The position numbers and the translations under genes were made by a program. Shown piece by piece: positions 1-64,000 of a stretch of 64,000 bases of DNA. Position 1 is the first letter of the stretch; each line of letters begins with the position of its first letter. Origin of the DNA: Diacronema lutheri (Eukaryota; Haptophyta; Pavlovophyceae; Pavlovales; Pavlovaceae); assembly GCA_019448385.1 (NCBI GenBank), contig JAGTXO010000009.1, positions 868,001 to 932,000 of the forward strand, read 5' to 3'. The notes beneath the pieces were generated by a model. That model ran no database searches. It was given only the letters and a program-made list of their open reading frames with translations, and had not been told where the DNA came from.

Positions 1-3000
1 CCGCCCCCGGCCCCGCCCTCGCCACCGCCCCTGTCGCCGTCCGCGGCCGCATTGGCCGGCGGCGCAATTGGGTGCGGGTCGTACGCGCGCAAGATGGAGG
101 CGAGATCAGCATGGCGGGCGAAGTAGAGCGCGGCAAACGCCGAACTCGCCGCCGCGTCGCCGGGCGCCGCGGCGCGCGCGCCGATGGGCAGGAGCGTGCG
201 TGCGAGCACTGCGCACACGTGCGCGCGCAGCCGGCGCCACGCCGCCGTCGCCGGCTCGGGCAGCTCGAGCTCGTCGGCGTCGATGCGGTCGGTGGCGCGG
301 CGCCCGCCGCGGCAGCCCGTCACCGCCATCACTGCTGAGGCGACCGTGCCGTCGTGGAAGCCGCAAAAGGTCGCCTGTTGCGATGGTGCGTTCGACGCTT
401 CGCACACCGCCGCGCACCACGCGGCGACCTGCGCGCAGAGCAGGCGCTGCGCGGCCGTGAGCATGTCGGCCGCGGTGAGCAGTTGCTTCTCGAAGCGGTT
501 GAGGAGGGGCAGGTCGAGCGAGGTGAGCGCATGCGACGCCTCGACGACGACGACGAGCTTGAAGCCGGAGACGACGGCGCAGAGCTGCGAGCGCGCGCCG
601 ATCGCAATCCGGAGTAACCGCTGCCCTGCTCGTAGCACGTATCTAACGGTCGGAATAGACGCCGCGACAAGATTGGACGGAGCGGGCGGCGGCGGGGTGA
701 GGGGGTGCACAGACGACGGCAGTCGCGCACGCGCGCGATGGATGATGGCGGGCAGCGCGTCGCGCACGCTGAGAGTGCTGCGTGCGCGCAGGCGTTTGGG
801 CGCACGCAGCAGCCGCAGCGCGCGCGCTCTGCGCTCGTGCGCGCGCTCTGCGCGGCTCGTGCAGGCGCGCTGCGCGAGCGCGCACCGCTGGTTGAGCACG
901 TCGTACAGCGCCTCGTACAAGTTGTCGTGGTTGACGAGCACGACGGTGCGACCGCGCGCCATTGCCGTCTTGACGGAGTTGATCTGACGAATCAGCGTCA
1001 GCTCGGAAATGTCCTCGCTGAATTGGGACGCGAAGAGAACGTCCGTGCGCGCGTCGTCGAGCAAGCCGCTCGCGCGCAGCAGGCCGACGGCGGCCGCATT
1101 GCGCGTGCAGAGCATCAAATGGCGCGTGGTGAGCGACTCGGCCTCAAGGTTGGCGGCGACGAGCTCGAGGACGGGCGGCAGCTCGATGTCAGCGAAGGGC
1201 GATGCGCTGGCCCCGCCGCCATTGCTCGCCGGGCGCTCGGCTGATGCGGCGGCGCGTGTGACGGCGGCGGTCGGCCCGGCGGCGGGCAGCGCGGTGTGCT
1301 GCGCGAAGCACTTGTCGAGGAACGTGCCGAGCACGTGCCGCGTGAGGCGCGGCTGGCCGCCAAAGTTTCGGCAGAGCGCATACGCGAGGAGCGCCTGCGT
1401 GAGCTCCTTGCTCGGCTGCTTGACCAGCTCGTACCGCAGCAGCTTGACGAGTGCAAAGTAGTCGCGCGAGCCGATCCACTCGCGCCCGCCTTCCGACAGC
1501 GATGCCTGCCGCAGGTAGATGTCGTGGTAGGCTTGGGAGAGCGGACGCAGCCATGGCAGCAGCCGGCGCAGGCCTGAGCTCTGCCGGCGAGCGGCGAGCG
1601 GCGCGCCCGGCGGAGGCGTCCACGATGGCTGGCGCGCGGCGGCGTGCCGAGGAATGCCGCCGCTCGCGCCGACGGCCGCGCTCGCGCTGACGTCCGTCGC
1701 GTTTTCCGACTCAGGCGGCAGAGGCGCGCCTGCGCCGGGCGCGCTGGTGGGCGCACCCGCGGCGGGCGAGAGTGCCGCGCCCGAGAGGATCGAGATGGTC
1801 GTCAGCTCGAGGTCGGTCGAGCTCGGCTCGGTGCGGCGCAGGCAGACCGAGCGGTTCATCTTGGCAGGGTCGAGGGCCTGATGAGAGAACGGGGCGCGCG
1901 GCGGGGGCGTGTAAACTTACGGGACGTGGGGGCACGTGGGCCACAACCGTGCGGTCGATGTGATCGCGCGCGACGCCGGTCGACGCGGATCCAAGTGAGC
2001 TCGGCGGCGTGCGCGATCCGCCGAGCGATGGCGCGCGCGCGCGCGCGCGCGCGCGTCGGCCTCTTCAACTGGGGCAGGAAGGTGCAGGTGGGCGAAGACG
2101 TGCACCACCGCGAGCGCGCACCCAATTGGAGAGGCCGACGACGGCGATGGGTGGGTCAACGAGCATCGCGTGCAGCACCTTGAGCGGCATGTCCGGTGAG
2201 TGCTCCGCGAGCCCCACCTCGTCGAGCAGCAGCATGGTGAGCGCCGAGTCGGCGGCCTGGTGTGTCTGAAAGCGCTTGGCCATTTCAAACTGGCGCAGTA
2301 TGGCGTCGGATGTAGACAATGGCGAGCACTGGTAGGCGAAGACGTGCACCGCTGGGAAGGCGCGGAAGAAGGGCGAGGGCGACGTTTTGCCCTGAAGATT
2401 CGCAGCGATGACCTGCGTCGAGGCGGCAGCGGGCGGCGGCGGCGGGCGGCGGCGGCGGGCGGCGGTGGCAATTGGCGCAGTGAGAAAAGTCCGGTCGCGC
2501 TGTAGTGCTCGGCCGTGCAGAGCGCGCACGATGGCCGGCGCGAGCGCGGCCCACGCGGCGAGCGTGCCTCCTCCCCTCCCGTTGCTTGCGTGACGGTCTG
2601 TGACACGCACCTGCACGGCGAGGGTCTTGGAGGAGCCGGGCTTGCCCACGAGGAAGAGGGGCAGGCGGTTGAGCACGCACACGAGCCCGACGAAGCAGTT
2701 CTCTGCGAGGGCCTCTGCACGCGTCCGCAGCGGAGCGCGGTCGGCGGGGGGAGGTTGGCAGTTGGCGTTGCATGGGCGGTTGGCGTGGGGTGGGCGGTTG
2801 GCGGTTGGCGAGAGATGGGCGGAGAACGGTTGGCGCGGGTTTGGCGGGTGGCGGTTGGCGGGCGGCGCCGCGGCGGCAGTGGGCATGGCGGCGAGCGCGC
2901 AGAGGCCGCGGGGAAGCAGCACTGGAGATGCGCGGCGTGTGGTCACCACCGTGCCCACCTCAACCGCTGCGCAGAGGGGCAGGAAGGTGCGAGGAGTTCG

Positions 3001-3836
3001 CCCACCGCTGCCGCTGCGCAGAGGGACAGGAAGGTGCGAGGAGTTCGCCCACCCCAACCGCCGCGCAGAGGGGCAGGAAGGTGCAAGGATTTCGCCCACC
3101 CCAACCGCTGCGCAGAGGGGCAGGAAGGTGCGAGGAGTTCGCCCACCCCAACCGCCGCGCAGAGGGGCAGGAAGGTGCAAGGAGTTCGCCCACCCAAACC
3201 GCCGCGCAGAATTGCTGCCAAATGCAAGGAATTGGTTTGAGGGGTGGGGGGGAGGGGGTGGAGGGGGGAGAAGAAGGGGTGACGTCGGGCGTGGGCAGCA
3301 CGTCGGCACGCGCAGCGGCTGCCGGGCGGGGCGCACCGTTGAGCGCAACGTCCGGCTCGAGCGATAGATGTGACGTAACCTTCCGCTGCGTCTGCTCCAG
3401 CACGCGCTCGAGAGCACTGGACGCACTCAGGCGCGCAAAGCCGCAGCCGAGCCACGCCTTCGACTTCTCGACGCCGCGCGAGCGCAGCACGAGCGCAGCG
3501 CGCATCGCGCCCCAGTATCCCGCGCGTTCCGAGCGGCGAGGCAGCCGGTACAAGTACGCAAAGGACAGCGCAAGGACCGTTGCGACTGCGAGCTGCGAGA
3601 TTGGCCGGGGCGCGCCCGCGGCGTCCGCCGCCGCGGCTGCGCCTGCACTGCGCTCGGTCTGCCGCGGCACGAGCTTCGAGCAGAACCACGCGAGCAAGTT
3701 GCAGCAACGCTGCACGTCGCGCAACGAGACGACCGACGCGTCACGCTCGACCTCGCGCACGTGCCGCTGCGAGGCGATCAGCATCGCCGCGACGCACTGC
3801 GCGTCGACGTTGGTGAGCTGCACGCCGCTGCCAGCC

Positions 3837-3868
<32 letters not shown>

Positions 3869-6346
3869 GCCACCGGCGTCGTCGGCGCGCTCGGCGCGAC
3901 GCGCGAGCTTGGTCAGCTCGCGCGCCACAATCGACTTGACGTAGACGCCCTCCTCTTCCACGCCGAGCGATCCAAAGTCGAAGACGAACTGCTCGAGCGT
4001 CGCGGGGATCGGGTGGACGCGGTACACGAGTTCAGACATCGGGTCGGGTGGCGCCTCGCTGCCGTCGAGGCCAAAGCCAGATGCGCCGGCGCCCCCGCCG
4101 CCGCCACCGCGCGCGCCGCTGGGCGCGGTGTGCAGGTTGAACACGAGCCCTGCGCTCTCGGCGCGCATCTCGGCAGGCCTCTTGCGGTGCGGGTTGATGG
4201 CAGCGAAGAGCTGCACGCCGCGCGGTATCGGCGAGCCGAAGAGCGAGCGCGACGAGATGGCCTCGGCGAGGAGCGTCACGTGGTGCGAGGCGTTCAGCTC
4301 GTCGAGAAAGACGATCACGCGCGTCTCGTCGCCGTCGCGCGCCGCGCCGCGCGCGCCGTCGTCACCGCCGGCGCCGTCGACGGCGTGCGGCGCGCGCGCA
4401 AGGTCGTCGGCGCGCAGCAGCGCGTCCGCTCGGGCGAAGATGCCCTCAATGTCTGCAACGGTCGTGCCGCCATGCACGTCAAGGACGAGGAGGTGCACCC
4501 GCAGCCACTCGGCCAAGAAGCGCAAGAGCATCGTCTTGCCGCAGCCGCACTCGCCGCAGAGGACGACGGGCAGTCCGCAGCGCGCGCGCACATGGATGGC
4601 AAGCATTTTGAGCAGCGCGTCGCCCGTGATGCAGTACGCACCGCCGAGCACCGCGTGCGCCTCCTTGGCCGTGCGGCAGACGCCCGTCAGCGTGCCGAGC
4701 ACCTCGTGGTGGCGCGCGTTGAGTGCTGCGAGCCCTTCGCCCACCTTCACGCCGTTGGCGCGAAGGTGGGCGAGGAGGTGCGGGTGCATCGCGTGCTCCA
4801 TGCGGCGGCCATCGATCGAGAGGAAGGCCACGTTCGCGCAGTCCTTCGAGAAGAGCACGACTTCGTGGTTGGATGCGGCCCACGGCAGCAGCCGCAGCGC
4901 GGGCGCCGCGTCAGCAGCGGCCGCGCCGCCGTCCGCGCCGCCGCCGCCCATGCCGCCCTCCGCAGCGCCGCCATCGGCAGCGGCGGCCGTGCCGCCGCTG
5001 GCACCTCCCGCGCCATCGTCCGCGCCATCGCCGCCGCCAGCGTGTATCGGTTGGAAGCTCCCGTTCTCCTTGACGACGGGCGGCATCGAGCACCAGCCTC
5101 CGTCCGCCTCATTGCAGGCCGAGACGGCGTACGCACCCAGCGATTCGTTACACACGGCTGCGAGAAGCCAGCGCGACTCTGCGACGGACCAGAAGATGTG
5201 CCGTCGGCCGCTGTCCGCGCTCGCGCCACCCGCCGCCTCGCTTGCCACTCCACCCGCGCCAACGACCGTCATCCCGCCCTTACCGGCGTCCATGATGAAA
5301 TGAGCTTTACCATTCACATTGTCGTACGGCGGCTGTTGCGCGTACAGGCCCATCTCACCAAGCCCGACTGAGCGGTTGGTTGGGCGACCGGTGCCAAAGC
5401 TGACGCGCAAAGCTTCGCCCTGGTACCCGTCCTTGTGCCGCACGCGCGACACGACGAGATTCGAGTCGTCGACCCAGCCCGGCGCGGTGTACCACTTTGC
5501 GCTCAGCGAAGGCTCGCGCGTCGCGCATAGAACGATGCCGCTCGGCGCAACGGCGTGGTGGATCACCCACGCGCGCTGCGCGCAAAGAAGGAACGAGAGC
5601 AGAGCGCAAGGCGGCAGCGCGCGCGGGCGTGCACCGCGCGCCTTCGCGTGAGGCCATCGCGCGCACAGGATGGCGGCACGCGCCGTTACGGCGTGGGTGC
5701 GTGCCGCGCGCGCGCGCGCGCGGTGCGTTGGCTGGTGCGGCATGCGCTCGCCTTGGTCTGGCGGTAGTACACGTAGAGTTCCTCCCCGCGCTTCTTGAAG
5801 CACGGCTCGCCGTCGTTGTCGAATTCGGTCCGCTCCCATCGCCCGTTGTAACGGATCGCGCTCCCATAGTCGACCTCGCCAAAGCCGCTCGCCGCAAGCG
5901 CGATGAGCTCGCCAGCGCCTCGCGCGGCGTGCTCGGCGCCGCGCGTCGCAAAATCGCGCGCCGTGCGCTCCAGGAAGCGAACCAGCTCGCCCTTCATCCC
6001 CGCTTTGACGAGCGCGTCGAGCTCGCCAGCCGCGCCCGTGTCCGGCATGAGCGACGCGTTGATCGCGGACGCTGGCGCGTGCAGCTCGCGCAGCTGCCAC
6101 GCCATCACGTGGACGAAGCCCCAAAGCGACCAGAGCGAGAGCGGCATGCCAGCGGGCACGCGCAGCGCCGTGGCGAGCAGCGAAAAGCAGCGCGCTGCGG
6201 GCAGGTCGCCGGCCATGACGGCGATCAGCGGCTCGGCGCTCAGAACGACGAGCTCGGCGTCCGCTCCGCCACCGTGCGCGCCTGCGTGCTCGCCGCTCGA
6301 GCGGCGTGCGCTGCTCGCTCCGAGCGGCGTGGCGCACGCCGACGCG

Positions 6347-6378
<32 letters not shown>

Positions 6379-9300
6379 AGCCGACGCCGAGCCTGCCGCG
6401 GGCGTATGGTGCGCGGGCCTCTGCGCGCTGGCGTCATTTGCGGGCGCGGGCGTGCGCTGGAGCGCGCGCAGCGGCTGCTTTAAGGGCGTGCCAGAGAGCG
6501 CGGCGACGATGCTCTGCCCCGCGCCGCTCACCGCGCGCTGCAGTCCGCCCAGCGGGCCTCCTGCGCGCCTCTCGCCGCGCGCCGCGCTGCCGCCCGCGCC
6601 CGCGCCGGCGCCCGAGCGGCCGCCATCGCGCGCAGAGCGCGGCGCGTCGGCAAAAGGGAAGCGCACGGGGAACTTGCCCTGGCAGCGCTCGAGGATGTCA
6701 AGCGCCTTGCACGCGCTCTGCAGCGCGCGATGGCGCTGCTCCGCCTCAGCCCTCGACGCCGCGCCGAGCGCGAGCGCGCGCGCGGACACGCGCAGGCTCT
6801 CAGCTGTCGCGCTCAGGGCAATGGCGGGCAGCAAGTCCGGCAGAGTCCAGCGCGAGCGGACCCGGCCGCTCGGCAGCTCGATCACGACGCGCGCGCGCGC
6901 AGGCAGCACGGTCGGCACGAGACGCAGGCCCAACTCCGCCGCGCCGAGCGGGATCAGCTCGTCCTCTTCCGCGCAGCGCGCGCCGGACTCGCGAGCCGTG
7001 CCCCCGGACACATCGCCCGATCCTGCGCCGTCGGCCGCCTCGAGCTCCGACACCTCGCCGACGGCCTCCACCGCGCCAGCGTCGGGCTCGGCGCCAAAGA
7101 GACGGGCCGCCTCGAGCAGGCCGCCGCCCTCGCCCATCTCCTCACCTTCCGCCTCCCCCTCCGCGCCCCGGTGCGCGCGCGCTCGCGAGCCGACGCCGCG
7201 GCGCGCGCGGGCATGCGCGGCGCTGGCGCTGCGCGCCGCGACGCGCGCGATCACGAGCTCGAAGAGAAGGCGATCGATCGCGCGCTCCGCGGAGCGCACG
7301 TCGGCGAGGTCGACGTGAAGCAGCGAACCGCGCGCGCTCGCGCGCGCCGACGCGACCGCGCGCGCGAGCGGCAGGACGTTGGTCGCGTGCAAGGGGACGT
7401 GCACGTAGTACAGCCCGTCTCGCGCCGCGCGCGCGCGAGCCTCGAACGTCTTGCCGCCGCCCGCAATGGGCGAGGTGAGGACGACAGCGGAGCAGGCATG
7501 CGCGCACAGCGCGCGAAGCGCGCGCGCGGGAAGTGCCGGCTCGTGCGAGCGCAAATGCGAAAAGTGCGCGAGGACCAGATTACGCTCCATCGACGCGCAC
7601 ACGATGGCGAGCGGCGGCAACGGCGCGGGCACGCGCGCGCGCCCGCCGGCCGCGTCGGTGGGACGGGCGCGCGTGGACGCAATCACGCGCCCGGAGCCGA
7701 TCGCGAGGTGCACCTGGCGCACGAGCAGGCGCTGCCCGTCTGAGCCGAGCGCGTCGGCGCCGGCGAGGCAGTGCAGCCGCGCGCCGCGGCCGACGGAGCG
7801 CGCGGCGGCCCAGCGCGCGAGCAGCCTCGCGATTTCGTCAATGGGAGTGTCGTGGGCGCACCACACAACGTCAAGGAGGCTGGGCGCGGCGCGCGCGCGC
7901 GCGAAGGCGCTCAGCGCGAGCTGCGCGACGCTTGTGCCGCCCTCGGCGACGTAGATGGCCACCTGGCCTTCCGCGAGCGCGCTCGGCTCGGCAACGTCGT
8001 CCAAGCCCGCCGCGCCCGTGCCCGCGCCCACGAGCGGCCGGGCGCCGTCCTCGTGCGCGATGCCCGCCGCGCCGGACGGGCCGCCGGCGCGCGCGTGCGC
8101 AGCCGGCGCCGCGCAGAACGGGAGCGCGGGCGATGGAAGCGGCGTGAGTGCGGCGTCGAGCGCGGCCCCGAGCGCGCGCAGCAGCAGGATGGACGGGAGA
8201 CGCGCGCCGGGCGCGTGCTGACGCGCGCGCGCGGGCGCCTTTGCGTCTACGGGAGGCGCCGTTCGTGCCGTGGGCTCCGCGCCGAGCTGGTCGAGCAGCG
8301 CGGCCTGCTCGAGCAGCCGCGTGTCCTCCTCGTCTGCTGCGGCGGCCGCGCGCTCCTCCTCCCACTCGGCGACGTGGTCCGCCATGTCGCTGCCGCCACG
8401 CTCGCCTCCGCTGCCGCCGCCGCCACCACCATTGCCGCCAAGGCCGTCGTCGTCGTCGCCGTCGTCAATGACACAGCCGCGCGGCGCGAGCGTGGCGGCG
8501 GTAGCGGACGTGTGCGGCGCACAAAGCGCGTCCGCCTCCGCCGTGCCGCCGGCCGCGTTCGCCTCCGCCGTGCCGCCGGCCACGTCCGCCTCTGCCGTGC
8601 CGCCGGCCGCGTTCGCCTCAGCCGCACCCCACGCGTCGAGCAGCCGCGCGGCGCACGCGGCAATCGCCTCTCCGTCCACGCCCGCGCGCGCGTCCACGAG
8701 CTCCGCCCACGGCCGCAGCTCGGCAACGACCGCCTCCGTCGCAGCGGCGAGCGCGAGCTCGTGCACGACGCTGCCCTCGACCGGCGCGCGCGCGAGCGCG
8801 CGCACGGCACGCGCGCGCGCAAGCAGCGCGCGCACGAGGGGCCAGAACGCGCGAATGGGCGCGAGCGACAGCCAGTAGCAGCGCGCGCACGCGCGCGAGA
8901 CGGCTGCCTCCCAGCGGTCGAGCCGGCGGCGCGCGGCGCGGACGAGCGCGCCGATCGGCGCGAGGTCCGTGCCGAAGGGCACGCGCAGGTCGTAACGCGC
9001 CGCCGCAAAATGGCCCGCATCGTGCGTGCGCACGAGCGTCTCGGCGAGGGTGGACATGTAGGCGAGCTCGCCGACGAAGGCATCGACCGCTCGCTGCACG
9101 TCGTCGCCGCGGCCCGCGACGCGCGCGAGCACGACCGAGGCGCGGAAGTCGTGCACCTCGGACGACGGCAGCGCCTGCGGCGCGCTCCGCCCGCCGCGGC
9201 GTATCGTATACTGCAGCCATAGGTTCGGAGCGCCGCCGCCCGCGCCCGCGTCGGCGCCGCCGCCGTCGGCCGCCGCCGCGTCCGCCACTTCCGCGTCGGG

Positions 9301-12300
9301 CGGCGCCGCGCTCGCGCCGAGGTCGTCGTCGCCGTCGTCGCCGACGCGCGCCGTCCCGTCGGGCGCTTGGCTCGCGCAGACCCACACCGCGGCGCGCTGC
9401 GGCCTGCCCAATTGCAGCAGCCGCGTCGGCGCCGCGTCGTCGGCGTCGCTGTCGAGCAGCTCGACGAGCGGCTCGTGCAGCGCGTCGACCGCGCGCAGCT
9501 GGCGCGCGATCGCGCCCGCGCGCTCCCACTCAAAACCGCCAATGGCACCGAGGAGGGCGGGCAGCTCAGCAAAGCGCGGCTGTGTCCGGTAGATGTACGC
9601 GTGGCAGTACGACCGGACGGCCGCGAGCATCGAGAGCGGGCGCTCGTCGACGCACCGCTTCGCCGGCAGCCACAGCTCGTCCGGGCAGTGCATCTCCGAC
9701 GCGGACAGCGCCATCTCGACCGCGGACGCAAAGTCGGCGTCCGTCACGAGGCGCGCGCGCAAGAACTCGCACGTGCGGTCGCACTCGACGAGCGCGCGCA
9801 GCAGCTCGTCGTCGAGGCGGAGCAGGCGCTCGTCGACGCTCGCGCGCGCCTCGGCGGCAAGCTCGGGGAGCGCGCGCAGCGTCAGCGCGCGCCAGCCGCT
9901 CTCGTCGGCGAGTTTGGCCTGCAGCGCGCGCACCGTCGCGGCCGCCGCGCGCGTCGCGGACGCGCCGGCGTCGGCCAGCATCCGCCCGGCGAGCTCGAGG
10001 CAGCGGAGCAGCCGGGGCGCGCTGCGCCACACGTCGTGCACGAACCCAAAGTCGCGCACGAGCGCGCACACGTCGTGCACCCACGCGCCCTCGACCTCTC
10101 CCGTCGGCCACGCGGCCTCGCAGCTGAGCGTAACGTCCGCGAGGCCCTCGCTCGTCTCGAGCGCGGACGGCGCGGACGCGGGCGCAGCTGCGCCGACCGC
10201 TGGCGCGGCAGGCTCGGATGATGTGCCCGCTTGGGCGATGGCGGCGCAACTCGCGACGCGGCCAGCATCGCTGCCGCCGCCGTCGGTGCCGGCGCCACCG
10301 GTGCGCACGCCGCCGCCCGCGCCGCCGTCGCGCTCGTCGCCGTCGTCGTCGTCGTCATCTCCGTCGCCGAGCGGCGCCGCGCACGCGGACATGAGCTGCA
10401 CCTCGCGCACGTTCGCCGCGAGCAGCGGCGCCCACGTGCGCAGCTCGAGCAGGGTCGCGCTGCGCGAGCTCACGCGCGCGTACGCCGCGGCGTACGCGCG
10501 TCGCGCGCCGAGCAGCGCGGCGACGCACTCGTCGTCTTCCGCCGCCTCGTCCGCGCCGCCCCCCGCGCCGTCCGCTGGCTGCGCTTCCGCGCCCACGCCC
10601 GCGCACGCCCACAAGCTCGCGCCAAAACTGAAGCCAGCGGCCGCGTCCTCGGCAGCGGCGTCCTCGGCGGCCGCCATGGCGGCGATTGCGACCGCGCCGC
10701 CATCCATGCTCGACCTACGGGTGCTCGTGCCTGCGCCCGTGGCGCCCGTCGGCGCGGGCGTAGCGCGCGCGTGCGAGCCCTCGTCCGCGGGCCGTGCGAC
10801 GTCGCACGCGGTGGCGAGAGCGGTAGCGGGCGCACGGGCGCGTGCGGCTGTGAGCGCGCTCGCCCAGAAGTGACGAAACAGCCGCGAATCGCGCACCGTG
10901 TGCAGCCACTCAAGCGCCGCCGAGAGCGTCGGCGCCAAGCGCGTGAGCATCGCCGGAGCGTTGCCCGTGCGCGCGCGGCGCGCGGCGCGGCGCGGCGCGC
11001 GCGCGCGCGCAGGCTCGGCCCCGCCGCCGAGCGCGGCCGCGTCCGACTCCGCGTCATCGTGCGACGTGAGGAGCCATTCGGCCTCGTCGAGCGTGAGGTG
11101 CGCCCAGTGCTCCTCCGCCGTGAGGACGGCAGCCGCCGCTGCCGAGTCGGGCGCAAATGTCATGATCGCATCCTTTCCGACGCGCAGCCGAATCGCCGCC
11201 TCGCCCGAAGCGGCGATCGCCGCCTCGAGGTCGGCCGCCGACGTGGGCACGCCCAGCGCGGCCCACGCGGCGAGGAGCCGGCCACGCAGCGTGCGCGCCA
11301 GCTGCAGCTCGGCCGTCGAGCAGGCGCGCAGCGCCACGCCCGCCGCGCGCAAAGCGCTCGTCGCCTCCGCGGCGACGCTCGCGAGGGCCTCGCGCGCGCC
11401 GGGCGCGCACACGCGCTCCGATTTCAAATAGGGCGCCGCCTCGCGATGCCACGCGATCAGCGAGAGCCACAGCGTCGGCCGCTGCAGAATATGCGCAAAG
11501 GCAAGCCCGTCCCTCGCGCTGGCATCGGCGCCGGCGTCGGCGCCAGCGCCAGCGTCGGCGACGTCGCCCGCGCCGCTGCCCGCGAGCGCCTCTGCGCGCG
11601 CACGCGCGCTCGCTTTTGAAAGGAGCTGCAGCACGAGGCGCACGGCCGGCAGCTGCGAGCCGATCGGGTCGACGAGGCAGCGAATTAGAAGCTGGGGCAA
11701 GAGTGCGCTGAAGACACTCTCAACCTCCAGCTTGGCCGCCGCCGCGTCCGCGATCGCCTCGAGCTGCGCGACGCAGCGCGACGAAACGCGCGGCACACCG
11801 GCCTGCGCATCGTCGGCGTCGACGCTGCCGTGGCTGCTCCACCGGCGCGCGCCGCTGCCGCCGTCGCTCGAGAGCACCGAGCTGGAGCGCGCGCGGCTCG
11901 CCGCGTCGTCGCCGCAGCCCGCCGGCGCGGCGGGCGCGAGCGCGCGGCCGCCGCCAGCCGTTTCGAAAGGCATCGACAGCTGCTCGTACGGCGCCTCAGT
12001 CGGGTCGCGCGAGCCGAGCCGCCCGGCGGCTCTCGGCGAGCGCGGCGAGCGCGGCGAGCGTAGCGCCGCGCTCGGCCAGTTGCCGTCGCGCGACGTCGTG
12101 CGGCGCACGCGCCGTCCGGTCGGCAGCTCGGCGGCCGCAGCGTCGAGCGCGATGTCCGTAAGCGTCTCGACGAGCGCGCCGAGCTCGAAGAGGAGCGCGA
12201 GCAGCCGCGCCTTGCCTCGGTACGCCGGCGAGCGCTGCAGGCACGCGCCGACGATCCACCCGAACGCGCCCGCGAGCTGCTCGCCGGACGGCGGCGGCGG

Positions 12301-15300
12301 CCGTCGGCTGTTCGTGCGCGCGGCGCCGTGCGCGTCGCGCTCGAGCACGCCGAGGCGCGCACTGACCTCGTCCCACAGGCCCGGCGCGTGCAGCTCGTGC
12401 GCTGCGAGCCACTGGAGCGCACCGCGCGCGGCCGAACCGGCGCCGGCGCCGCGCAGTGCGCGCGCGGCCGCGCCCGGTCCGCCATTATTGGCGGGCTGCG
12501 TGCTGCCCGGCGCCGGCGCGGGCGCAGGCGCGGCGGGCCCCTTTGGCGCAATGCGCGCAAGCCGACCAACCCACGCGGCGACCGCGTCCGCAAGGTCCGG
12601 CCGCGCGCGCACGTCGGCCGCGAGCGCGGCGGCCGCGCTCGGCGCCGCGGTGGACGGCGCAGCGGGGAACGCGGCTGCGCGCGCGGCGCGCGACGCGCTG
12701 TGCTCCAGCGCGCGCGCAAGAAGGCCGAGGGTGAGCCCATTCAACCCGACGCCAAACGACGGCGCGCGGAGCAGCGCGGCGACGAGCATATCGTCGACGA
12801 GCGCCATGCACGCCGGCGCGCTCGGCTCGGCCGGCGCGAAGAGCGCGCGCGCGAGCGCCGGAGCGCGCTCGGCGTCGCGCGTCGACGGGGCGCACGCGCC
12901 GCCGCCGACCGGCAGCGCGTCGGCCGCGGTCGGATCGAGCGGCGCGACGGATTCACTCATGTCGTGCCGCGCGGCGATGGCGACAAGCGTGCCGAGGTCC
13001 TGCGCCCAGCCGGACGAGGTTGGCACGCCGCCATGCTGCGGGTCGCTGAGGCCACCACCGACCATCACTGTTGCGCCGCCCTCCTCGCCGCGGCTGCCGC
13101 CATCAGCACCGTCGCCACCGCCGCCGCCGCCGCCGTCGCCGCCGCCACTGCCCCCGCCTCCGCCGCCACCGCCGCCGCCGCCGCCATCGCCGAGCACATG
13201 TGCCCAGTTGTACGCGGCGAGAAGCGCCACGAGCGTTCGCCGGACAGGAGCGCGCAGCGCCGGATCGAGCGCGAGCGTGGCGCGCGCGAGAAGCGGGCGA
13301 AGCGAGCGCACAAGCGGTGCATGCCTGATCAGGCCGACAAGGCACGCTTCGGCGCACGCGGGCAGCGCGCGCGCGCCGCCGTCCGCGCCGCTGCGGCGCG
13401 CGGCGCGCGCGAGCGCGGCGCACGCGCGCGCGAACGCCGCCGCGTGCGCGTCGGCGCCGAGCCCGTGGATTGCGGCGGCGCACGCGCCAACGCGCGCGAC
13501 GCACGCGCTCAACTCGAGCTCGGCGGCGGCGGCGGCGTCGAGCAGCGCCGCCGTCGCATCGTTGAGTGAGATGAGCGGGCCATCGCCGCCGAGCCACTCG
13601 CCGGCCGCGCCCGCGCCCGAGCCGCGCACCGCGAACGCGTGCGCGGCGGTCGCGATCCGCGCCGCGCGCTCCTCACTCTCGCCGTGCTCGACGGCGCGGA
13701 CGAGCAGCTCGCGCGCGCGCGCGCTCACGCGCGTGGTGGGCAGCTGCGGCAGCCGCACGTTGTCCAGCCGGCGGAGACGCGCAGTCGCGCCCGCCGCGAG
13801 CGCCGCGACGGACACGAGCCGCGCGATCCGGTGCGAGTCCGGGTCGGCCGCGGCGAGCGCGCCGCAGCGCAAGCGCACGAGGCTCGAGCACGCGCCGAAT
13901 GGTCGGTCAGTGAGCATCGGGCGCAGCGCGTCCGCAACCGCCGCGGCGGCCGCCGCCTCGCCGACAGCCTTGCCGCCCGACGCGCTCGCGCCCGCCTCGG
14001 CCGCGCGTGACTGCGCTCCGCGCGCCTCCGAATCGACCGCCGCGCGATCAATCTCCGCGCGGTACGCGACGAGCGCAACGGGCGGCAGGCGCGCGCGCGC
14101 GACAAGCGCGCCGCCGGATGGCGTGCCGGTGCGCGCGGCGTTGCGCGCGGCGTCGCGCGCCACTTTGAGCGCGTCCGCCACCGACGGCAAAGCGAGCAGC
14201 CGATTGCCCACGCCCGAGTCGACGACGAGGAGGGGGCCGCCCGCCGATGCCTCCACGACGGCCGTCGGGCTCGCGAGCACAAAGCCACCGGCGGGCGCCG
14301 TCACCTCGACCGCGTCGCGCGCGCGCGCGCCGCCGCCCACACCGCCGAGCGCGCTGCCGCCGCCGCCGCCGCGGTCGGCGCTGACGGCCGGCGCGCACGG
14401 CCGCATGCCCGACTCGCGCTCAAACGCGTCGCGGTCGAAGCGAAGGGCGGCCGCCGCGCGATCAACCATGCCACCACCGCCGCAACCGGCGCGCGCGTCG
14501 GCGTCGGCGTCGCCGTGGGTGTGGGCGTGGGCGTGGGCGTCGGCGTGGGCATTGGTCGGCGTCGGCGTCGGCGCGGTCTCGGCTGACTGGTCGTGCGCAT
14601 CATACTCCCCACCGCCGTACAGTGTCTCCACGTACCACACACGCAGCGCGAGCTCGAGCTTGTCCGGAGCATCGGACACGGGCCGCATGCGCCGCACGGC
14701 GCCCATCAGCCCGCGCCGTACGCCGTCGGGCCCCTCGGCACGCGCGCTCGGCGGCACGGCGGGCTGCACGAAGAGCACGGAGCCGTCGGCGCAGAGCGTG
14801 AGGCCACTCGGCCGATAGCAGCGCGTGCCGAGCGAGACTGTGTCGCCGTCGGCGAGTCCGGGCTCTGCGCGGTCAGAGCCCGCGACGACGGTCACGCGAA
14901 CGTCGTCGGCGATGAGCGCGCGCGCGCCGACCGCGCCGGCGATGCGTCCGGTGCCTTTGGCGCCACCGCCGCCGCCGGCGCGCGACTTGACAACCACGTG
15001 CCGGATGCAGTTGTTGCCCGTGTCCGCGACAAGCAGCTCGCCGTCCGGCAGCTGCAGCAGAGACGTCGGCTCGTTGAGAAGGCATGCTGACGCCGCGCAA
15101 CCGCGGTCCTGCTTGCCGCCGCCGCCGGCCACGTCGCGCGCGGCGCGGCCGGCCTTGCCCGGCTTGCCCAGGGCGGTGAGCAGCTCGGTCGGGCCCGCGG
15201 CAAGCCACGGCATCGCGCGAATGCAGTGGTTGCCCGTGTCCGCAACGAGCACGCCCCAGCCCGCCGTGCCGCCGAGGCGCGCGTACACGCACGCACCGCG

Positions 15301-16963
15301 TGGCCGACGAAGCGCCGCCGTGCGCAGCGGGCCGTCGACGTGGCCGGCGCCGGCGCGCCCGACGAGCGTGACGAGCGCGCACGCGCCCATCCGCGCGCGC
15401 GCCGCGAGCTCGTCCTCCGCCAGCCCGACCGCGTCAGCCATGGCGGCGACGCGGTGCGCCCACGCGGCCTGCTGGAGGGCGTGCGCGGCCGTGCCGGCGC
15501 CGCGCTGGCGCGCCTCGTGCTCTGCCGTGTGCTCCTCGGCGCAGCGCAACCAGCGAATCGCGTGGTTCCCCTCGTCGACTACGAGCAGGCCGCGCGAGAA
15601 GCCGCCGACGTCCCACTCGGTACGCACGCCGCCGCCGCCGCCGCCGCCATCACCGTCACCGTCACCGCCGCCGCCCGCGCCCGCGCCCGCGCCGCCGCCG
15701 CCCACGTCCGGCGCCGGCGCGCTGCTCAGCTCGACGATGCATGCGGGCGCGCGCAGCCGGCCGAGCGCGCCCACAGTCGAGTCCCTCATGCCCGACGCGC
15801 CCTCGTCCTGCGAGCCGGGGCCGGGCCCGGCAAAGAAGGTCATGCCGAGCGCGCGCGCGCGCGCGTTGCTCGCCGCGCTCGCCGCCGAGCCCGGCTCGGC
15901 GGCGGACGCGGCGAGCGCGTCCAAGCCCGTCGCGGCGGCCGCGGCGGCCGCGCGACGAGCGGGCGGTGCGGGCGCGAGCGGCGCGGCCGTCGCCGCACCC
16001 GCAGCGTCGTGCGCGTGCTCGGCAAGGCGCCATGTGTCAATCGCGCCGAATTCAAAGTCTAAAAGGGCGAGCGGGCGGACGAGCGCGTCCTGCACGTCGC
16101 GGACGACACGCAGTGCGCGCAGCACGCGCTGGTGCATGCCGTCCTCAGCCGCGCCGTCGAGCGCGCGCACCGCCTCGCGCGTGCGCACCACCTCCGCGAC
16201 CGCCTCGTCCGCCGCCGCCAGCCACGCGGCGCCCTCGAATGCGCCGCCGCCGCCGCCGGACGCGCCGCCGTCGCCGGCACCGCCGCCGTCGTCGGCACCG
16301 CCCGAAGCGTCCAGCGAGAGCAGCGACGCCTCGTCGAGCGCATCGGCGTGCGGCGGCAGCGGCGCGCACACGAGCGGCAGCAGCGGCGCGCCGAGCTCGA
16401 GCAGGCGCGCGCCCGCGGTCTCGGCCAATCGCAGCTCGTCGAGCAACCGAGGCGCAGCCGTGACGCTCGCGAGGCGGACGAAGCGCGCGGCGAGCGCGCG
16501 CGCCTCGTCGGCGCGGCTGAGCGCGGCGCTCGTCGCGATGCCCGCGGCGCTCACGCCCGATTCCGATGGCGCGAACGGCGCGGCGGCGCGCGCGCGCCGG
16601 AGCGCAAACGCCTCCTCGCGCCGTCGAGCAGCGCTCAGCGACTTCGAGCCGAGGAGGCGCGTGCGCGCGGCCGCGACGAGCGCCGGCGTGGGCGGCGTCC
16701 GGACAAATGGGCGGCGATGCGCGTCAACGTCGATGCGCAGCGTGTCCGCCTCGCCGAGCTGCAGCGCTGAGACGAGCGGCAAAAGAGGCGGGAAAGCGAA
16801 CGCGCAGAACGGGCCGCGCGAGTCCACGTCGAGCAGCGCGCGCAGAGCGCAGCCAGCGCGCTCGGCGAGGCTGGCGGCGTCGGCGGCGTCGTCGGCGGCC
16901 GTCAAGGCGGCGTCGTCGGCGTCGGAGAGCGCGCTTTGCGTGATGGGCCCCGCCCGACCGCCG

Positions 16964-17012
<49 letters not shown>

Positions 17013-17922
17013 GCGCGAGGAGATGTACGCACCGCATGACGCAACCCGCCTCCCATGCACTGGGCGCGTTGAACGGCGCCCACAGCCCGGGCTCAAAGGC
17101 GTCGGCGTGCGCACTGAGCGCGAGCTGCGCGCACGCCTCGTTCGCCGCGCCATTGGGCTCGTCCTCGCCGTCGAAGCCGTCGTCGGCGCGCGCACCGTCC
17201 GCGCCGCCACGCGCGCCGCGCCGCGCCGGCCACAGCCCCGGGCCCACGGGCGGCGCGCGCACGCCGTACGCGGCCAAGAGCGCGCCGATGCTGCCGAGCG
17301 CGTGCACGATGCGCACTGCCGCTGCGCCGTGCGCCGGCGCGGCGTCGTCGATCGCGCCGCTCGGGCCGGCGCCGTCGCAGATCGCCGTCGCGAGCGCGCG
17401 CAACGCGAGCGCGAGCGTGTACGACCGCCGGTCGGCGAGGCGACGGAGCGCGCGTAGGCAGGGAATGACAGCGATGTGCTCGACGATCGCGCGCTCGATG
17501 CCCGCCGCGTCAGTCTCTGCGCTCGCGCCGAGCGCTCGGATGAGGGTGGCGTGCGCGCGCACGAGGTCTGCCGAGCCCCACGCCACGCCGCGCGGCTCAA
17601 AGTGGAAGGCGATGCGTGGCACTTGCGGGCCGGGCGGGCCGAGCGCGATCAAATCAACGCCAATGTCACCGTCTGCCGACGCGCGGTCGGGGTCGCGCCA
17701 CCGCAGCTGCACACCGTCGGGCGGCACGTTGGCGCGCAGCCGCGCCGACCACACGTGCGGCGCTCGCCGCACGAGCGCGACGTCGCCGCCGTCGTCGATC
17801 AGCGGCAGGCCGCGCATGAGCGGTGCGCATGAGCGCGGGTCGGCGAGCACCTGCGAGCGCGGCGGCCTTGCGTCGTCCTGCGCGTACACCAAGACGACGA
17901 GATTGACTTCGTCGGCCGACAT
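1..17922 (-). CDS. RNF213: RNF213/mysterin-like giant AAA+ protein with NHL repeats, 3' end off the left edge
   Basis: Reading the minus strand, I place exons at 17922-5752, 5575-3380, 2712-2611, 2412-2122, 1877-886 and 642-1 (continues), all phase-consistent. The ATG at 17922 gives MSADEVNL. Exon 1 (4,057 codons) has NHL-type repeats near residues 770-980 (VADTGNHCIR, VADTGNNCIR) and perhaps 1230. AAA1 is in exon 2: Walker A GECGCGKT near residue 4397, Walker B VIVFLDELN, then INPHRKR and a YRVHPIP segment. AAA2 spans exons 3-4: GKPGSSKT, then LLLDEVGLAE, then VGLSNW joined across intron 4 to ALDPAKMNR. Exons 5-6 continue with RNF213-type motifs (NLYEALYDVLNQ, LPLLNRFEKQ). Human RNF213 is about 5,200 aa, acts as an AAA+ ubiquitin ligase and is linked to lipid droplets and antimicrobial ubiquitylation. 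The E3 module should lie beyond position 1. The NHL fusion and the long N-terminus are unlike the animal protein. Confidence 0.9.
2031..2056. repeat. (GC)n dinucleotide tract in RNF213-like intron 4
   Basis: An uninterrupted alternating GC run of about 26 bp lies inside the 244-bp intron between exons 4 and 5 (intron 1878-2121). It has no coding meaning. Such tracts recur in the window and are prone to indels. Confidence 0.85.
2963..3207. repeat. 47-bp tandem repeat (about five units) in RNF213-like intron 2
   Basis: Units begin CCGCTGCGCAGAGGGGCAGG, are followed by AAGGTGCRAGGAKTTCGCCC, and repeat every 47 bp with a few substitutions. The array fills much of the 667-bp intron 2713-3379, which runs from GTTACG to GCAGAG in gene orientation. 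A diverged single stretch resembling the unit (GGGGCAGGAAGGTGCAGGTG) also lies in intron 4 near 2073. The array produces long false open frames on both strands. Confidence 0.85.
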
Positions 17923-18052
17923 TATTTTCTCCACACAGGCCCCCTTTGCCCTTCTATAAAGACGTTGTGAAAGTGCCTTGGCGTCGACTGGGCGCCAATT
18001 TCTCGAGTCCGGCCTTCTCCGGACCTTTCACACCCAGCGTTTGAACGGTCAC
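17923..18052. promoter_or_regulatory. Divergent promoter region, RNF213-like / J-domain gene
   Basis: Only 130 bp separate the two divergent ATGs. A TATAAA hexamer at 17955-17960 reads on the plus strand, about 95 bp upstream of the J-domain ATG. No second TATA motif is apparent for the minus-strand gene. Shared control of the two genes is inference. Confidence 0.45.
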
Positions 18053-19738
18053 ATGGCGGTGACGCAGGCCCGCCTCGACGAGATTGTGCTTGACGCGGGC
18101 GCCGGCTCGACGACGGTGGTCACATCGCTCGGCGACCCACTCTCGCGCCGCCGCAAGCTCAAGCAGCTCAAGCTCCGGCTGCACCCCGACCGCGCCGCGA
18201 GCCACGGGCTCACCGCAGCCGAGGCGCACGCAGCGTTCATCTGGCTGACGCATGTCTTCGAGGGCGACGAGAACGCGCCGCAGCTGCCGCTCGATCGGCC
18301 GGGCTACGTGCCGCCGCCACGGCGTACCGCAGTGTGCTCCTCACCCAAGCAGCCCGCGTCCCGCACTCACTCGCGGGGACCGCCGGCGGCCGCACCCGGC
18401 AGCCCTGGCGCCGCGCGCAGCGCGCGCGCCGCGCAGAGGTCCGCACGCGCGCCCGAGCGGCCGCCCGCGGCGGCAGAGAGCGCGCCACCGGCCGCAAGGG
18501 CGCGCGCTCTGACCGAAGCGCTCTTCGCACTCGCCTCCGCATGCGTCGCGCTCGTGTACGTGCTCGTGCTGCCGTCCGCCATTGGCTGCGCGCGGCTCGT
18601 GGGCGAGGTGTGCGCGCGCGCGTGCCACGCGCTGAGCGCGCGCCTCGCCGGCGTCTGCCATGCGGCGGAGATGGGAGCACGCGCAGCCGCGGCGCATGCG
18701 CTCAAAGCGATCGCGTCGAGTGCGCAGCATGCCGGCGAGGCGGTCGAGCGGCACACTCGGCCACTCCGAGCACTGCCTGCTCGCCTGCTCGGCACGCGCG
18801 CTGGCTGCGCCAGCGCGCGCGCGCTCGCCGACGTCGACATCGACGAAGAGGCTGCTGCCGCAGGTGGAGCGCATTGGGCTGGCGCGGGCATTCTGAGCGG
18901 GAGCCACGGTCGGTTGGACCGGCTGGGCTGCTGGGAGGAAGACGCGCGCGTGCTGCGCGCGGCTCGCGACGAGCGCGATCGCCTCCGCGCAGCGCAGCGC
19001 CGACTGGACGACGGCCTCGGGGCACTTGGCGCGCTCGCGCTCGCCGGCGTCGCGGCCGCGTCGGACGGCGGTGCGCTGCTTGCGCTCGCGTGCGTCGCGT
19101 CGCTCAGCGCCGCGCGCGGCGACGACGTCGCGAGCGGCGCGCGTGCGGCGCTCGGCGGATTGCACGAGCGCGTGCTGCGCGCGAGCGTGGACGTGTGGGC
19201 GATGGGCGGGCGCGGCGCGTCTGGCGCGCGCGCGCTCGCAGAGGTCGGCGCCTCCGGGCTTGCGGCGCGCGCCGTCGAGCACGCGCAGCTCCTGCGGCGA
19301 GTGGCCGCCAGCGGCCAGGTTGAGCGCATGCTTCTCGCCGTGCCATTCGCGGCAGCTCAAGAGGCGCCGAGCGCGCGCGGCTGGTCCGGCGCCGACGCCG
19401 ACCGGCGCGCTCCGCCTGCGGGCGCGAGCCGCGACGATGACGAGCCGGGCACTCTCACCGCGCGTGCGCCGCTGCGGCTTCGCGTGGTCACTCGCGTGCC
19501 GCACACCGCTGGTAAAGCGGCGGCGACGCCCTCGCGCGCGTTCACCGCGTGCACCGCTGCGCTCGCGCCGTTCGGTGGCAGCGCCTTCTGTGCGGTCGGA
19601 CTGAGCCAAGTCCACCCAACGCATGCGTCCGCTCTGCCGCTGCCCGTGGCCTGCGCGATGGCCGCGGCGCTGCCCGTCGCGCTCGTGCTGGTTGCACTGG
19701 TGCGCACGTCGTCGCGGCCCGGGCTGAAAACGCGCTGA
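18053..19738 (+). CDS. Membrane-anchored J-domain-like protein
   Basis: Starting at the ATG at 18053 (MAVTQARLDE) the product is 561 aa; the frame is open further upstream without an ATG. Residues 30-70 resemble the core of a J domain: a basic helix (RRRKLKQLKLRL), the HPD tripeptide at 44-46, then an alanine-rich helix. A J domain normally recruits and stimulates an Hsp70. A hydrophobic segment near 155-180 (FALASACVALVYVLVLP) and another near the C-terminus (PVACAMAAALPVALVLVALV) suggest two membrane anchors with an alanine/arginine-rich middle. There is no Cys-rich or DnaJ C-terminal domain, so it is not a type I or II DnaJ. The gene is head-to-head with the RNF213-like gene. The J assignment rests on a short motif, so the function is moderately certain only. 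Confidence 0.65.
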   Translation: MAVTQARLDEIVLDAGAGSTTVVTSLGDPLSRRRKLKQLKLRLHPDRAASHGLTAAEAHAAFIWLTHVFEGDENAPQLPLDRPGYVPPPRRTAVCSSPKQPASRTHSRGPPAAAPGSPGAARSARAAQRSARAPERPPAAAESAPPAARARALTEALFALASACVALVYVLVLPSAIGCARLVGEVCARACHALSARLAGVCHAAEMGARAAAAHALKAIASSAQHAGEAVERHTRPLRALPARLLGTRAGCASARALADVDIDEEAAAAGGAHWAGAGILSGSHGRLDRLGCWEEDARVLRAARDERDRLRAAQRRLDDGLGALGALALAGVAAASDGGALLALACVASLSAARGDDVASGARAALGGLHERVLRASVDVWAMGGRGASGARALAEVGASGLAARAVEHAQLLRRVAASGQVERMLLAVPFAAAQEAPSARGWSGADADRRAPPAGASRDDDEPGTLTARAPLRLRVVTRVPHTAGKAAATPSRAFTACTAALAPFGGSAFCAVGLSQVHPTHASALPLPVACAMAAALPVALVLVALVRTSSRPGLKTR

Positions 19739-19898
19739 AGGATTTGCAAGTTTGCACACATGCGTGAAGCACCGTGCTTTGTCCGCCCTATGTAGCCCCC
19801 TGCGAGAGCGGTCGCCTCCGCGGGGCTGAGCGACAAGGGGAGGGGGAGGGTGCATGCATGGGCGTCCGAGGCTCCGAGCGTCATTCGCGTTCGCAGCG

Positions 19899-20393
19899 TC
19901 ATGACGCAGCCGCGGCGCCGAGCGCTTTGAGGATGCGGCGCGCGCGCTTTTGCACGAGCTGCGCGCGCTCGCGTTCTACATCCTTTGCCGCGGACGCAGT
20001 CGGCTCCTCGCCGCTGCTCGGCTCCGCCGCAGGTGCGGCCGCGTTTGACACGTCCTTCGCCTTGGGCTGCTGCGGAAGGCGGCCATCCGCGTGCGCGCGC
20101 GCTTGCTCGATCGTCTTGGCGCGCGCAGCGCCCTCAGGCAAGCCGACGAGATATGAGACGAGCTTTTTGAAATGCTGCTCGGGCAGGACGTCCGCGTTGA
20201 ACGCGTGGCGCAGGAGGTACACCTGCCGCGACTTTGCAAACTTCCACGCGCCGCCCTTGGCCTGGGCGCACCACTCGTCGAGGTAGCGGATTGCATCGAC
20301 GGCGGGGTTGGGCGCAGTCCCATTGCTCGGCCGCTTAGGCGCGGGCCGCTTGAAGTGCTTCTTCTTCAACCTCTCGCCCTTCTTGCGCTTCAT
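19899..20393 (-). CDS. WKF-domain protein (C7orf50-like)
   Basis: The first ATG in frame (20393) gives a 164-aa basic protein starting MKRKKGERLKKKHFKRP. A lysine-rich N-terminus, likely nuclear or nucleolar, precedes a conserved block with AIRYLDEWC, WKFAKSRQVYLLRHAF and EQHFKKLVSYLVGLP. This matches the WKF domain of the C7orf50 family, whose human member is small, RNA-associated and of poorly defined function. The tail is Ala/Glu-rich and ends in a basic helix (QLVQKRARRILKALG). The gene points away from the SLOG-like gene's start and its 3' end faces the J-domain gene. No intron is needed. The family call is fairly secure and the function is not. Confidence 0.75.
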   Translation of the reverse strand: MKRKKGERLKKKHFKRPAPKRPSNGTAPNPAVDAIRYLDEWCAQAKGGAWKFAKSRQVYLLRHAFNADVLPEQHFKKLVSYLVGLPEGAARAKTIEQARAHADGRLPQQPKAKDVSNAAAPAAEPSSGEEPTASAAKDVERERAQLVQKRARRILKALGAAAAS

Positions 20394-20517
20394 GGCGTCG
20401 TGCGCCGCACGTTCCCTCCGTCGAACCGGCTGGGCCACGATGTCGCCCAAACTAGGGATGGGTACCTGTCTTGTAGTCTTTCAGACTACGTGAGTGAGCC
20501 AGTGACACTGACAGCCA

Positions 20518-21249
20518 TCAGTCTAGGTACAGCACGCACGTCTCGACGCCGAGGGCCTGCGCCTGCTCGATGAGCAGCATGAGCGCGCGTGACTTGTGCG
20601 AAGTAAAGACGAGCAGCCGATCCGCGTCGCCGAGCAGCTCGGCGTACACGAGCTGAGATTCGAGCTCCGTGGACAAGTCCGCGTGCCGCAGCTCGACGAC
20701 CGTCCGGACGGTTCGGAGGAGCTGTGGCCCGTCGCCGGGCTCGGCGGAGGCGACGTTGGGTACGACGACGGTGAGCATGCGTTCGTCTGCGCGCATCGCG
20801 CCGCGGATCACCGCCTTGTCCGTGTCCGAAGAGCCCGTCGTGAGCACTCGGTTTCCCGAGAGCACGAGCGCATACGAGAGGAGCTCAATGATCTGTTGGT
20901 GCAAGACGGTCGTCGTGCCGGGCTGGCCGACGACGACGATGTTGGCGGGTGCAGACGCGTTGGTGTGCTGAATTAGTTGCAGCTGCGCGATCATGCGCGA
21001 CGCCTGCGCCACCGACGGCGAGTCGGCCATGCCGCGCGTCCTCGGGTCGGGCTCGACGGCCAGAGCCTCGAGCGCGAGCAGCGTCGCCTCGTCGAGGAGC
21101 GAGCCGTCAGGCTCGGCGGCGCTCGCCGCAGCGGTACGCCAGCGGCGCGGCACCGACGGCGCGCGCGCGCCGCGCAGCACCGCCGGTGCGCCCACCATGC
21201 TCCGGCCGAGCGGCAGCAGCATGATGAGCAACGCGCGGCCGGGCGCCAT
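20518..21249 (-). CDS. SLOG/Rossmann-fold protein, probably plastid-targeted
   Basis: This is a 243-aa frame from the ATG at 21249. The N-terminus MAPGRALLIMLLPLGRS is hydrophobic and is followed by a basic, Ala/Arg/Ser-rich stretch to about residue 45, as in a bipartite plastid leader of a complex alga. From residue 100 there is a Rossmann-like core: NIVVVGQPGTTTVLHQQIIE, then SGNRVLTTGSSDTDKAVIRG, then LTVVVPN, ending TCVLYLD. The glycine/serine-rich turns and overall order resemble SLOG (DprA/LOG superfamily) proteins of cyanobacteria. Such folds bind nucleotide ligands, but the substrate here is unknown. The start codon is about 100 bp from the divergent HECT gene ATG (21353). Confidence 0.6.
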   Translation of the reverse strand: MAPGRALLIMLLPLGRSMVGAPAVLRGARAPSVPRRWRTAAASAAEPDGSLLDEATLLALEALAVEPDPRTRGMADSPSVAQASRMIAQLQLIQHTNASAPANIVVVGQPGTTTVLHQQIIELLSYALVLSGNRVLTTGSSDTDKAVIRGAMRADERMLTVVVPNVASAEPGDGPQLLRTVRTVVELRHADLSTELESQLVYAELLGDADRLLVFTSHKSRALMLLIEQAQALGVETCVLYLD

Positions 21250-21352
21250 GCTGACGAATCGTGTTTGACCCTTCTTGGCCTTCGCCCGTTGTTTGCCCTT
21301 GACGCGGGAGCTTTTGAGTCTTGACCGTCACACCCCGTCCGCACGCGCGCCG

Positions 21353-24300
21353 ATGCCCGAGGACGCCAACGACTGCGCGCTGCTGCGCACGCTCGCCGCC
21401 GAGCTGCTCGCCGTGCAAACCGAGCTCATTGCTGGCTCGCGCGCCGCGCGTGGCGCGTCTATCGATGCGTCGACGCCGCGGCACGTCGCGATCGGCCTTG
21501 CGTCGCGCGGCTGTCGGCTGGTGCGCGAGATGCTCGCGCACGCGCGCGTGTGCGACCACGCCAAGATCGAACGGTCCATGCGAACGCGTGACGAGCTCAT
21601 TGACGATTGCCGCCGCTCCGTTGACACCCAAGTGAGCCAGCTCTCCGCGCTGCTTGAATCCAAGGAGGCGCTCGAGGCGTCCGCCGCGGTGAGTGGCGCC
21701 GCACGACGCGACCGACGGGCCGCTCGCGAGCGTTCGGCTCCCCCCGGCACGTGCCGCGCGCGCCGTGCATGCCGGGCGCGCCGCGCGCGCTCCCGCTCAT
21801 TCGCGCGCCGCGGCGTGCGGCCGCGCTGCCCCCAGGTGCTGACGAATTGCCGCGCCGAGAGTGACGACGTCTCGCTGGCGGCCGCGCAGCTCCACGCGTA
21901 TGCGCTCGCAAGCGAGGCCAAGCTCGAGGAGATCGGGCGCATCTTGCTCAGCCTCGACGAGCTTGCGCGCATTCTCGCGCGCGCGCGCTGCGAGGACGCG
22001 CACCTGCTTCGCCTCGCGCAGGCCGTCGTGATGCACGCAGGCGAGCTGGGCTCATTGTCGAGCGCGTGGGCCGAACTCGAGCGGCTGCCCAGCGACCTCG
22101 AGCCCGCGCCGACGGAGAGCCTGCTCACGACATTCACGCTGCCCGTCTCGTCAAGCGTGCACCACTCCACTGCTGAGCGTCGCGCGCCGCTGAGTGCGAG
22201 CGTCGGCGGCACCGGCTCGTCGCTCTCGCTCGCGCTCAAGTCGCTCTCGTTCTCGGCCGGCGCGTCCGCCGACCTCGACCTCTCGGCGAGCCGCTCGGTC
22301 GTCAGCCAGATGGCGGCGCGCGGCTGGCGGCGCTCGCGCGCGCCGGCTGACGCGAGCATGCGGCGGCGGCCCGAGCCGAGCCCCTTGCGCGACGCCGTCT
22401 GCGAGCTGCGCGCGCGGTGTGAGCTGCGCGCGCGCGGTCTTGCGGACGGCACACCGCACCAGCTCGTCGAGCTTGCGTGCTGCCGCACGAGCAACGCGGC
22501 GCGCATCGTCGGCGCGCTCAGCCGGCTGCCCTTCATCGCGAGCCGCGTGCCCGCCGACTATGCGCTTGACGGTGACGACGGCGACGACGGTGCAGACCTT
22601 GCCGAGCTGCAGGCCGAAGTGCGCGACAGCGGCCACCGCGGCATCCGCTCGGCGCGCATCGGCGGGCGCGCGGTGCTGCTTAAGCGCTTCCCCGTCGCCG
22701 CGGGCGCCGCGTTGGGCGACGAAGTGGCCGCGCGCGAGGTCCTCGGTGCGCCGGCCTGCACGACGATCGAGGCCGCCTTCGTTCACGGCAACGTGGTCTG
22801 GCTCGAGATGCGTGCGACGAGCCGCAGGGCGCTCACGGACGTCGTGCGGGCGGGCGAGTCGCTCTGCCGCGCGTGGCCGGGCGACGTCTCGCACTGGCGC
22901 GTGCTTGACGCGTTCCGCACGCTGCTCACGACGGTGCGCTCGGCGCATCAGGCCGGGCTCGTCCTCGGCGGCGCGCTCTCTGCCGAGCACCTGATCGTCG
23001 ATTCGCAGCGCGGCGCGCTGCTCCTCACCTCGCTCTGGCGCACGCGCACGGTGCCGACCACCGCAAGCGGCGCGCACGCCGAGGCTGGTTTCGCGGCCGA
23101 CATGCACGCGTTTGGCCGGTGCCTCTATGCGTCGCTCACGCTCGCCGCGGCGCCCGACCACCCGCAGCAGCTCGAGCAGCAGCTCGCCAAGGTGAGCGAT
23201 GCGCCGACTCGCGAGCTGCTCGCCGCACTCCTGAGCGAGGACACGGCCAAGCGGCCGTCCGCCGCCGACTGCCTCTCCGCGCGATGCTTTGTGACCATGG
23301 CGGACCGCATGCGCTCAAGCGCGGCGGTCGTTGGCGTCGAGCACCGCAAGTCCGTCTGGACGGCGCACGCGCGCTGCCTCGTGCAGCTCTCCGCCGAGCG
23401 CACGCCACTCCGGCTCTACGCGACGCGCGCGGGCATCGTCACCGACGTGCTCTCCGCGTTTGGCGCGATGCGCTCGACGGAGGACCTACTCAAGCCGCTG
23501 CACGTCTCGTTCGACGCGCACGAGCGCATCGCCTCCGACCAAGGCGGCGTGACGCGCGAGCTGTTCACGCACCTCTTTGAGCGGCTGCGCGCCGACGCGG
23601 AGGCGGGCGTGGATGGTCGGCTGCTGGACGTCGGCTCGAGCACCACGCGGCACGGCGCGTGCTTCTTGCCGTCGCCACGCGCCTCGCCGCGGCACTGCGA
23701 GGCGCTTGGCCGCGTGATGCTCAAGATGCTGATCCTCGGCCTGCCGTGCCCGCTCCGCTTCGCGCCGTCGCTCGTCAAGTCGCTCGCGTGCTCGGACGAA
23801 GAGCTTGGTGTGGACGACCTCGCCGCTTTTGACGCGCAGGCGGCCTCGTCGCTGCAAGCGCTCGCCACCGCGTCGAGCGCCGAGCTCGAGGAGATGGAGC
23901 TCTTTTTTACGGCGGCGGAGGATGTGGGGCGCGTCGACGAGCGCGTGACCGCCGCCAACCTGCCCGAGTACGTCAAGGCGAAGGTGTGGGTCGAGCTCGA
24001 GACGAGCCGGGTCGCGCAGATCGAGCGCCTCGTTTACGGCTTCCGCGCCATCCCGCCGCTCGACGCGCACCTCGACCTGCTCGGGCACGGCGGCCTCGCC
24101 GAGCTCCTCTTCGACTCGGCCGCGCGCGCGCTCGACGTCGAGCTCGTCGTGCGCACGCTCGCGTGGCAGGACTGGCCCGCCGACTCAGCTGTCCCGGACC
24201 GCCTCGCGACATGCCTTCGCGGCCTCGACCAGGAGCGGCTGCGCCGTTTCCTCCGCCTCGCGACGGGCTGCCTCGTCTGGCCAACGGGTGGCTTCTCGCC

Positions 24301-24580
24301 GCCGATCACGATCCAGCGCTGCCCGCCGTCGTGCGCGCTCCCCGTCGGCTCGACGTGGTGCGCACGCCAAGCGACGCGCCCGTGCGTCCCCGCTGCGTGG
24401 GCGCCGCACCGCCACTCGTCTCACGCGCCGCGCGCCGGCCGCGCGCGCTCCCGGCCGTCTGCACGCTTGCGCAGCTTCCATGTGATCCGCATGCCCGACT
24501 ACGCCGATTCGGCCGACCTCGAGCCCAAGCTGCTGCTCGCGCTCGACCACGTCGGTGAGCAGGACATGGGCTTCGTCTGA
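21353..24580 (+). CDS. Pseudokinase-HECT fusion, putative E3 ubiquitin ligase
   Basis: Exons 21353-21688, 21836-24357 and 24475-24580 give 987 aa. Intron 1 (147 bp, GTGAGT...CCCCAG) and intron 2 (117 bp, GTGCGC...GCGCAG) both keep an open frame if left unspliced. Splicing intron 2 creates the codon TG|C and the motif LPVGSTCFHVIRMPDY, which places the catalytic cysteine at residue 953, 35 residues from the end, as in HECT ligases. The HECT domain covers roughly 660-987: DQGGVTRELF, then RFLRLATGCLVWPTGGF, ending MGFV. Residues 365-610 resemble a degenerate protein kinase fold (AVLLKRF as VAIK-like, EDTAKRPSAADCL near the end) without clear HRD or DFG motifs. The N-terminus is helical and unassigned. 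The substrate is unknown. Confidence 0.85.
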   Translation: MPEDANDCALLRTLAAELLAVQTELIAGSRAARGASIDASTPRHVAIGLASRGCRLVREMLAHARVCDHAKIERSMRTRDELIDDCRRSVDTQVSQLSALLESKEALEASAAVSGAARRDRRAARERSAPPGTCRARRACRARRARSRSFARRGVRPRCPQVLTNCRAESDDVSLAAAQLHAYALASEAKLEEIGRILLSLDELARILARARCEDAHLLRLAQAVVMHAGELGSLSSAWAELERLPSDLEPAPTESLLTTFTLPVSSSVHHSTAERRAPLSASVGGTGSSLSLALKSLSFSAGASADLDLSASRSVVSQMAARGWRRSRAPADASMRRRPEPSPLRDAVCELRARCELRARGLADGTPHQLVELACCRTSNAARIVGALSRLPFIASRVPADYALDGDDGDDGADLAELQAEVRDSGHRGIRSARIGGRAVLLKRFPVAAGAALGDEVAAREVLGAPACTTIEAAFVHGNVVWLEMRATSRRALTDVVRAGESLCRAWPGDVSHWRVLDAFRTLLTTVRSAHQAGLVLGGALSAEHLIVDSQRGALLLTSLWRTRTVPTTASGAHAEAGFAADMHAFGRCLYASLTLAAAPDHPQQLEQQLAKVSDAPTRELLAALLSEDTAKRPSAADCLSARCFVTMADRMRSSAAVVGVEHRKSVWTAHARCLVQLSAERTPLRLYATRAGIVTDVLSAFGAMRSTEDLLKPLHVSFDAHERIASDQGGVTRELFTHLFERLRADAEAGVDGRLLDVGSSTTRHGACFLPSPRASPRHCEALGRVMLKMLILGLPCPLRFAPSLVKSLACSDEELGVDDLAAFDAQAASSLQALATASSAELEEMELFFTAAEDVGRVDERVTAANLPEYVKAKVWVELETSRVAQIERLVYGFRAIPPLDAHLDLLGHGGLAELLFDSAARALDVELVVRTLAWQDWPADSAVPDRLATCLRGLDQERLRRFLRLATGCLVWPTGGFSPPITIQRCPPSCALPVGSTWCARQATRPCVPAAWAPHRHSSHAPRAGRARSRPSARLRSFHVIRMPDYADSADLEPKLLLALDHVGEQDMGFV

Positions 24581-24611
24581 AGCTGCGCCTGCGCAGGCTA
24601 GGGAAGAGCGT

Positions 24612-24639
24612 GGGGGGGGGGGGGTGGGGTGGGGGGGGG
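24612..24639. repeat. G-rich homopolymer tract
   Basis: This is a 28-bp run of G broken by single T residues, immediately downstream of the HECT stop codon, followed by an A8 run at 24653-24660. It lies between the convergent HECT and sirtuin genes. No terminator function can be shown. Confidence 0.8.
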
Positions 24640-24747
24640 ATCGGAGGCCCAGAAAAAAAATTGGATTGACAACGCGCCCGTCGTCACGGCCAGCTGGTCA
24701 CGCGGTCCACTGCGCCCACCAAGGGCGCTGCCGCACCGTATTCAGTG

Positions 24748-26418
24748 TTACCGTCGCGAGCCGCTGCGCTGCCGCACGCTCGAGCGCGAGGCGCCCAGCG
24801 CGGGCTCTCGCGGCTCGTGCGGCCGCTCTGCCTTGTTCGCTGGGTCCGCCGCAAGGTGCTGCATCTTCCGCTTGGCAGCGGCCCTCACAAGCTGAGGCTT
24901 TTGGCCGTTGGCCGCGCCGTGACCCGCCTCGGCCGCGGCCGCGATCTCCGCGTCCGCCGCGGCGATCACGGCGTCGGCATCGTGCTGCACGCGCACGGTT
25001 TCGAGCTCGAGCAGCGCCTCCACCACCGCCTCATCCGCCTCCGCGGCGGGCCGCGATGCACGCTGCGCGCCGCGCCGCGCCACCGCGCCGCGCGCGCCGT
25101 CAAGAGAAGGCGGCACATCCGCCGCCGGCCGTGGCAACGTTACATCCATTCTGATGGAGCGGAGCGTGCAGAGCGGGCTCAGCTCGAAGTAGAGGGAGAG
25201 GTGAAGCGCGCCGGCCGTCGCGGACGCCGCCGGCAACTCCGCGCGCCAGCCGCACGCGGCGCTCAGCGTGATGACGCTCGGCGGCGCGTCCGGACTGCAG
25301 CCGCGCGGCGGCGCGGCGTGCGCGCCCACCATCGCCTCCTCCGCATCGCACGGCGCGCCGGTACGCGCGCCAGCCACGTCGCGCGCACCGCGCACGGCGA
25401 GCGTGACGGTCGCGACGGGCGTGACGGGTACGGCGGACGTGACGGCCACGGTGGGCGTGATTGTCGCCGTGCAGCGCTCGAGCCAATGCAGGGGCGCATC
25501 GACGCCGTGCACGCTCGCGAGGCGGAGTTCAGAGCGGCGGCCACATTCGAGAAGCACGCGGCGCACGCGCACGCGGTCGCGCCGCACGTATGGCGGCACG
25601 TCGATCCCGAGCGCGCGCGCGACGCGCGCCATGACGGCGTCGACGCGCGCGCGCACGACGATCGCCGCCTTGCCGTCCTTGGGCGTGCGCTGCAGGTTGA
25701 CGATGGCGAGCTTGCCGCCGCGGCGCGTGACGCGCTGGGGCATGTTGCACGCGGGCGTGATCTGCAAGCTCGTGCCCAGGCAGAGCGCCACGTCTGCGCT
25801 CGCCGTCTCCGCCTCGGCGCGCGCCATCTCGGCGACGGGCAGTTCCGACTCCCAGTCGAGGCAGTGGTCGCGTAGCGCGCCGGCGCAGCGCTCACACGCG
25901 CGGCCGGTGGGCTTGAGGCCGACGGACGGCACCTCGAAATCGCGCACGTACTCCGCCGTGCACTTTGCGCACACCTCGAGGAAGCAGTTGCCGTGCAGCT
26001 CGGCGAGCGCGTCGCGCGGCAGGCCAGAGCGGATGTGCAGGCAGTCCACGTTCTGGCTCACGACGAGCGCGAGGCGGCCGGCGCGGTGCATGCCGACGAG
26101 GACCATGTGCGTGAGCGAGGGGTGCGCCTGGTCGAAACGCACGCTCGCCTTTGGCGCCGGCTGCCCCTTGCGCTGCAGCGTCCATACGCCTGCCGGGCCG
26201 CGAAAGTCGGGGATGCCGCACGACGTCGAGATGCCCGCGCCCGTGAAGACGACGATCTTGTGGGCCGCGGCGAGCAATCGGGCGAGCTCGTCCGACTTGG
26301 CCAGCGCGTCAGCCGTAGAGTCGAGGAACTCGCGCGCGCCAAGACCGCCGCCCAGGTCGTCGCGGTGCGACAAACGGGACGCGTACCCGAGTGAGCCGTC
26401 GAGCGAGCCGTCCCCCAT
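24748..26418 (-). CDS. SIRT6: SIRT6-class (class IV) NAD-dependent protein deacylase
   Basis: Starting at the ATG at 26418 (MGDGSLDGSLGYASRLS) the product is 556 aa; an upstream ATG at 26475 would add 19 residues. The N-terminus matches the SIRT6/plant SRT1 opening. The NAD-binding motif GAGIST is at 60-65, followed by GIPDFRGPAGVWT. The catalytic His is H142 in ELHGN, and the zinc cysteines are C150, C153, C175 and C178. GTSLQITPACNMP and KLAIVNLQRTPKD complete the fold. The usual QNVDGLH reads QNVDCLH here (C126). After residue 270 a C-terminal extension (ELRLASVHGVDAPL) resembles plant SRT1 tails and ends in a basic, probably nuclear tail. SIRT6 proteins deacetylate histone H3 in chromatin and act in DNA repair and metabolism. 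The gene converges on the HECT gene. Confidence 0.92.
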   Translation of the reverse strand: MGDGSLDGSLGYASRLSHRDDLGGGLGAREFLDSTADALAKSDELARLLAAAHKIVVFTGAGISTSCGIPDFRGPAGVWTLQRKGQPAPKASVRFDQAHPSLTHMVLVGMHRAGRLALVVSQNVDCLHIRSGLPRDALAELHGNCFLEVCAKCTAEYVRDFEVPSVGLKPTGRACERCAGALRDHCLDWESELPVAEMARAEAETASADVALCLGTSLQITPACNMPQRVTRRGGKLAIVNLQRTPKDGKAAIVVRARVDAVMARVARALGIDVPPYVRRDRVRVRRVLLECGRRSELRLASVHGVDAPLHWLERCTATITPTVAVTSAVPVTPVATVTLAVRGARDVAGARTGAPCDAEEAMVGAHAAPPRGCSPDAPPSVITLSAACGWRAELPAASATAGALHLSLYFELSPLCTLRSIRMDVTLPRPAADVPPSLDGARGAVARRGAQRASRPAAEADEAVVEALLELETVRVQHDADAVIAAADAEIAAAAEAGHGAANGQKPQLVRAAAKRKMQHLAADPANKAERPHEPREPALGASRSSVRQRSGSRR

Positions 26419-26473
26419 CGTGCGCACCGGAGTGATTGCGCCGCACCGAGCCAGGAGCATCGAGTGACTCGCC
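26419..26473. promoter_or_regulatory. Shared start region of sirtuin and UQCRH genes
   Basis: The preferred sirtuin ATG (26418, minus) and the UQCRH ATG (26474, plus) are 55 bp apart. The alternative upstream sirtuin ATG overlaps the UQCRH ATG within the palindrome CCATGG at 26472-26477. No TATA box is seen. Both 5' UTRs and any core promoters must overlap. Confidence 0.45.
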
Positions 26474-26796
26474 ATGGACGAGGCGGAGCTGCACGACGTG
26501 AAGGAGGATTTGGAGAAGAAGTGCGCGCCGCAGTGCGCGCACCTCTACATCGTCTATCAGGATTGCGCCGAGCGCATCGCGGGCAAGGAGGAGGCGCACT
26601 GCACCGGCCAGTACCTCGACTATGAAAAATGCATTTCGCACTGCGTGCGTGCGCGATGCGCGAAGCGCCGCGCAACGCTTGGCGCCGGGTGGAGCGAGGC
26701 GCGCACGGCGGCCGATGCGCGCGCAATGACTCGCGCTGCGCGCGCGCCCGCGGCGCGCCGCAGGTCGCGAATCACATCTTCAAGAGCTTGAAGTGA
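26474..26796 (+). CDS. UQCRH: Cytochrome bc1 complex hinge protein (subunit 6)
   Basis: Two exons, 26474-26644 and 26764-26796, encode a 67-aa acidic protein starting MDEAELHDVKEDLEKKC. The pattern CAPQCAHLYIVYQDC and CTGQYLDYEKCISHC gives the paired cysteines that form the disulfide hairpin of the QCR6/UQCRH family. The 119-bp intron runs from GTGCGT to CAG. Splicing joins ISHC to VANHIFKSLK and a stop, matching the family's conserved C-terminal FxKLK-type ending; without splicing the frame becomes Arg/Ala-rich. The protein sits on the intermembrane-space side of respiratory complex III and helps cytochrome c1 interact with cytochrome c. There is no cleavable presequence, as usual for short forms of this protein. 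Confidence 0.93.
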
Positions 26797-27065
26797 CATC
26801 GCGGTCGTGGGGATGCCGACGCGGCGGCGCACCTCCACGGCGGCCATGCTGGGCCGCGGACTGGAGGTCGGCGGCTCAGCGGCTGGCCTGCACGCGCGCG
26901 AGTCTACGCGCCATGCTCGTGCCGCTGCGCGTACGCAACGCAGGGCCTGCCGCGGCTGCCAAGCTCCGCCCGTAGAAAACGCATTTTGACGTTTAGATTC
27001 CGAGGCCCGAGCGTGTCGCTCGCGGATGAGCTCCGCGCCGGCTGCTGGCGCCACGGCACATCCCC

Positions 27066-29660
27066 TCACTCCTGTTTGCTCCTCACGACACCGCCAGCCG
27101 CAGCTGCGGCGGCTGGCCGAGCGCGCGACTCGCCCTGGACGACGCCATCAGCGGGTGCCTCAGCCAGAGGCACGGCGGCCGCTGCTCGAGCGCGCCGCAG
27201 CCCAGCCATCCCGTCCGTCCCCGCAAACTCGGCGCGCACGAGCACGTACGCGACGGCGGCGGCGTTGAGTGCGCCGAGCGCGACGTGCTCGGTGGCGGCG
27301 CGCGCCGGCACGGGCCGGCCGGCGGGCGCGCGCGCGTGCGCGCGCGCCGCGGACGCGTGGACGGCGACGGCGGCGGCGGCAAGCATCGCCACCTGCGCGC
27401 GCGTCGGGAGCAGGCGCCGTGCCCACGACTCGGCGGCGCGGCGCGCGCCGTCGCGCGGCGCGAACAGCGCACCTAGGAGGACGAGGTGGTGGGCGGCGCG
27501 CGCCGCAAGGTTGAGCGCATTGGCGAAGATGACGCCGTGCAGCCCGCAGCCCGCACGGAGCAGCGCGAGCATGCCGAGCCAATAGCCGAGCGCGCACGCG
27601 GCGAGGAATCCATTGAAATCGCGGAGCTGCGCGGGCGTCGCGAGCGCGCGCACCGCCGCCTCGAGAATGCCGTTCAGCGCCATCATGGGCGTGTGCAGGC
27701 AGTAGCTGGCGAGGAGCGGGGGCGCGTCGCCCGCGGCCCACCGCGCGCCATACGCGAGCTGCAGCAACAGCCGCGCGTAGGCCGGTCCGAAGGTGGCGAA
27801 GACGAGCGCCAGCAGGAGAAGGCGGCGCGCGACGCGCGCGAGCAGCTCGCCCGCGCGCGCGAGCGCGAGCGCGCGCTCTTCCGCGGCCGAGGGCGCCACG
27901 GTGGCCGCGGCGGCGCACCGCTGCTCGTCGTGGTCGCGCTCCGGCGGCCCGCCATGGACGAGCGCGGCGTCGCCGCGCGCGTGCGCAGCGGTTGCGCGCC
28001 GTTTGGCAGCGCCGCGCTCGGCGTGCGATGCCGGCTTCGCACAGGGGCTCTCGCCGAGCTCGCGCTCGGCGTGCGATGCCGGCTTCGCACAGGGGCTCTC
28101 GCCGAGCTCGCGCTCGGCGTGCGATGCCGGCTTCGCACAGGGGCTCTCGCCGAGCTCGCGCTCGGCGTGCGATGCCGGCTTCGCACAGGGGCCCTCGCCG
28201 AGCTCGCGCTCGGCGTGCGATGCCGGCTTCGCACAGGGGCTCTCGCCGAGCTCGCGCTCGGCGTGCGATGCCGGCTTCGCACAGGGGCCCTCGCCGAGCT
28301 CGCGCTCGGCGTGCGATGCCGGCTTCGCACAGGGGCCCTCGCCGAGCTCGCGCTCGGCGTGCGATGCCGGCTTCGCACAGGGGCTCTCGCCGAGCTCGCG
28401 CTTGGCGTGCGATGCCGGCTTCGCACAGGGGCTCTCGCCGAGCTCGCGCTCGGCGTGCGATGCCGGCTTCGCACAGGGGCTCTCGCCGAGCTCGCGCTCG
28501 GCGTGCGATGCCGGCTTCGCACAGGGGCCCTCGCCGAGCTCGCGCTCGGCGTGCGATGCCGGCTTCGCACAGGGGCTCTCGCCGAGCTCGCGCTCGGCGT
28601 GCGATGCCGGCTTCGCACAGGGGCCCTCGCCGGGCTCGCGCTCGGCGTGCGATGCGCGAAGCGCGTGCTCGCCGGCGGCGCGCGCGTGCGACGCCAGCTG
28701 CGCGAACGCCGTCTCCTCGGCCGGCTCGAGCACAAAGCGCGCGAGTAACGAGCCCAGATTAGAAACGAGCGCAAACGCGCCGTGCTGCGCGTCGGTTACG
28801 CGAGCGCGCGGCGCGGGCGCGGCGGCGCAGGCGACAACGGCGGCGGCGCACGACGACGCACCGGCGTCATCGCCGCCGCCGCCGCTCGCGAGCAGCAAGA
28901 CGATCGACTCGCCGTGCGTCAGAGCAAACTTTGCCAATTGCTGCAAGACGTACGCGCACACGAGCTCGCGCGCGGCGCCGGCGCGCGCGCGGTGCGGCGC
29001 GGCGGCGGCGCGACGCGGCGCGAGCGGCTCGCCTCGCCACAGCGCGCCCGCCCAGAAGCCCGCCGCATATACGGCCGCGTAGCAAAGTTGGCCAAGCGCA
29101 AATGCGCGAAGCGCGCGCGCGCCCGCCGCCGCGCCGCCGACGAGTGCGCAGTACGTGGCGAGGCAGCGCGCGAGGTGCGCGCTGCCCTCGACGAAGGCGC
29201 GCGAGCCCCACAGCATCCGCGCCTGCACCGACACGTATGCCGGCTCGGCCGCCGCCTCGAGCACGCTCGACGCGCAGAAGACGGCCAGGGCGAGGCGGTA
29301 CCCGTCGCGCGCTGATGCCTCGCCCATGGCGCGCTCGACGAAGAGGATGCCAGCGACGAGAAGCGCGACGAGGGTGGGCGAGAGCCACGCCAGGTTGAGC
29401 GCGAGCTGCCGCTCGTCCGCGAGCCGCGCCGCCGCCTGGCGCAGCGTGTCGCGCACGAGCGTGCCGGCAGTGACGAGCACGAGGTTGAGCCGCACGCTCG
29501 CGACGCCGTACGCGGACGGATCGACAGATCGCACGACGAGCGCGTTGAGTGCAAAAGTGAGCCCGCGCGAGAGCACCTGGTTCGCCACGAGGTAGGCCAT
29601 CCCGCCGAACTGGCCGGGTGGCCGCATCGGCGCAGCCATCCTTGCATCCGGGCCGGCCAT
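27066..29660 (-). CDS. RFT1: RFT1-like multi-pass ER membrane protein with internal minisatellite
   Basis: This single-exon frame of 864 aa starts at the ATG at 29660. The N-terminal core (LVANQVLSRGLTFALNALVV, YGVASVRLNLVLV, RDTLRQAA) and C-terminal core (FGPAYARLLLQLAYG, SYCLHTPMMALNGILEA, FANALNLAARAAHHLVL) match RFT1, the MOP/MATE-related protein required for N-glycan lipid-linked oligosaccharide assembly in the ER. Around a dozen hydrophobic helices are apparent. Human RFT1 is about 540 aa. Most of the excess is a hydrophilic insert around residues 330-570 made of a 16-residue repeat (see 28014-28660), lying in what should be a loop between helices. The ATG is only 18 bp from that of the divergent FAM210-like gene. 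Confidence 0.9.
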   Translation of the reverse strand: MAGPDARMAAPMRPPGQFGGMAYLVANQVLSRGLTFALNALVVRSVDPSAYGVASVRLNLVLVTAGTLVRDTLRQAAARLADERQLALNLAWLSPTLVALLVAGILFVERAMGEASARDGYRLALAVFCASSVLEAAAEPAYVSVQARMLWGSRAFVEGSAHLARCLATYCALVGGAAAGARALRAFALGQLCYAAVYAAGFWAGALWRGEPLAPRRAAAAPHRARAGAARELVCAYVLQQLAKFALTHGESIVLLLASGGGGDDAGASSCAAAVVACAAAPAPRARVTDAQHGAFALVSNLGSLLARFVLEPAEETAFAQLASHARAAGEHALRASHAEREPGEGPCAKPASHAERELGESPCAKPASHAERELGEGPCAKPASHAERELGESPCAKPASHAERELGESPCAKPASHAKRELGESPCAKPASHAERELGEGPCAKPASHAERELGEGPCAKPASHAERELGESPCAKPASHAERELGEGPCAKPASHAERELGESPCAKPASHAERELGESPCAKPASHAERELGESPCAKPASHAERGAAKRRATAAHARGDAALVHGGPPERDHDEQRCAAAATVAPSAAEERALALARAGELLARVARRLLLLALVFATFGPAYARLLLQLAYGARWAAGDAPPLLASYCLHTPMMALNGILEAAVRALATPAQLRDFNGFLAACALGYWLGMLALLRAGCGLHGVIFANALNLAARAAHHLVLLGALFAPRDGARRAAESWARRLLPTRAQVAMLAAAAVAVHASAARAHARAPAGRPVPARAATEHVALGALNAAAVAYVLVRAEFAGTDGMAGLRRARAAAAVPLAEAPADGVVQGESRARPAAAAAAGGVVRSKQE
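28014..28660. repeat. 48-bp coding minisatellite, 13 full units plus a partial
   Basis: The unit is 48 bp (it contains GCGTGCGATGCCGGCTTCGC) and repeats with only a handful of substitutions, mainly GGGCTC/GGGCCC and one CTC/CTT. In the RFT1 frame it encodes SHAERELGESPCAKPA with S/G and E/K variants. Because 48 is divisible by three, copy-number change preserves the frame. Homogeneity between copies indicates recent expansion or gene conversion. The same period leaves several other frames open. Confidence 0.97.
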
Positions 29661-29678
29661 CCTTGCACGTGGAGCCGG
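29661..29678. promoter_or_regulatory. 18-bp gap between divergent RFT1 and FAM210-like start codons
   Basis: Minus-strand ATG at 29660 and plus-strand ATG at 29679 leave no room for separate promoters or non-overlapping 5' UTRs. The sequence CCATCCTTGCA occurs twice at 29638-29669, across the RFT1 start. Each transcript probably starts inside the other gene's coding region, unless one of the downstream in-frame ATGs is used. Confidence 0.5.
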
Positions 29679-30620
29679 ATGGCGGCACGGCGCGTCCTAT
29701 GGAGCGGGTTGTCGTGTCGGCGCGTCGCGCTCGGTGCGCGCGCGCTGCGCGGGGTGGGCACCGCGAGCCGCGCGCTGCCACCGCTCAGCTCCGAGAGGAG
29801 CGCGCGTGCCGACGACGGCGGCGGCGAAGCCGGCGGCGCCGGCGGCGCGACGGCCGCCGCCCTGCACCCTCTCGTGCATCGGCTCAACACGACGCTCGAG
29901 GACTACCCGATCCCATCGTTTGTCGGCTTCATCGGACTCTCGTACGGCGTGTTTGGCGCCAGCTTCGTCGTGCTCAACACCGCCGGCTTCGACATGCCCG
30001 CGCTGGCGGTCGCTGGCGCCGTCAGCCGATTGACGCGCTGGTTCAAAAAGCCCGTCGACGTCGCGCTCACGCTGCTGCTCGCGCGCGCCTTCCCCGCGTC
30101 GACGGCGATCAAGCTGGGGCCACTGATTGTCCCGCAGCTGCCCAGGGAGGAGAGCCGACCAGACGCCACGGCCGCGGGCGACGGCGGCGGCGGGCTGCTG
30201 CTCGCGCGCTGGGCCGACTTTGCGACGCGCTGGCTCGAGGGCCCGGTGAATCGGTACGGCGCGCCGTTCATGCTCGCGCGCTGGATCACGGGGCTCTCGC
30301 TCGTGACGCTGACCACCACCGTCGTGCACGCCGGCGTCGACATCACCGCCGTCCTCGCGCCCGTCTTCTCCGACACGCAGGCGCTCGCCGCCGTGAGCGG
30401 CACCGCGAGCGCGCTCGCCGGCGCGATGGTGACCAACACGCTCTCGCTGCCGCTGCGCGTGCTGCTCTTCGCGCAGTTGGCGCGGCCGCTCTTCGTCGCG
30501 ATGCGCCTCACGCCCGTCACGCACGCGTCGACGCCGGCCGTGCCCGTGGCGGGCGACGCGTCGCGGGCAGCACCGCCCGCTGCTAGCGTGCCAGCGTCGC
30601 CGGCCCCGACGAGATCCTGA
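29679..30620 (+). CDS. FAM210/DUF1279 mitochondrial membrane protein
   Basis: A 313-aa single-exon frame starts MAARRVLWSGLSCRRVALGA, an Arg/Ala/Ser-rich amphipathic stretch typical of a mitochondrial presequence. The DUF1279 core follows: VHRLNTTLEDYPIPSFVGFI, GLSYGVFGASFVVLN, then LTRWFKKPVDVALTLLLARA. A second conserved block, YGAPFMLARWITGLSLV, lies near residue 205. Animal FAM210A/B are inner-membrane proteins linked to mitochondrial translation and metabolism. Two or three membrane segments are apparent and the C-terminus is Pro/Ala-rich and disordered. The family call is clear and the molecular activity is unknown. Confidence 0.85.
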   Translation: MAARRVLWSGLSCRRVALGARALRGVGTASRALPPLSSERSARADDGGGEAGGAGGATAAALHPLVHRLNTTLEDYPIPSFVGFIGLSYGVFGASFVVLNTAGFDMPALAVAGAVSRLTRWFKKPVDVALTLLLARAFPASTAIKLGPLIVPQLPREESRPDATAAGDGGGGLLLARWADFATRWLEGPVNRYGAPFMLARWITGLSLVTLTTTVVHAGVDITAVLAPVFSDTQALAAVSGTASALAGAMVTNTLSLPLRVLLFAQLARPLFVAMRLTPVTHASTPAVPVAGDASRAAPPAASVPASPAPTRS

Positions 30621-31388
30621 TTGGCCGCAGCGTCGGGCGCACCTGCCCGCGAGATGCGCCGCGAGCCGTCGGGTCTGCCACGAAGCGTCTCGCGGGCACA
30701 AACGCCCCGTATTCCCCGCTGGGCCTCGAGGGTTGGAGGGAGGGCCTTGAGGTGCGCATGTGCGCTGGCGCGATCGAGGGCTGGTGGGCGGATCACGGTG
30801 CCCAGTCTTTGTGGAGGTGGCGGCCGTGGCGTGCGTGCAGAAAGGACGGCGCCTGTTGCGGCGTGCAAACTCCGCGCCTGCAAGCAGCGCGTGTTCACTC
30901 TGCGATTCTGTCCTGCCGGAGGGACAACTAGCGGTGGGATCGGGTGTGCGATGGTCTTGTCGCCCCGGGAGCTGATCGCAGCGGCGCCTGCCGCCTTTGG
31001 GCCGGCGACACGGGCAATCGCGGCGAGGGCGATGGTGAGGGCGGCGGTGACGATGGCGGCGATGGCGGCTGCGGCGGCGGCAGGCGATGCAGCGGGCATA
31101 CCACCTTCACGGGAAGTACCATGCGTACGCTGCGCAGAATTGCAGCTCTTGCCCTTTGTCCGCCTTAATAAGCAGACGAAGCTGCGCGGAACGCTCGACG
31201 TGCGGCGCCACGCCCTGGGCAATGGCTGGCCTGCATTTTTCGTTGCTCCGAAGTCGACGTCGCAACGGTGCAAATTTAATGAGGCGAATTATTCACGCTT
31301 TCGGAACGCGAATGCAGCTGTCAAGTCCCAAGACGTGATGCATAATGTGGTTCATCATCCCCTTTAAGACCCACGAGGCCGCGACACG
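30621..31388. other. Intergenic stretch without a recognised gene
   Basis: I see no convincing coding frame, RNA gene or repeat in these 768 bp. The last 200 bp are noticeably richer in A+T than the surroundings and may contain the promoter of the membrane/TIR-like gene at 31389. The long minus-strand frame crossing the region is antisense to the FAM210-like gene and looks like a shadow. Confidence 0.6.
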
Positions 31389-33144
31389 ATGCCGCGAGCG
31401 ACGACGGGCACGGTCACGCCGGCGGTTGAGCCGGACCGGCGCGTGCCGGCGGCGGAGAGTACGGCGCCGCGCATCATCAACCGCTTGGCCGTGCTGCGCG
31501 CCGCCGGCCGTCGCCGCCGCTGGCGTGTGCAAGGCGTGCCGATTGCGCTCGGCTCGCTCGCCGGGCTCATCGGCTTTGCGCTCTTCGTGTACGAGTTCCT
31601 GCGCGCAAAGTCGGCGTTCACGGGGCGGACCAACGCGAGCTTCGGTGGGCTCATCTGCGCCCATCTCGGCCCTTTCTCTGCAGCCCTCGCCCTCCGCCCG
31701 CAGGACGGGACGCTGCTGCTCGCGCTGCTCGCGACGCTCGCGATCGTGTACTTTGGCGGCGGCTTCGGGGGCGTCGTACCGTTCGTCGTCAAGCCGATGC
31801 GCGCGAACGACGTTGCGCTGCAGCTCATGTGGGTGCGCCACGCGCTCGGCATGATCGGTGGCCTGTGCGCCTCCGCCGCGAGCGCCATGACGCTCTACTC
31901 GTGCGCGCGTCTCGGCACGTCGATGCGCGTGGCTCACCGGCGCATGTGGCTGACGGCTGGCTGGCTCAACGCGTTCCTGACGTTCGCGTACGGCGCGTAT
32001 GTGGTGATCGCCGCGGCGTACCCACGGCCCGGGCTCGTCGAGCGCTCCCACCTGCCCGTCCTCCTCGTGCTGACGGCCCTGACGGCGTGCATCAGCGCGC
32101 TCAGCTTCTGGGAGCCGCTGCAGGAGCGCGTGCACGCGTGGCTCGCGCAGAGGGGCGAGTCGGTGAGCGTTGCGGCGGGCATCTCTGAGCTGCTATGCGG
32201 GCGCTCGCCCGAGAAGGCCGTCGCCGACGCGCGAGAGTACTTCCGCGCCGTGCCGCTCGACCGCCTCCGCCGTGAGCACCTTCGGCAGTACACAAGCGCG
32301 GACGCCGAGCCGCCAGTCGAGAGCACGGACGACACGCGCGACGTCGAATCGTACCTGAGCTCGCGCGTGTGCGACTCGGATGCGACGGTCGACTCGGCGA
32401 GGCGCAGCGCCATCCCGCCGCCCATGGGCGCGCTGCGGCCAACCGCTGGCGCGCGCGCGAGCTCGGTGAGCCGGCGCGCCGTTGGCGCCATGTTCGACGC
32501 ATGCTTCGCGAACGAGTGTGTGCGCGCGTCGCTCGGCTCCGTGGACGCGTTCATCTCGCACTCGTGGCACGACGACGCCGACCTCAAGTGGGAGGCGCTG
32601 CAGGGCTGGGCGGCGCGCGTTTGTCGCCGCGCACGGGCGCGAGCCGACGGTGTGGTTCGACGGTCTGTGCATCGTGCAGAAGCCCGAGCTGATCGCGCGG
32701 CAGCTGGCAAGCCTGCCCGTCTACCTCGCGGGCTGTCGCACGCTGCTCGTCCTGCGTGGCGCGTCGTACACGACGCGGCTGTGGTGCCTGCTCGAGCTGT
32801 TCATCTTCTCGGAGATGGGCGCAGGCCCCGACCAGATCCACGTCGCGCGGCTCGCCGATAGGGACACGGCGCCGGGCGGGGGCGTAAGAAGCGGCTGGTC
32901 CGGCTCCGGCCCAGCAGGTTTGCGCGGTGCGGCCGCGCCCAGAGCATCCAGGATGTCGCTCGCCGGCTTCGACGTGCGCAACGCGATGACGAGCGACCCG
33001 CGCGACCGGCAGGCCCTCCTCGCCGTCATCGAGAACGCGGGCGCGGGCGCCGACGCGTTCAACGCGTGGGCGAGGCCGATGCTGGCGAGAGGGCCGAACC
33101 CCCCGCCCCCCTCTCCCACCCCATTCCTCCCCCCTCCCCCCTGA
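31389..33144 (+). CDS. Five-pass membrane protein with cytosolic TIR-like domain, frame interrupted once
   Basis: The ATG at 31389 opens a protein with about five hydrophobic segments (GVPIALGSLAGLIGFALFVY, LLLALLATLAIVYFGGGFGG, ALGMIGGLCASAASAMTLYS, LNAFLTFAYGAYVVIAAAY, LPVLLVLTALTACISALSFW). A cytosolic TIR-like domain follows: VDAFISHSWHDDADLKWEAL, then TVWFDGLCIVQKPELIARQL, GCRTLLVLRGASYTTRLWC and LLELFIFSEMG. The first motif is in one frame and the rest in the next, the change falling around 32605-32625 in a GC-rich stretch (GGCGGCGCGCG) with no room for an intron. This is either a base-call indel or a genuine disabling frameshift. Similar membrane proteins are widespread in algae and protists; their function is unknown. 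NADase activity, as in SARM1-type TIRs, cannot be assumed. Confidence 0.65.
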
Positions 33145-33336
33145 AACAAGTCCCCGAGCGCCCTCTCTTGAATACCGAAAACATGGCATCGCGGTGCCCA
33201 CCATTTGACCAGGGTGCCGCGCCACAGGATGCCGCGCGCTCTCGACACATGGCTTCGTTGCCTTTGAGTAAAGGCTGTCACTCCCGATTCACACGAGCGT
33301 GCGGCGCTGGGACAGCGAGGGCGGCGACGCTCCGCA

Positions 33337-34275
33337 TCAGCAATCGTCGCTGCCGTCCGACTCGGGCCCGGTGCCTGAGTCCGAGTCCGAGCCCGAGTCC
33401 GAGTTGGCCGTGTCGCTCGCGTCGGCCGCCGCGCCCGCAGTGTCGGCGGCCGCAGCTGCCGCGAGGCGCACTTGTCCGGCCGGCATCGGGCGCGCGAGCG
33501 TCGGCGGCCGCGCCGCGCCGCGCTGAAGCGCGACGGCGGCCTTGAACAGGTTGCGCGCCTCGTTCCAGTCGCGCATGTACACAACGCCGCACCGGTCGCA
33601 CTTGATGATTTTCCAGGCGAGGTCGCCATTACCATGATCCATGAAGCGGTGGCACTCACCGCAGCAGCCCGGCCGCGAGCAAGCCTTGGTCGTGCGGTAC
33701 TCGTCCAGGTACGCGACCAAATAGCCCGCCTCGACGAGCGCGCTGACGAGCCAGCTCGTGCGCGCCCTGTTCCAATCGCCCATCGCGATGGCAACCTCGT
33801 CCGGACCACCAAAGGCGTCTCGAAAGCTCTGTACCACCAGCGCCTTGGCGCGCCGGCGGGCGTTCGCCTCGTTCATCTTGTCCTTGCGGTAGACCTTGCG
33901 ACGGTGGAAGTAGCCGTCTGCACACGCGTCCGCCTCGAGCTGGCGCTTGGCGTACGCGCAGTACGCGGGCAGCGCACAGGACTCGGAAGGCTTGACCGCG
34001 CGCAGCAGTTCGTCGATGTTCTTCCCGGCGCGCGGCGAGTATGTAGCGCGCTCTGCGCGTTTGCGCGCGAGCCGGGCCGCCTGCGCGATGTCGCGTCGCT
34101 CGAGGCGCGCGCGGTCCTCGCGCGAAAGCTTCCACGTGATCTTCTCGCCGCCTTGCTCGGAAAAGGCGAAGTCGTAGGCCTTTCCCGGGTCGACGCCGAC
34201 CATCCAGAAAAGCAGCGGCGCGACAAGCGCCTCCATGCGACCCGGCCCCTCCCGGCCACGCTTGATCATGACCAT
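33337..34275 (-). CDS. Fanzor (eukaryotic TnpB-like) RuvC nuclease, N-terminally incomplete
   Basis: The frame of 312 aa starts at the ATG at 34275, with an in-frame TGA only 12 bp upstream. RuvC-I is MVGVDPGKAYDFAF (D29). A middle helix block leads to VAIAMGDWNRARTSW, and LDEYRTTKACS carries E192, the relocated glutamate described for Fanzors. A zinc ribbon follows (C199, C204/C205, C208, then C226 and C229), and RuvC-III is YMRDWNEARNLF (D236). Residues 260-312 are an acidic Ser/Asp tail. TnpB and Fanzor proteins are RNA-guided DNA nucleases of transposons. The roughly 150-200 residues normally before RuvC-I, which bind guide RNA and target, are absent. Either an upstream exon was missed or the gene is a truncated remnant. 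No guide-RNA end was identified. Confidence 0.85.
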   Translation of the reverse strand: MVMIKRGREGPGRMEALVAPLLFWMVGVDPGKAYDFAFSEQGGEKITWKLSREDRARLERRDIAQAARLARKRAERATYSPRAGKNIDELLRAVKPSESCALPAYCAYAKRQLEADACADGYFHRRKVYRKDKMNEANARRRAKALVVQSFRDAFGGPDEVAIAMGDWNRARTSWLVSALVEAGYLVAYLDEYRTTKACSRPGCCGECHRFMDHGNGDLAWKIIKCDRCGVVYMRDWNEARNLFKAAVALQRGAARPPTLARPMPAGQVRLAAAAAADTAGAAADASDTANSDSGSDSDSGTGPESDGSDDC

Positions 34276-34538
34276 GACTCTCGTGTATCAAATTGAATTT
34301 CGTGGACGGACGGGAGAGGACAGATTGGGTGTGCTTTTTCGGGAGGACGGACGGAGGACGTCACATCATCAGGCGGCTTTCGAGCCCCGTCGCGGACTGA
34401 TGGCCATGGACTGACGGGCGTGCGGCGTCGCGGGCGGAGTCGAGGACTTTGTCCGGCGAGGTGGGGAGCGCGCGTGCGAGCGCGCCGACCGCATGTGCGA
34501 GATGCGCCGACCCCGCGCCGCCGCTGATCGCGCCCACC

Positions 34539-34573
34539 CCCCCCCCCCCCCCCTTCCCCCCCCCCCCCCCCCC
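34539..34573. repeat. C homopolymer tract
   Basis: About 35 bp of C interrupted once by TT, followed by a CT-rich segment. On the minus strand this is a G-run about 265 bp upstream of the Fanzor ATG. Similar G/C homopolymers occur at 41914, 44278, 44862, 45307 and 46714. Confidence 0.85.
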
Positions 34574-35203
34574 TCCCCCTCCTCCTCTCCCGCCGCCGAC
34601 TGCCCAACTTGCTCGTCGTGGTCGTCTGGCCCCTCCTACCGCCTTGAGACCGGGCCAATCACACGTCGGCGCGCTGCCCAAGGCCCACGATGCCCTAGTC
34701 GAGCAGGTCGGCCCTGCCGCAGGCGCGCGCGCCCGCGCTCACGCACCGCGACCGACCTGACGCGCGCACGCCGTCGCGCCGCCGTGCGCCCGCCGACCTG
34801 CCGCCTCTTTCGCGCGCTGGGCAGCTTGGCGCCGACCGGCGCAGCACGGCGAACAGACCTCTCCAAGCGCGCGTCGGCGGCCGGCCTGCCCACGACGGCC
34901 GGCGAGGCACAGCCGAGCCGTCGAGCGAGCGCGGTGTTGGCCCGGGGCCTTCATCCTGCGCAGGCTCGACGGCTCGGCTGCGCATCTGGCGGCGAGCAGC
35001 CACCACACGAAGCGGCGCTGCGCGCTCGCGCGCGCAGGGCCCATCTCTCGGCCTGCTGATGCCCCGTGACGCAGTCTGGCGGGAGTGGTCACACCATCAC
35101 CCGCCGGGCGAGCGTCCAGTTCTCCTCTTCCAAAGAGCGCACGGCATCATCCTGCCCGCCGCGGGCTTCGGTCTGCGGGCTTTCGAGCAAGGGCGTTATG
35201 TAC

Positions 35204-35291
35204 CTGTCGTCCCCAACGACCACGACTCGGAGCGTGCGTTGGAGCAGCTGTCGTCCCCAACGACCACGACTCGGAGCGTGCGTTGGAGCAG
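35204..35291. repeat. Perfect 44-bp tandem duplication
   Basis: The unit starts CTGTCGTCCCCAACGACCAC and ends GTGCGTTGGAGCAG. It occurs twice in direct succession (35204-35247, 35248-35291) without mismatch, indicating a recent duplication. Confidence 0.95.
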
Positions 35292-35550
35292 CACAAGCGC
35301 AGAGGCGCCGACCCCCTCCGGCAGCGTGTCCAACACGACGAACAACATGTGGGGTCGATCGGCCTAGGCCGTTGACGACGGTACATAGAGTAGAGAGTCG
35401 GAGACTCCTGCAGGGACTCACGTAGGGCCTGCACGCCGGCCTACGTCAGGACAGCGGGGTCAGCACCAGCTGCGGGGGGATCGAGTAGCCACCAATGTCG
35501 TCGGTATATAGGGCGCGGTCCGGGCTGGTCCGGCCAGTGTAAGGCTGAGA

Positions 35551-35568
35551 GTACGACCCGGGTCGTAC
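35551..35568. repeat. Perfect 18-bp palindrome
   Basis: GTACGACCCGGGTCGTAC is its own reverse complement. It lies in a non-coding stretch and could be a dimeric binding site or chance. Nothing else supports a function. Confidence 0.5.
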
Positions 35569-36222
35569 AATCAAGGGTTAAAAGCCAGCCAATGAGCGCT
35601 CGAGGGGTCGGGGCGAGGCTTATGACGAGCCTAGGACCGAGACACCCTCCTGACCGGCCGATTTGGAGTAGAATTCGGGGTCGAGCGGGCGCGGCGGACG
35701 GAGGGCCCGAGCCGGGCCGACGGAGGGTCCGACCCCGGAATGCGGGCGACCGGAAGGGCTTGGGTGATTTACGCCTAGTAGAATAGAATGGCGGATTCCG
35801 GGGGGGCTCGCAACTGGCATCGCGCAAGCTGAGGCCCCCTGACTGACCGGACCGCGCCGAGTGCGCGTGCACCCCGTGGAGGGCGCGGCCAGTCGGACAC
35901 TCTTCGCGACTGAGCTCGCCGCGGCATACCGTGCGCTGCGCCGGCGCGCTACTTGCCGTTGGCCGAGCTGCGGGTGTTGCGCACCGCCGTGTTGCGCAGC
36001 CAGCGGCTGGATGCGCCGGTGGCCGGAACCTTGGCGCGCTTTGGCTAAGCGACCTCGGCCTGCACAGACTCGAACGCGTGCGTAAACTCGAGGCGTTGCA
36101 GGTGGCGAGCACGTGAGTTCGCGTAGGAAGTCTTGTACTCGGTGGCCTGACTGTCGACCGACGAGAGCTTGGGCGAGTTCGGCGGCACGTTGGCTCACTT
36201 GGGCTCGGTGCGCGGCTCTGCC

Positions 36223-36255
<33 letters not shown>

Positions 36256-36329
36256 CTTCGGACTCGCTGCCCGGCTCTGCCTGTGCGGGCGCGATGCACT
36301 CGGACTCGATGCCCGGCTCTGCCTTCGTG

Positions 36330-37193
36330 GGCGCGGTCGCGGGCACGGGCGCGCCCTCGACCCCGTCGCGGTTGAAGACATCGAACTCGACGCACACGCC
36401 GTGGTCCTTGAAGTCGGTGGCCTCGCTGTCGTTCGCGTAAGCCTCGGGCGAACTCGCAACGAGCGACGACATCTCGGCGTGGAGCCAGCACATCTCATGC
36501 TGCACCGCGTGTTCAGGTTCTCGAGCGCTCCGTTGAAAGAGTCACTCTCACCGAGGCGCTCGCTGCACCACACCAGATAGCCATCGAGCTTGTGAGCGTG
36601 CTCGTGCGCCCGTGCGAGGTCCTTGGAGAGCGCGTCGGCGCGCGCGCACATGCCGTCGCATGACTTGGCCGGTGTCATGCTGTGCTTCCAAGGCCTGGTG
36701 CTCGGCGTTGAGCGTGTCGTGATCCTCGCGAACGAGCTGCAACCAGCTGCAGCAGCCGCGCGACGCCGCTGTCGCCGACGATGCGCTGGAGCATGTGGCC
36801 CATGAGGTGTGCGCGGCACGTGGCGAGCGCCACATTTTTGCGCAGCAGCGCGAGGATCCGGGCGCCGCGGACGAGCCGGCCCATGCACTTGAGCGCGTAG
36901 ATTCGGCCGCACATGCACGCGCCGACGACCGAGTCGGCGGGCCCGCCGTCGAGCCAAAAGTTGGCCTCGGCCGCATCGCGGCGGCGGGCGACGCGCTGAA
37001 GGATGCGCACGCGGTAGTGCCGGTCGACGAGCAGCTCGTCGCCGAAGATCTCGTCGGGCAGCAGCTCGGAGACGTTCTGGGGGTACATGCTGTGCGAGCG
37101 TGCACGCGACGAGATCTCGTCGGGCGTGCCGTCCGTTCGTTCAGAGCAGAGCGCGTCGGACCGGCAGACAGACGATGCAGCGCGCGAAGGCAC
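36330..37193 (-). pseudogene. Decayed gene of unknown family with coiled coil
   Basis: On the minus strand, protein-like segments continue one another but change frame about three times: LLPDEIFGDELLVDRHYRV, then LNAEHQALEAQHD, then ADALSKDLARAHEHAHKLDG and LGESDSFNGALENLN, then HEMCWLHAEMSSLV and EATDFKDHGVCVEFDVFN. The first frame change is explained by a 10-bp tandem duplication near 36735-36755 (AACGAGCTGC, AACCAGCTGC on the plus strand). The middle is a heptad-like coiled coil with Leu/Ala spacing. I do not recognise the family. The 5' end may extend toward 37400. The 3' end runs into a (GCGGGC)n microsatellite near 36225. Its density of frame breaks, beside MITEs and a Fanzor, points to a dead insertion. 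Confidence 0.45.
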
Positions 37194-37516
37194 CTGCGGC
37201 GCGCGGCGTGGCCTCGCGTGCCGTCACGAAGCCGCCTGCGCGCACTGCGGAGGCGGCGAGCGCGACGAGGGCGGGCGCGGACGAGGTGCTGAGCGGCGTC
37301 ACGTACGCGCCCTCGCTCGCCGAGCTCGACGCCGCGGCGCTGACGATGCGCGCGGCGTACCACACCGACCGCCCCTGAGACGATGCGCGGCGCCCGCGGA
37401 GGACTGGTCCGTTGGCGCGCAAACCGTGGGCGAAAGGGCGCGAAGCCAACGGCCGTCCGCGCACGTTCAAACGCGCGCATACGGGTGGCATCCTCCCACC
37501 TTCGGCGCCGCTTTCC

Positions 37517-37808
37517 AAAAGGGTGTAGGGTGTAGGGTGTAGGATGCAAAACAAGCCCTCCCCACATTTGGGCCCGACGTCATTCCTTCTTCGAAGCCGT
37601 GACGTTACTCACATACGAGTACCTTTACTTAGTGTAGGATGTATCTATTCTCTAGGTATTTGCATAGTGTAGGGTGTAGGATAAGTACGGTTACGAAAGT
37701 CCTACAGGGAGTGAAGGAATGACGCTGTGACGAAAGAAGGAATGACGTCGGGCCCAAATGTGGGGAGGGCTTGTTTTGCATCCTACACCCTACACCCTAC
37801 ACCCTTTT
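37517..37808. mobile_element. MITE-like element, copy 1 (292 bp)
   Basis: The element is bounded by AAAAGGGTGTAGGG and its reverse complement CCCTACACCCTTTT. The terminal inverted repeats extend about 75 bp inward, past GCAAAACAAGCCCTCCCCAC and GGGCCCGACGTCATTCC. It has no coding capacity and is much less GC-rich than the surroundings. It contains three tandem GTGTAGG heptamers at each end. Flanks (GGCGCCGCTTTC on the left, GAAAGCGGCGGCGCC on the right) are themselves complementary, so the exact termini and target duplication are ambiguous. Confidence 0.8.
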
Positions 37809-38067
37809 AGAAAGCGGCGGCGCCTCGGAGCATGGCGGCTCGACAGCATGGCGCCTCGACAGCATGGCGTCGTCCAGCGTGGCGTCCAGGATGGCGACTG
37901 CGCCCGGGCCGTGACGCCGCGACGTCGTTCGGCTGCGTCACGGAGGAGCGCCATCCGTGCGCCACGGAGGAGCGGCAGGACCACGACGCGGCGTGACGCT
38001 GGACGACGCCATGCTGTATAGGCGCCATGCTGTCGAGCCGCCATGCTCTGAGGCGCCGCCGCTTTTC
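37809..38067. repeat. Spacer between the two MITE-like copies, itself palindromic
   Basis: The outer 75 bp on each side (AAAGCGGCGGCGCCTCGGAG on the left and its near-complement on the right) are inverted repeats containing repeated CGACAGCATGGCG motifs. Together with the inverted elements this makes 37505-38370 one near-symmetric palindrome of about 860 bp centred near 37938. Confidence 0.75.
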
Positions 38068-38359
38068 AAAAGGGTGTAGGGTGTAGGGTGTAGGATGCAA
38101 AACAAGCCCTCCCCACATCTGGGCCCGACGTCATTCCTTCTTTCGTCACAGCGTCATTCCTTCACTCCCTGTAGGACTTTCGTAACCGTACTTATCCTAC
38201 ACCCTACACTATGCAAATACTTAGAGAATAGATACATCCTACACTAAGTAAAGGTACTCGTATGTGAGTAACGTCACGGCTTCGAAGAAGGAATGACGTC
38301 GGGCCCAAATGTGGGGAGGGCTTGTTTTGCATCCTACACCCTACACCCTACACCCTTTT
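38068..38359. mobile_element. MITE-like element, copy 2 (292 bp), inverted relative to copy 1
   Basis: Same length and termini as copy 1. The asymmetric interior appears as the reverse complement of copy 1: copy 1 reads GACGTTACTCACATACGAG where copy 2 reads CTCGTATGTGAGTAACGTC. Only a few substitutions separate them, so the duplication is recent or kept homogeneous by gene conversion. Confidence 0.8.
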
Positions 38360-38469
38360 AGAAAGCGGCGGCGCCTCAGAGCATGGCGCCCGCCCGCTCG
38401 AGCCGGACCTCCGCGCAGCCGGACTCGCCCCGCCCCGGGCTGCTCTGGCTGGGCGACGTCGTGCGCGCC

Positions 38470-38800
38470 TCAGAACGCCGCGCTCGCCACGCGCACGTAG
38501 CCCTCGTCCGGGTCCGGCTCGGGCGCCGCGTCGCGCACCGAGCGCGACGCGGCCTCGACGCCCGGCGTTTCGGCACGCGAGGCGACGGATGCCTCGTCCG
38601 GCCGGCCCCACGGCAGCTGCAGCTCGAGCTGGCGCTGGATGATGCGCGGCGTCGCCACGCGCCCGTGCTGCACCTCGCGACGTCGCGCGCGCACGTAGAG
38701 CACGATCGCCACCGAGCCGCTGAGGCCCATCATCGCGCCGAGCAGCACCGAGATTGTGGTCTCATTGTCTGCTTGGGCGCGAACGGAAAACGCGCGAAGG
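38470..38800 (-). CDS. C-terminal exon of a small single-pass membrane protein
   Basis: The minus-strand frame ending at 38470 contains ATLRAFSVRAQADNETTISV, a hydrophobic helix VLLGAMMGLSGSVAIVLYV, a stop-transfer RARRR, then a polar tail (RIIQRQLELQLPWGRPDEAS) ending DEGYVRVASAAF. This reads as a type I-like membrane anchor with a cytosolic tail. The 5' end is uncertain because the frame upstream of 38800 looks non-coding, so an intron is likely. Its 5' end faces the SSB-helicase gene (ATG 38945). I do not recognise the family. Confidence 0.4.
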
Positions 38801-38944
38801 GTGGCGACGAAGATCGTTGGGTTGGGTTGGGCCACCGGCTCCCGAGGATTGCTTGTGGCGCTCGACTGACCGTTGGCCCAGCTTTTTTTTTTCTCGAACC
38901 TACTGTGGAGCCGCCTGCAGCGTGATCTCCCGCGCACAACGACC

Positions 38945-41330
38945 ATGGCCGCCATCGACCTGCGCGCCTTCGACGCGGCGCTCGTCAACTGCGAGATCGT
39001 GAGCACGCGGCCGGTCAAGCCGAGCGAGCAGGCGCGCACGGTCGACAAGCTGAGCTACGGGCCGTCGCGCCGCGCGCTCGCCTTCGTCTCGCCGCCCTGC
39101 GTCGTCGACTGGCCCGAGCTCACGGGCGACGGCAACTTTGGCACCATGTACGGGCCGACGGACGTCGACAAGGCGGCGTACACGGCCGGCGTGACCGACA
39201 AGGAGCTGCCGATTGAAGGCGCGCCGCTCGCGCAGATGGACGCCTACTTTGGCGCCCTGCGCGCCATCGACGATCAGCGCGTCGAGACGGTGCACGCGCG
39301 CCAGAAGGAGCTGCTCAACACGCGCGGCCTCTCGAAGGAGGAGGTGCGCGGCAAGCTCTCGCCCGCCGTCAAGCCCAAGTACGAGGACGACACGCTCGCG
39401 CACACGCGGCTGAACATGTCGACGCGCACGTTCACGTGGGCGGGCTCCGAGCGCGTCGTGCCGCTCGTCGACGCGCGGCGCGAACCGGTCGACGAGATCC
39501 GGCACGAGGACGTCTGCGCCATCGCCACGCAGCTCGACCGCGTCTACACGGGGCTCACGGGCTCGATGTTTGGCACCAAGTGGAACGTGTGCGGGGTCAT
39601 GCTCCTGAAGCGCGCCGAGCAGCGGCCGCAGCCCGGCTCGGACGCCTTCGCCTCGTACGGCGTGCCCGCCTGGGCCGACACGTTCGACTCCACGGGGCTG
39701 TACGTGCCCGACGAGCGCGAGCGCGCGGCGGCGCTCGCGGCGGTGGCCGGTCTGCGCACGGCGCGCGCGCCGGCCGGGCCGGGCGGGCGCGAGCTCGCGC
39801 GCGCGCAGGGCTACCATCGCGCCGAGCGGGCTGCGAGCGCGGCGGCGGCGCGCGCGGCGATGGCCGAGGGCGGCCAGCAGTGCGCGCTCCACGGCGCGGT
39901 CGTCAAATCGGCGCTGCGCGGCGTGGGCAACCGGCTGCATCTTTGCGACGCGCCGGGCGGAACGGGCAAGACGTTCGTCGAGCGCGCCATTATCGCCGCC
40001 GTGCGCGCGGATGGGCACGCGGTCGTCGTGGGCGCGTCCTCGGGCGTCGCCGCCACGCTGCTGCCCGACGGCCGCACCTTCCACTTGACCTTCAAGGTGC
40101 CCGGCGGTGCCGACTCCGACGGGCAAGCCGTTCAATGGCGTGCCGCGCTCCGAGCGCGGGCGCTCCCTGGCCGCCGCGGCGGCTGGTCGTGTGGGACGAG
40201 GCGCCGATGCAGACGCGGTGCCACCTCGACTCGCCTGATCGGTGTTTGCGCGACGTGACGGGCGTCGACGAGCGCTTCGGCGGCGAGACGCTGCTGCTCG
40301 CCGGCGACTTTCGCCAGTGCTTGCCGGTGGTGCGGCGCGGCTCGCGCGCGCAGATCGTGCGCTCCTGCCTCAAGTACTCGGCGCCGTGGCAGCACGATCG
40401 GCAGCACGCCTTGGTCGAGAACGTTCGCGCCTCGAGCGCGGCGCGCGACACGGGCGACGCGCTCGGCGCGGGCGAGTGGGCGGAGCTGCTGCGCAGCCCC
40501 GGCGACGGCGCCGTTCCCGCGGCGGTGCCGGCGGCCGGGGCCATGCCCGGCGCATTCCCGCTCGATCCCGTGCAGCTGCCCGAGGCCGTCGGCGGCGTCC
40601 CCATCCGCGTGGGCTCGGCCTACCCGACGGAGCTCGTGACGACTTTGTCCACGGCGCGACGTGTTGGACCGACGACGGCTCGCTGTGCGACCGCGCGGTG
40701 CTCTGCGCCAAGCAGACGGACGTGGCGCGGATCAACTGGCTGGCGATCGGCCGCTTCCCGGGCGCGGCGGCGAGGTGCGCGTCGGCGGACGAGCTGGCGC
40801 GACGACGGGGCGGGCAAGCAGATTGCGCGGGCGTCGGTCGAATTCCTCGACTCGCTCGAGCACGCGCAGATGCCGCACCGCGTCCTCGACCTGAAGCCCG
40901 GGATGGTGGTGATGCTGCCGCGCAACCTCTCGCCCGGCGAGGGGCTGTGCGGCGGCACGCGGCTGATCGTGCGCGGCGTGCGCGCCGGCGGCCGGCTGCT
41001 CGAGTGCGCACGCCCCGGCGCGGCCGCCGGGCGCGACAGCACCGTGCTCGTCGCGCGTGTCGACCACCACTCGCCCGACGACGGCACGTTCGCGCTTGTG
41101 CGGATGCGCCGCCAGTTCCCCGGTGCGGCCGGCGTAACGAGGCGCAGGGGCAAGCGCTCGGGTGCGCGGGCGTGTGGCTCGCCGAGCCGTGCTTCACGCA
41201 CGGCCAGCTCCACGTGGCCGCTTCGCGCGTCGGGCACACGTCGCGCGTCCGCTTTGCGCTCGGCCCGGACCTCGTGACGCGCAGCGTCGTCTTCAAAGAG
41301 GTGCTCCGCGCGGTCAGCGGTGGCGAGGCG
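38945..41330 (+). pseudogene. Decayed fusion of an SSB-like domain and a PIF1-type helicase
   Basis: From the ATG at 38945 one clean frame runs about 400 codons. Residues 1-225 have an order (DDQRVETVHARQKELL, KLSPAVKPKYEDD, VPLVDARR, GTKWNVCGVMLLKR) resembling the single-strand DNA-binding-like proteins of large algal DNA viruses. Then comes a PIF1 helicase: motif I DAPGGTGKTFVERAI, Ia SSGVAATLLPDG. Motif II LVVWDEAP and motif III GDFRQCLPVV are in the next frame. AVLCAKQTDVARINWLAIG is in the third, GKQIARAS to VMLPRNLSPGEGLCGGTRL is back in the second, and CFTHGQLHVAASRV is in the third. Four frame changes around 40135, 40640, 40790 and 41130 make it a pseudogene, unless the assembly has several indels. 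PIF1 helicases unwind DNA in replication and are carried by Helitrons and giant viruses. Confidence 0.75.
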
Positions 41331-42848
41331 GCGGCGGCGGCGCTCGCCGCGGCCGCCGTCGCCGCCGCGCGCGAATGCGCGGCGGCGGCGCGCGGTGGCG
41401 GCGGGCGCGGACGGCGCGCGCGGCGCCGGCGGCGGGCGGCGCGCTGGCGGCGGGCGCGCCGCCGGCGCGCGGTGCTGGCCAGCACCCGCCGGCGCGACGC
41501 CCGCCGCGCCGCTCGCGCCGACGCGCAGCCGTCGGGTGCTCGCCAGCACCGCGCGCCGCGCGACCGGCCCGCGTACCTGCGCGCCCTTCTAGGGCGCGCA
41601 GGGCGGCGCCAATGCGGCCGGCGCGCAGGGGCCTCACGCTGGCGCGCTGCCCGCCGCCGCGTGGGTCGCCGCTGCGCGCGTGCCGTCGGCGCTGCCGCCG
41701 CCCGGCGTCGCGCTCGCGCCGCAGCCGCAGCCGCCGCCGCCGCCGTCGCCGCCGCCTGCCGCCTGCCGGCAAGCTGGGCAAGTGCGCAGCGGCGGCGACG
41801 GCGGTGCGCGACCCGGCGAGCAGGCGGCGCGCCGCCGAGCCGGGGGCGGGCTCCGTGGGCGACGAGGCTCGCCCGCCACTCGCACTACTCGCGCGCCAAG
41901 TGCGCACAACGCGCCCCCCCCCCCCCCCCCCCACCCCACCCCCCGATGAATTTAATGCTCATACCATGGCGTCGCGCCACGGCAGTACGCCCGTGGCCCC
42001 GGCGGCCAGCCTCGCGCCGCTACGCCGTGTCGTCGCGGCCGGCGCACACAGCGAACTGTGTTTCCGCGGCACATGCCCGGCTGCTCGCGCGCTGCAAGCT
42101 TGCCGAACTGCTCGCGCTGGAATGGCGCGTTGCGGGCGTGCCCGCGCACCGCGCGTGTGCCATGCGCGTTCCGGGAGCGCCGCGCCGCGCGCCAAAGCGG
42201 CGCGCGGCGGACGTGCGGCCTCGGGCCGAAGAGGGGCCGGCGCGACCGGCCGCGAGGCGGGCGCAGACGCTCGGCGTGCCGGTCGATGCGTCGTCCAAAT
42301 CCGCGTCGGGCGGATGCGCGCCTGGGCCGGCGCTGCGTGCAGTCGGCGGGGCCCGGCCACGCGCTCGGGCGTAACGTTCGCGCCTGTTCGGCCGAGGCGC
42401 ACTCGCCGTCCCCTCGCGCCGGTAACGTGCGTGCGGGCCAGCACGCAGGCAGCGTACGATGCCACGGCAGCGGCGAGCGCGTCCCCGCCGGTGTGCCGCT
42501 CGGCGCCCCGTCACGCGCAACGTGCGCGCCGCCCGCTGCATGCGCACGCATACGCGCGCTGGCAGCGTGCGCAAAATTGCCCGGGCAAGATCGTCCCGCG
42601 CTCGCGCCGCCGACGCATCATTCCATGTGTCCGTTTCGGCATCTGCCACCATCCACCAGCCCTCGAAAGCCGGCTTGCGCGTGGGCGCCCGTCCGGTGCG
42701 AGAAGCGGCTCGCGTCCTCGCGCGGGGCGCCTCCGCGCCAGGCGCCCGGCGCGCGCTCGTCTTGCCGCGCCACCACGCTGATCTGCGCCCAACCCTCGCT
42801 CGCCAATTCCCCCGTCGTCCCTGCTGCGCAGCCCGCAACAGCGCGCGC
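41331..42848. other. Low-complexity GC-rich stretch, no recognised gene
   Basis: After the helicase remnant the sequence becomes Ala/Arg/Gly-coding in every frame, with repeated GCCGCC and GCGCGC motifs and a C19 run at 41914-41932. I see no protein-like frame until the USP start at 42849. The long frames on both strands look like composition artefacts. Confidence 0.5.
41914..41932. repeat. C homopolymer tract
   Basis: Nineteen consecutive C, followed by ACCCCACCCCCC. Confidence 0.9.
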
Positions 42849-44244
42849 ATGGCGCGTGCACGGCGCGGCGCCTTGAGCAAGTTTTACGTCGTCGGTCGGC
42901 AGCCTGTGGAAGACGCGTTTGACGGCCCGATGTGGCCGGTGAGAGTGCCCGGCGTGCCGCGTGGTGAGCGCCTGCACGGCTTGCCGGGCTCGGCGCGCGC
43001 CCAGCCAGCCTCCCTCCATCCCGCCGCAAACCGTGCGTGCGCACCCCGCACACCCGGCGCTGCGCGGCGCGGCGCAGGCGCGAAAAACGAGGGCAGCGCG
43101 TGCTACACGACCGTCCTTATGCAATCGCTCTTCGCCCTGAACATGCTCCGTGCGATGCTTCGCTCCGCTTCGCGCCGTGCCAACAGCGTCGAGAGGGCGC
43201 GTTTTCGGGACTTTGGCACGCTGATCGAGGACACCAGGGCGCCGACACGGCTGTGTCTTGTGTCCGTCATCGACGTCATCTCGGGCCGTGGCGCGCGAAG
43301 GACGCCGCAGGATGCCGCTGAGTTCTTCCGGTTGCTGCTCGGCCGAGTGCCCGGGCTCGCTGCGGCCTTTGAAGCCGACACACGCGTCGGGCCAGTGCTC
43401 GAGCAGATCGCCGTGCCTTCAGAGGCCGGCGAGGGCATCGCCGTACTCGTCAGCGTCGGCGGCGATGCGGCGCGCGCGCTTGCACACGCTCTGGGGGGCG
43501 CCGCTGGGCCGCCGCGGGATCGCCACACGAACGCGGGCCACTCGGGCGTGCTCACGCCAGCCAGCATTGCTGTCGAGGCGCCGCGCACGACGCGCGGCAA
43601 TGGCTCGCAGTGCAAGAACAACCGCGCGCTCGTGTGCGCGCCGCGGCTGCTGCTCGGCGGGCGCGACCACCTCCCCGTCGCCGGCGTGGTGCACGTGGGC
43701 GAGGGGCCGATGAGCGGGCACCTTGTCGCCATCGTGCTCCGCAACGAGGCTTGGTTTCCGTGCGACGACTACAACGTGCGGCGGCGCGCACGGTCGCTCG
43801 GTGCCGCGACCGGCGGTCGAGCGCAGCCGCGACCGCCCCGTCCTCCCGCGCGGCACGCGCGCGTGGCCTGAAAGCTCGCGCGCGCGCCTGCCGCACGCAC
43901 GCGCGTTGCCCGCGCAGATCTACAACGTGCCTGAGTCCGACGCGCTGGCGTGGGCAAGTGGTGCGAGCATGCTCGTTCACAGCCGGCTCGACGTGGAGCC
44001 GTTGGACCCGGCGCTGGGCTCAGCGTCACCGCCGTCGGCCGCATCGCCTGCGTGGCCGAGCTCGGAGCCCGACGCGCCGACCTTGCCGGCAGCCTGGCCG
44101 CGGGTGCGGCAGATGGCAGCGGTGCCAACAGATGCGACGATCGGCATCGCGGAGACGGCTGCAGACATCTCTACGGCGGCGATCGGCCCAGCTGCGTGCG
44201 AGGCCCGCCAAGTTGTCTCCGTGACGCGCGCATTGCCAACAGCG
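42849..44244 (+). CDS. USP-like deubiquitinase, 3' end not resolved
   Basis: The ATG at 42849 opens MARARRGALSKFYVVGRQPV. The catalytic cysteine box is KNEGSACYTTVLMQSLFALN. The frame continues with TPQDAAEFFRLLL, then the histidine box VVHVGEGPMSGHLVAIVLRN and WFPCDDYN. These match the ubiquitin-specific protease fold (Cys, His, Asp). After DDYN a 142-bp intron (43776-43917, GTGCGG...GCGCAG) joins to IYNVPESDALAWASGASMLV, the usual end of a USP domain. Exon 2 then runs to a GTGAGT donor at 44245, and the next exon was not found. The domain is compact, about 340 residues including a divergent N-terminus. It could be a cellular enzyme or cargo of the flanking mobile region. The ubiquitin- or SUMO-like substrate is unknown. 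Confidence 0.75.
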
Positions 44245-44272
44245 GTGAGTGCGTCCTCGTCTCCGGCGGCCG

Positions 44273-44277
<5 letters not shown>

Positions 44278-44306
<29 letters not shown>
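44278..44306. repeat. C homopolymer followed by (CA)n
   Basis: 29 consecutive C, then CACACACACACA and a CT-rich segment, just after the GTGAGT donor of the USP-like gene. It could serve as an extreme polypyrimidine tract of a following 3' splice site. Confidence 0.85.
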
Positions 44307-44307
<1 letters not shown>

Positions 44308-44861
44308 CACACACACACAACTCTCCCTACCTTCTTCCTCCTTTCGCACCTCGCACGCGCACGCCGTCCGCTGTCCGCTGTCCGCGGCCCAAATTGCCTT
44401 GCGGAAGCCGAGCAGGCAGAGCCCTGCTTGGATGGCTCCAGCGCGCATCTTGTGGATGGCGACGCTGTGGGCGAGCACGGACGCTCAAATGTGACCAGTG
44501 GCGCGCACGTGCACGTGCGCTAACTGGACGTCGAGCGTGTGCGCCTTGTCCGCACGTGTGCACTCACGTGCGTCTGCGGCGATCTGCCCGGCGTAGTAGT
44601 CCGCGCGCGCGGGAGCCGCGTCGGCAGTAGGAGCAGGATAACGTACTTGCGCCTGACGAGGACGGCGAGAAGTGCGGCTTTTCGCTCGGGGTCTACCATG
44701 CCGCCGAGGTTGGCGCTGGCGCGCGTGAGGCAGTCGGAGCGCGCTGGGCCCGGGTTGAAGGCCTCACCCCGGGGGACGGGAGGATTCAAGGCGCCGAGCC
44801 GCTGCGGGTGCGGCGGGAGGCCCCGGGCGGGTGTGCTAATGCGGCTCGATGGCCGCCTGCC

Positions 44862-44903
44862 GGGGGGGGGGGGGGGGGGGGAGGGGGGGGGGGGGGGGGG
44901 GGG
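44862..44903. repeat. G homopolymer tract
   Basis: About 42 bp of G with a single A at 44882. Confidence 0.9.
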
Positions 44904-45305
44904 CGTTGGGCCGCCCGCGGAAACGGAGGTGAGCGTGTGGGAGCGGCGCGCGTCGGCGCGCGCGGCTGGCGTGCAGCACGGATAAGTCTTGTGTGGACTT
45001 CGCGGGGCGGATCCCGGTGCAGGGATTGCCGACGTAGGCCGCGAGCGCGAGCAGGGCGGGGATGAAGACGGATGATGGGGTTGGGGCCAAGGCCGCCGCA
45101 CCCGCAGCTATCACGGTGGCAGCGACCGCCACGGTCAGTGCGAGGCTCGCGTGGCCGCTGCGCGGGCAGCTCGCCCGCCAGGTCCAGGAGGGCCGGCCTG
45201 CGGCCTCAGTGCCCAGCGTTGGGCATGTCAGCGTCTGCGTCTGCGGGCCCGCCACTGCGATGGCGCATTGAGCCTGGCGCACCAAAACGCAATCGGTCCG
45301 CCGAT

Positions 45306-45306
<1 letters not shown>

Positions 45307-45345
<39 letters not shown>
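45307..45345. repeat. G homopolymer tract
   Basis: 39 consecutive G, the longest pure homopolymer in the window. It is a strong G-quadruplex candidate. Confidence 0.9.
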
Positions 45346-46713
45346 CGAGGCGTGCGCGGGGGCTTGGGGTGGGCTCCGGGTGCCGGCGCTGTGCCAGCGG
45401 CGGGCTTGGTTGACGCCGTCTCGCCGGGGCCCTTGCGCCTTGCGGCGCGAGCGTCGCGGAGGGGCGTCGGCTGCGCTGGCTCCGCGTCGGCGGTGGCGTG
45501 GGGCAGGCTCTTGTGGAGGGCGGAGCGCTCGCGCACGAGTCGGTTGCCAAGGCGGGCTGTCTGCGTGCCGTTGGGCTGCGCTTGGGCAGGTAGGACCTGC
45601 GGCCTCGGGGGCGGGCGGGTTTTCGTGTTGGGCCAGGCGGCAACGCGCACCGGCCGTGTTCGCGGCCGGCAGGCGGACGTCCGCAGCGGGGCGGAGAATG
45701 CGGGTGAAGCGCTTGCACGGGCGCGGTTCGCACCTGGCGGCCAGGCGATCACGAACCGTTGGGTCGCCCGGCTGTTTGGTGGAGCCGAGGGCAGCAAGGA
45801 TAGCGAGCTTGGCCGCCTCATCGGTGACGAGCGGCACTGTTGCCCAGCTCTGTACCTCGAAGCCCTGGATGTGCAGGCGTCGGGGAAGTTCCCGGCAGCG
45901 TCGCCTGCGTCCGTCGAGAGGCGGACCGAAGTCGCGCCCGTGCCCCCGTTGGCGACACCGAGCTCTCGCTCGTTCACACCGGCCCGCCGACGCGGGCGCG
46001 TGGTGCGCGCGCGTTGGGTGCGTGTCTGCCTCGAGCAGCGTGCCCAGTCGCAGTGTGGGCGCGTGTCCGTCTGCCTCAAAACGCCACGTGGAGGGGAAGG
46101 CGCGGGGCGGGCTCGCCGAGGAGGTGCCGCCGCTCGCTGCCACCCGGCGCGGGCTCGGGGCAGCCGTCTTCGGGTGCCGCGCTCTTCGCGCCATGCACGA
46201 ACGTTCCGCCGCGCTCGCAGCGCGCGAGCGCACACACAGAGCGCGCGGCGACCCCGGCGGGGGCAGTGCGTCCCGGTGGCACTCGCGGGCGCGCGCCTGG
46301 CCTGGGCGCAGCTGGGCGCGTTGCCGCCCGCGCAGCGAGCCGCCCGCGCGCCTCGCCGCGCGCGCGCTTCGTCGCACGCGTGCGCCCTGCATGCACGCGC
46401 ACAGCGCGCGGCGGCTCGGCGCAGTGCAAGGCAGAGCGTGCTGCAACGGTTGCGAGGGCGCGCACGCGCGGCGCGGCGCGCCCCTGTGTGGTCGCCTGCG
46501 CGCGGCGCGTGGTCCGGACGCAGCTCGGTGGCGTGATGCCGTTCGTGCAACACAGTGCGCGTGAGAGCCGCACGTGCACACCTGCAGTGCAACGCGGCAT
46601 TGCGCGCGTTGCGTGGGCGGAGCGCGGCTGGATGTGCTTGAGGTCGCGCAGCATGCCGCGCGCCGCGCGCTGTGCGGCGCAGCGAGTCGGCCATGCCCCT
46701 GGTCCTCGTCTCC

Positions 46714-46734
46714 GGGGGGGGGGGGGGGGGGGGG
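46714..46734. repeat. G homopolymer tract
   Basis: 21 consecutive G followed by TGGTGGTGG. Confidence 0.9.
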
Positions 46735-47253
46735 TGGTGGTGGCAACCAGGATCCGCCAGCGCGTGGTGGGCGCCGTCCAACTCCCAGCCAGGATGCGCC
46801 CCGTTCTTCCCCGACACTCTCCGTCCAAACCCGCCGCCCAGCCTGCCGCCGCACCCGCCGCCAACGCCGCCGCGCACCCATCCGCCGAGCTCACCTCGCG
46901 CGCGCTCGCGCTCACGCTGCGCGACGAGGCTGCGCAGGCCGGCGCGCGGCCGTGCAGAGCAGCGCAGGCCGGCGCGCGGCCGCGCGCGCGCGCTCACGTT
47001 GCGGCCGCGCAGCGAGCTTTCGCCGCGTCGCAGCCCCTCCGAGCAGCCACGATGCACGCCCCCGGAGGACGTTGGCCGCGCTCGGAGGCCGCGCTCGGGC
47101 GCGCAAAGAGAGGCGGCGCGGGCAAACGAGTAGGCTCGGCGCGCTGGCGGGTCCTGGTTGTGGGAGAGCGGGGCATTCTCCAGGGCATCATGTAAATTCT
47201 CCCAAGTATCATCCGGGCCGCCATCCGGACACTGACGTGCCCACAGTCTGCAG

Positions 47254-50200
47254 ATGGAGGACTCCGTGAAGGACGCTTTGCCCGGCGGGCGGGGCGGCTC
47301 GGACAGTTTCTCGCTGGCCCTCAGCACCATTCTGTCGCCGGGAGATACCCACCCCCACGTGGTCCCATCCACTTGCCTCATCGCCCTGCTGCGTTACGCG
47401 GATTTCGGCACGAGCAGGGTTAGGGTGGGCGACACGGGGTGCTCGCAGCATGCGCTCAAGGTGGCGCTGCGCAACCTGCGCAAAGCATGCGCGGATGCGG
47501 ACCGGTTTGGGCAGGTGCTCGTGGTCGTGCTACCGCTCTGCCTCCGCGCGTCCAGCGGCCTCGTGCACTGGACGGCGGCGTACCTGCTCCTCGCGCCGCC
47601 CGCGCAGCGCGGCGCGCCGCCCGGCGCCGCGCTCGCCCTGCTCGCCGATTCGCGCACCTTGGGCAACGGCGAATCGGCGTACGCCACGGCGGCCGGCGTG
47701 CTCATCAAGAAGCTTGCGCAGCGCATCGGCAGAACAGCGCCGCCCATCGATGCCTTCAAGGCGCCCCCGCAGAGTGGGGCCGCGTGTTGCTTCGCCGCGG
47801 CAACAGTCGCGGCCGAGGTCGTGGCGAGCGCATCGACGCTCTACGGCCGCCGCGCGAGTGTCCTTGTCGACATCAAGAAGGCTTTGGACGCGCGCCTCGC
47901 GCGCCTCACGACGGCCGCGTACGAGGAGACCCGCGCGCGCACGCTCCGCGCCGCCATCGGCGCTCTGCTCGGCGACCGCGCCAGGCGCTTCGGCCCGTTC
48001 ACCCGCGAGGCCGCGCGGCTCGCCGAGGCCGCGCGGCTCGCCGAGGCGTGCGATGCCAGTGTCGGCGGATCCGCGCCCGACGGGCTGCTGCAGGCCGTCG
48101 AGGCGGCGCTGCGCGCGCCCGACGACCGCATCGCACGCACGGCCGCGCTCGACGCGCTCACGGGCGCTGCAGGCCGCGCGCTGTCGACGGCGGCCAGGCC
48201 GCGCGGCGCGGCGGCGCCAAGGCCGCCGTCGCGAGCGCCACCGCCGCGTGCGCCGCAGCGGCGCGCCGCCTCGGCGTGGGGGCCCCGACCATTCAGCAGC
48301 CTCGGCGGGGGCGAGGGCGACGGGGACGATGGCGACGCCACCACCGCTGACGACGGGGAGGGCGCGGAGGACGGGGACGACGACCCCGCGGGCGCGGCGG
48401 CTGCGGCGGTGGCGACGGGCACGGCGGCGACGAGCGCGGTGGCGGCGGGCGCGGCGCCAACCTCGCCGGCGGCGGCGGACGGCGGTGGCTCGGCGCCGCT
48501 CGAACGCCGCTGCGTCTACACTGCGCCTGATGAGGGCGACGCGGACGCGCGCGTGTACGACGCCAAGGACCCCGAGCAGCTAAAAGCGGGCAGGGCGCGG
48601 CTACGGGCGAACAGCGGGCGCGCGCCCGCCGTGGTCGACACGCTTTTCGCGCACGCGACGGGCACGATCGTCACGCGGCAGCGCACGGAGGGCGTGACCG
48701 GCGCGGGCATGCACCACCTCGCCGCCCCGACGCAGGGCGCGGGGTACGGTACCGTCGTGCGGGCCGAGCTGGGCGAGCCCGGCTTCGCGGGGACGACATG
48801 GCACATGACGTCGGGCGTGGAGAACCAGCCGCGCGCGGTACGAGCGGCCGCGCGCGCGTACGCGCACGACGGCTGGGGCGGCGTGTACAATGCGCACGAG
48901 GACTTTGCCGCCTTCGAGGGCTTGCCGCGGCTCGCCGCGCCCGAATCGCTCGCGGCCATCGCCGGCGGGTCGGCGGACGCGGTGTTCTGCTGGCGGTCCG
49001 GCCGGTCCGTCATCGGCGAGGTGACGACGGTTCACTTCAATGGCGACCGCGCCGCCGCCATCGACCACGCGCGGGCGCTGCGCGTCAGGCCCGATTGGCG
49101 CTCGCAGCCCAGGATCTACGAGGCGGCGTGCGGCGCGGAGGGCACGGTGCTGCTCGTGTGGGTCGTGCCCGACCGTCACAAGAACCCGCGGCTGGACTGG
49201 GCGCCGATTCTCGTCGTGATCCACCTGCCCGCCGACCCCGACTGGCTCGCGCGCGCCACGCCGGCGATCGCGAAGGCGCGGCGCGAGGTCGAGGACGGAC
49301 GCGCGCGCGCGGAGGCGCGCGGCGTGCCGCAGCACCTCGCCTACACGCTGAGCCCACGCTTCCGAGGCACCGCGCCGCGCGGAGCCGCGCGCGTGCCGCC
49401 GCGCCTCGGCGCGAGCGACGCGCGCGAGGCGCGCGCGCTCGCGGCGCTCGAGCCGGCGCTCATGTTCGCGCCGGCCTGGCGGCGCGCGGTGCGCGCGGCG
49501 AGCCGCGCCCCCGGCAGTGGCGCCGCGGCCGTCGAGCGCGCGCTCGCGCGCCTGCACAACGCGCTCGAGCCCGATGACGAGAGCGCGCCCGAGTCGACGC
49601 GCGTCGCGCCGCTCGCCGCCGCGCTCGAGCAGTCGGCGGGCTGGCCGGCGGGCACGGCGCGCATGGCGGCAAGCGTGACCAAGGGCCCCGGCGTCGGAGA
49701 TGGCGCAGGTGGCGACGAAGTGACCAAAGTGGAGGAAACGGCGAAGACGAGCGGCGACGGCTGCACCGGCACGCCTCCTCTGCGCCCGGCCGCGCGCGCG
49801 GCCGGCGCGGCGGACGACGGAGGGGCGGCGGTCGTGGCGGGCGTCGAGGGCGAGCGCGACGCACTCGCCAAGACGGGTGCCGGCGGCTGCGACGACGACG
49901 CTCGCGAGCCGCTGTCGGCCGGCAAGCCCGGCGCACTCGCCGCCGCGGCGACCGTCGGGGGTCTCGGCGAGCTCGTCGGCAGCCTATGCGCGTGGCTGGC
50001 GCGCGGCGCGGCTGGCGGCGCCATCGCGGCCATCTCCCCCGGGACGGCCGCGCGCGGAGCAAACGGCACGCCGCAGCGCGCCGAGCCGCCGGCCGCCGGC
50101 GATCCCGTCGCTCCGCACGCGCGCGTCGCCGCTGCGGCGCCCTTGGCGGGCAGCGCGGCGGCGCCGTCGTCGGCCGCGCGCGACGCGCAGCGCGGCGTCG

Positions 50201-51273
50201 CGGGAGTCGACGCGGCCGCGCACGCGCACGCGCGCGACGGCAGGCGGGCGGCACGGCGGATGCGCGAGCACGAGGGGGCGGTGCACAGGGCCTTCCGCAT
50301 GTCCCTCTGGCGCGACGCGACGTTTGTCGAGTTCGTTGAGAAGCTGCGCCCCGACGGCGGCGCGCAGCTGCTCGCGCGCGAGCCCACGCGGCGCGCGGCG
50401 GCGGTGCTGTGCGAGCTCGCGCGCGGCCGCGACGGCGCGAGCGGCGCGGCCGGGCTGCTGCACGAGATGAGAGCCGCCGATGCGCGCGCGCGCGAGGCCG
50501 CCAAAGCGGCGGAGGCAGCGCGGCCTGCGCACGGGACGCTGCGCATCGTGGCAACCGTGGCGCTGGGCGGTGCGGTCTTCGCCGGCATGTCAGCGCTGGT
50601 CGTTGCTTGCGCGGCGCGCACGGCGACCGGTGCGCTTTTTGGGGCCCGCCGCCCGCGGGCGGCCGCGCGCGGAGCCGACGACGCGCTCGGCACGCTGCAG
50701 CGCGCCGAGCCGCCGCCCGCCGACAAGGGCAAGCGCAGGCGCGCCAGAGCCAACGACGACCCCGTCGACGCGGCGCGCAAGGCCGTGGGCAAGGCGGAGG
50801 GCAACTGCCGCAAGGCAGCCCGCCGGCTGCACCTCGCTGCACTGGGCGAGGAGGAGGCGCAGCAGCGCGTGCTCGACGCCGAGGCGGCGGAGCAGCTGGC
50901 GCGCTCGCGCGAGCCGGCCGGCGGCTGGGTAGGCAGCGCGCGCGCGCGCGCGCGCGCGCGCCCCGCCGCGCGCGCGCCCGTCGATTGGCGTGCGCGCAGC
51001 GCAGAACGGCGCGCCAGCTCCGTCACCTGCGCGCCGCCGCGCCCGTGCCCCTCGCGCGCAGGGGCGCCCTGCGGACCTGCGGCTGCAACAGGCGCACTTT
51101 GGCATGCGCGAAGATGCCGACGCGGAAGTGCGCCGCGCGCACGAGGCGCTGCGCCGGGCGAGACAGGGTGTGGCGTGCGCCAAGGCCAGCGTGCGGCAGA
51201 TGGAGGCGGCGTTGCTCAACGCGACGCGCTGCGCCACCGCGGTGCTCGCGCCGCGTGGCGTGCCGGAGGGTGA
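47254..51273 (+). CDS. Large protein with N-terminal Ulp1/adenain-like cysteine protease signature
   Basis: The ATG at 47254 opens a 1,339-codon frame. Residues 60-190 have the order of a CE-clan (Ulp1/adenain) protease: a hydrophobic strand (GQVLVVVLPLCL), GLVHWTAAYLLL with H105, LLADSRTL with D132, then APPQSGAACCFAA with Q173 and C178/C179. Such enzymes cleave SUMO/Nedd8-type tails or viral polyproteins. Residues 310-420 are a low-complexity acidic/alanine linker. Residues 430-700 form an unassigned globular region (TTWHMTSGVENQPRAVRAAA, AVFCWRSGRSVIGEVTTVHF, ILVVIHLPADPDWLARA). One membrane helix lies near 1095-1120 (IVATVALGGAVFAGMSALVV), followed by a coiled-coil-like region. Past about codon 1230 the frame becomes composition-like, while the +1 frame becomes protein-like. 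The natural product therefore probably continues into the frame ending at 64000. Confidence 0.6.
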   Translation: MEDSVKDALPGGRGGSDSFSLALSTILSPGDTHPHVVPSTCLIALLRYADFGTSRVRVGDTGCSQHALKVALRNLRKACADADRFGQVLVVVLPLCLRASSGLVHWTAAYLLLAPPAQRGAPPGAALALLADSRTLGNGESAYATAAGVLIKKLAQRIGRTAPPIDAFKAPPQSGAACCFAAATVAAEVVASASTLYGRRASVLVDIKKALDARLARLTTAAYEETRARTLRAAIGALLGDRARRFGPFTREAARLAEAARLAEACDASVGGSAPDGLLQAVEAALRAPDDRIARTAALDALTGAAGRALSTAARPRGAAAPRPPSRAPPPRAPQRRAASAWGPRPFSSLGGGEGDGDDGDATTADDGEGAEDGDDDPAGAAAAAVATGTAATSAVAAGAAPTSPAAADGGGSAPLERRCVYTAPDEGDADARVYDAKDPEQLKAGRARLRANSGRAPAVVDTLFAHATGTIVTRQRTEGVTGAGMHHLAAPTQGAGYGTVVRAELGEPGFAGTTWHMTSGVENQPRAVRAAARAYAHDGWGGVYNAHEDFAAFEGLPRLAAPESLAAIAGGSADAVFCWRSGRSVIGEVTTVHFNGDRAAAIDHARALRVRPDWRSQPRIYEAACGAEGTVLLVWVVPDRHKNPRLDWAPILVVIHLPADPDWLARATPAIAKARREVEDGRARAEARGVPQHLAYTLSPRFRGTAPRGAARVPPRLGASDAREARALAALEPALMFAPAWRRAVRAASRAPGSGAAAVERALARLHNALEPDDESAPESTRVAPLAAALEQSAGWPAGTARMAASVTKGPGVGDGAGGDEVTKVEETAKTSGDGCTGTPPLRPAARAAGAADDGGAAVVAGVEGERDALAKTGAGGCDDDAREPLSAGKPGALAAAATVGGLGELVGSLCAWLARGAAGGAIAAISPGTAARGANGTPQRAEPPAAGDPVAPHARVAAAAPLAGSAAAPSSAARDAQRGVAGVDAAAHAHARDGRRAARRMREHEGAVHRAFRMSLWRDATFVEFVEKLRPDGGAQLLAREPTRRAAAVLCELARGRDGASGAAGLLHEMRAADARAREAAKAAEAARPAHGTLRIVATVALGGAVFAGMSALVVACAARTATGALFGARRPRAAARGADDALGTLQRAEPPPADKGKRRRARANDDPVDAARKAVGKAEGNCRKAARRLHLAALGEEEAQQRVLDAEAAEQLARSREPAGGWVGSARARARARPAARAPVDWRARSAERRASSVTCAPPRPCPSRAGAPCGPAAATGALWHARRCRRGSAPRARGAAPGETGCGVRQGQRAADGGGVAQRDALRHRGARAAWRAGG

Positions 51274-54200
51274 CGAGCAGGCCGCGGCGAGAGAGCAGGC
51301 GGCGCTGGACCGGGAGGCGCCGCCGGCCGCGCAACGCGCGGCGCCGACGGCGCGCTCGCCCTCGGAGCCGCCGTCCGAGTGGGGCCCGCCAGCGGTCGGC
51401 CGGCGCCCGACGCCGCGTGCACTGTCGCACGCCGCGGGTCGCGGGGACGACAACCCGTTTGCGCCGCTCGCAACCGTCAGCGGCGATTGGTCGCCCACGC
51501 CGAGCTCGCGCTCGCCGTCCTCGCCGCCGCGGCAGCCGCCGTCCGACCGCCGCAGCGCGCAGCGTCGCAGCGCGCGCGCGCGGCCGCCGAGGCCGACCGT
51601 TTCGCCCGAGGACGCGCTCGCAGCCGAGCGCCAGGCGCGCGCGCTGTCGGAGCAGGCGGAGCAGAGGCGCGCCAAAAAGGCCGCCGCCAAGGCCGCGCGC
51701 CGCGCCGCGCGCGCCGCCGACAAGCGGACGGCGCGCGTCGTCCACGCGTGCGTAAGCGCCGCCTTGCGGCGCGTCTGCACGAGCGTCGCCACGGGCACGC
51801 CGCTCGCCGTGCTCCGCGAGCGCGCCGAGAGGCCGCGCGCGCCGAAGGCCGCGCCCGCGCCACCACGCCGCGCAGCGGACGGCGGCCGCGCGCTCCGCCA
51901 CGCGCGCCGTGCGGCCGCCGCGGCGGCGGAGCGCGAGGCGGCGGTGGCGGCCGACGCCGACGAGCGGTTCGAGCAGCAGCCCTCCGCCGCCCGGTTCGAC
52001 GGCGGCGATGGCGGCGGAGGCGGCCACGTCGAGGCGAGCGCGCGACCGCGCACCGGCGAGGCCGGCGAGGCTGGCGCGCACGGCGCGCCTGGCGCAGCGG
52101 GGACCCCGGCGGCGTCGCTCGCGTCGCGCAGCCCGTGTGATGCGCGCCGCACGGCACGCCTCCCGCACGCACGCGCCGCAGCCACCTGCGCACGCAACGG
52201 CGGCTGGGGTGGCAACGTCGGCGGCGACGTGTGCGGCGGTTGTTTCGGCGGCGGCGGCGTCCGTCGCGACGCCTGCGGCGGCGGCGACGCCACCTGCGGC
52301 TGCGGCGATGGCGGCGTCGGTGCTGGCGCTGGCGAGGCCCCTGCACACGGTGCGCCGGCGCGCGCGACGGCGTCGCGCTTGCTGCGCTTGCTCGGCGCGC
52401 CACGCGCCGTGCTCGGTGCGATGGCGCACGCCGCGGCCGTGTTGGCGCGCGGCGTGGCCGCAGCCGTCGCTGGCGTGCGCGCCGCCGCGCGCGCCGAGCG
52501 GCGCGCGCGCCGCCGAGCGCCTTGTGCGCGCCGCACGGCTGCGCGGCGCGCTCGCGGCCCGCCGATGCGCGACGTCGACGGCGCCCTGCGGCCCTCACCG
52601 TCTTGGCCGCGCACACGCCTCGTCTGCGGCCGGCGCCTCGCGCCTCTGCGCCGCGCGGGCGCGCGCCCGCCGCCCGCACACGCCGCGCCGAGTTCCCGCG
52701 CGCGCGCTGCGCAACCCGACAGCGACGCGCCGGCGTGCGCGCCGCGGCGCTCGGCGCCTGTCGGTGCGCCGCCGCGCGCGCGCGGCCTCTGCGCGGCGCG
52801 CGCACGGCGCGTCCTCGACGTCGCCGGCCGCGCGGCGCGGAGCGCGCGCCTCGGCGCGCGCATCACGCGCCAGCGCACGCCGGGCCCGTCATCGGAGCCC
52901 TGCACGGCCGAGAGGGGCGACGGCGCGGGCGCCGGCGGCATCGGCGCGGCGGCGCCTGGCGCGGCGACGATGCGCGCCACCGGCGCGCGCGCAGCGCGCG
53001 CTGCGGCGGCGGCGGTCGGTGGCGCCTCGCGTCTCGCGCGCCGCGCGATGGCAAGCGCCGCCGCCGCTGCCACCTCCATCGCCGGCGCTACCGCCTCCAC
53101 CGTCGCCGCCGCCGCCGTTGCCATCGGCGCGGCCGTCACGTCACCGGTGTTCGCCGCGGCGCGCGGCATGGCGGCCGCATGCGTCGCTGCCTGCGCCCGC
53201 CCCACCGCCGCGCAGGCGGCCGCGTCGCGCGCGCTCGGCGCGCTCTTCGTGCTCGTCGACGCGGCCGACGCGGCGGGCGACAGCGACGCCGCGCTCGGCG
53301 CGCTCGCGGCCGCGGTCGACGCGACGGAGCTGCGCCCGCCGCCGGCCTTTTGGCGCGCGGGCCGCGCCGCGGCGTACGCACCGCGTCCGCCGCCCCTCAA
53401 CTCGGCGCGGCCGCGCTACAACCGGCGCGCGCGCGCACCTAGCCCTCCCGTCGCGGCCGCGCGGCGCAATCTCGCGCGCGCGGTGCGCGAGCTCACGCGC
53501 GCCGCGCGCGCTGAGCGCGAGCGCGCGCCGGCGCCGCGCGGCGCGCGCGGCGGCGTGCTCCACGCGCTGCGCGCGTCGCTCCCCGTGCACGCGCGCGCCG
53601 CGCTCGGCACGGACGCGGAGCTGCGCGCGGACATCGCCGCGTTCGCGCGCGCGCGCCGCGAGCTGCACAGCCTCACCGACGCCGAGGTGGCGGCGCTCGC
53701 GCGCCCGGACGGGCCGCCGCTGCCCGTGCGGCTCGCGTGCACGGCGGTCGCGCGCGCGCGCGGCGTGACCGTGCTGCTCGACATCGTGCCGCGCGGCGGC
53801 GGCGCGCCCGAGCGGCTCGTGTGCCGCGCCCGTCGCCGCGGCGCCGCCACGCGCACGCCACGGCCGACAGCCGCCGTTATCGCGCGCGCGCCTTGCATAG
53901 CGGCGCGCGTTGGCCACACTGAGCCGGCGCGCGCGTGCGCGGGCGGATCGATCGGGGTCGCGCGCCTCCGTTCAGCGCGCCGCCGCTCTTGGCGTGGGGC
54001 GCGGCTCGACGTGCACACCCGCGAGCGGCTGGCCACACCGGTGCCAGGCCACGTCGTGGCCTGCGCCGCCGCCTCGGCCATCGGCGCGTGCGTCGCTCGC
54101 GCGCGGCTTGGGCTTGCACGGCTGGCGCGCGCGTGGCCCTGCGCCTCCGCTCCACTGGCCGCTGCTGCTGTCGCCTTCGCGCCTGCCGCCGACGGTGTTT

Positions 54201-55509
54201 TCTGCGCCCCGCTGGGCGCTCCTGCATCCGCCTTCGCGCCTGCCGCCGACGGTGTTTTCCCCGCCGCACTAGCCGCTGCTGCATCCGCCTTCGCGCCTGC
54301 CGCCGATTTTCCCGCCCCACTAGTTGCTCCTGCATTCGCCTCCGCGCCTGCCACCGACGGCGTTTTCCCCGCCCCACTAGCCGCTGCCGCTGCCGCGTCC
54401 GCGCCTGCCGCCGCGGGCGCGTCTTCCGCCCCACCAGCCATCGCCGCCGCGCCCGCCGCCAACGCGCGCACCGCCAACGTGCCCGTTGCCAACGAGGCTA
54501 CCGCCACCGAACCAGCCGCCCTTGAGCTTCCCCTCCAACCCGCCAACTCGGCGCTGCTTGCGTGGGCGGGCGACGCGGCTGCGCGCCGGCTGGCCGCCGC
54601 CGCCGCGAGCGCCGGCCTCCCGCAGGCAGAGGTGGAGCGCATCGCCAGCGGCGACATGCTCGCCTCAACCGTCGACGCGTGCTGCGAGGTCGTGCTGCGC
54701 GTGCACGGGCAGGCCGGCGGCGGGCATGTCTGCCACGTGCCGCTCGCCGCGCAACCCGCGGTGTTTCAGGACGACGCCGAGCGCGCCGCGCTGCTGCACC
54801 GCCTGCGCAGCGAGGCGACAACGCAGGCTGTCATCGGCGTGTGGAGCCCGTCGGACGAGCGCGGCGGCGCGGGCGGTGACGACGGCGCGCAGCTCGCCTC
54901 CGGCCATTTCACCGCGTTGCGCCTTGTGCGCGTCGCGCGCGCGGGCGAGCATCGCTACGACGCGGTGCTCGTCGACACGCTCGCGTCGCCCTGCAGGCAG
55001 GCGCTCATGCTCGCCAAGGCGATAACTGCCACGCTGCACGCGGCGGGTCTCGACATTTCGCGCGTGCGCCGCGCGCTGCTGCTCAACGAGGCGGCGCAGC
55101 GTGGCGCGACGTGCGGCCTCGCGATAGTGGGCGCGCTCAACGACGCGCTCGCCGCGGCGGGCTGCTCGTCCGCGCCGCGCACGTTCAGCGTGGCGGACAT
55201 GTACGCTGTCGGCGAGCGCCTCCGCGTCGCGCTGACCGGCGCGGCCGGCGATCGTGCGCCGGGCGGCGTCTGCGCGGTCACGAGCGCGGTGCGCGGCGGG
55301 GGCAGCCCCGATGGCGCCGAAACGCCGCCGCAGACGCGCGGCGCCAAGGCCGCCGCTGGCGTCACCGCCGCCGCCACCGCCGCCGCCACGCCGCCGCCGC
55401 CCGCGCTGGGCGCCGCCGCCGCCGCCACCGCCGCCGCCGCCGCTGCTGCCGCCGCCGTGGCCGCGCCGCCACCGCCGCCACCGCCGCCGCCGGCCGGCGA
55501 CGCGGGCGA

Positions 55510-55560
<51 letters not shown>

Positions 55561-58500
55561 GCGCACGTTCTTGAAGCTCGCGCCCAGGGCGCGCGCGGCC
55601 GCCTCGGCGCGTGAGGCGTTGCGCGCCGCGTGTGCGCGCGCGGACGCGGCGGCGTCGTCACACGCGTCGGCGCCGCACGCGCCCGCCGGTGCGCGCCGCC
55701 GGCGGCGCGCGGGCGCAGGCGAGCTGGCGCTCGCGGCTGCGCGCGCGCTCGCCTCGACGGAGCACGGCGATTTGACGGACGACGCGCTCGAGGCCGCCGT
55801 CGAGCAGGAGCTGGGCGACGAGCGCGGCCAACTGCTGCTGTGCACGCGGGGCGCAGCGGCGCAAAGGCCCGCGCTTTGCCGGCTCCTGAAGCACGCGTGC
55901 GCGTCGGCGCGCGCGGCGAAGCGCGCGCAATTCACGGTGTTCGTCGTGCGCGCGGCCACGCGCGGCGAGCGGGGGGGCGCCGCCGCGACGCGCGTGGACT
56001 CGGTGGTCGAGCTGTCGTGCGCGCTGCACGAGAAGGCGGGCGCGCTCGGCGGCCTCCAGCGCGTCTGTGTGCGTGGCTTCGCCCTCGAGCGCCGCCGGAC
56101 ACTCGACGCTGGCGCCGAGGCCGGCGCGTCCGCCATCGGCCAGGACGAGCAGGTCGAGGCAGAGGCGGGCGAGGCGTGCGTCGCCGGCGTGACGATGGCC
56201 AAGCAGCTGCGTCAGTTTGCCGAGCAAGCTGCCCGCGACGACGTGCTCTTCCGCGTCGCCGTGTCCGAGGCCGACGCCCACGCCCGGCTGGCGCGCGTTG
56301 CGGGTGACGATGTCGGCGCGTACAGCGTCGTGCTCGCAGTCGCCGGGCTCGTCTGGCTGGCCAAGGCCGACGAGGTTGCGCCGGCGGCCGCCCAGCCCGC
56401 CGCCGCGCCGCCCGCCGCCTCGCCTGCTGCCGCCACGTCCGCCGACGCCGAGCGCGACGCCTCGCCTTCCGACCGCCTGCGCGCGCTGACGCTCGCCGTG
56501 CGAGTCGCGCTCGCGCGCGGCGTGCTGCGCCACCTCCTCGCCGACGCGTCGCCGGGCGCGTCCGCGACCGCTGGCGGTAGTTGCGCGACGCCCGTCGACG
56601 CGGCCGCGTCCGACGCCGCGCCGCCCGCCACGGGCGTCGTGACGAGTGGCGTTGCGGCGGGCGCTGTGGCGGCCGCACCGGCTGCTGCGGGCGGGGCGAC
56701 GGCGGGTGCATCGCCCATCACGCGGCCGGCGAAGCGCGCGCGGCGCACGCTCACCGCCGCTCCAGCCGCCTCGGCCGTTGCGGCCGCTGGAGGCGCACGC
56801 GCTGGCGCACGCGGCGCGGCCGGCGCGCCTCGCGCGCGCGCCGCGCGCGCGCCGGCCGAGTACGTCTGGCTTGCCATCGCGCGCCGGATGCTGGCGGCGC
56901 GACACGCGGCGGCCGCGGGCGGCGACTTTGTCGCGTCGTGCGTCGCCGCGATGCAGGCCGAGTACGGCGACGGCTGTGCCGTCGTCGTCGGCGACGCGCC
57001 TGGTGACGCCTTGGTCGAGGCTGCGGCGGCGGCGCTGCTCGAGGGCAAGCACGCGGCGGTGAGCCTCGGCTGCGTCGACCGGCCGGCGGTGCTCGTCGTG
57101 CAGCGCGCCGTGGACGCGCCCACGTCGCGCGTGCACGGGTGGTGCGCGCACGCGGCGGGCGCCGCCGAGTTTGACGAGGGCGCCGCGCACGGCGTGTTCA
57201 ACGCGATCGTCGAGCGCGCGTGGGCGCTGCGTCCGGACCCGGCCGACGGCAGCCCGCCGCCCACGCGCACGTGGGAGGTCGAGCGCATCGCTGACGACGC
57301 GCCCGACCAGGCGGGCGTGGCCGCGCTGCGCGTGCTCTACGCGCTCGTCGCGGCGCACGGCCGCTACCGCTCGGCCGCCGCGCTCTTTGGCGCGCTCGCG
57401 CAGCTGCACGCGCCCGACGCCGCCGGCGCGCGCGCGGAGGTCGTCGCGGCGGCGTGCGCGGAGCCGCCCGGCGCGCGGCCGGGCGCCGCGCCGGCGGCCG
57501 CGCGGGACGACGCGAGGGAGCGCGCATGGGAGGGCGCTCGGATCGCCGCGCTCGCCGTCGGCGCGGACGCTGCGCGCAGGCGTGTCGCGCCCGTGCGCGC
57601 GCTCGTCGACGCGCTCGGCACGCCACCGACCTCGGCGATCACGGGCGGGCCGGCGGTGCGGCTCGCGGGCGCGGGCGACGGCGGCCACGGTGCACGGTGG
57701 GTGGGCGGGCAGGCGGCGACGCCCGCCGAGCAGCTGCCGAGGGAGCTGCTGCGCGCCTACCACGAGGCGGTGCTGTGCGTCACGCCCGGCAGCCTCCAGC
57801 TCGACTCGGCGGCGCTCGACGCGGTCACGCGGCCGCGCGAAAACGACACGCTGGAAGGCCTCCTCGCGCGCGTCAGCTGGCAGTGCGGCGCGAGGGCGAG
57901 CACGTGCGCCATGCTCGCCACGTTTTCCGAGCAGGCGGGCACCGGCTCGCGCGTCGCGCTCAAGGCCCTCCGCACGAGCTCCGACCTGGCCGGGCTGACG
58001 GCGGCTGCGGTCGGGCAGCAGGCGCCGCAGACGCCGCCGCCGCCGCTGCTCGTGATGCTCGGCCGCTGCCCCAGCCCGCTCGTCGGCGGCGGCCTCTTCC
58101 CGCCCGACCGCGCGACGGGCGAGCCGGCGGTGCACGCGGCGACGTCCGAGCTCGCCGTCGAGCTGCTGCGCGACGCGCGCGCGCTGGCCGGCACGGACGG
58201 GCGGCTCGTCGTGCTGTGCCTCGAGGCGTCCAACCCGCTCTGGTTCTGCCCCAAGGTGCGCGAGCTCGAGCTGCCGCGGACGCGGTCGGACGGCGTGCGC
58301 GCGTCCGGCTGCACCTGCCCTGCGACGTGCAGCGATGCGCGCGGCGCGGCGGGTGGCGCTGCCCGCGGCGCATCGACGCGGCCGGCGGCGCGCGCGATCA
58401 ACAAGGCGGTGCTCGACCACTTCGTCGCGCTTTTCGGCCGCGAGGGCTTCGCGACCTTTGAGTTTGCGGGCGGCGGCGAGGCGAGCTGGCTGTGCGACAG

Positions 58501-61500
58501 CGCGGCCGGCAAGACGACCGTCGCGGCGTGCGCGTCGCTCCCGCCGCGCATGGGCGATGGGCAGCTGGCCATCCGGCGGCACACGCTCGGCACGGGCGCC
58601 GACGCGCCGGCGCACGCCGTCGTCTCGCTCCGCGTCGCGCACGTGAGCCACGCCATCCGCCGCGCGGCGGACGACGGCGGCGCGCGCGCCGAGCGGATGG
58701 CGCGCGCCGCGCGCGCGTTTTGCGATGTGGCGGCCGCGCTGCGCGTCGACGCGATCCTGGCGGAGGTGCCCGAGGACCGCCCGACGGGCACGCCCTTCCT
58801 TGGCGGGCTGCTCGAGTTTTGGAACAAACGCCACGGGAGCTCGACGGCGCCAGCCACGCTCGCGCTCGGAGACGTGCGCGAGGTGGCCAAGCGGACGGCC
58901 GACGCAGCGGCCGGCCGAGCGGACGAGGTCCCTGCGGCTGGCCGTCCGCAGGTCGCGGCGCGCGCGTGCGCTGGCGCGATTGGCGGCGGCGCGGGCGCGG
59001 CGGGCGCCTCGGACGCTGCGCCCCGTGCACTGGCGGGCGCGTCGGGTGCGCGCACGGACGGCGGCCCTGCCGACGCACCGCGCCAGCTGGAGAGCCGCTA
59101 CGGCGAGGCGAGCAAGCTCGACCTACCCCAAGATTCCACTACGGGCTGCGTCCTCGACGCTCGCGAGGCCCAGGACCGCGCGCGCGTGCCTGCTGCGCCC
59201 GACGGCACAGCGCTGCGCCGCGTGCTCGACGCCGTCGGCGCGGGCGCGCCCGCGCAGCGCAGCCCGCGCTGGCACGACGAGCGATGGGAGGAGGTCACGG
59301 GCAGCAAGGTTGGCGACGTCGTGAACGACAACGCCGGCGTCGCGCACGAGACGCTCACCGACGAGTACGTGCACCGGCGGCGGCGCGAGGTGCGGACCAA
59401 GGCGACGACCGCGGGCATCCTCGGCGAGGCCGTCGCGCTGCGCAAGCTGGCGGCCGCGTACGGCATCACCGTCGTGTGCAACCTGCCGATGGTGCGTGCG
59501 GACCCGCACGACAAGAGCGCGCCGTTCGCCTTCTCGCCGGACGGGCTCGCCATCCTCCCCGAAGACAACGAGCAGGTCCTCGTCGAGGTGAAGACGCTCA
59601 CCAAGGCGGACGCCAAGGCGCACGAGGACGGGCCGCCGCAGCCGCACCGCGATCAGCTGCAGCTCGGCATGCACGTCCTCGGCGTGCGCAAAGCGCTCTA
59701 CGTGCAGTACCTCAGGCACGAGGACCGGATCGTCGTGCACGTCGTGACGCGCGGCGCCGGCTGGCTTGCATTCGCGCAGCCGAGGGTGCAGGCCTTCTGG
59801 GCGCGCGTCGTCGAGCGGCGCGCGCGGCTCGAGCGCGCGCGCGCCGACCACCCGGCTGCGAGCCGGCGGCACCGGCGGCAGCAGACGCCGGCCGGGCCGC
59901 CGCTCGTGCTCGCGCTGGACGGGCGCATCCCCGCCGCGCGCGCCGCCGCGCTGCACGCCGTCGCGCACGGCACCGCGAGCGCGGCGGCGGTGGCGGCGAC
60001 GGCGGCGACGGGCGACGCGACGGCGTTGCAAGACGCGATCGCGGCGCTGCGCGCGCCCGTCGGCAATGCGGCGATCGACAGCGCAGCGCGTGCGGAGCGC
60101 GCGGCCGTCGAGCGGGCGATCGCGTACCTCGGGCAGCCGGCAGGCGACGCCGCCGCCCGCGGCACGGCCGAGGCGGCCGAGGAGGAGAGGACGGTCGACG
60201 CCGACATCTGCGCGTTGCTGCACCAGCTCGGCGCGAGCGTGGCGCACGTGCACGTCGAGGACGCGGATTGCGTCACGCGTGAGCACTGGGGCGGGGCGGT
60301 GCTCGCTGCAGCGGGCGACCCGTCGAGCGCCCCCGCCATTTCGAGCGTCATCGTCGCGCACATCGTGCGGCTCGCCGGCTTTGGCGTCGAGCTCCCGCAG
60401 TCGATTCGCGTCGCCCCCAGCACGGCCGACTGGCACGAGGGCTGGCTCGACGTGCAGTGCGTGCTGCTGCGCACGCGCCGGCGCGGGCGGCGCGACGACG
60501 ACTTTGTGGCCGTCGTCAGGCGCGGTGGGCGCTGGTTTGCGTGCGAGCCCGGCCGCGCGCGGCGGCTGCAGTGGCGGTCGGTCCTGCGCCGCGCGCGCGG
60601 CGGCGTCGACGGGACCGGCGAGGAGGCGTTCGCGGTCGTCTACGTGCGGCGCGGCGACGCGGCCGGCGACGCGGCTGGCGACGCGCAGGCCGAACGGGCG
60701 CGCGGCGGGCGCGCGCGCAGGCGCACGCGCGGCGGCACGCGCAAGCGCAAGCGCGGCGCCTCCGCCGGGCTCGAGGCGGCCGCGCCCGCCGGCGCGCCGG
60801 CTGCCGCGCCCGCCGGCGCGCCGGCGGGCGCTGCTCACCGCCCGCCCGCCATGCGCGCGACGGTCGCCGCGCGCACCACGCGCTCTGTGACCGACGCGCG
60901 GCACTCGGCGCCTGCCGCCACGGTTGCACCTGTCTTCGACTGGCGCGCCGGCCGCCCGCCCCCCGCCGCTCGAGCCCGCCACCCGCGGCCGCGTGGGCGC
61001 GCGCCACCGGGCAAGGCCTGGGACAGCGTCTCGGGTGCGTGGGCGGACAAGCCGACTGGTGCTGCCGTCGCCGGCGCGCCGCCGCCGCTGCCGCCCGCCG
61101 CCGCGCCGCCGCCCACCGCCGCGCCGCCGCCCGCCGCCGCGCCGCCGCCCGCCGTCGCGCCGCCGCCCGCCGCCGCGCCGCCGCCGCCGCCGCCACCGGC
61201 GGCGCTCGGCCGCCGGCAGCACGTCGGCGCGGGCGGCAGCGCGGCGGGCCGGCGGCTCGCGGCCATCGCACGGCGGCAGCGCGGCGTGCGCGCGCCGCCG
61301 CCCGCCGCGCGCTTCCTCGCCACGCTGCCGCCACCGCCACGCGACGGCCTCGCGCGCACGAGCAAGCAGGCGCGCGCGAGGCGCAACGCGGACGGACGGC
61401 CGGCGCACGCGCGCGCGGCCAACGCGCGCGCCTTCTACCGCGGCGTGGAGCTCGGCGTGCACGCGACGCGCGCCATCGTCGACGCGCGCCACGCCGACCT

Positions 61501-64000
61501 GCCGCAGGCCGTCTTCGTGGCGGAGGCGCGGGCGATCGTCGCGCGCTCCGCCGGCGGCGGCGCGCTGCTCGCGCCGGACGACGTGCGCGACCTGTGCGAC
61601 GCGCAGACGGACGCCGATCGCGCTGCGATCTGGGCGTCGGTGGGCGCGCACGAGGCGACGCGCATCTTCGCGCTCGTCACGCGCAACGCGAGCTTGGCGG
61701 GCGCGGCGCTGCTCGTGCTGCACACGCCGGCGGGCGCGCCGGCGCGCGCGCTCGGGCTCGTGGCGACGCGCTCGCGCGCGCCGTCGACGGGCGCGCCGCG
61801 CGACGCGCACAGGGCGCTGGTGCAGCGGTTGGACGTGCTGATGGACGCGATCGTCGCGGCGCGAGGCGCGTCGCCGCTCGAGCTCGAGCTCGCGCTCGCG
61901 CCCGAGCCGCAGAGCGCGTGCAACGCGCGTGCGGCCGCGCTGCTCTGCCTGCAGGCCGTCGCGGACGCGAGCGGCCGTCCCGCCGCTGAGGACGCGCTGG
62001 CCGCGCTCGACGACGCGCGCGGCATCGACCGGCACTGCCACGCCGTCCGGCAGCAGATCGAGGCGAAGCTCGCGTGGCGGCGCGCCGACGGCGCCGTCGG
62101 CGTTGACGGCGCCGACGGCGCGCCCGCGCTCGCGCCTGCCGCCGCACCGCCGGCGTGCGCGCCGGCGCACGCTGCCGGCGAGGCGGCGGTCGACCAGGCG
62201 ATCGTCACGCGGGTGCGCGACGCGCTGCGCGCGTGGGCGACGACTGGCACCGCGCCCAGCGCGGCGGTGCTCGACGACGCCTGCGCCGCGTACACGGCGC
62301 GCGCACGCGCGCGCAAGGACGCGCGCACGGCGCTGGGCCCGACGCGCGCGGCCGAGCTGCTCGCCGCGGCCGCGCGCGGCGGAGCCGACGGGGCGGATGC
62401 CGCGCGCGCGCTGCTCGGCGGCACGCCGCGCCTGCTCGTCGTGCTCCTCTGCGTGCCCGTCGCCGCGCCGTCCGGCGAGCCGCCGCGCCCGGTCGGGCTG
62501 CTCGTCGCCGACCGGCCGACGGACGACTCGCGCCCGGCCGCGCTCGTGCGCTACGACTTTGCGCCGCTCGACGCGGACGTGGCCGTCGCGGTCGGCGCGC
62601 ATGCCGTCGCGCTGGCCAGTGCGATCTGGCCGCTGCTCGCGGCCGAGGGGGAGCCGCGGCCATCGCCCGTCGTGCGCTCGCAGCCGCGCGGCGGCGACGA
62701 TGGCGCGCGTGCGCTCGCAACGTTCGCGTGCCTCGACGCGCTGATGACCGCCAGCGTCGGCGCGCACGGCCTCGCGGGCGGCGCGGGCATGCTGCCCGCG
62801 CTGGTCGCGCGAGGCGCCGCGGCCGCCCAGCGCGAGCGGCAGCTGCGCGCGGCCGCCGAGAGGCTGGGCGGCACGGTCGCTGGGTGGCCGGACACGGGCG
62901 CGAGCGCGGCGGGCGCGAGCGTCGACGAGGAGGCGCGCACGTACGAGGTCGAGGCGGTCGTCGACGAGCGCCGCAAGGCGGGCAAGAAGGTGACGTTCCA
63001 GTTCCGGATCAGGTGGCGGGGCTACGACGAGAGCGCCGACACGTGGGAGCCTGAGGCCAACGTGAGCAGCGACCTCGTCGCCCAGTTCCGCAAGACGCGC
63101 GACGAGCAGAAGCGGCGCGCGGGCGTATCGGGCAGCGGCAGCGGCGGCGCGGGCGCGGCGTCGGCATTGGCGTCGGCGCCGCTTCGCGCGCACGGCGAGT
63201 CGGGCGCCGCGGGCAAGCGCGCCGCGGCGGGTGCCGCCGCGAGCGCGCGCGACGCCGCGGGCGCGCGCGCGCCGAGCGTTCTCCGCGCGCGCGGCGTCGA
63301 GCGCGCGCGCGTGGACGAGCCCGCTGCGCCGAGCGCGCGCGCCGCCGGCGGCGCGACGGCGCGCACGCGCGGCAGCGTGCTCCCGGGCTTCGTGGTCAAG
63401 CGCTCGACGCTCAACGCGGGGCCGCAGGCGGTGACGGCGCAGCCCGGTGCGCGGAAGGAGCTGCGGCGCATCGCGGCGGCCGTGCACAGGCTCACGACAC
63501 AGGCGTACCGCGTCATCAACAAGGTGGTGCGCGACGAGGCTGCGGTGGCGAGCGCGCAGGCCGTCGGCGCGGCGTCGGGCGGCCCGTCGACCAGCGTGCA
63601 CACGTCGACCACGATGGACAAGGGAACCGTCCGTGCGATCTTCTCGGCCATCGGCTGGCACAAGGACGAGAGCACGTACGGTGCAGCGCCCCGAGGCAAG
63701 CCCGCCGAGCAAGCCGCCGCGCAGACCAAGGCGGCGACGGCGCGCGCCGTCGGCGAGATGGCCGAGGGCGTCCAGCCCGTCTGCGCGGTGGGCCTCACGG
63801 AGATCCTCGAGGCGGAGGCGACGCAGGTGTCCACCGCGTGCCTGATGCATCCATCGCGCGTCGTGAACGGGCTGCTCCGCGACGTCGTCCGCGCGGCAGT
63901 CGAGCGCGACGAGGCGCTCGTCGCGCTGCCCGAGATGCAGCGAAACGCGCGCGTGCGCGAGCTGTGCGAGCGGCTGCTGCGCGGCGACGTGGAGGGCGCG
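50933..64000 (+). CDS. Giant open frame (over 4,350 codons, no stop before window end): CE-type protease signature, YqaJ nuclease, chromodomain
   Basis: This frame (codons starting at 50933 + 3n) has no stop to 64000. It is either a continuation of the preceding frame through the GC tract at 50936-50960 or starts at the ATG at 51104 (MREDADAEVRRAHEALRRAR, a coiled coil). Residue numbers count from 50933. Near 1325-1395: GHFTALRLVR (H1325), VLVDTLASP (D1348), EAAQRGATCGLAI (Q1389, C1394), a second CE-clan-like triad. Near 2776-2950 is a YqaJ-type PD-(D/E)xK nuclease: SPRWHDERWEEVTGSKVGDV, GILGEAVALRKLA, FSPDGLAIL, VLVEVKTLT, RDQLQLGMHVLG. Near 4003-4045 is a chromodomain: TYEVEAVVDERRK, FRIRWRGYDESADTWEPEAN. 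Alanine- and proline-rich linkers separate them. YqaJ nucleases process DNA ends, and chromodomains bind methylated histone tails. A polyprotein of a large mobile or viral element is my inference. Confidence 0.6.
50936..50960. repeat. (GC)n tract at the junction of the two giant frames
   Basis: About 25 bp of alternating GC. Upstream, the first frame is protein-like; downstream, the +1 frame is. The downstream frame carries a TAG at 50930-50932, so the switch must occur after it. This could be a programmed frameshift, a true indel or an assembly error in the dinucleotide repeat. Confidence 0.75.
54171..54420 (+). repeat. Imperfect 57-bp coding repeat in the giant frame
   Basis: About four units of 51-57 bp share GCCTGCCGCCGACGGTGTTT and encode variants of FAPAADGVFPAPLAAAASA. 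This forms an Ala/Pro-rich linker just before the second protease-like domain. Units differ more than in the RFT1 minisatellite, so the array is older. Confidence 0.8.

Follow-up and report, generated by a model that had tools for sequence, protein, structure and literature searches.

The giant coding frames at the right-hand end of the analysed DNA are the main gene of a 31-kb transposon family that has many copies in the haptophyte Diacronema lutheri. One frame of this gene holds both a chromodomain and the N-terminal part of a Fanzor nuclease, and a single product spanning a lambda-type exonuclease domain, the chromodomain and the Fanzor is likely on sequence grounds. By motif and Pfam match, we identify the whole unit as a Fanzor-bearing mobile element. 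The analysed stretch of 64,000 nucleotides (the window, C36:868001-932000) was examined together with the genome, which comprises 43,492,796 bases in 103 contigs. A sequence-only reading of the window had proposed one giant polyprotein with internal proteases, a YqaJ nuclease and a chromodomain, belonging to a large mobile or viral element. That interpretation is partly supported by the present results. The limits of the element, its copy number and the Fanzor were missed at that stage because they lie mostly outside the window or needed other copies to be recognised. The features are listed below in window numbering, which is continued past the window end.

35,505-66,507 (C36:903505-934507), plus strand: whole mobile element, 31,003 bp, delimited by alignment to the copy on contig C71
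37503-38373, no strand: nested fold-back with 378-nt inverted arms, 98% complementary, and 115 nt between them
38945-41277, plus strand: PIF1 helicase gene (Pfam PIF1, E 3.6e-14 and 1.5e-24; Pif1_2B, 5.4e-13)
42459-43868, plus strand: ubiquitin-specific-protease-like (USP-like) frame of the UCH family (Pfam UCH, E 3.6e-08, over the cut-off)
47254-50928, plus strand: first coding block, 1,225 codons up to a putative splice site (open frame, codon-phase GC)
50929-51091, plus strand: putative intron joining the two frames (GT-AG and phase fit, one of many candidates)
51092-64249, plus strand: second coding block, 4,386 codons (stop-free frame, kept in the copies on C71 and C29)
59246-59821, plus strand: YqaJ/RecE/lambda-exonuclease-type domain (PHROG 434, RecE-like, E 3.3e-16; P0002 2753-2944)
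62942-63094, plus strand: chromodomain (Pfam Chromo, E 4.9e-12; PDB 2dnt, E 7.8e-9, the best of the PDB chromodomains)
63377-64249, plus strand: putative Fanzor N-terminal part, in frame with the chromodomain (start set by eye)
64378-66102, plus strand: Fanzor C-terminal part with RuvC and C4 zinc ribbon (Pfam, motif)

The alignment with the C71 copy runs from 35505 to 66507 in two blocks (99.7 and 99.1% identity), and the element extends 2,507 bases beyond the window end. It has sharp ends, with the termini (C/G)TATATAGGGCG at the left and CATCTATAC at the right; among the best matches fetched, TATATAGGGCG was found at the junction in 20 of 20 left-end loci and CATCTATAC in 20 of 20 right-end loci. 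The terminus of the copy at C71:151 has one base changed. A search with the terminal motif gave 29 distinct left flanks, in which TATATA is preceded by C (19), G (8) or T (2). Matching to one host repeat ceases at position 399 of 400, a single base short of TATATA, in 42 of 45 cases, and the variable left base is thus either the element's own or added. A constant TATA target duplication was considered and is disfavoured, since the base preceding TATA is not host sequence at the host repeat tested. The two target flanks had at most 3 bp in common in 21 of 22 pairs and 13 bp in the other; the 23 flank pairs collected were assigned by position rather than by read-through of the element, and the piece for C4:656 had no left terminus. 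The left flanks were AT-rich, with A or T at 129 of 232 bases at -9 to -2 versus 112 of 319 at -20 to -10, in 29 flanks, six of which share one host repeat and cannot be counted as independent. By eye, 6 of the first 20 left ends fetched (L012, L013, L017, L020, L026 and L030) adjoin a short host repeat ending in GTTAGTA, and the element may prefer the edge or the AT-rich end of this repeat.

Near-identical sequence was found in at least 40 places for the left 1.1 kb and in at least 40 for the right 1.0 kb, and the Fanzor half in at least 86 genomic places. Among 150 listed matches to the PIF1 gene, at least 120, counted by hand and including the window copy, had the same score and match length. 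All these numbers are lower bounds on copies that were not read end to end. In 20 copies whose ends were placed by coordinates, the length was 30.5-32.2 kb in 13, 21.5-21.6 kb in five and 26.3-26.5 kb in two. As a rough estimate, 120 copies of ~28 kb would account for ~8% of the genome. The published assembly of strain NIVA-4/92 has 103 contigs, 43,502,671 bp and 73.25% GC, with 22.9% repeats that are mainly LTRs and LINEs among the annotated kinds, according to excerpts of its description (PMC8379373); words beginning with "transpos" are absent from the available portion of its main text. The element breaks this assembly: contigs C91, C80, C12, C92, C29, C90, C32, C72 and C49, chosen because coordinates pointed to element ends there, all start at or within ~46 bases of an element end (9/9). 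A telomeric location, which the contig ends had brought to mind, was rejected because the contig starts read are element ends without telomere repeats.

Frame 1 spans 47254-51273 (1,339 codons), and frame 2 runs from 50990 to the window end at 64000 (4,337 codons); the latter is stop-free over 13,485 nt, with its first stop at 64418. These are the two giant frames of the sequence-only reading, and their positions are confirmed. In 300 locally resampled sequences, the longest ORF in six frames had a median of 3,024 nt and a maximum of 5,943 nt, a range far exceeded by frame 2 and within which the longest minus-strand frame (5,334 nt) falls. GC by codon phase fits both frames. The indels between the C36 and C71 copies that lie inside the 13-kb frame (27 nt, 24 nt, a cluster of net +33 nt, and 18 nt) are all multiples of 3, and those not divisible by 3 (7, 8 and 2 nt) are all outside coding sequence. 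The giant frames are real. The open frame measures 4,518 codons in the C71 copy and 4,082 codons in a short form of the element on C29. In all three copies read (window, C71 and C29), the exonuclease domain, the chromodomain and the Fanzor start follow one another in one stop-free frame.

The two frames overlap in different phases, so that a single product requires an intron or a frameshift near 50.9-51.1 kb. The earlier proposal holds as regards a giant coding frame; the putative intron 50929-51091, predicted from splice signals and phase and one of many candidates, would join both frames. At the other end, a GT-AG intron at 64250-64377, one of several candidates, would lead the 13-kb frame into 64378-66102. 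The exact joined reading across it (PLRTHN followed by VPRNVRL) is contained in an annotated D. lutheri protein from another locus, P0004 (KFE25_006464), and a 2-nt indel between copies falls within it. With both introns removed, the predicted product would have 6,185 aa.

The Pfam YqaJ model scores 15.9 bits in the window copy and 28.2 bits in the C71 copy (cut-off 22), and is thus over its cut-off in the latter only; TIGR03033 matches the same region with E 7.8e-6 and 26.1 bits, under its cut-off of 68. By eye, the domain has the G-E, SPDG, EVK and Q motifs. Together with the RecE-like PHROG match, these data bear out the YqaJ nuclease proposed earlier, a family match to the lambda exonuclease/YqaJ/RecE group. 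A search with the whole of P0002 found no homologue of this region at E<=0.01 among 1,464 candidates scored. In phages, lambda exonuclease works with an annealing protein; unlike in such systems, no annealing protein was recognised in the element. The chromodomain, also noted earlier, is well supported by its Pfam and PDB matches, and it has aromatic residues (Y, W and Y) at all three methyl-lysine cage positions of HP1. The chromodomain integrases of chromovirus LTR retrotransposons are presumed to steer these elements to marked chromatin. The present element resembles chromoviruses in having a chromodomain in a mobile-element protein, but its neighbour here is an RNA-guided nuclease, and no reverse transcriptase or integrase was recognised in the element.

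The frame in the right flank of the window matches Pfam PF07282 (Cas12f1-like TNB) with 28.2 bits (cut-off 26.3), and there are weaker matches to NCBIfam guided_TnpB (13.6 bits versus a cut-off of 100) and to PDB Cas12f1 (E 0.22). From its motifs alone, we take the protein to belong to group Fanzor1. The Fanzor/TnpB motif D-X(125,275)-[TS]-[TS]-X-X-[C4 zinc finger]-X(5,50)-RD, as given in the excerpted text of Bao and Jurka (PMC3627910), is found on the spliced reading, with 185 residues from D to TS, four Cys after TS and then RD. Two homologous proteins were found at E<=0.01 among 8,000 candidates scored, a near-identical ENA protein (P0003, a lone Fanzor half from a 2,435-base contig) and P0004; none was found among phage records. 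Narrow-pattern scans of IMG/VR with the Fanzor half, the YqaJ region, and the N-terminal part of the PIF1 gene and its family confirmed no relative. P0004 combines SAM domains with a Fanzor fragment of 106 aa (94% identical), as might be expected if a host gene had captured part of the element.

The sequence-only reading had also seen CE-clan proteases inside the giant frame and had suggested self-cleavage. The H-D-Q-C patterns behind this proposal are readable by eye, but no cysteine-protease family, including the C48 (Ulp1) peptidase profile, matched at E<=10 in eight slices of the two frames, and no PDB match to the first frame was obtained at E<=1; internal proteases and self-cleavage are thus without sequence support. 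A relationship between the two H-D-Q-C regions was rejected, the best match (E 0.077 over 17 residues) being taken as chance. The first coding block had no family match at E<=1 in Pfam, NCBIfam, PHROG or PDB profiles. In the sequence to the right, where the earlier reading had advised looking for a stop and for viral or replicative genes, the stop and the element end were found, and the Pfam scan of one flank frame recognised no PolB, capsid, packaging ATPase or integrase.

Upstream, the PIF1 domains are split over two frames by Pfam and over three by eye, and this frame pattern is identical in two other copies (99.0 and 98.9% identical). The PIF1 gene is probably either defective or expressed by some unusual route. 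It has a conserved N-terminal part of ~255 aa that is single-strand-binding-like (by eye only); the best PDB profile match to this N-terminal family had E 0.41, nothing meaningful. Four stand-alone proteins of 254-310 aa (P0006-P0009, from lgn, jgi and ena) are 32-46% identical to this part and have a conserved GDGNF...GP.D motif, with no Pfam family over the cut-off. The fold-back at 37503-38373, which has internal direct copies 551 nt apart, is probably a small insert inside the element. A search of window 35505-64000 against Rfam at gathering thresholds gave no match. In the neighbouring host sequence, a 4,082-codon frame with an NHL repeat (window 5686-17934, minus strand; Pfam E 1.7e-7) is probably a host gene, and to the right of the element (L002 2877-8337) a mitochondrial-kinase-like frame, a UCH37-like frame and ribosomal protein L24 were recognised by eye only.

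In the 21.6-kb short form read on C29, the beginning of the PIF1 gene and the region 44.3-54.5 kb are missing, and ~2.4 kb of different sequence is present. At C29:778643-780954, ~770 codons of a different N-terminal sequence lie ahead of the shared giant frame. Between the long and short forms, 81 of 134 changes in the shared giant frame are non-synonymous, against a fraction of 0.719 expected without selection (z about -2.9, equal rates assumed). The corresponding numbers are 50 of 68 for PIF1 (expected 0.72-0.73) and 94 of 126 for the USP-like frame (expected 0.72). By these counts, the shared giant frame appears to be under weak purifying selection, and the changes in the PIF1 gene and in the USP-like frame are in line with neutrality. 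Within 56.5-58.5 kb, 12 of 17 changes are non-synonymous, that is, no constraint is seen there. Between two long copies, the second block has 44 non-synonymous changes of 71 (0.715 expected) and the first block five of five. The differences between the C36 and C71 copies concentrate in window 51830-58000, and 38.4-50.2 kb is almost identical; this uneven divergence suggests exchange between copies.

With a Fanzor at the end of the frame, the likely meaning of the gene shifts from DNA replication, as proposed earlier, towards targeted cutting and repair. We lean towards a reading in which Fanzor cutting and exonuclease-driven recombination are steered by the chromodomain. Known Fanzor and TnpB elements produce their guide RNA from the right end, with the flank as its target. 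Here, 405 nt separate the end of the Fanzor gene from the right end of the element, and this end would yield a guide RNA with the adjoining host sequence as its guide. The chromodomain would keep the nuclease at chromatin with methylated histones, the Fanzor would cut matching DNA, such as an allele without the element, and the exonuclease would resect the ends, after which copying from the element-bearing chromosome would restore or spread the element. PIF1 helicases drive break-induced replication, and such a helicase, the element's own in ancestors or the host's, may aid this copying. Several points count against this reading. Homing by recombination requires flank homology, and the target flanks have none; the PIF1 gene seems defective; some parts show little or no selection; and the Fanzor may be made alone from an inner ATG, which lowers our confidence. 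Since no transposase was recognised in the element frames scanned, cutting and copying may also be a side activity. These parts do not account for how the element first enters unrelated AT-rich sites, which suggests an unrecognised transposase or helper.

This last point leads to a second explanation, which we consider possible but would not bet on, that a new type of transposase or recombinase lies concealed in the first block or in the opening half of the second, with the Fanzor, the exonuclease and the chromodomain as helpers in targeting and retention. Long stretches of both frames match no family, both ends of the insertion are exact, with a single variable left base that is not host sequence at the repeat tested, and the AT-rich left flanks would suit such an enzyme. 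However, neither the first block nor the beginning of the second is present in the short form, of which there are nevertheless several copies of one length, and a transposase encoded in those parts would therefore have to act in trans.

Somewhat more doubtful is that the long frame comprises separate genes, in which translation of the Fanzor, and perhaps of further parts, begins at separate starts. In-frame ATGs occur throughout the 13-kb frame, and those at 63614, 63758, 63845, 63935 and 64043 lie inside the putative Fanzor N-terminal part; the annotated P0004 begins at the ATG matching 64043, and P0003 is a Fanzor half on its own, although its contig is short. Against this stand 13.5 kb without a stop in one phase, the frame-keeping indels, and the lack of any ATG between the chromodomain and the Fanzor start placed by eye; frame residues 3901 to 4174 contain no Met, and the next one is at 63614. 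With no ATG in that interval and several further in, a fusion is likely but not proven.

A giant Helitron-like (Helitron2) rolling-circle element, with the Fanzor as a passenger, the PIF1 gene as a RepHel remnant and the Rep supplied by another element, seems unlikely to us, although the nearest described case is the Fanzor1 Helitron2 set of Chlamydomonas, as far as the excerpts of PMC3627910 show. According to the same excerpts, those Fanzor1-bearing elements have no duplication or duplications of about 7-19 bp, with which our flank pairs may be compared, and CRe-1, CRe-2 and CRe-3 likewise reside in an alga, have a Fanzor gene with introns and an AT- or T-rich left flank, and have many copies without target-site duplication and occasional long ones. 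The present element also has a PIF1 helicase, both its ends form hairpins when folded (without a shuffle control), and the lack of target-site duplication agrees with a Helitron while not being diagnostic alone. Unlike CRe-1/2/3 in the available text, however, it has no Rep found, has ends that do not match, is about 31 kb long and carries further genes. No HUH Rep family, whether or not joined to PIF1, was found in the scanned frames, which have scattered HxH strings only; the single Helitron_like_N match genome-wide is elsewhere, at C63:35738 (one candidate passed the first look); and the ends read neither 5'-TC nor CTRR-3' and show no asymmetric terminal inverted repeats by eye. An endogenous virus or a Maverick/Polinton-type element is highly improbable: the size would fit, and the single-strand-binding-like N-terminal family and the exonuclease might suit DNA viruses, but a Pfam scan of 11 element frames in the window and one flank frame recognised no capsid, DNA polymerase, packaging ATPase or retroviral-type integrase, there is no regular target duplication, and the narrow-pattern scans of IMG/VR confirmed no relative. 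The earlier reading had likewise seen no capsid, polymerase or integrase in its part of the sequence. Fungal Starships are also very large elements and are classed by their tyrosine recombinase, in the accessible text on them; the general Pfam scan of these 12 frames gave no DUF3435 match.

Compared with known Fanzors (Saito et al. 2023, PMC10432273), the present one shares the D, TS, C4 zinc ribbon and RD, spaced as in the defining motif. Like them, it lies near the right end of a mobile element and its gene has an intron; unlike them, it stands in frame behind a chromodomain and a lambda-type exonuclease, in a 31-kb element with no known transposase alongside. Among open-licence PMC papers, to the extent of their accessible text, we found no case of a chromodomain or a YqaJ nuclease fused to a Fanzor, and nothing on a giant transposon with a Fanzor or on a Fanzor in Diacronema; PMC6338049, considered as a precedent for a Fanzor-chromodomain protein, is unrelated in its available part. 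Within those papers, the exonuclease-chromodomain-Fanzor combination has no earlier description that we could find.

The favoured reading of Fanzor cutting with chromodomain-steered recombination has a bolder form, which we regard as quite improbable. The polyprotein would co-locate a chromatin reader, an RNA-guided nuclease and a resecting exonuclease, cut element-free chromosomes at the site named by the flank, and have all 31 kb copied in by break-induced replication, making it a self-sufficient RNA-guided copying element. If true, the element would act as a gene drive that occurs naturally in an alga and is targeted by chromatin, and it would represent a class of transposons that lack a classical transposase. 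The role that a Fanzor, the eukaryotic counterpart of TnpB and an RNA-guided nuclease carried by eukaryotic transposons, plays for its transposon has been little tested. The present family has kept a single open frame for its exonuclease, chromodomain and Fanzor, which makes it testable whether a Fanzor acts together with resection and chromatin targeting, and its many copies in a cultured marine microalga with a compact 43-Mb genome offer a practical system for doing so.
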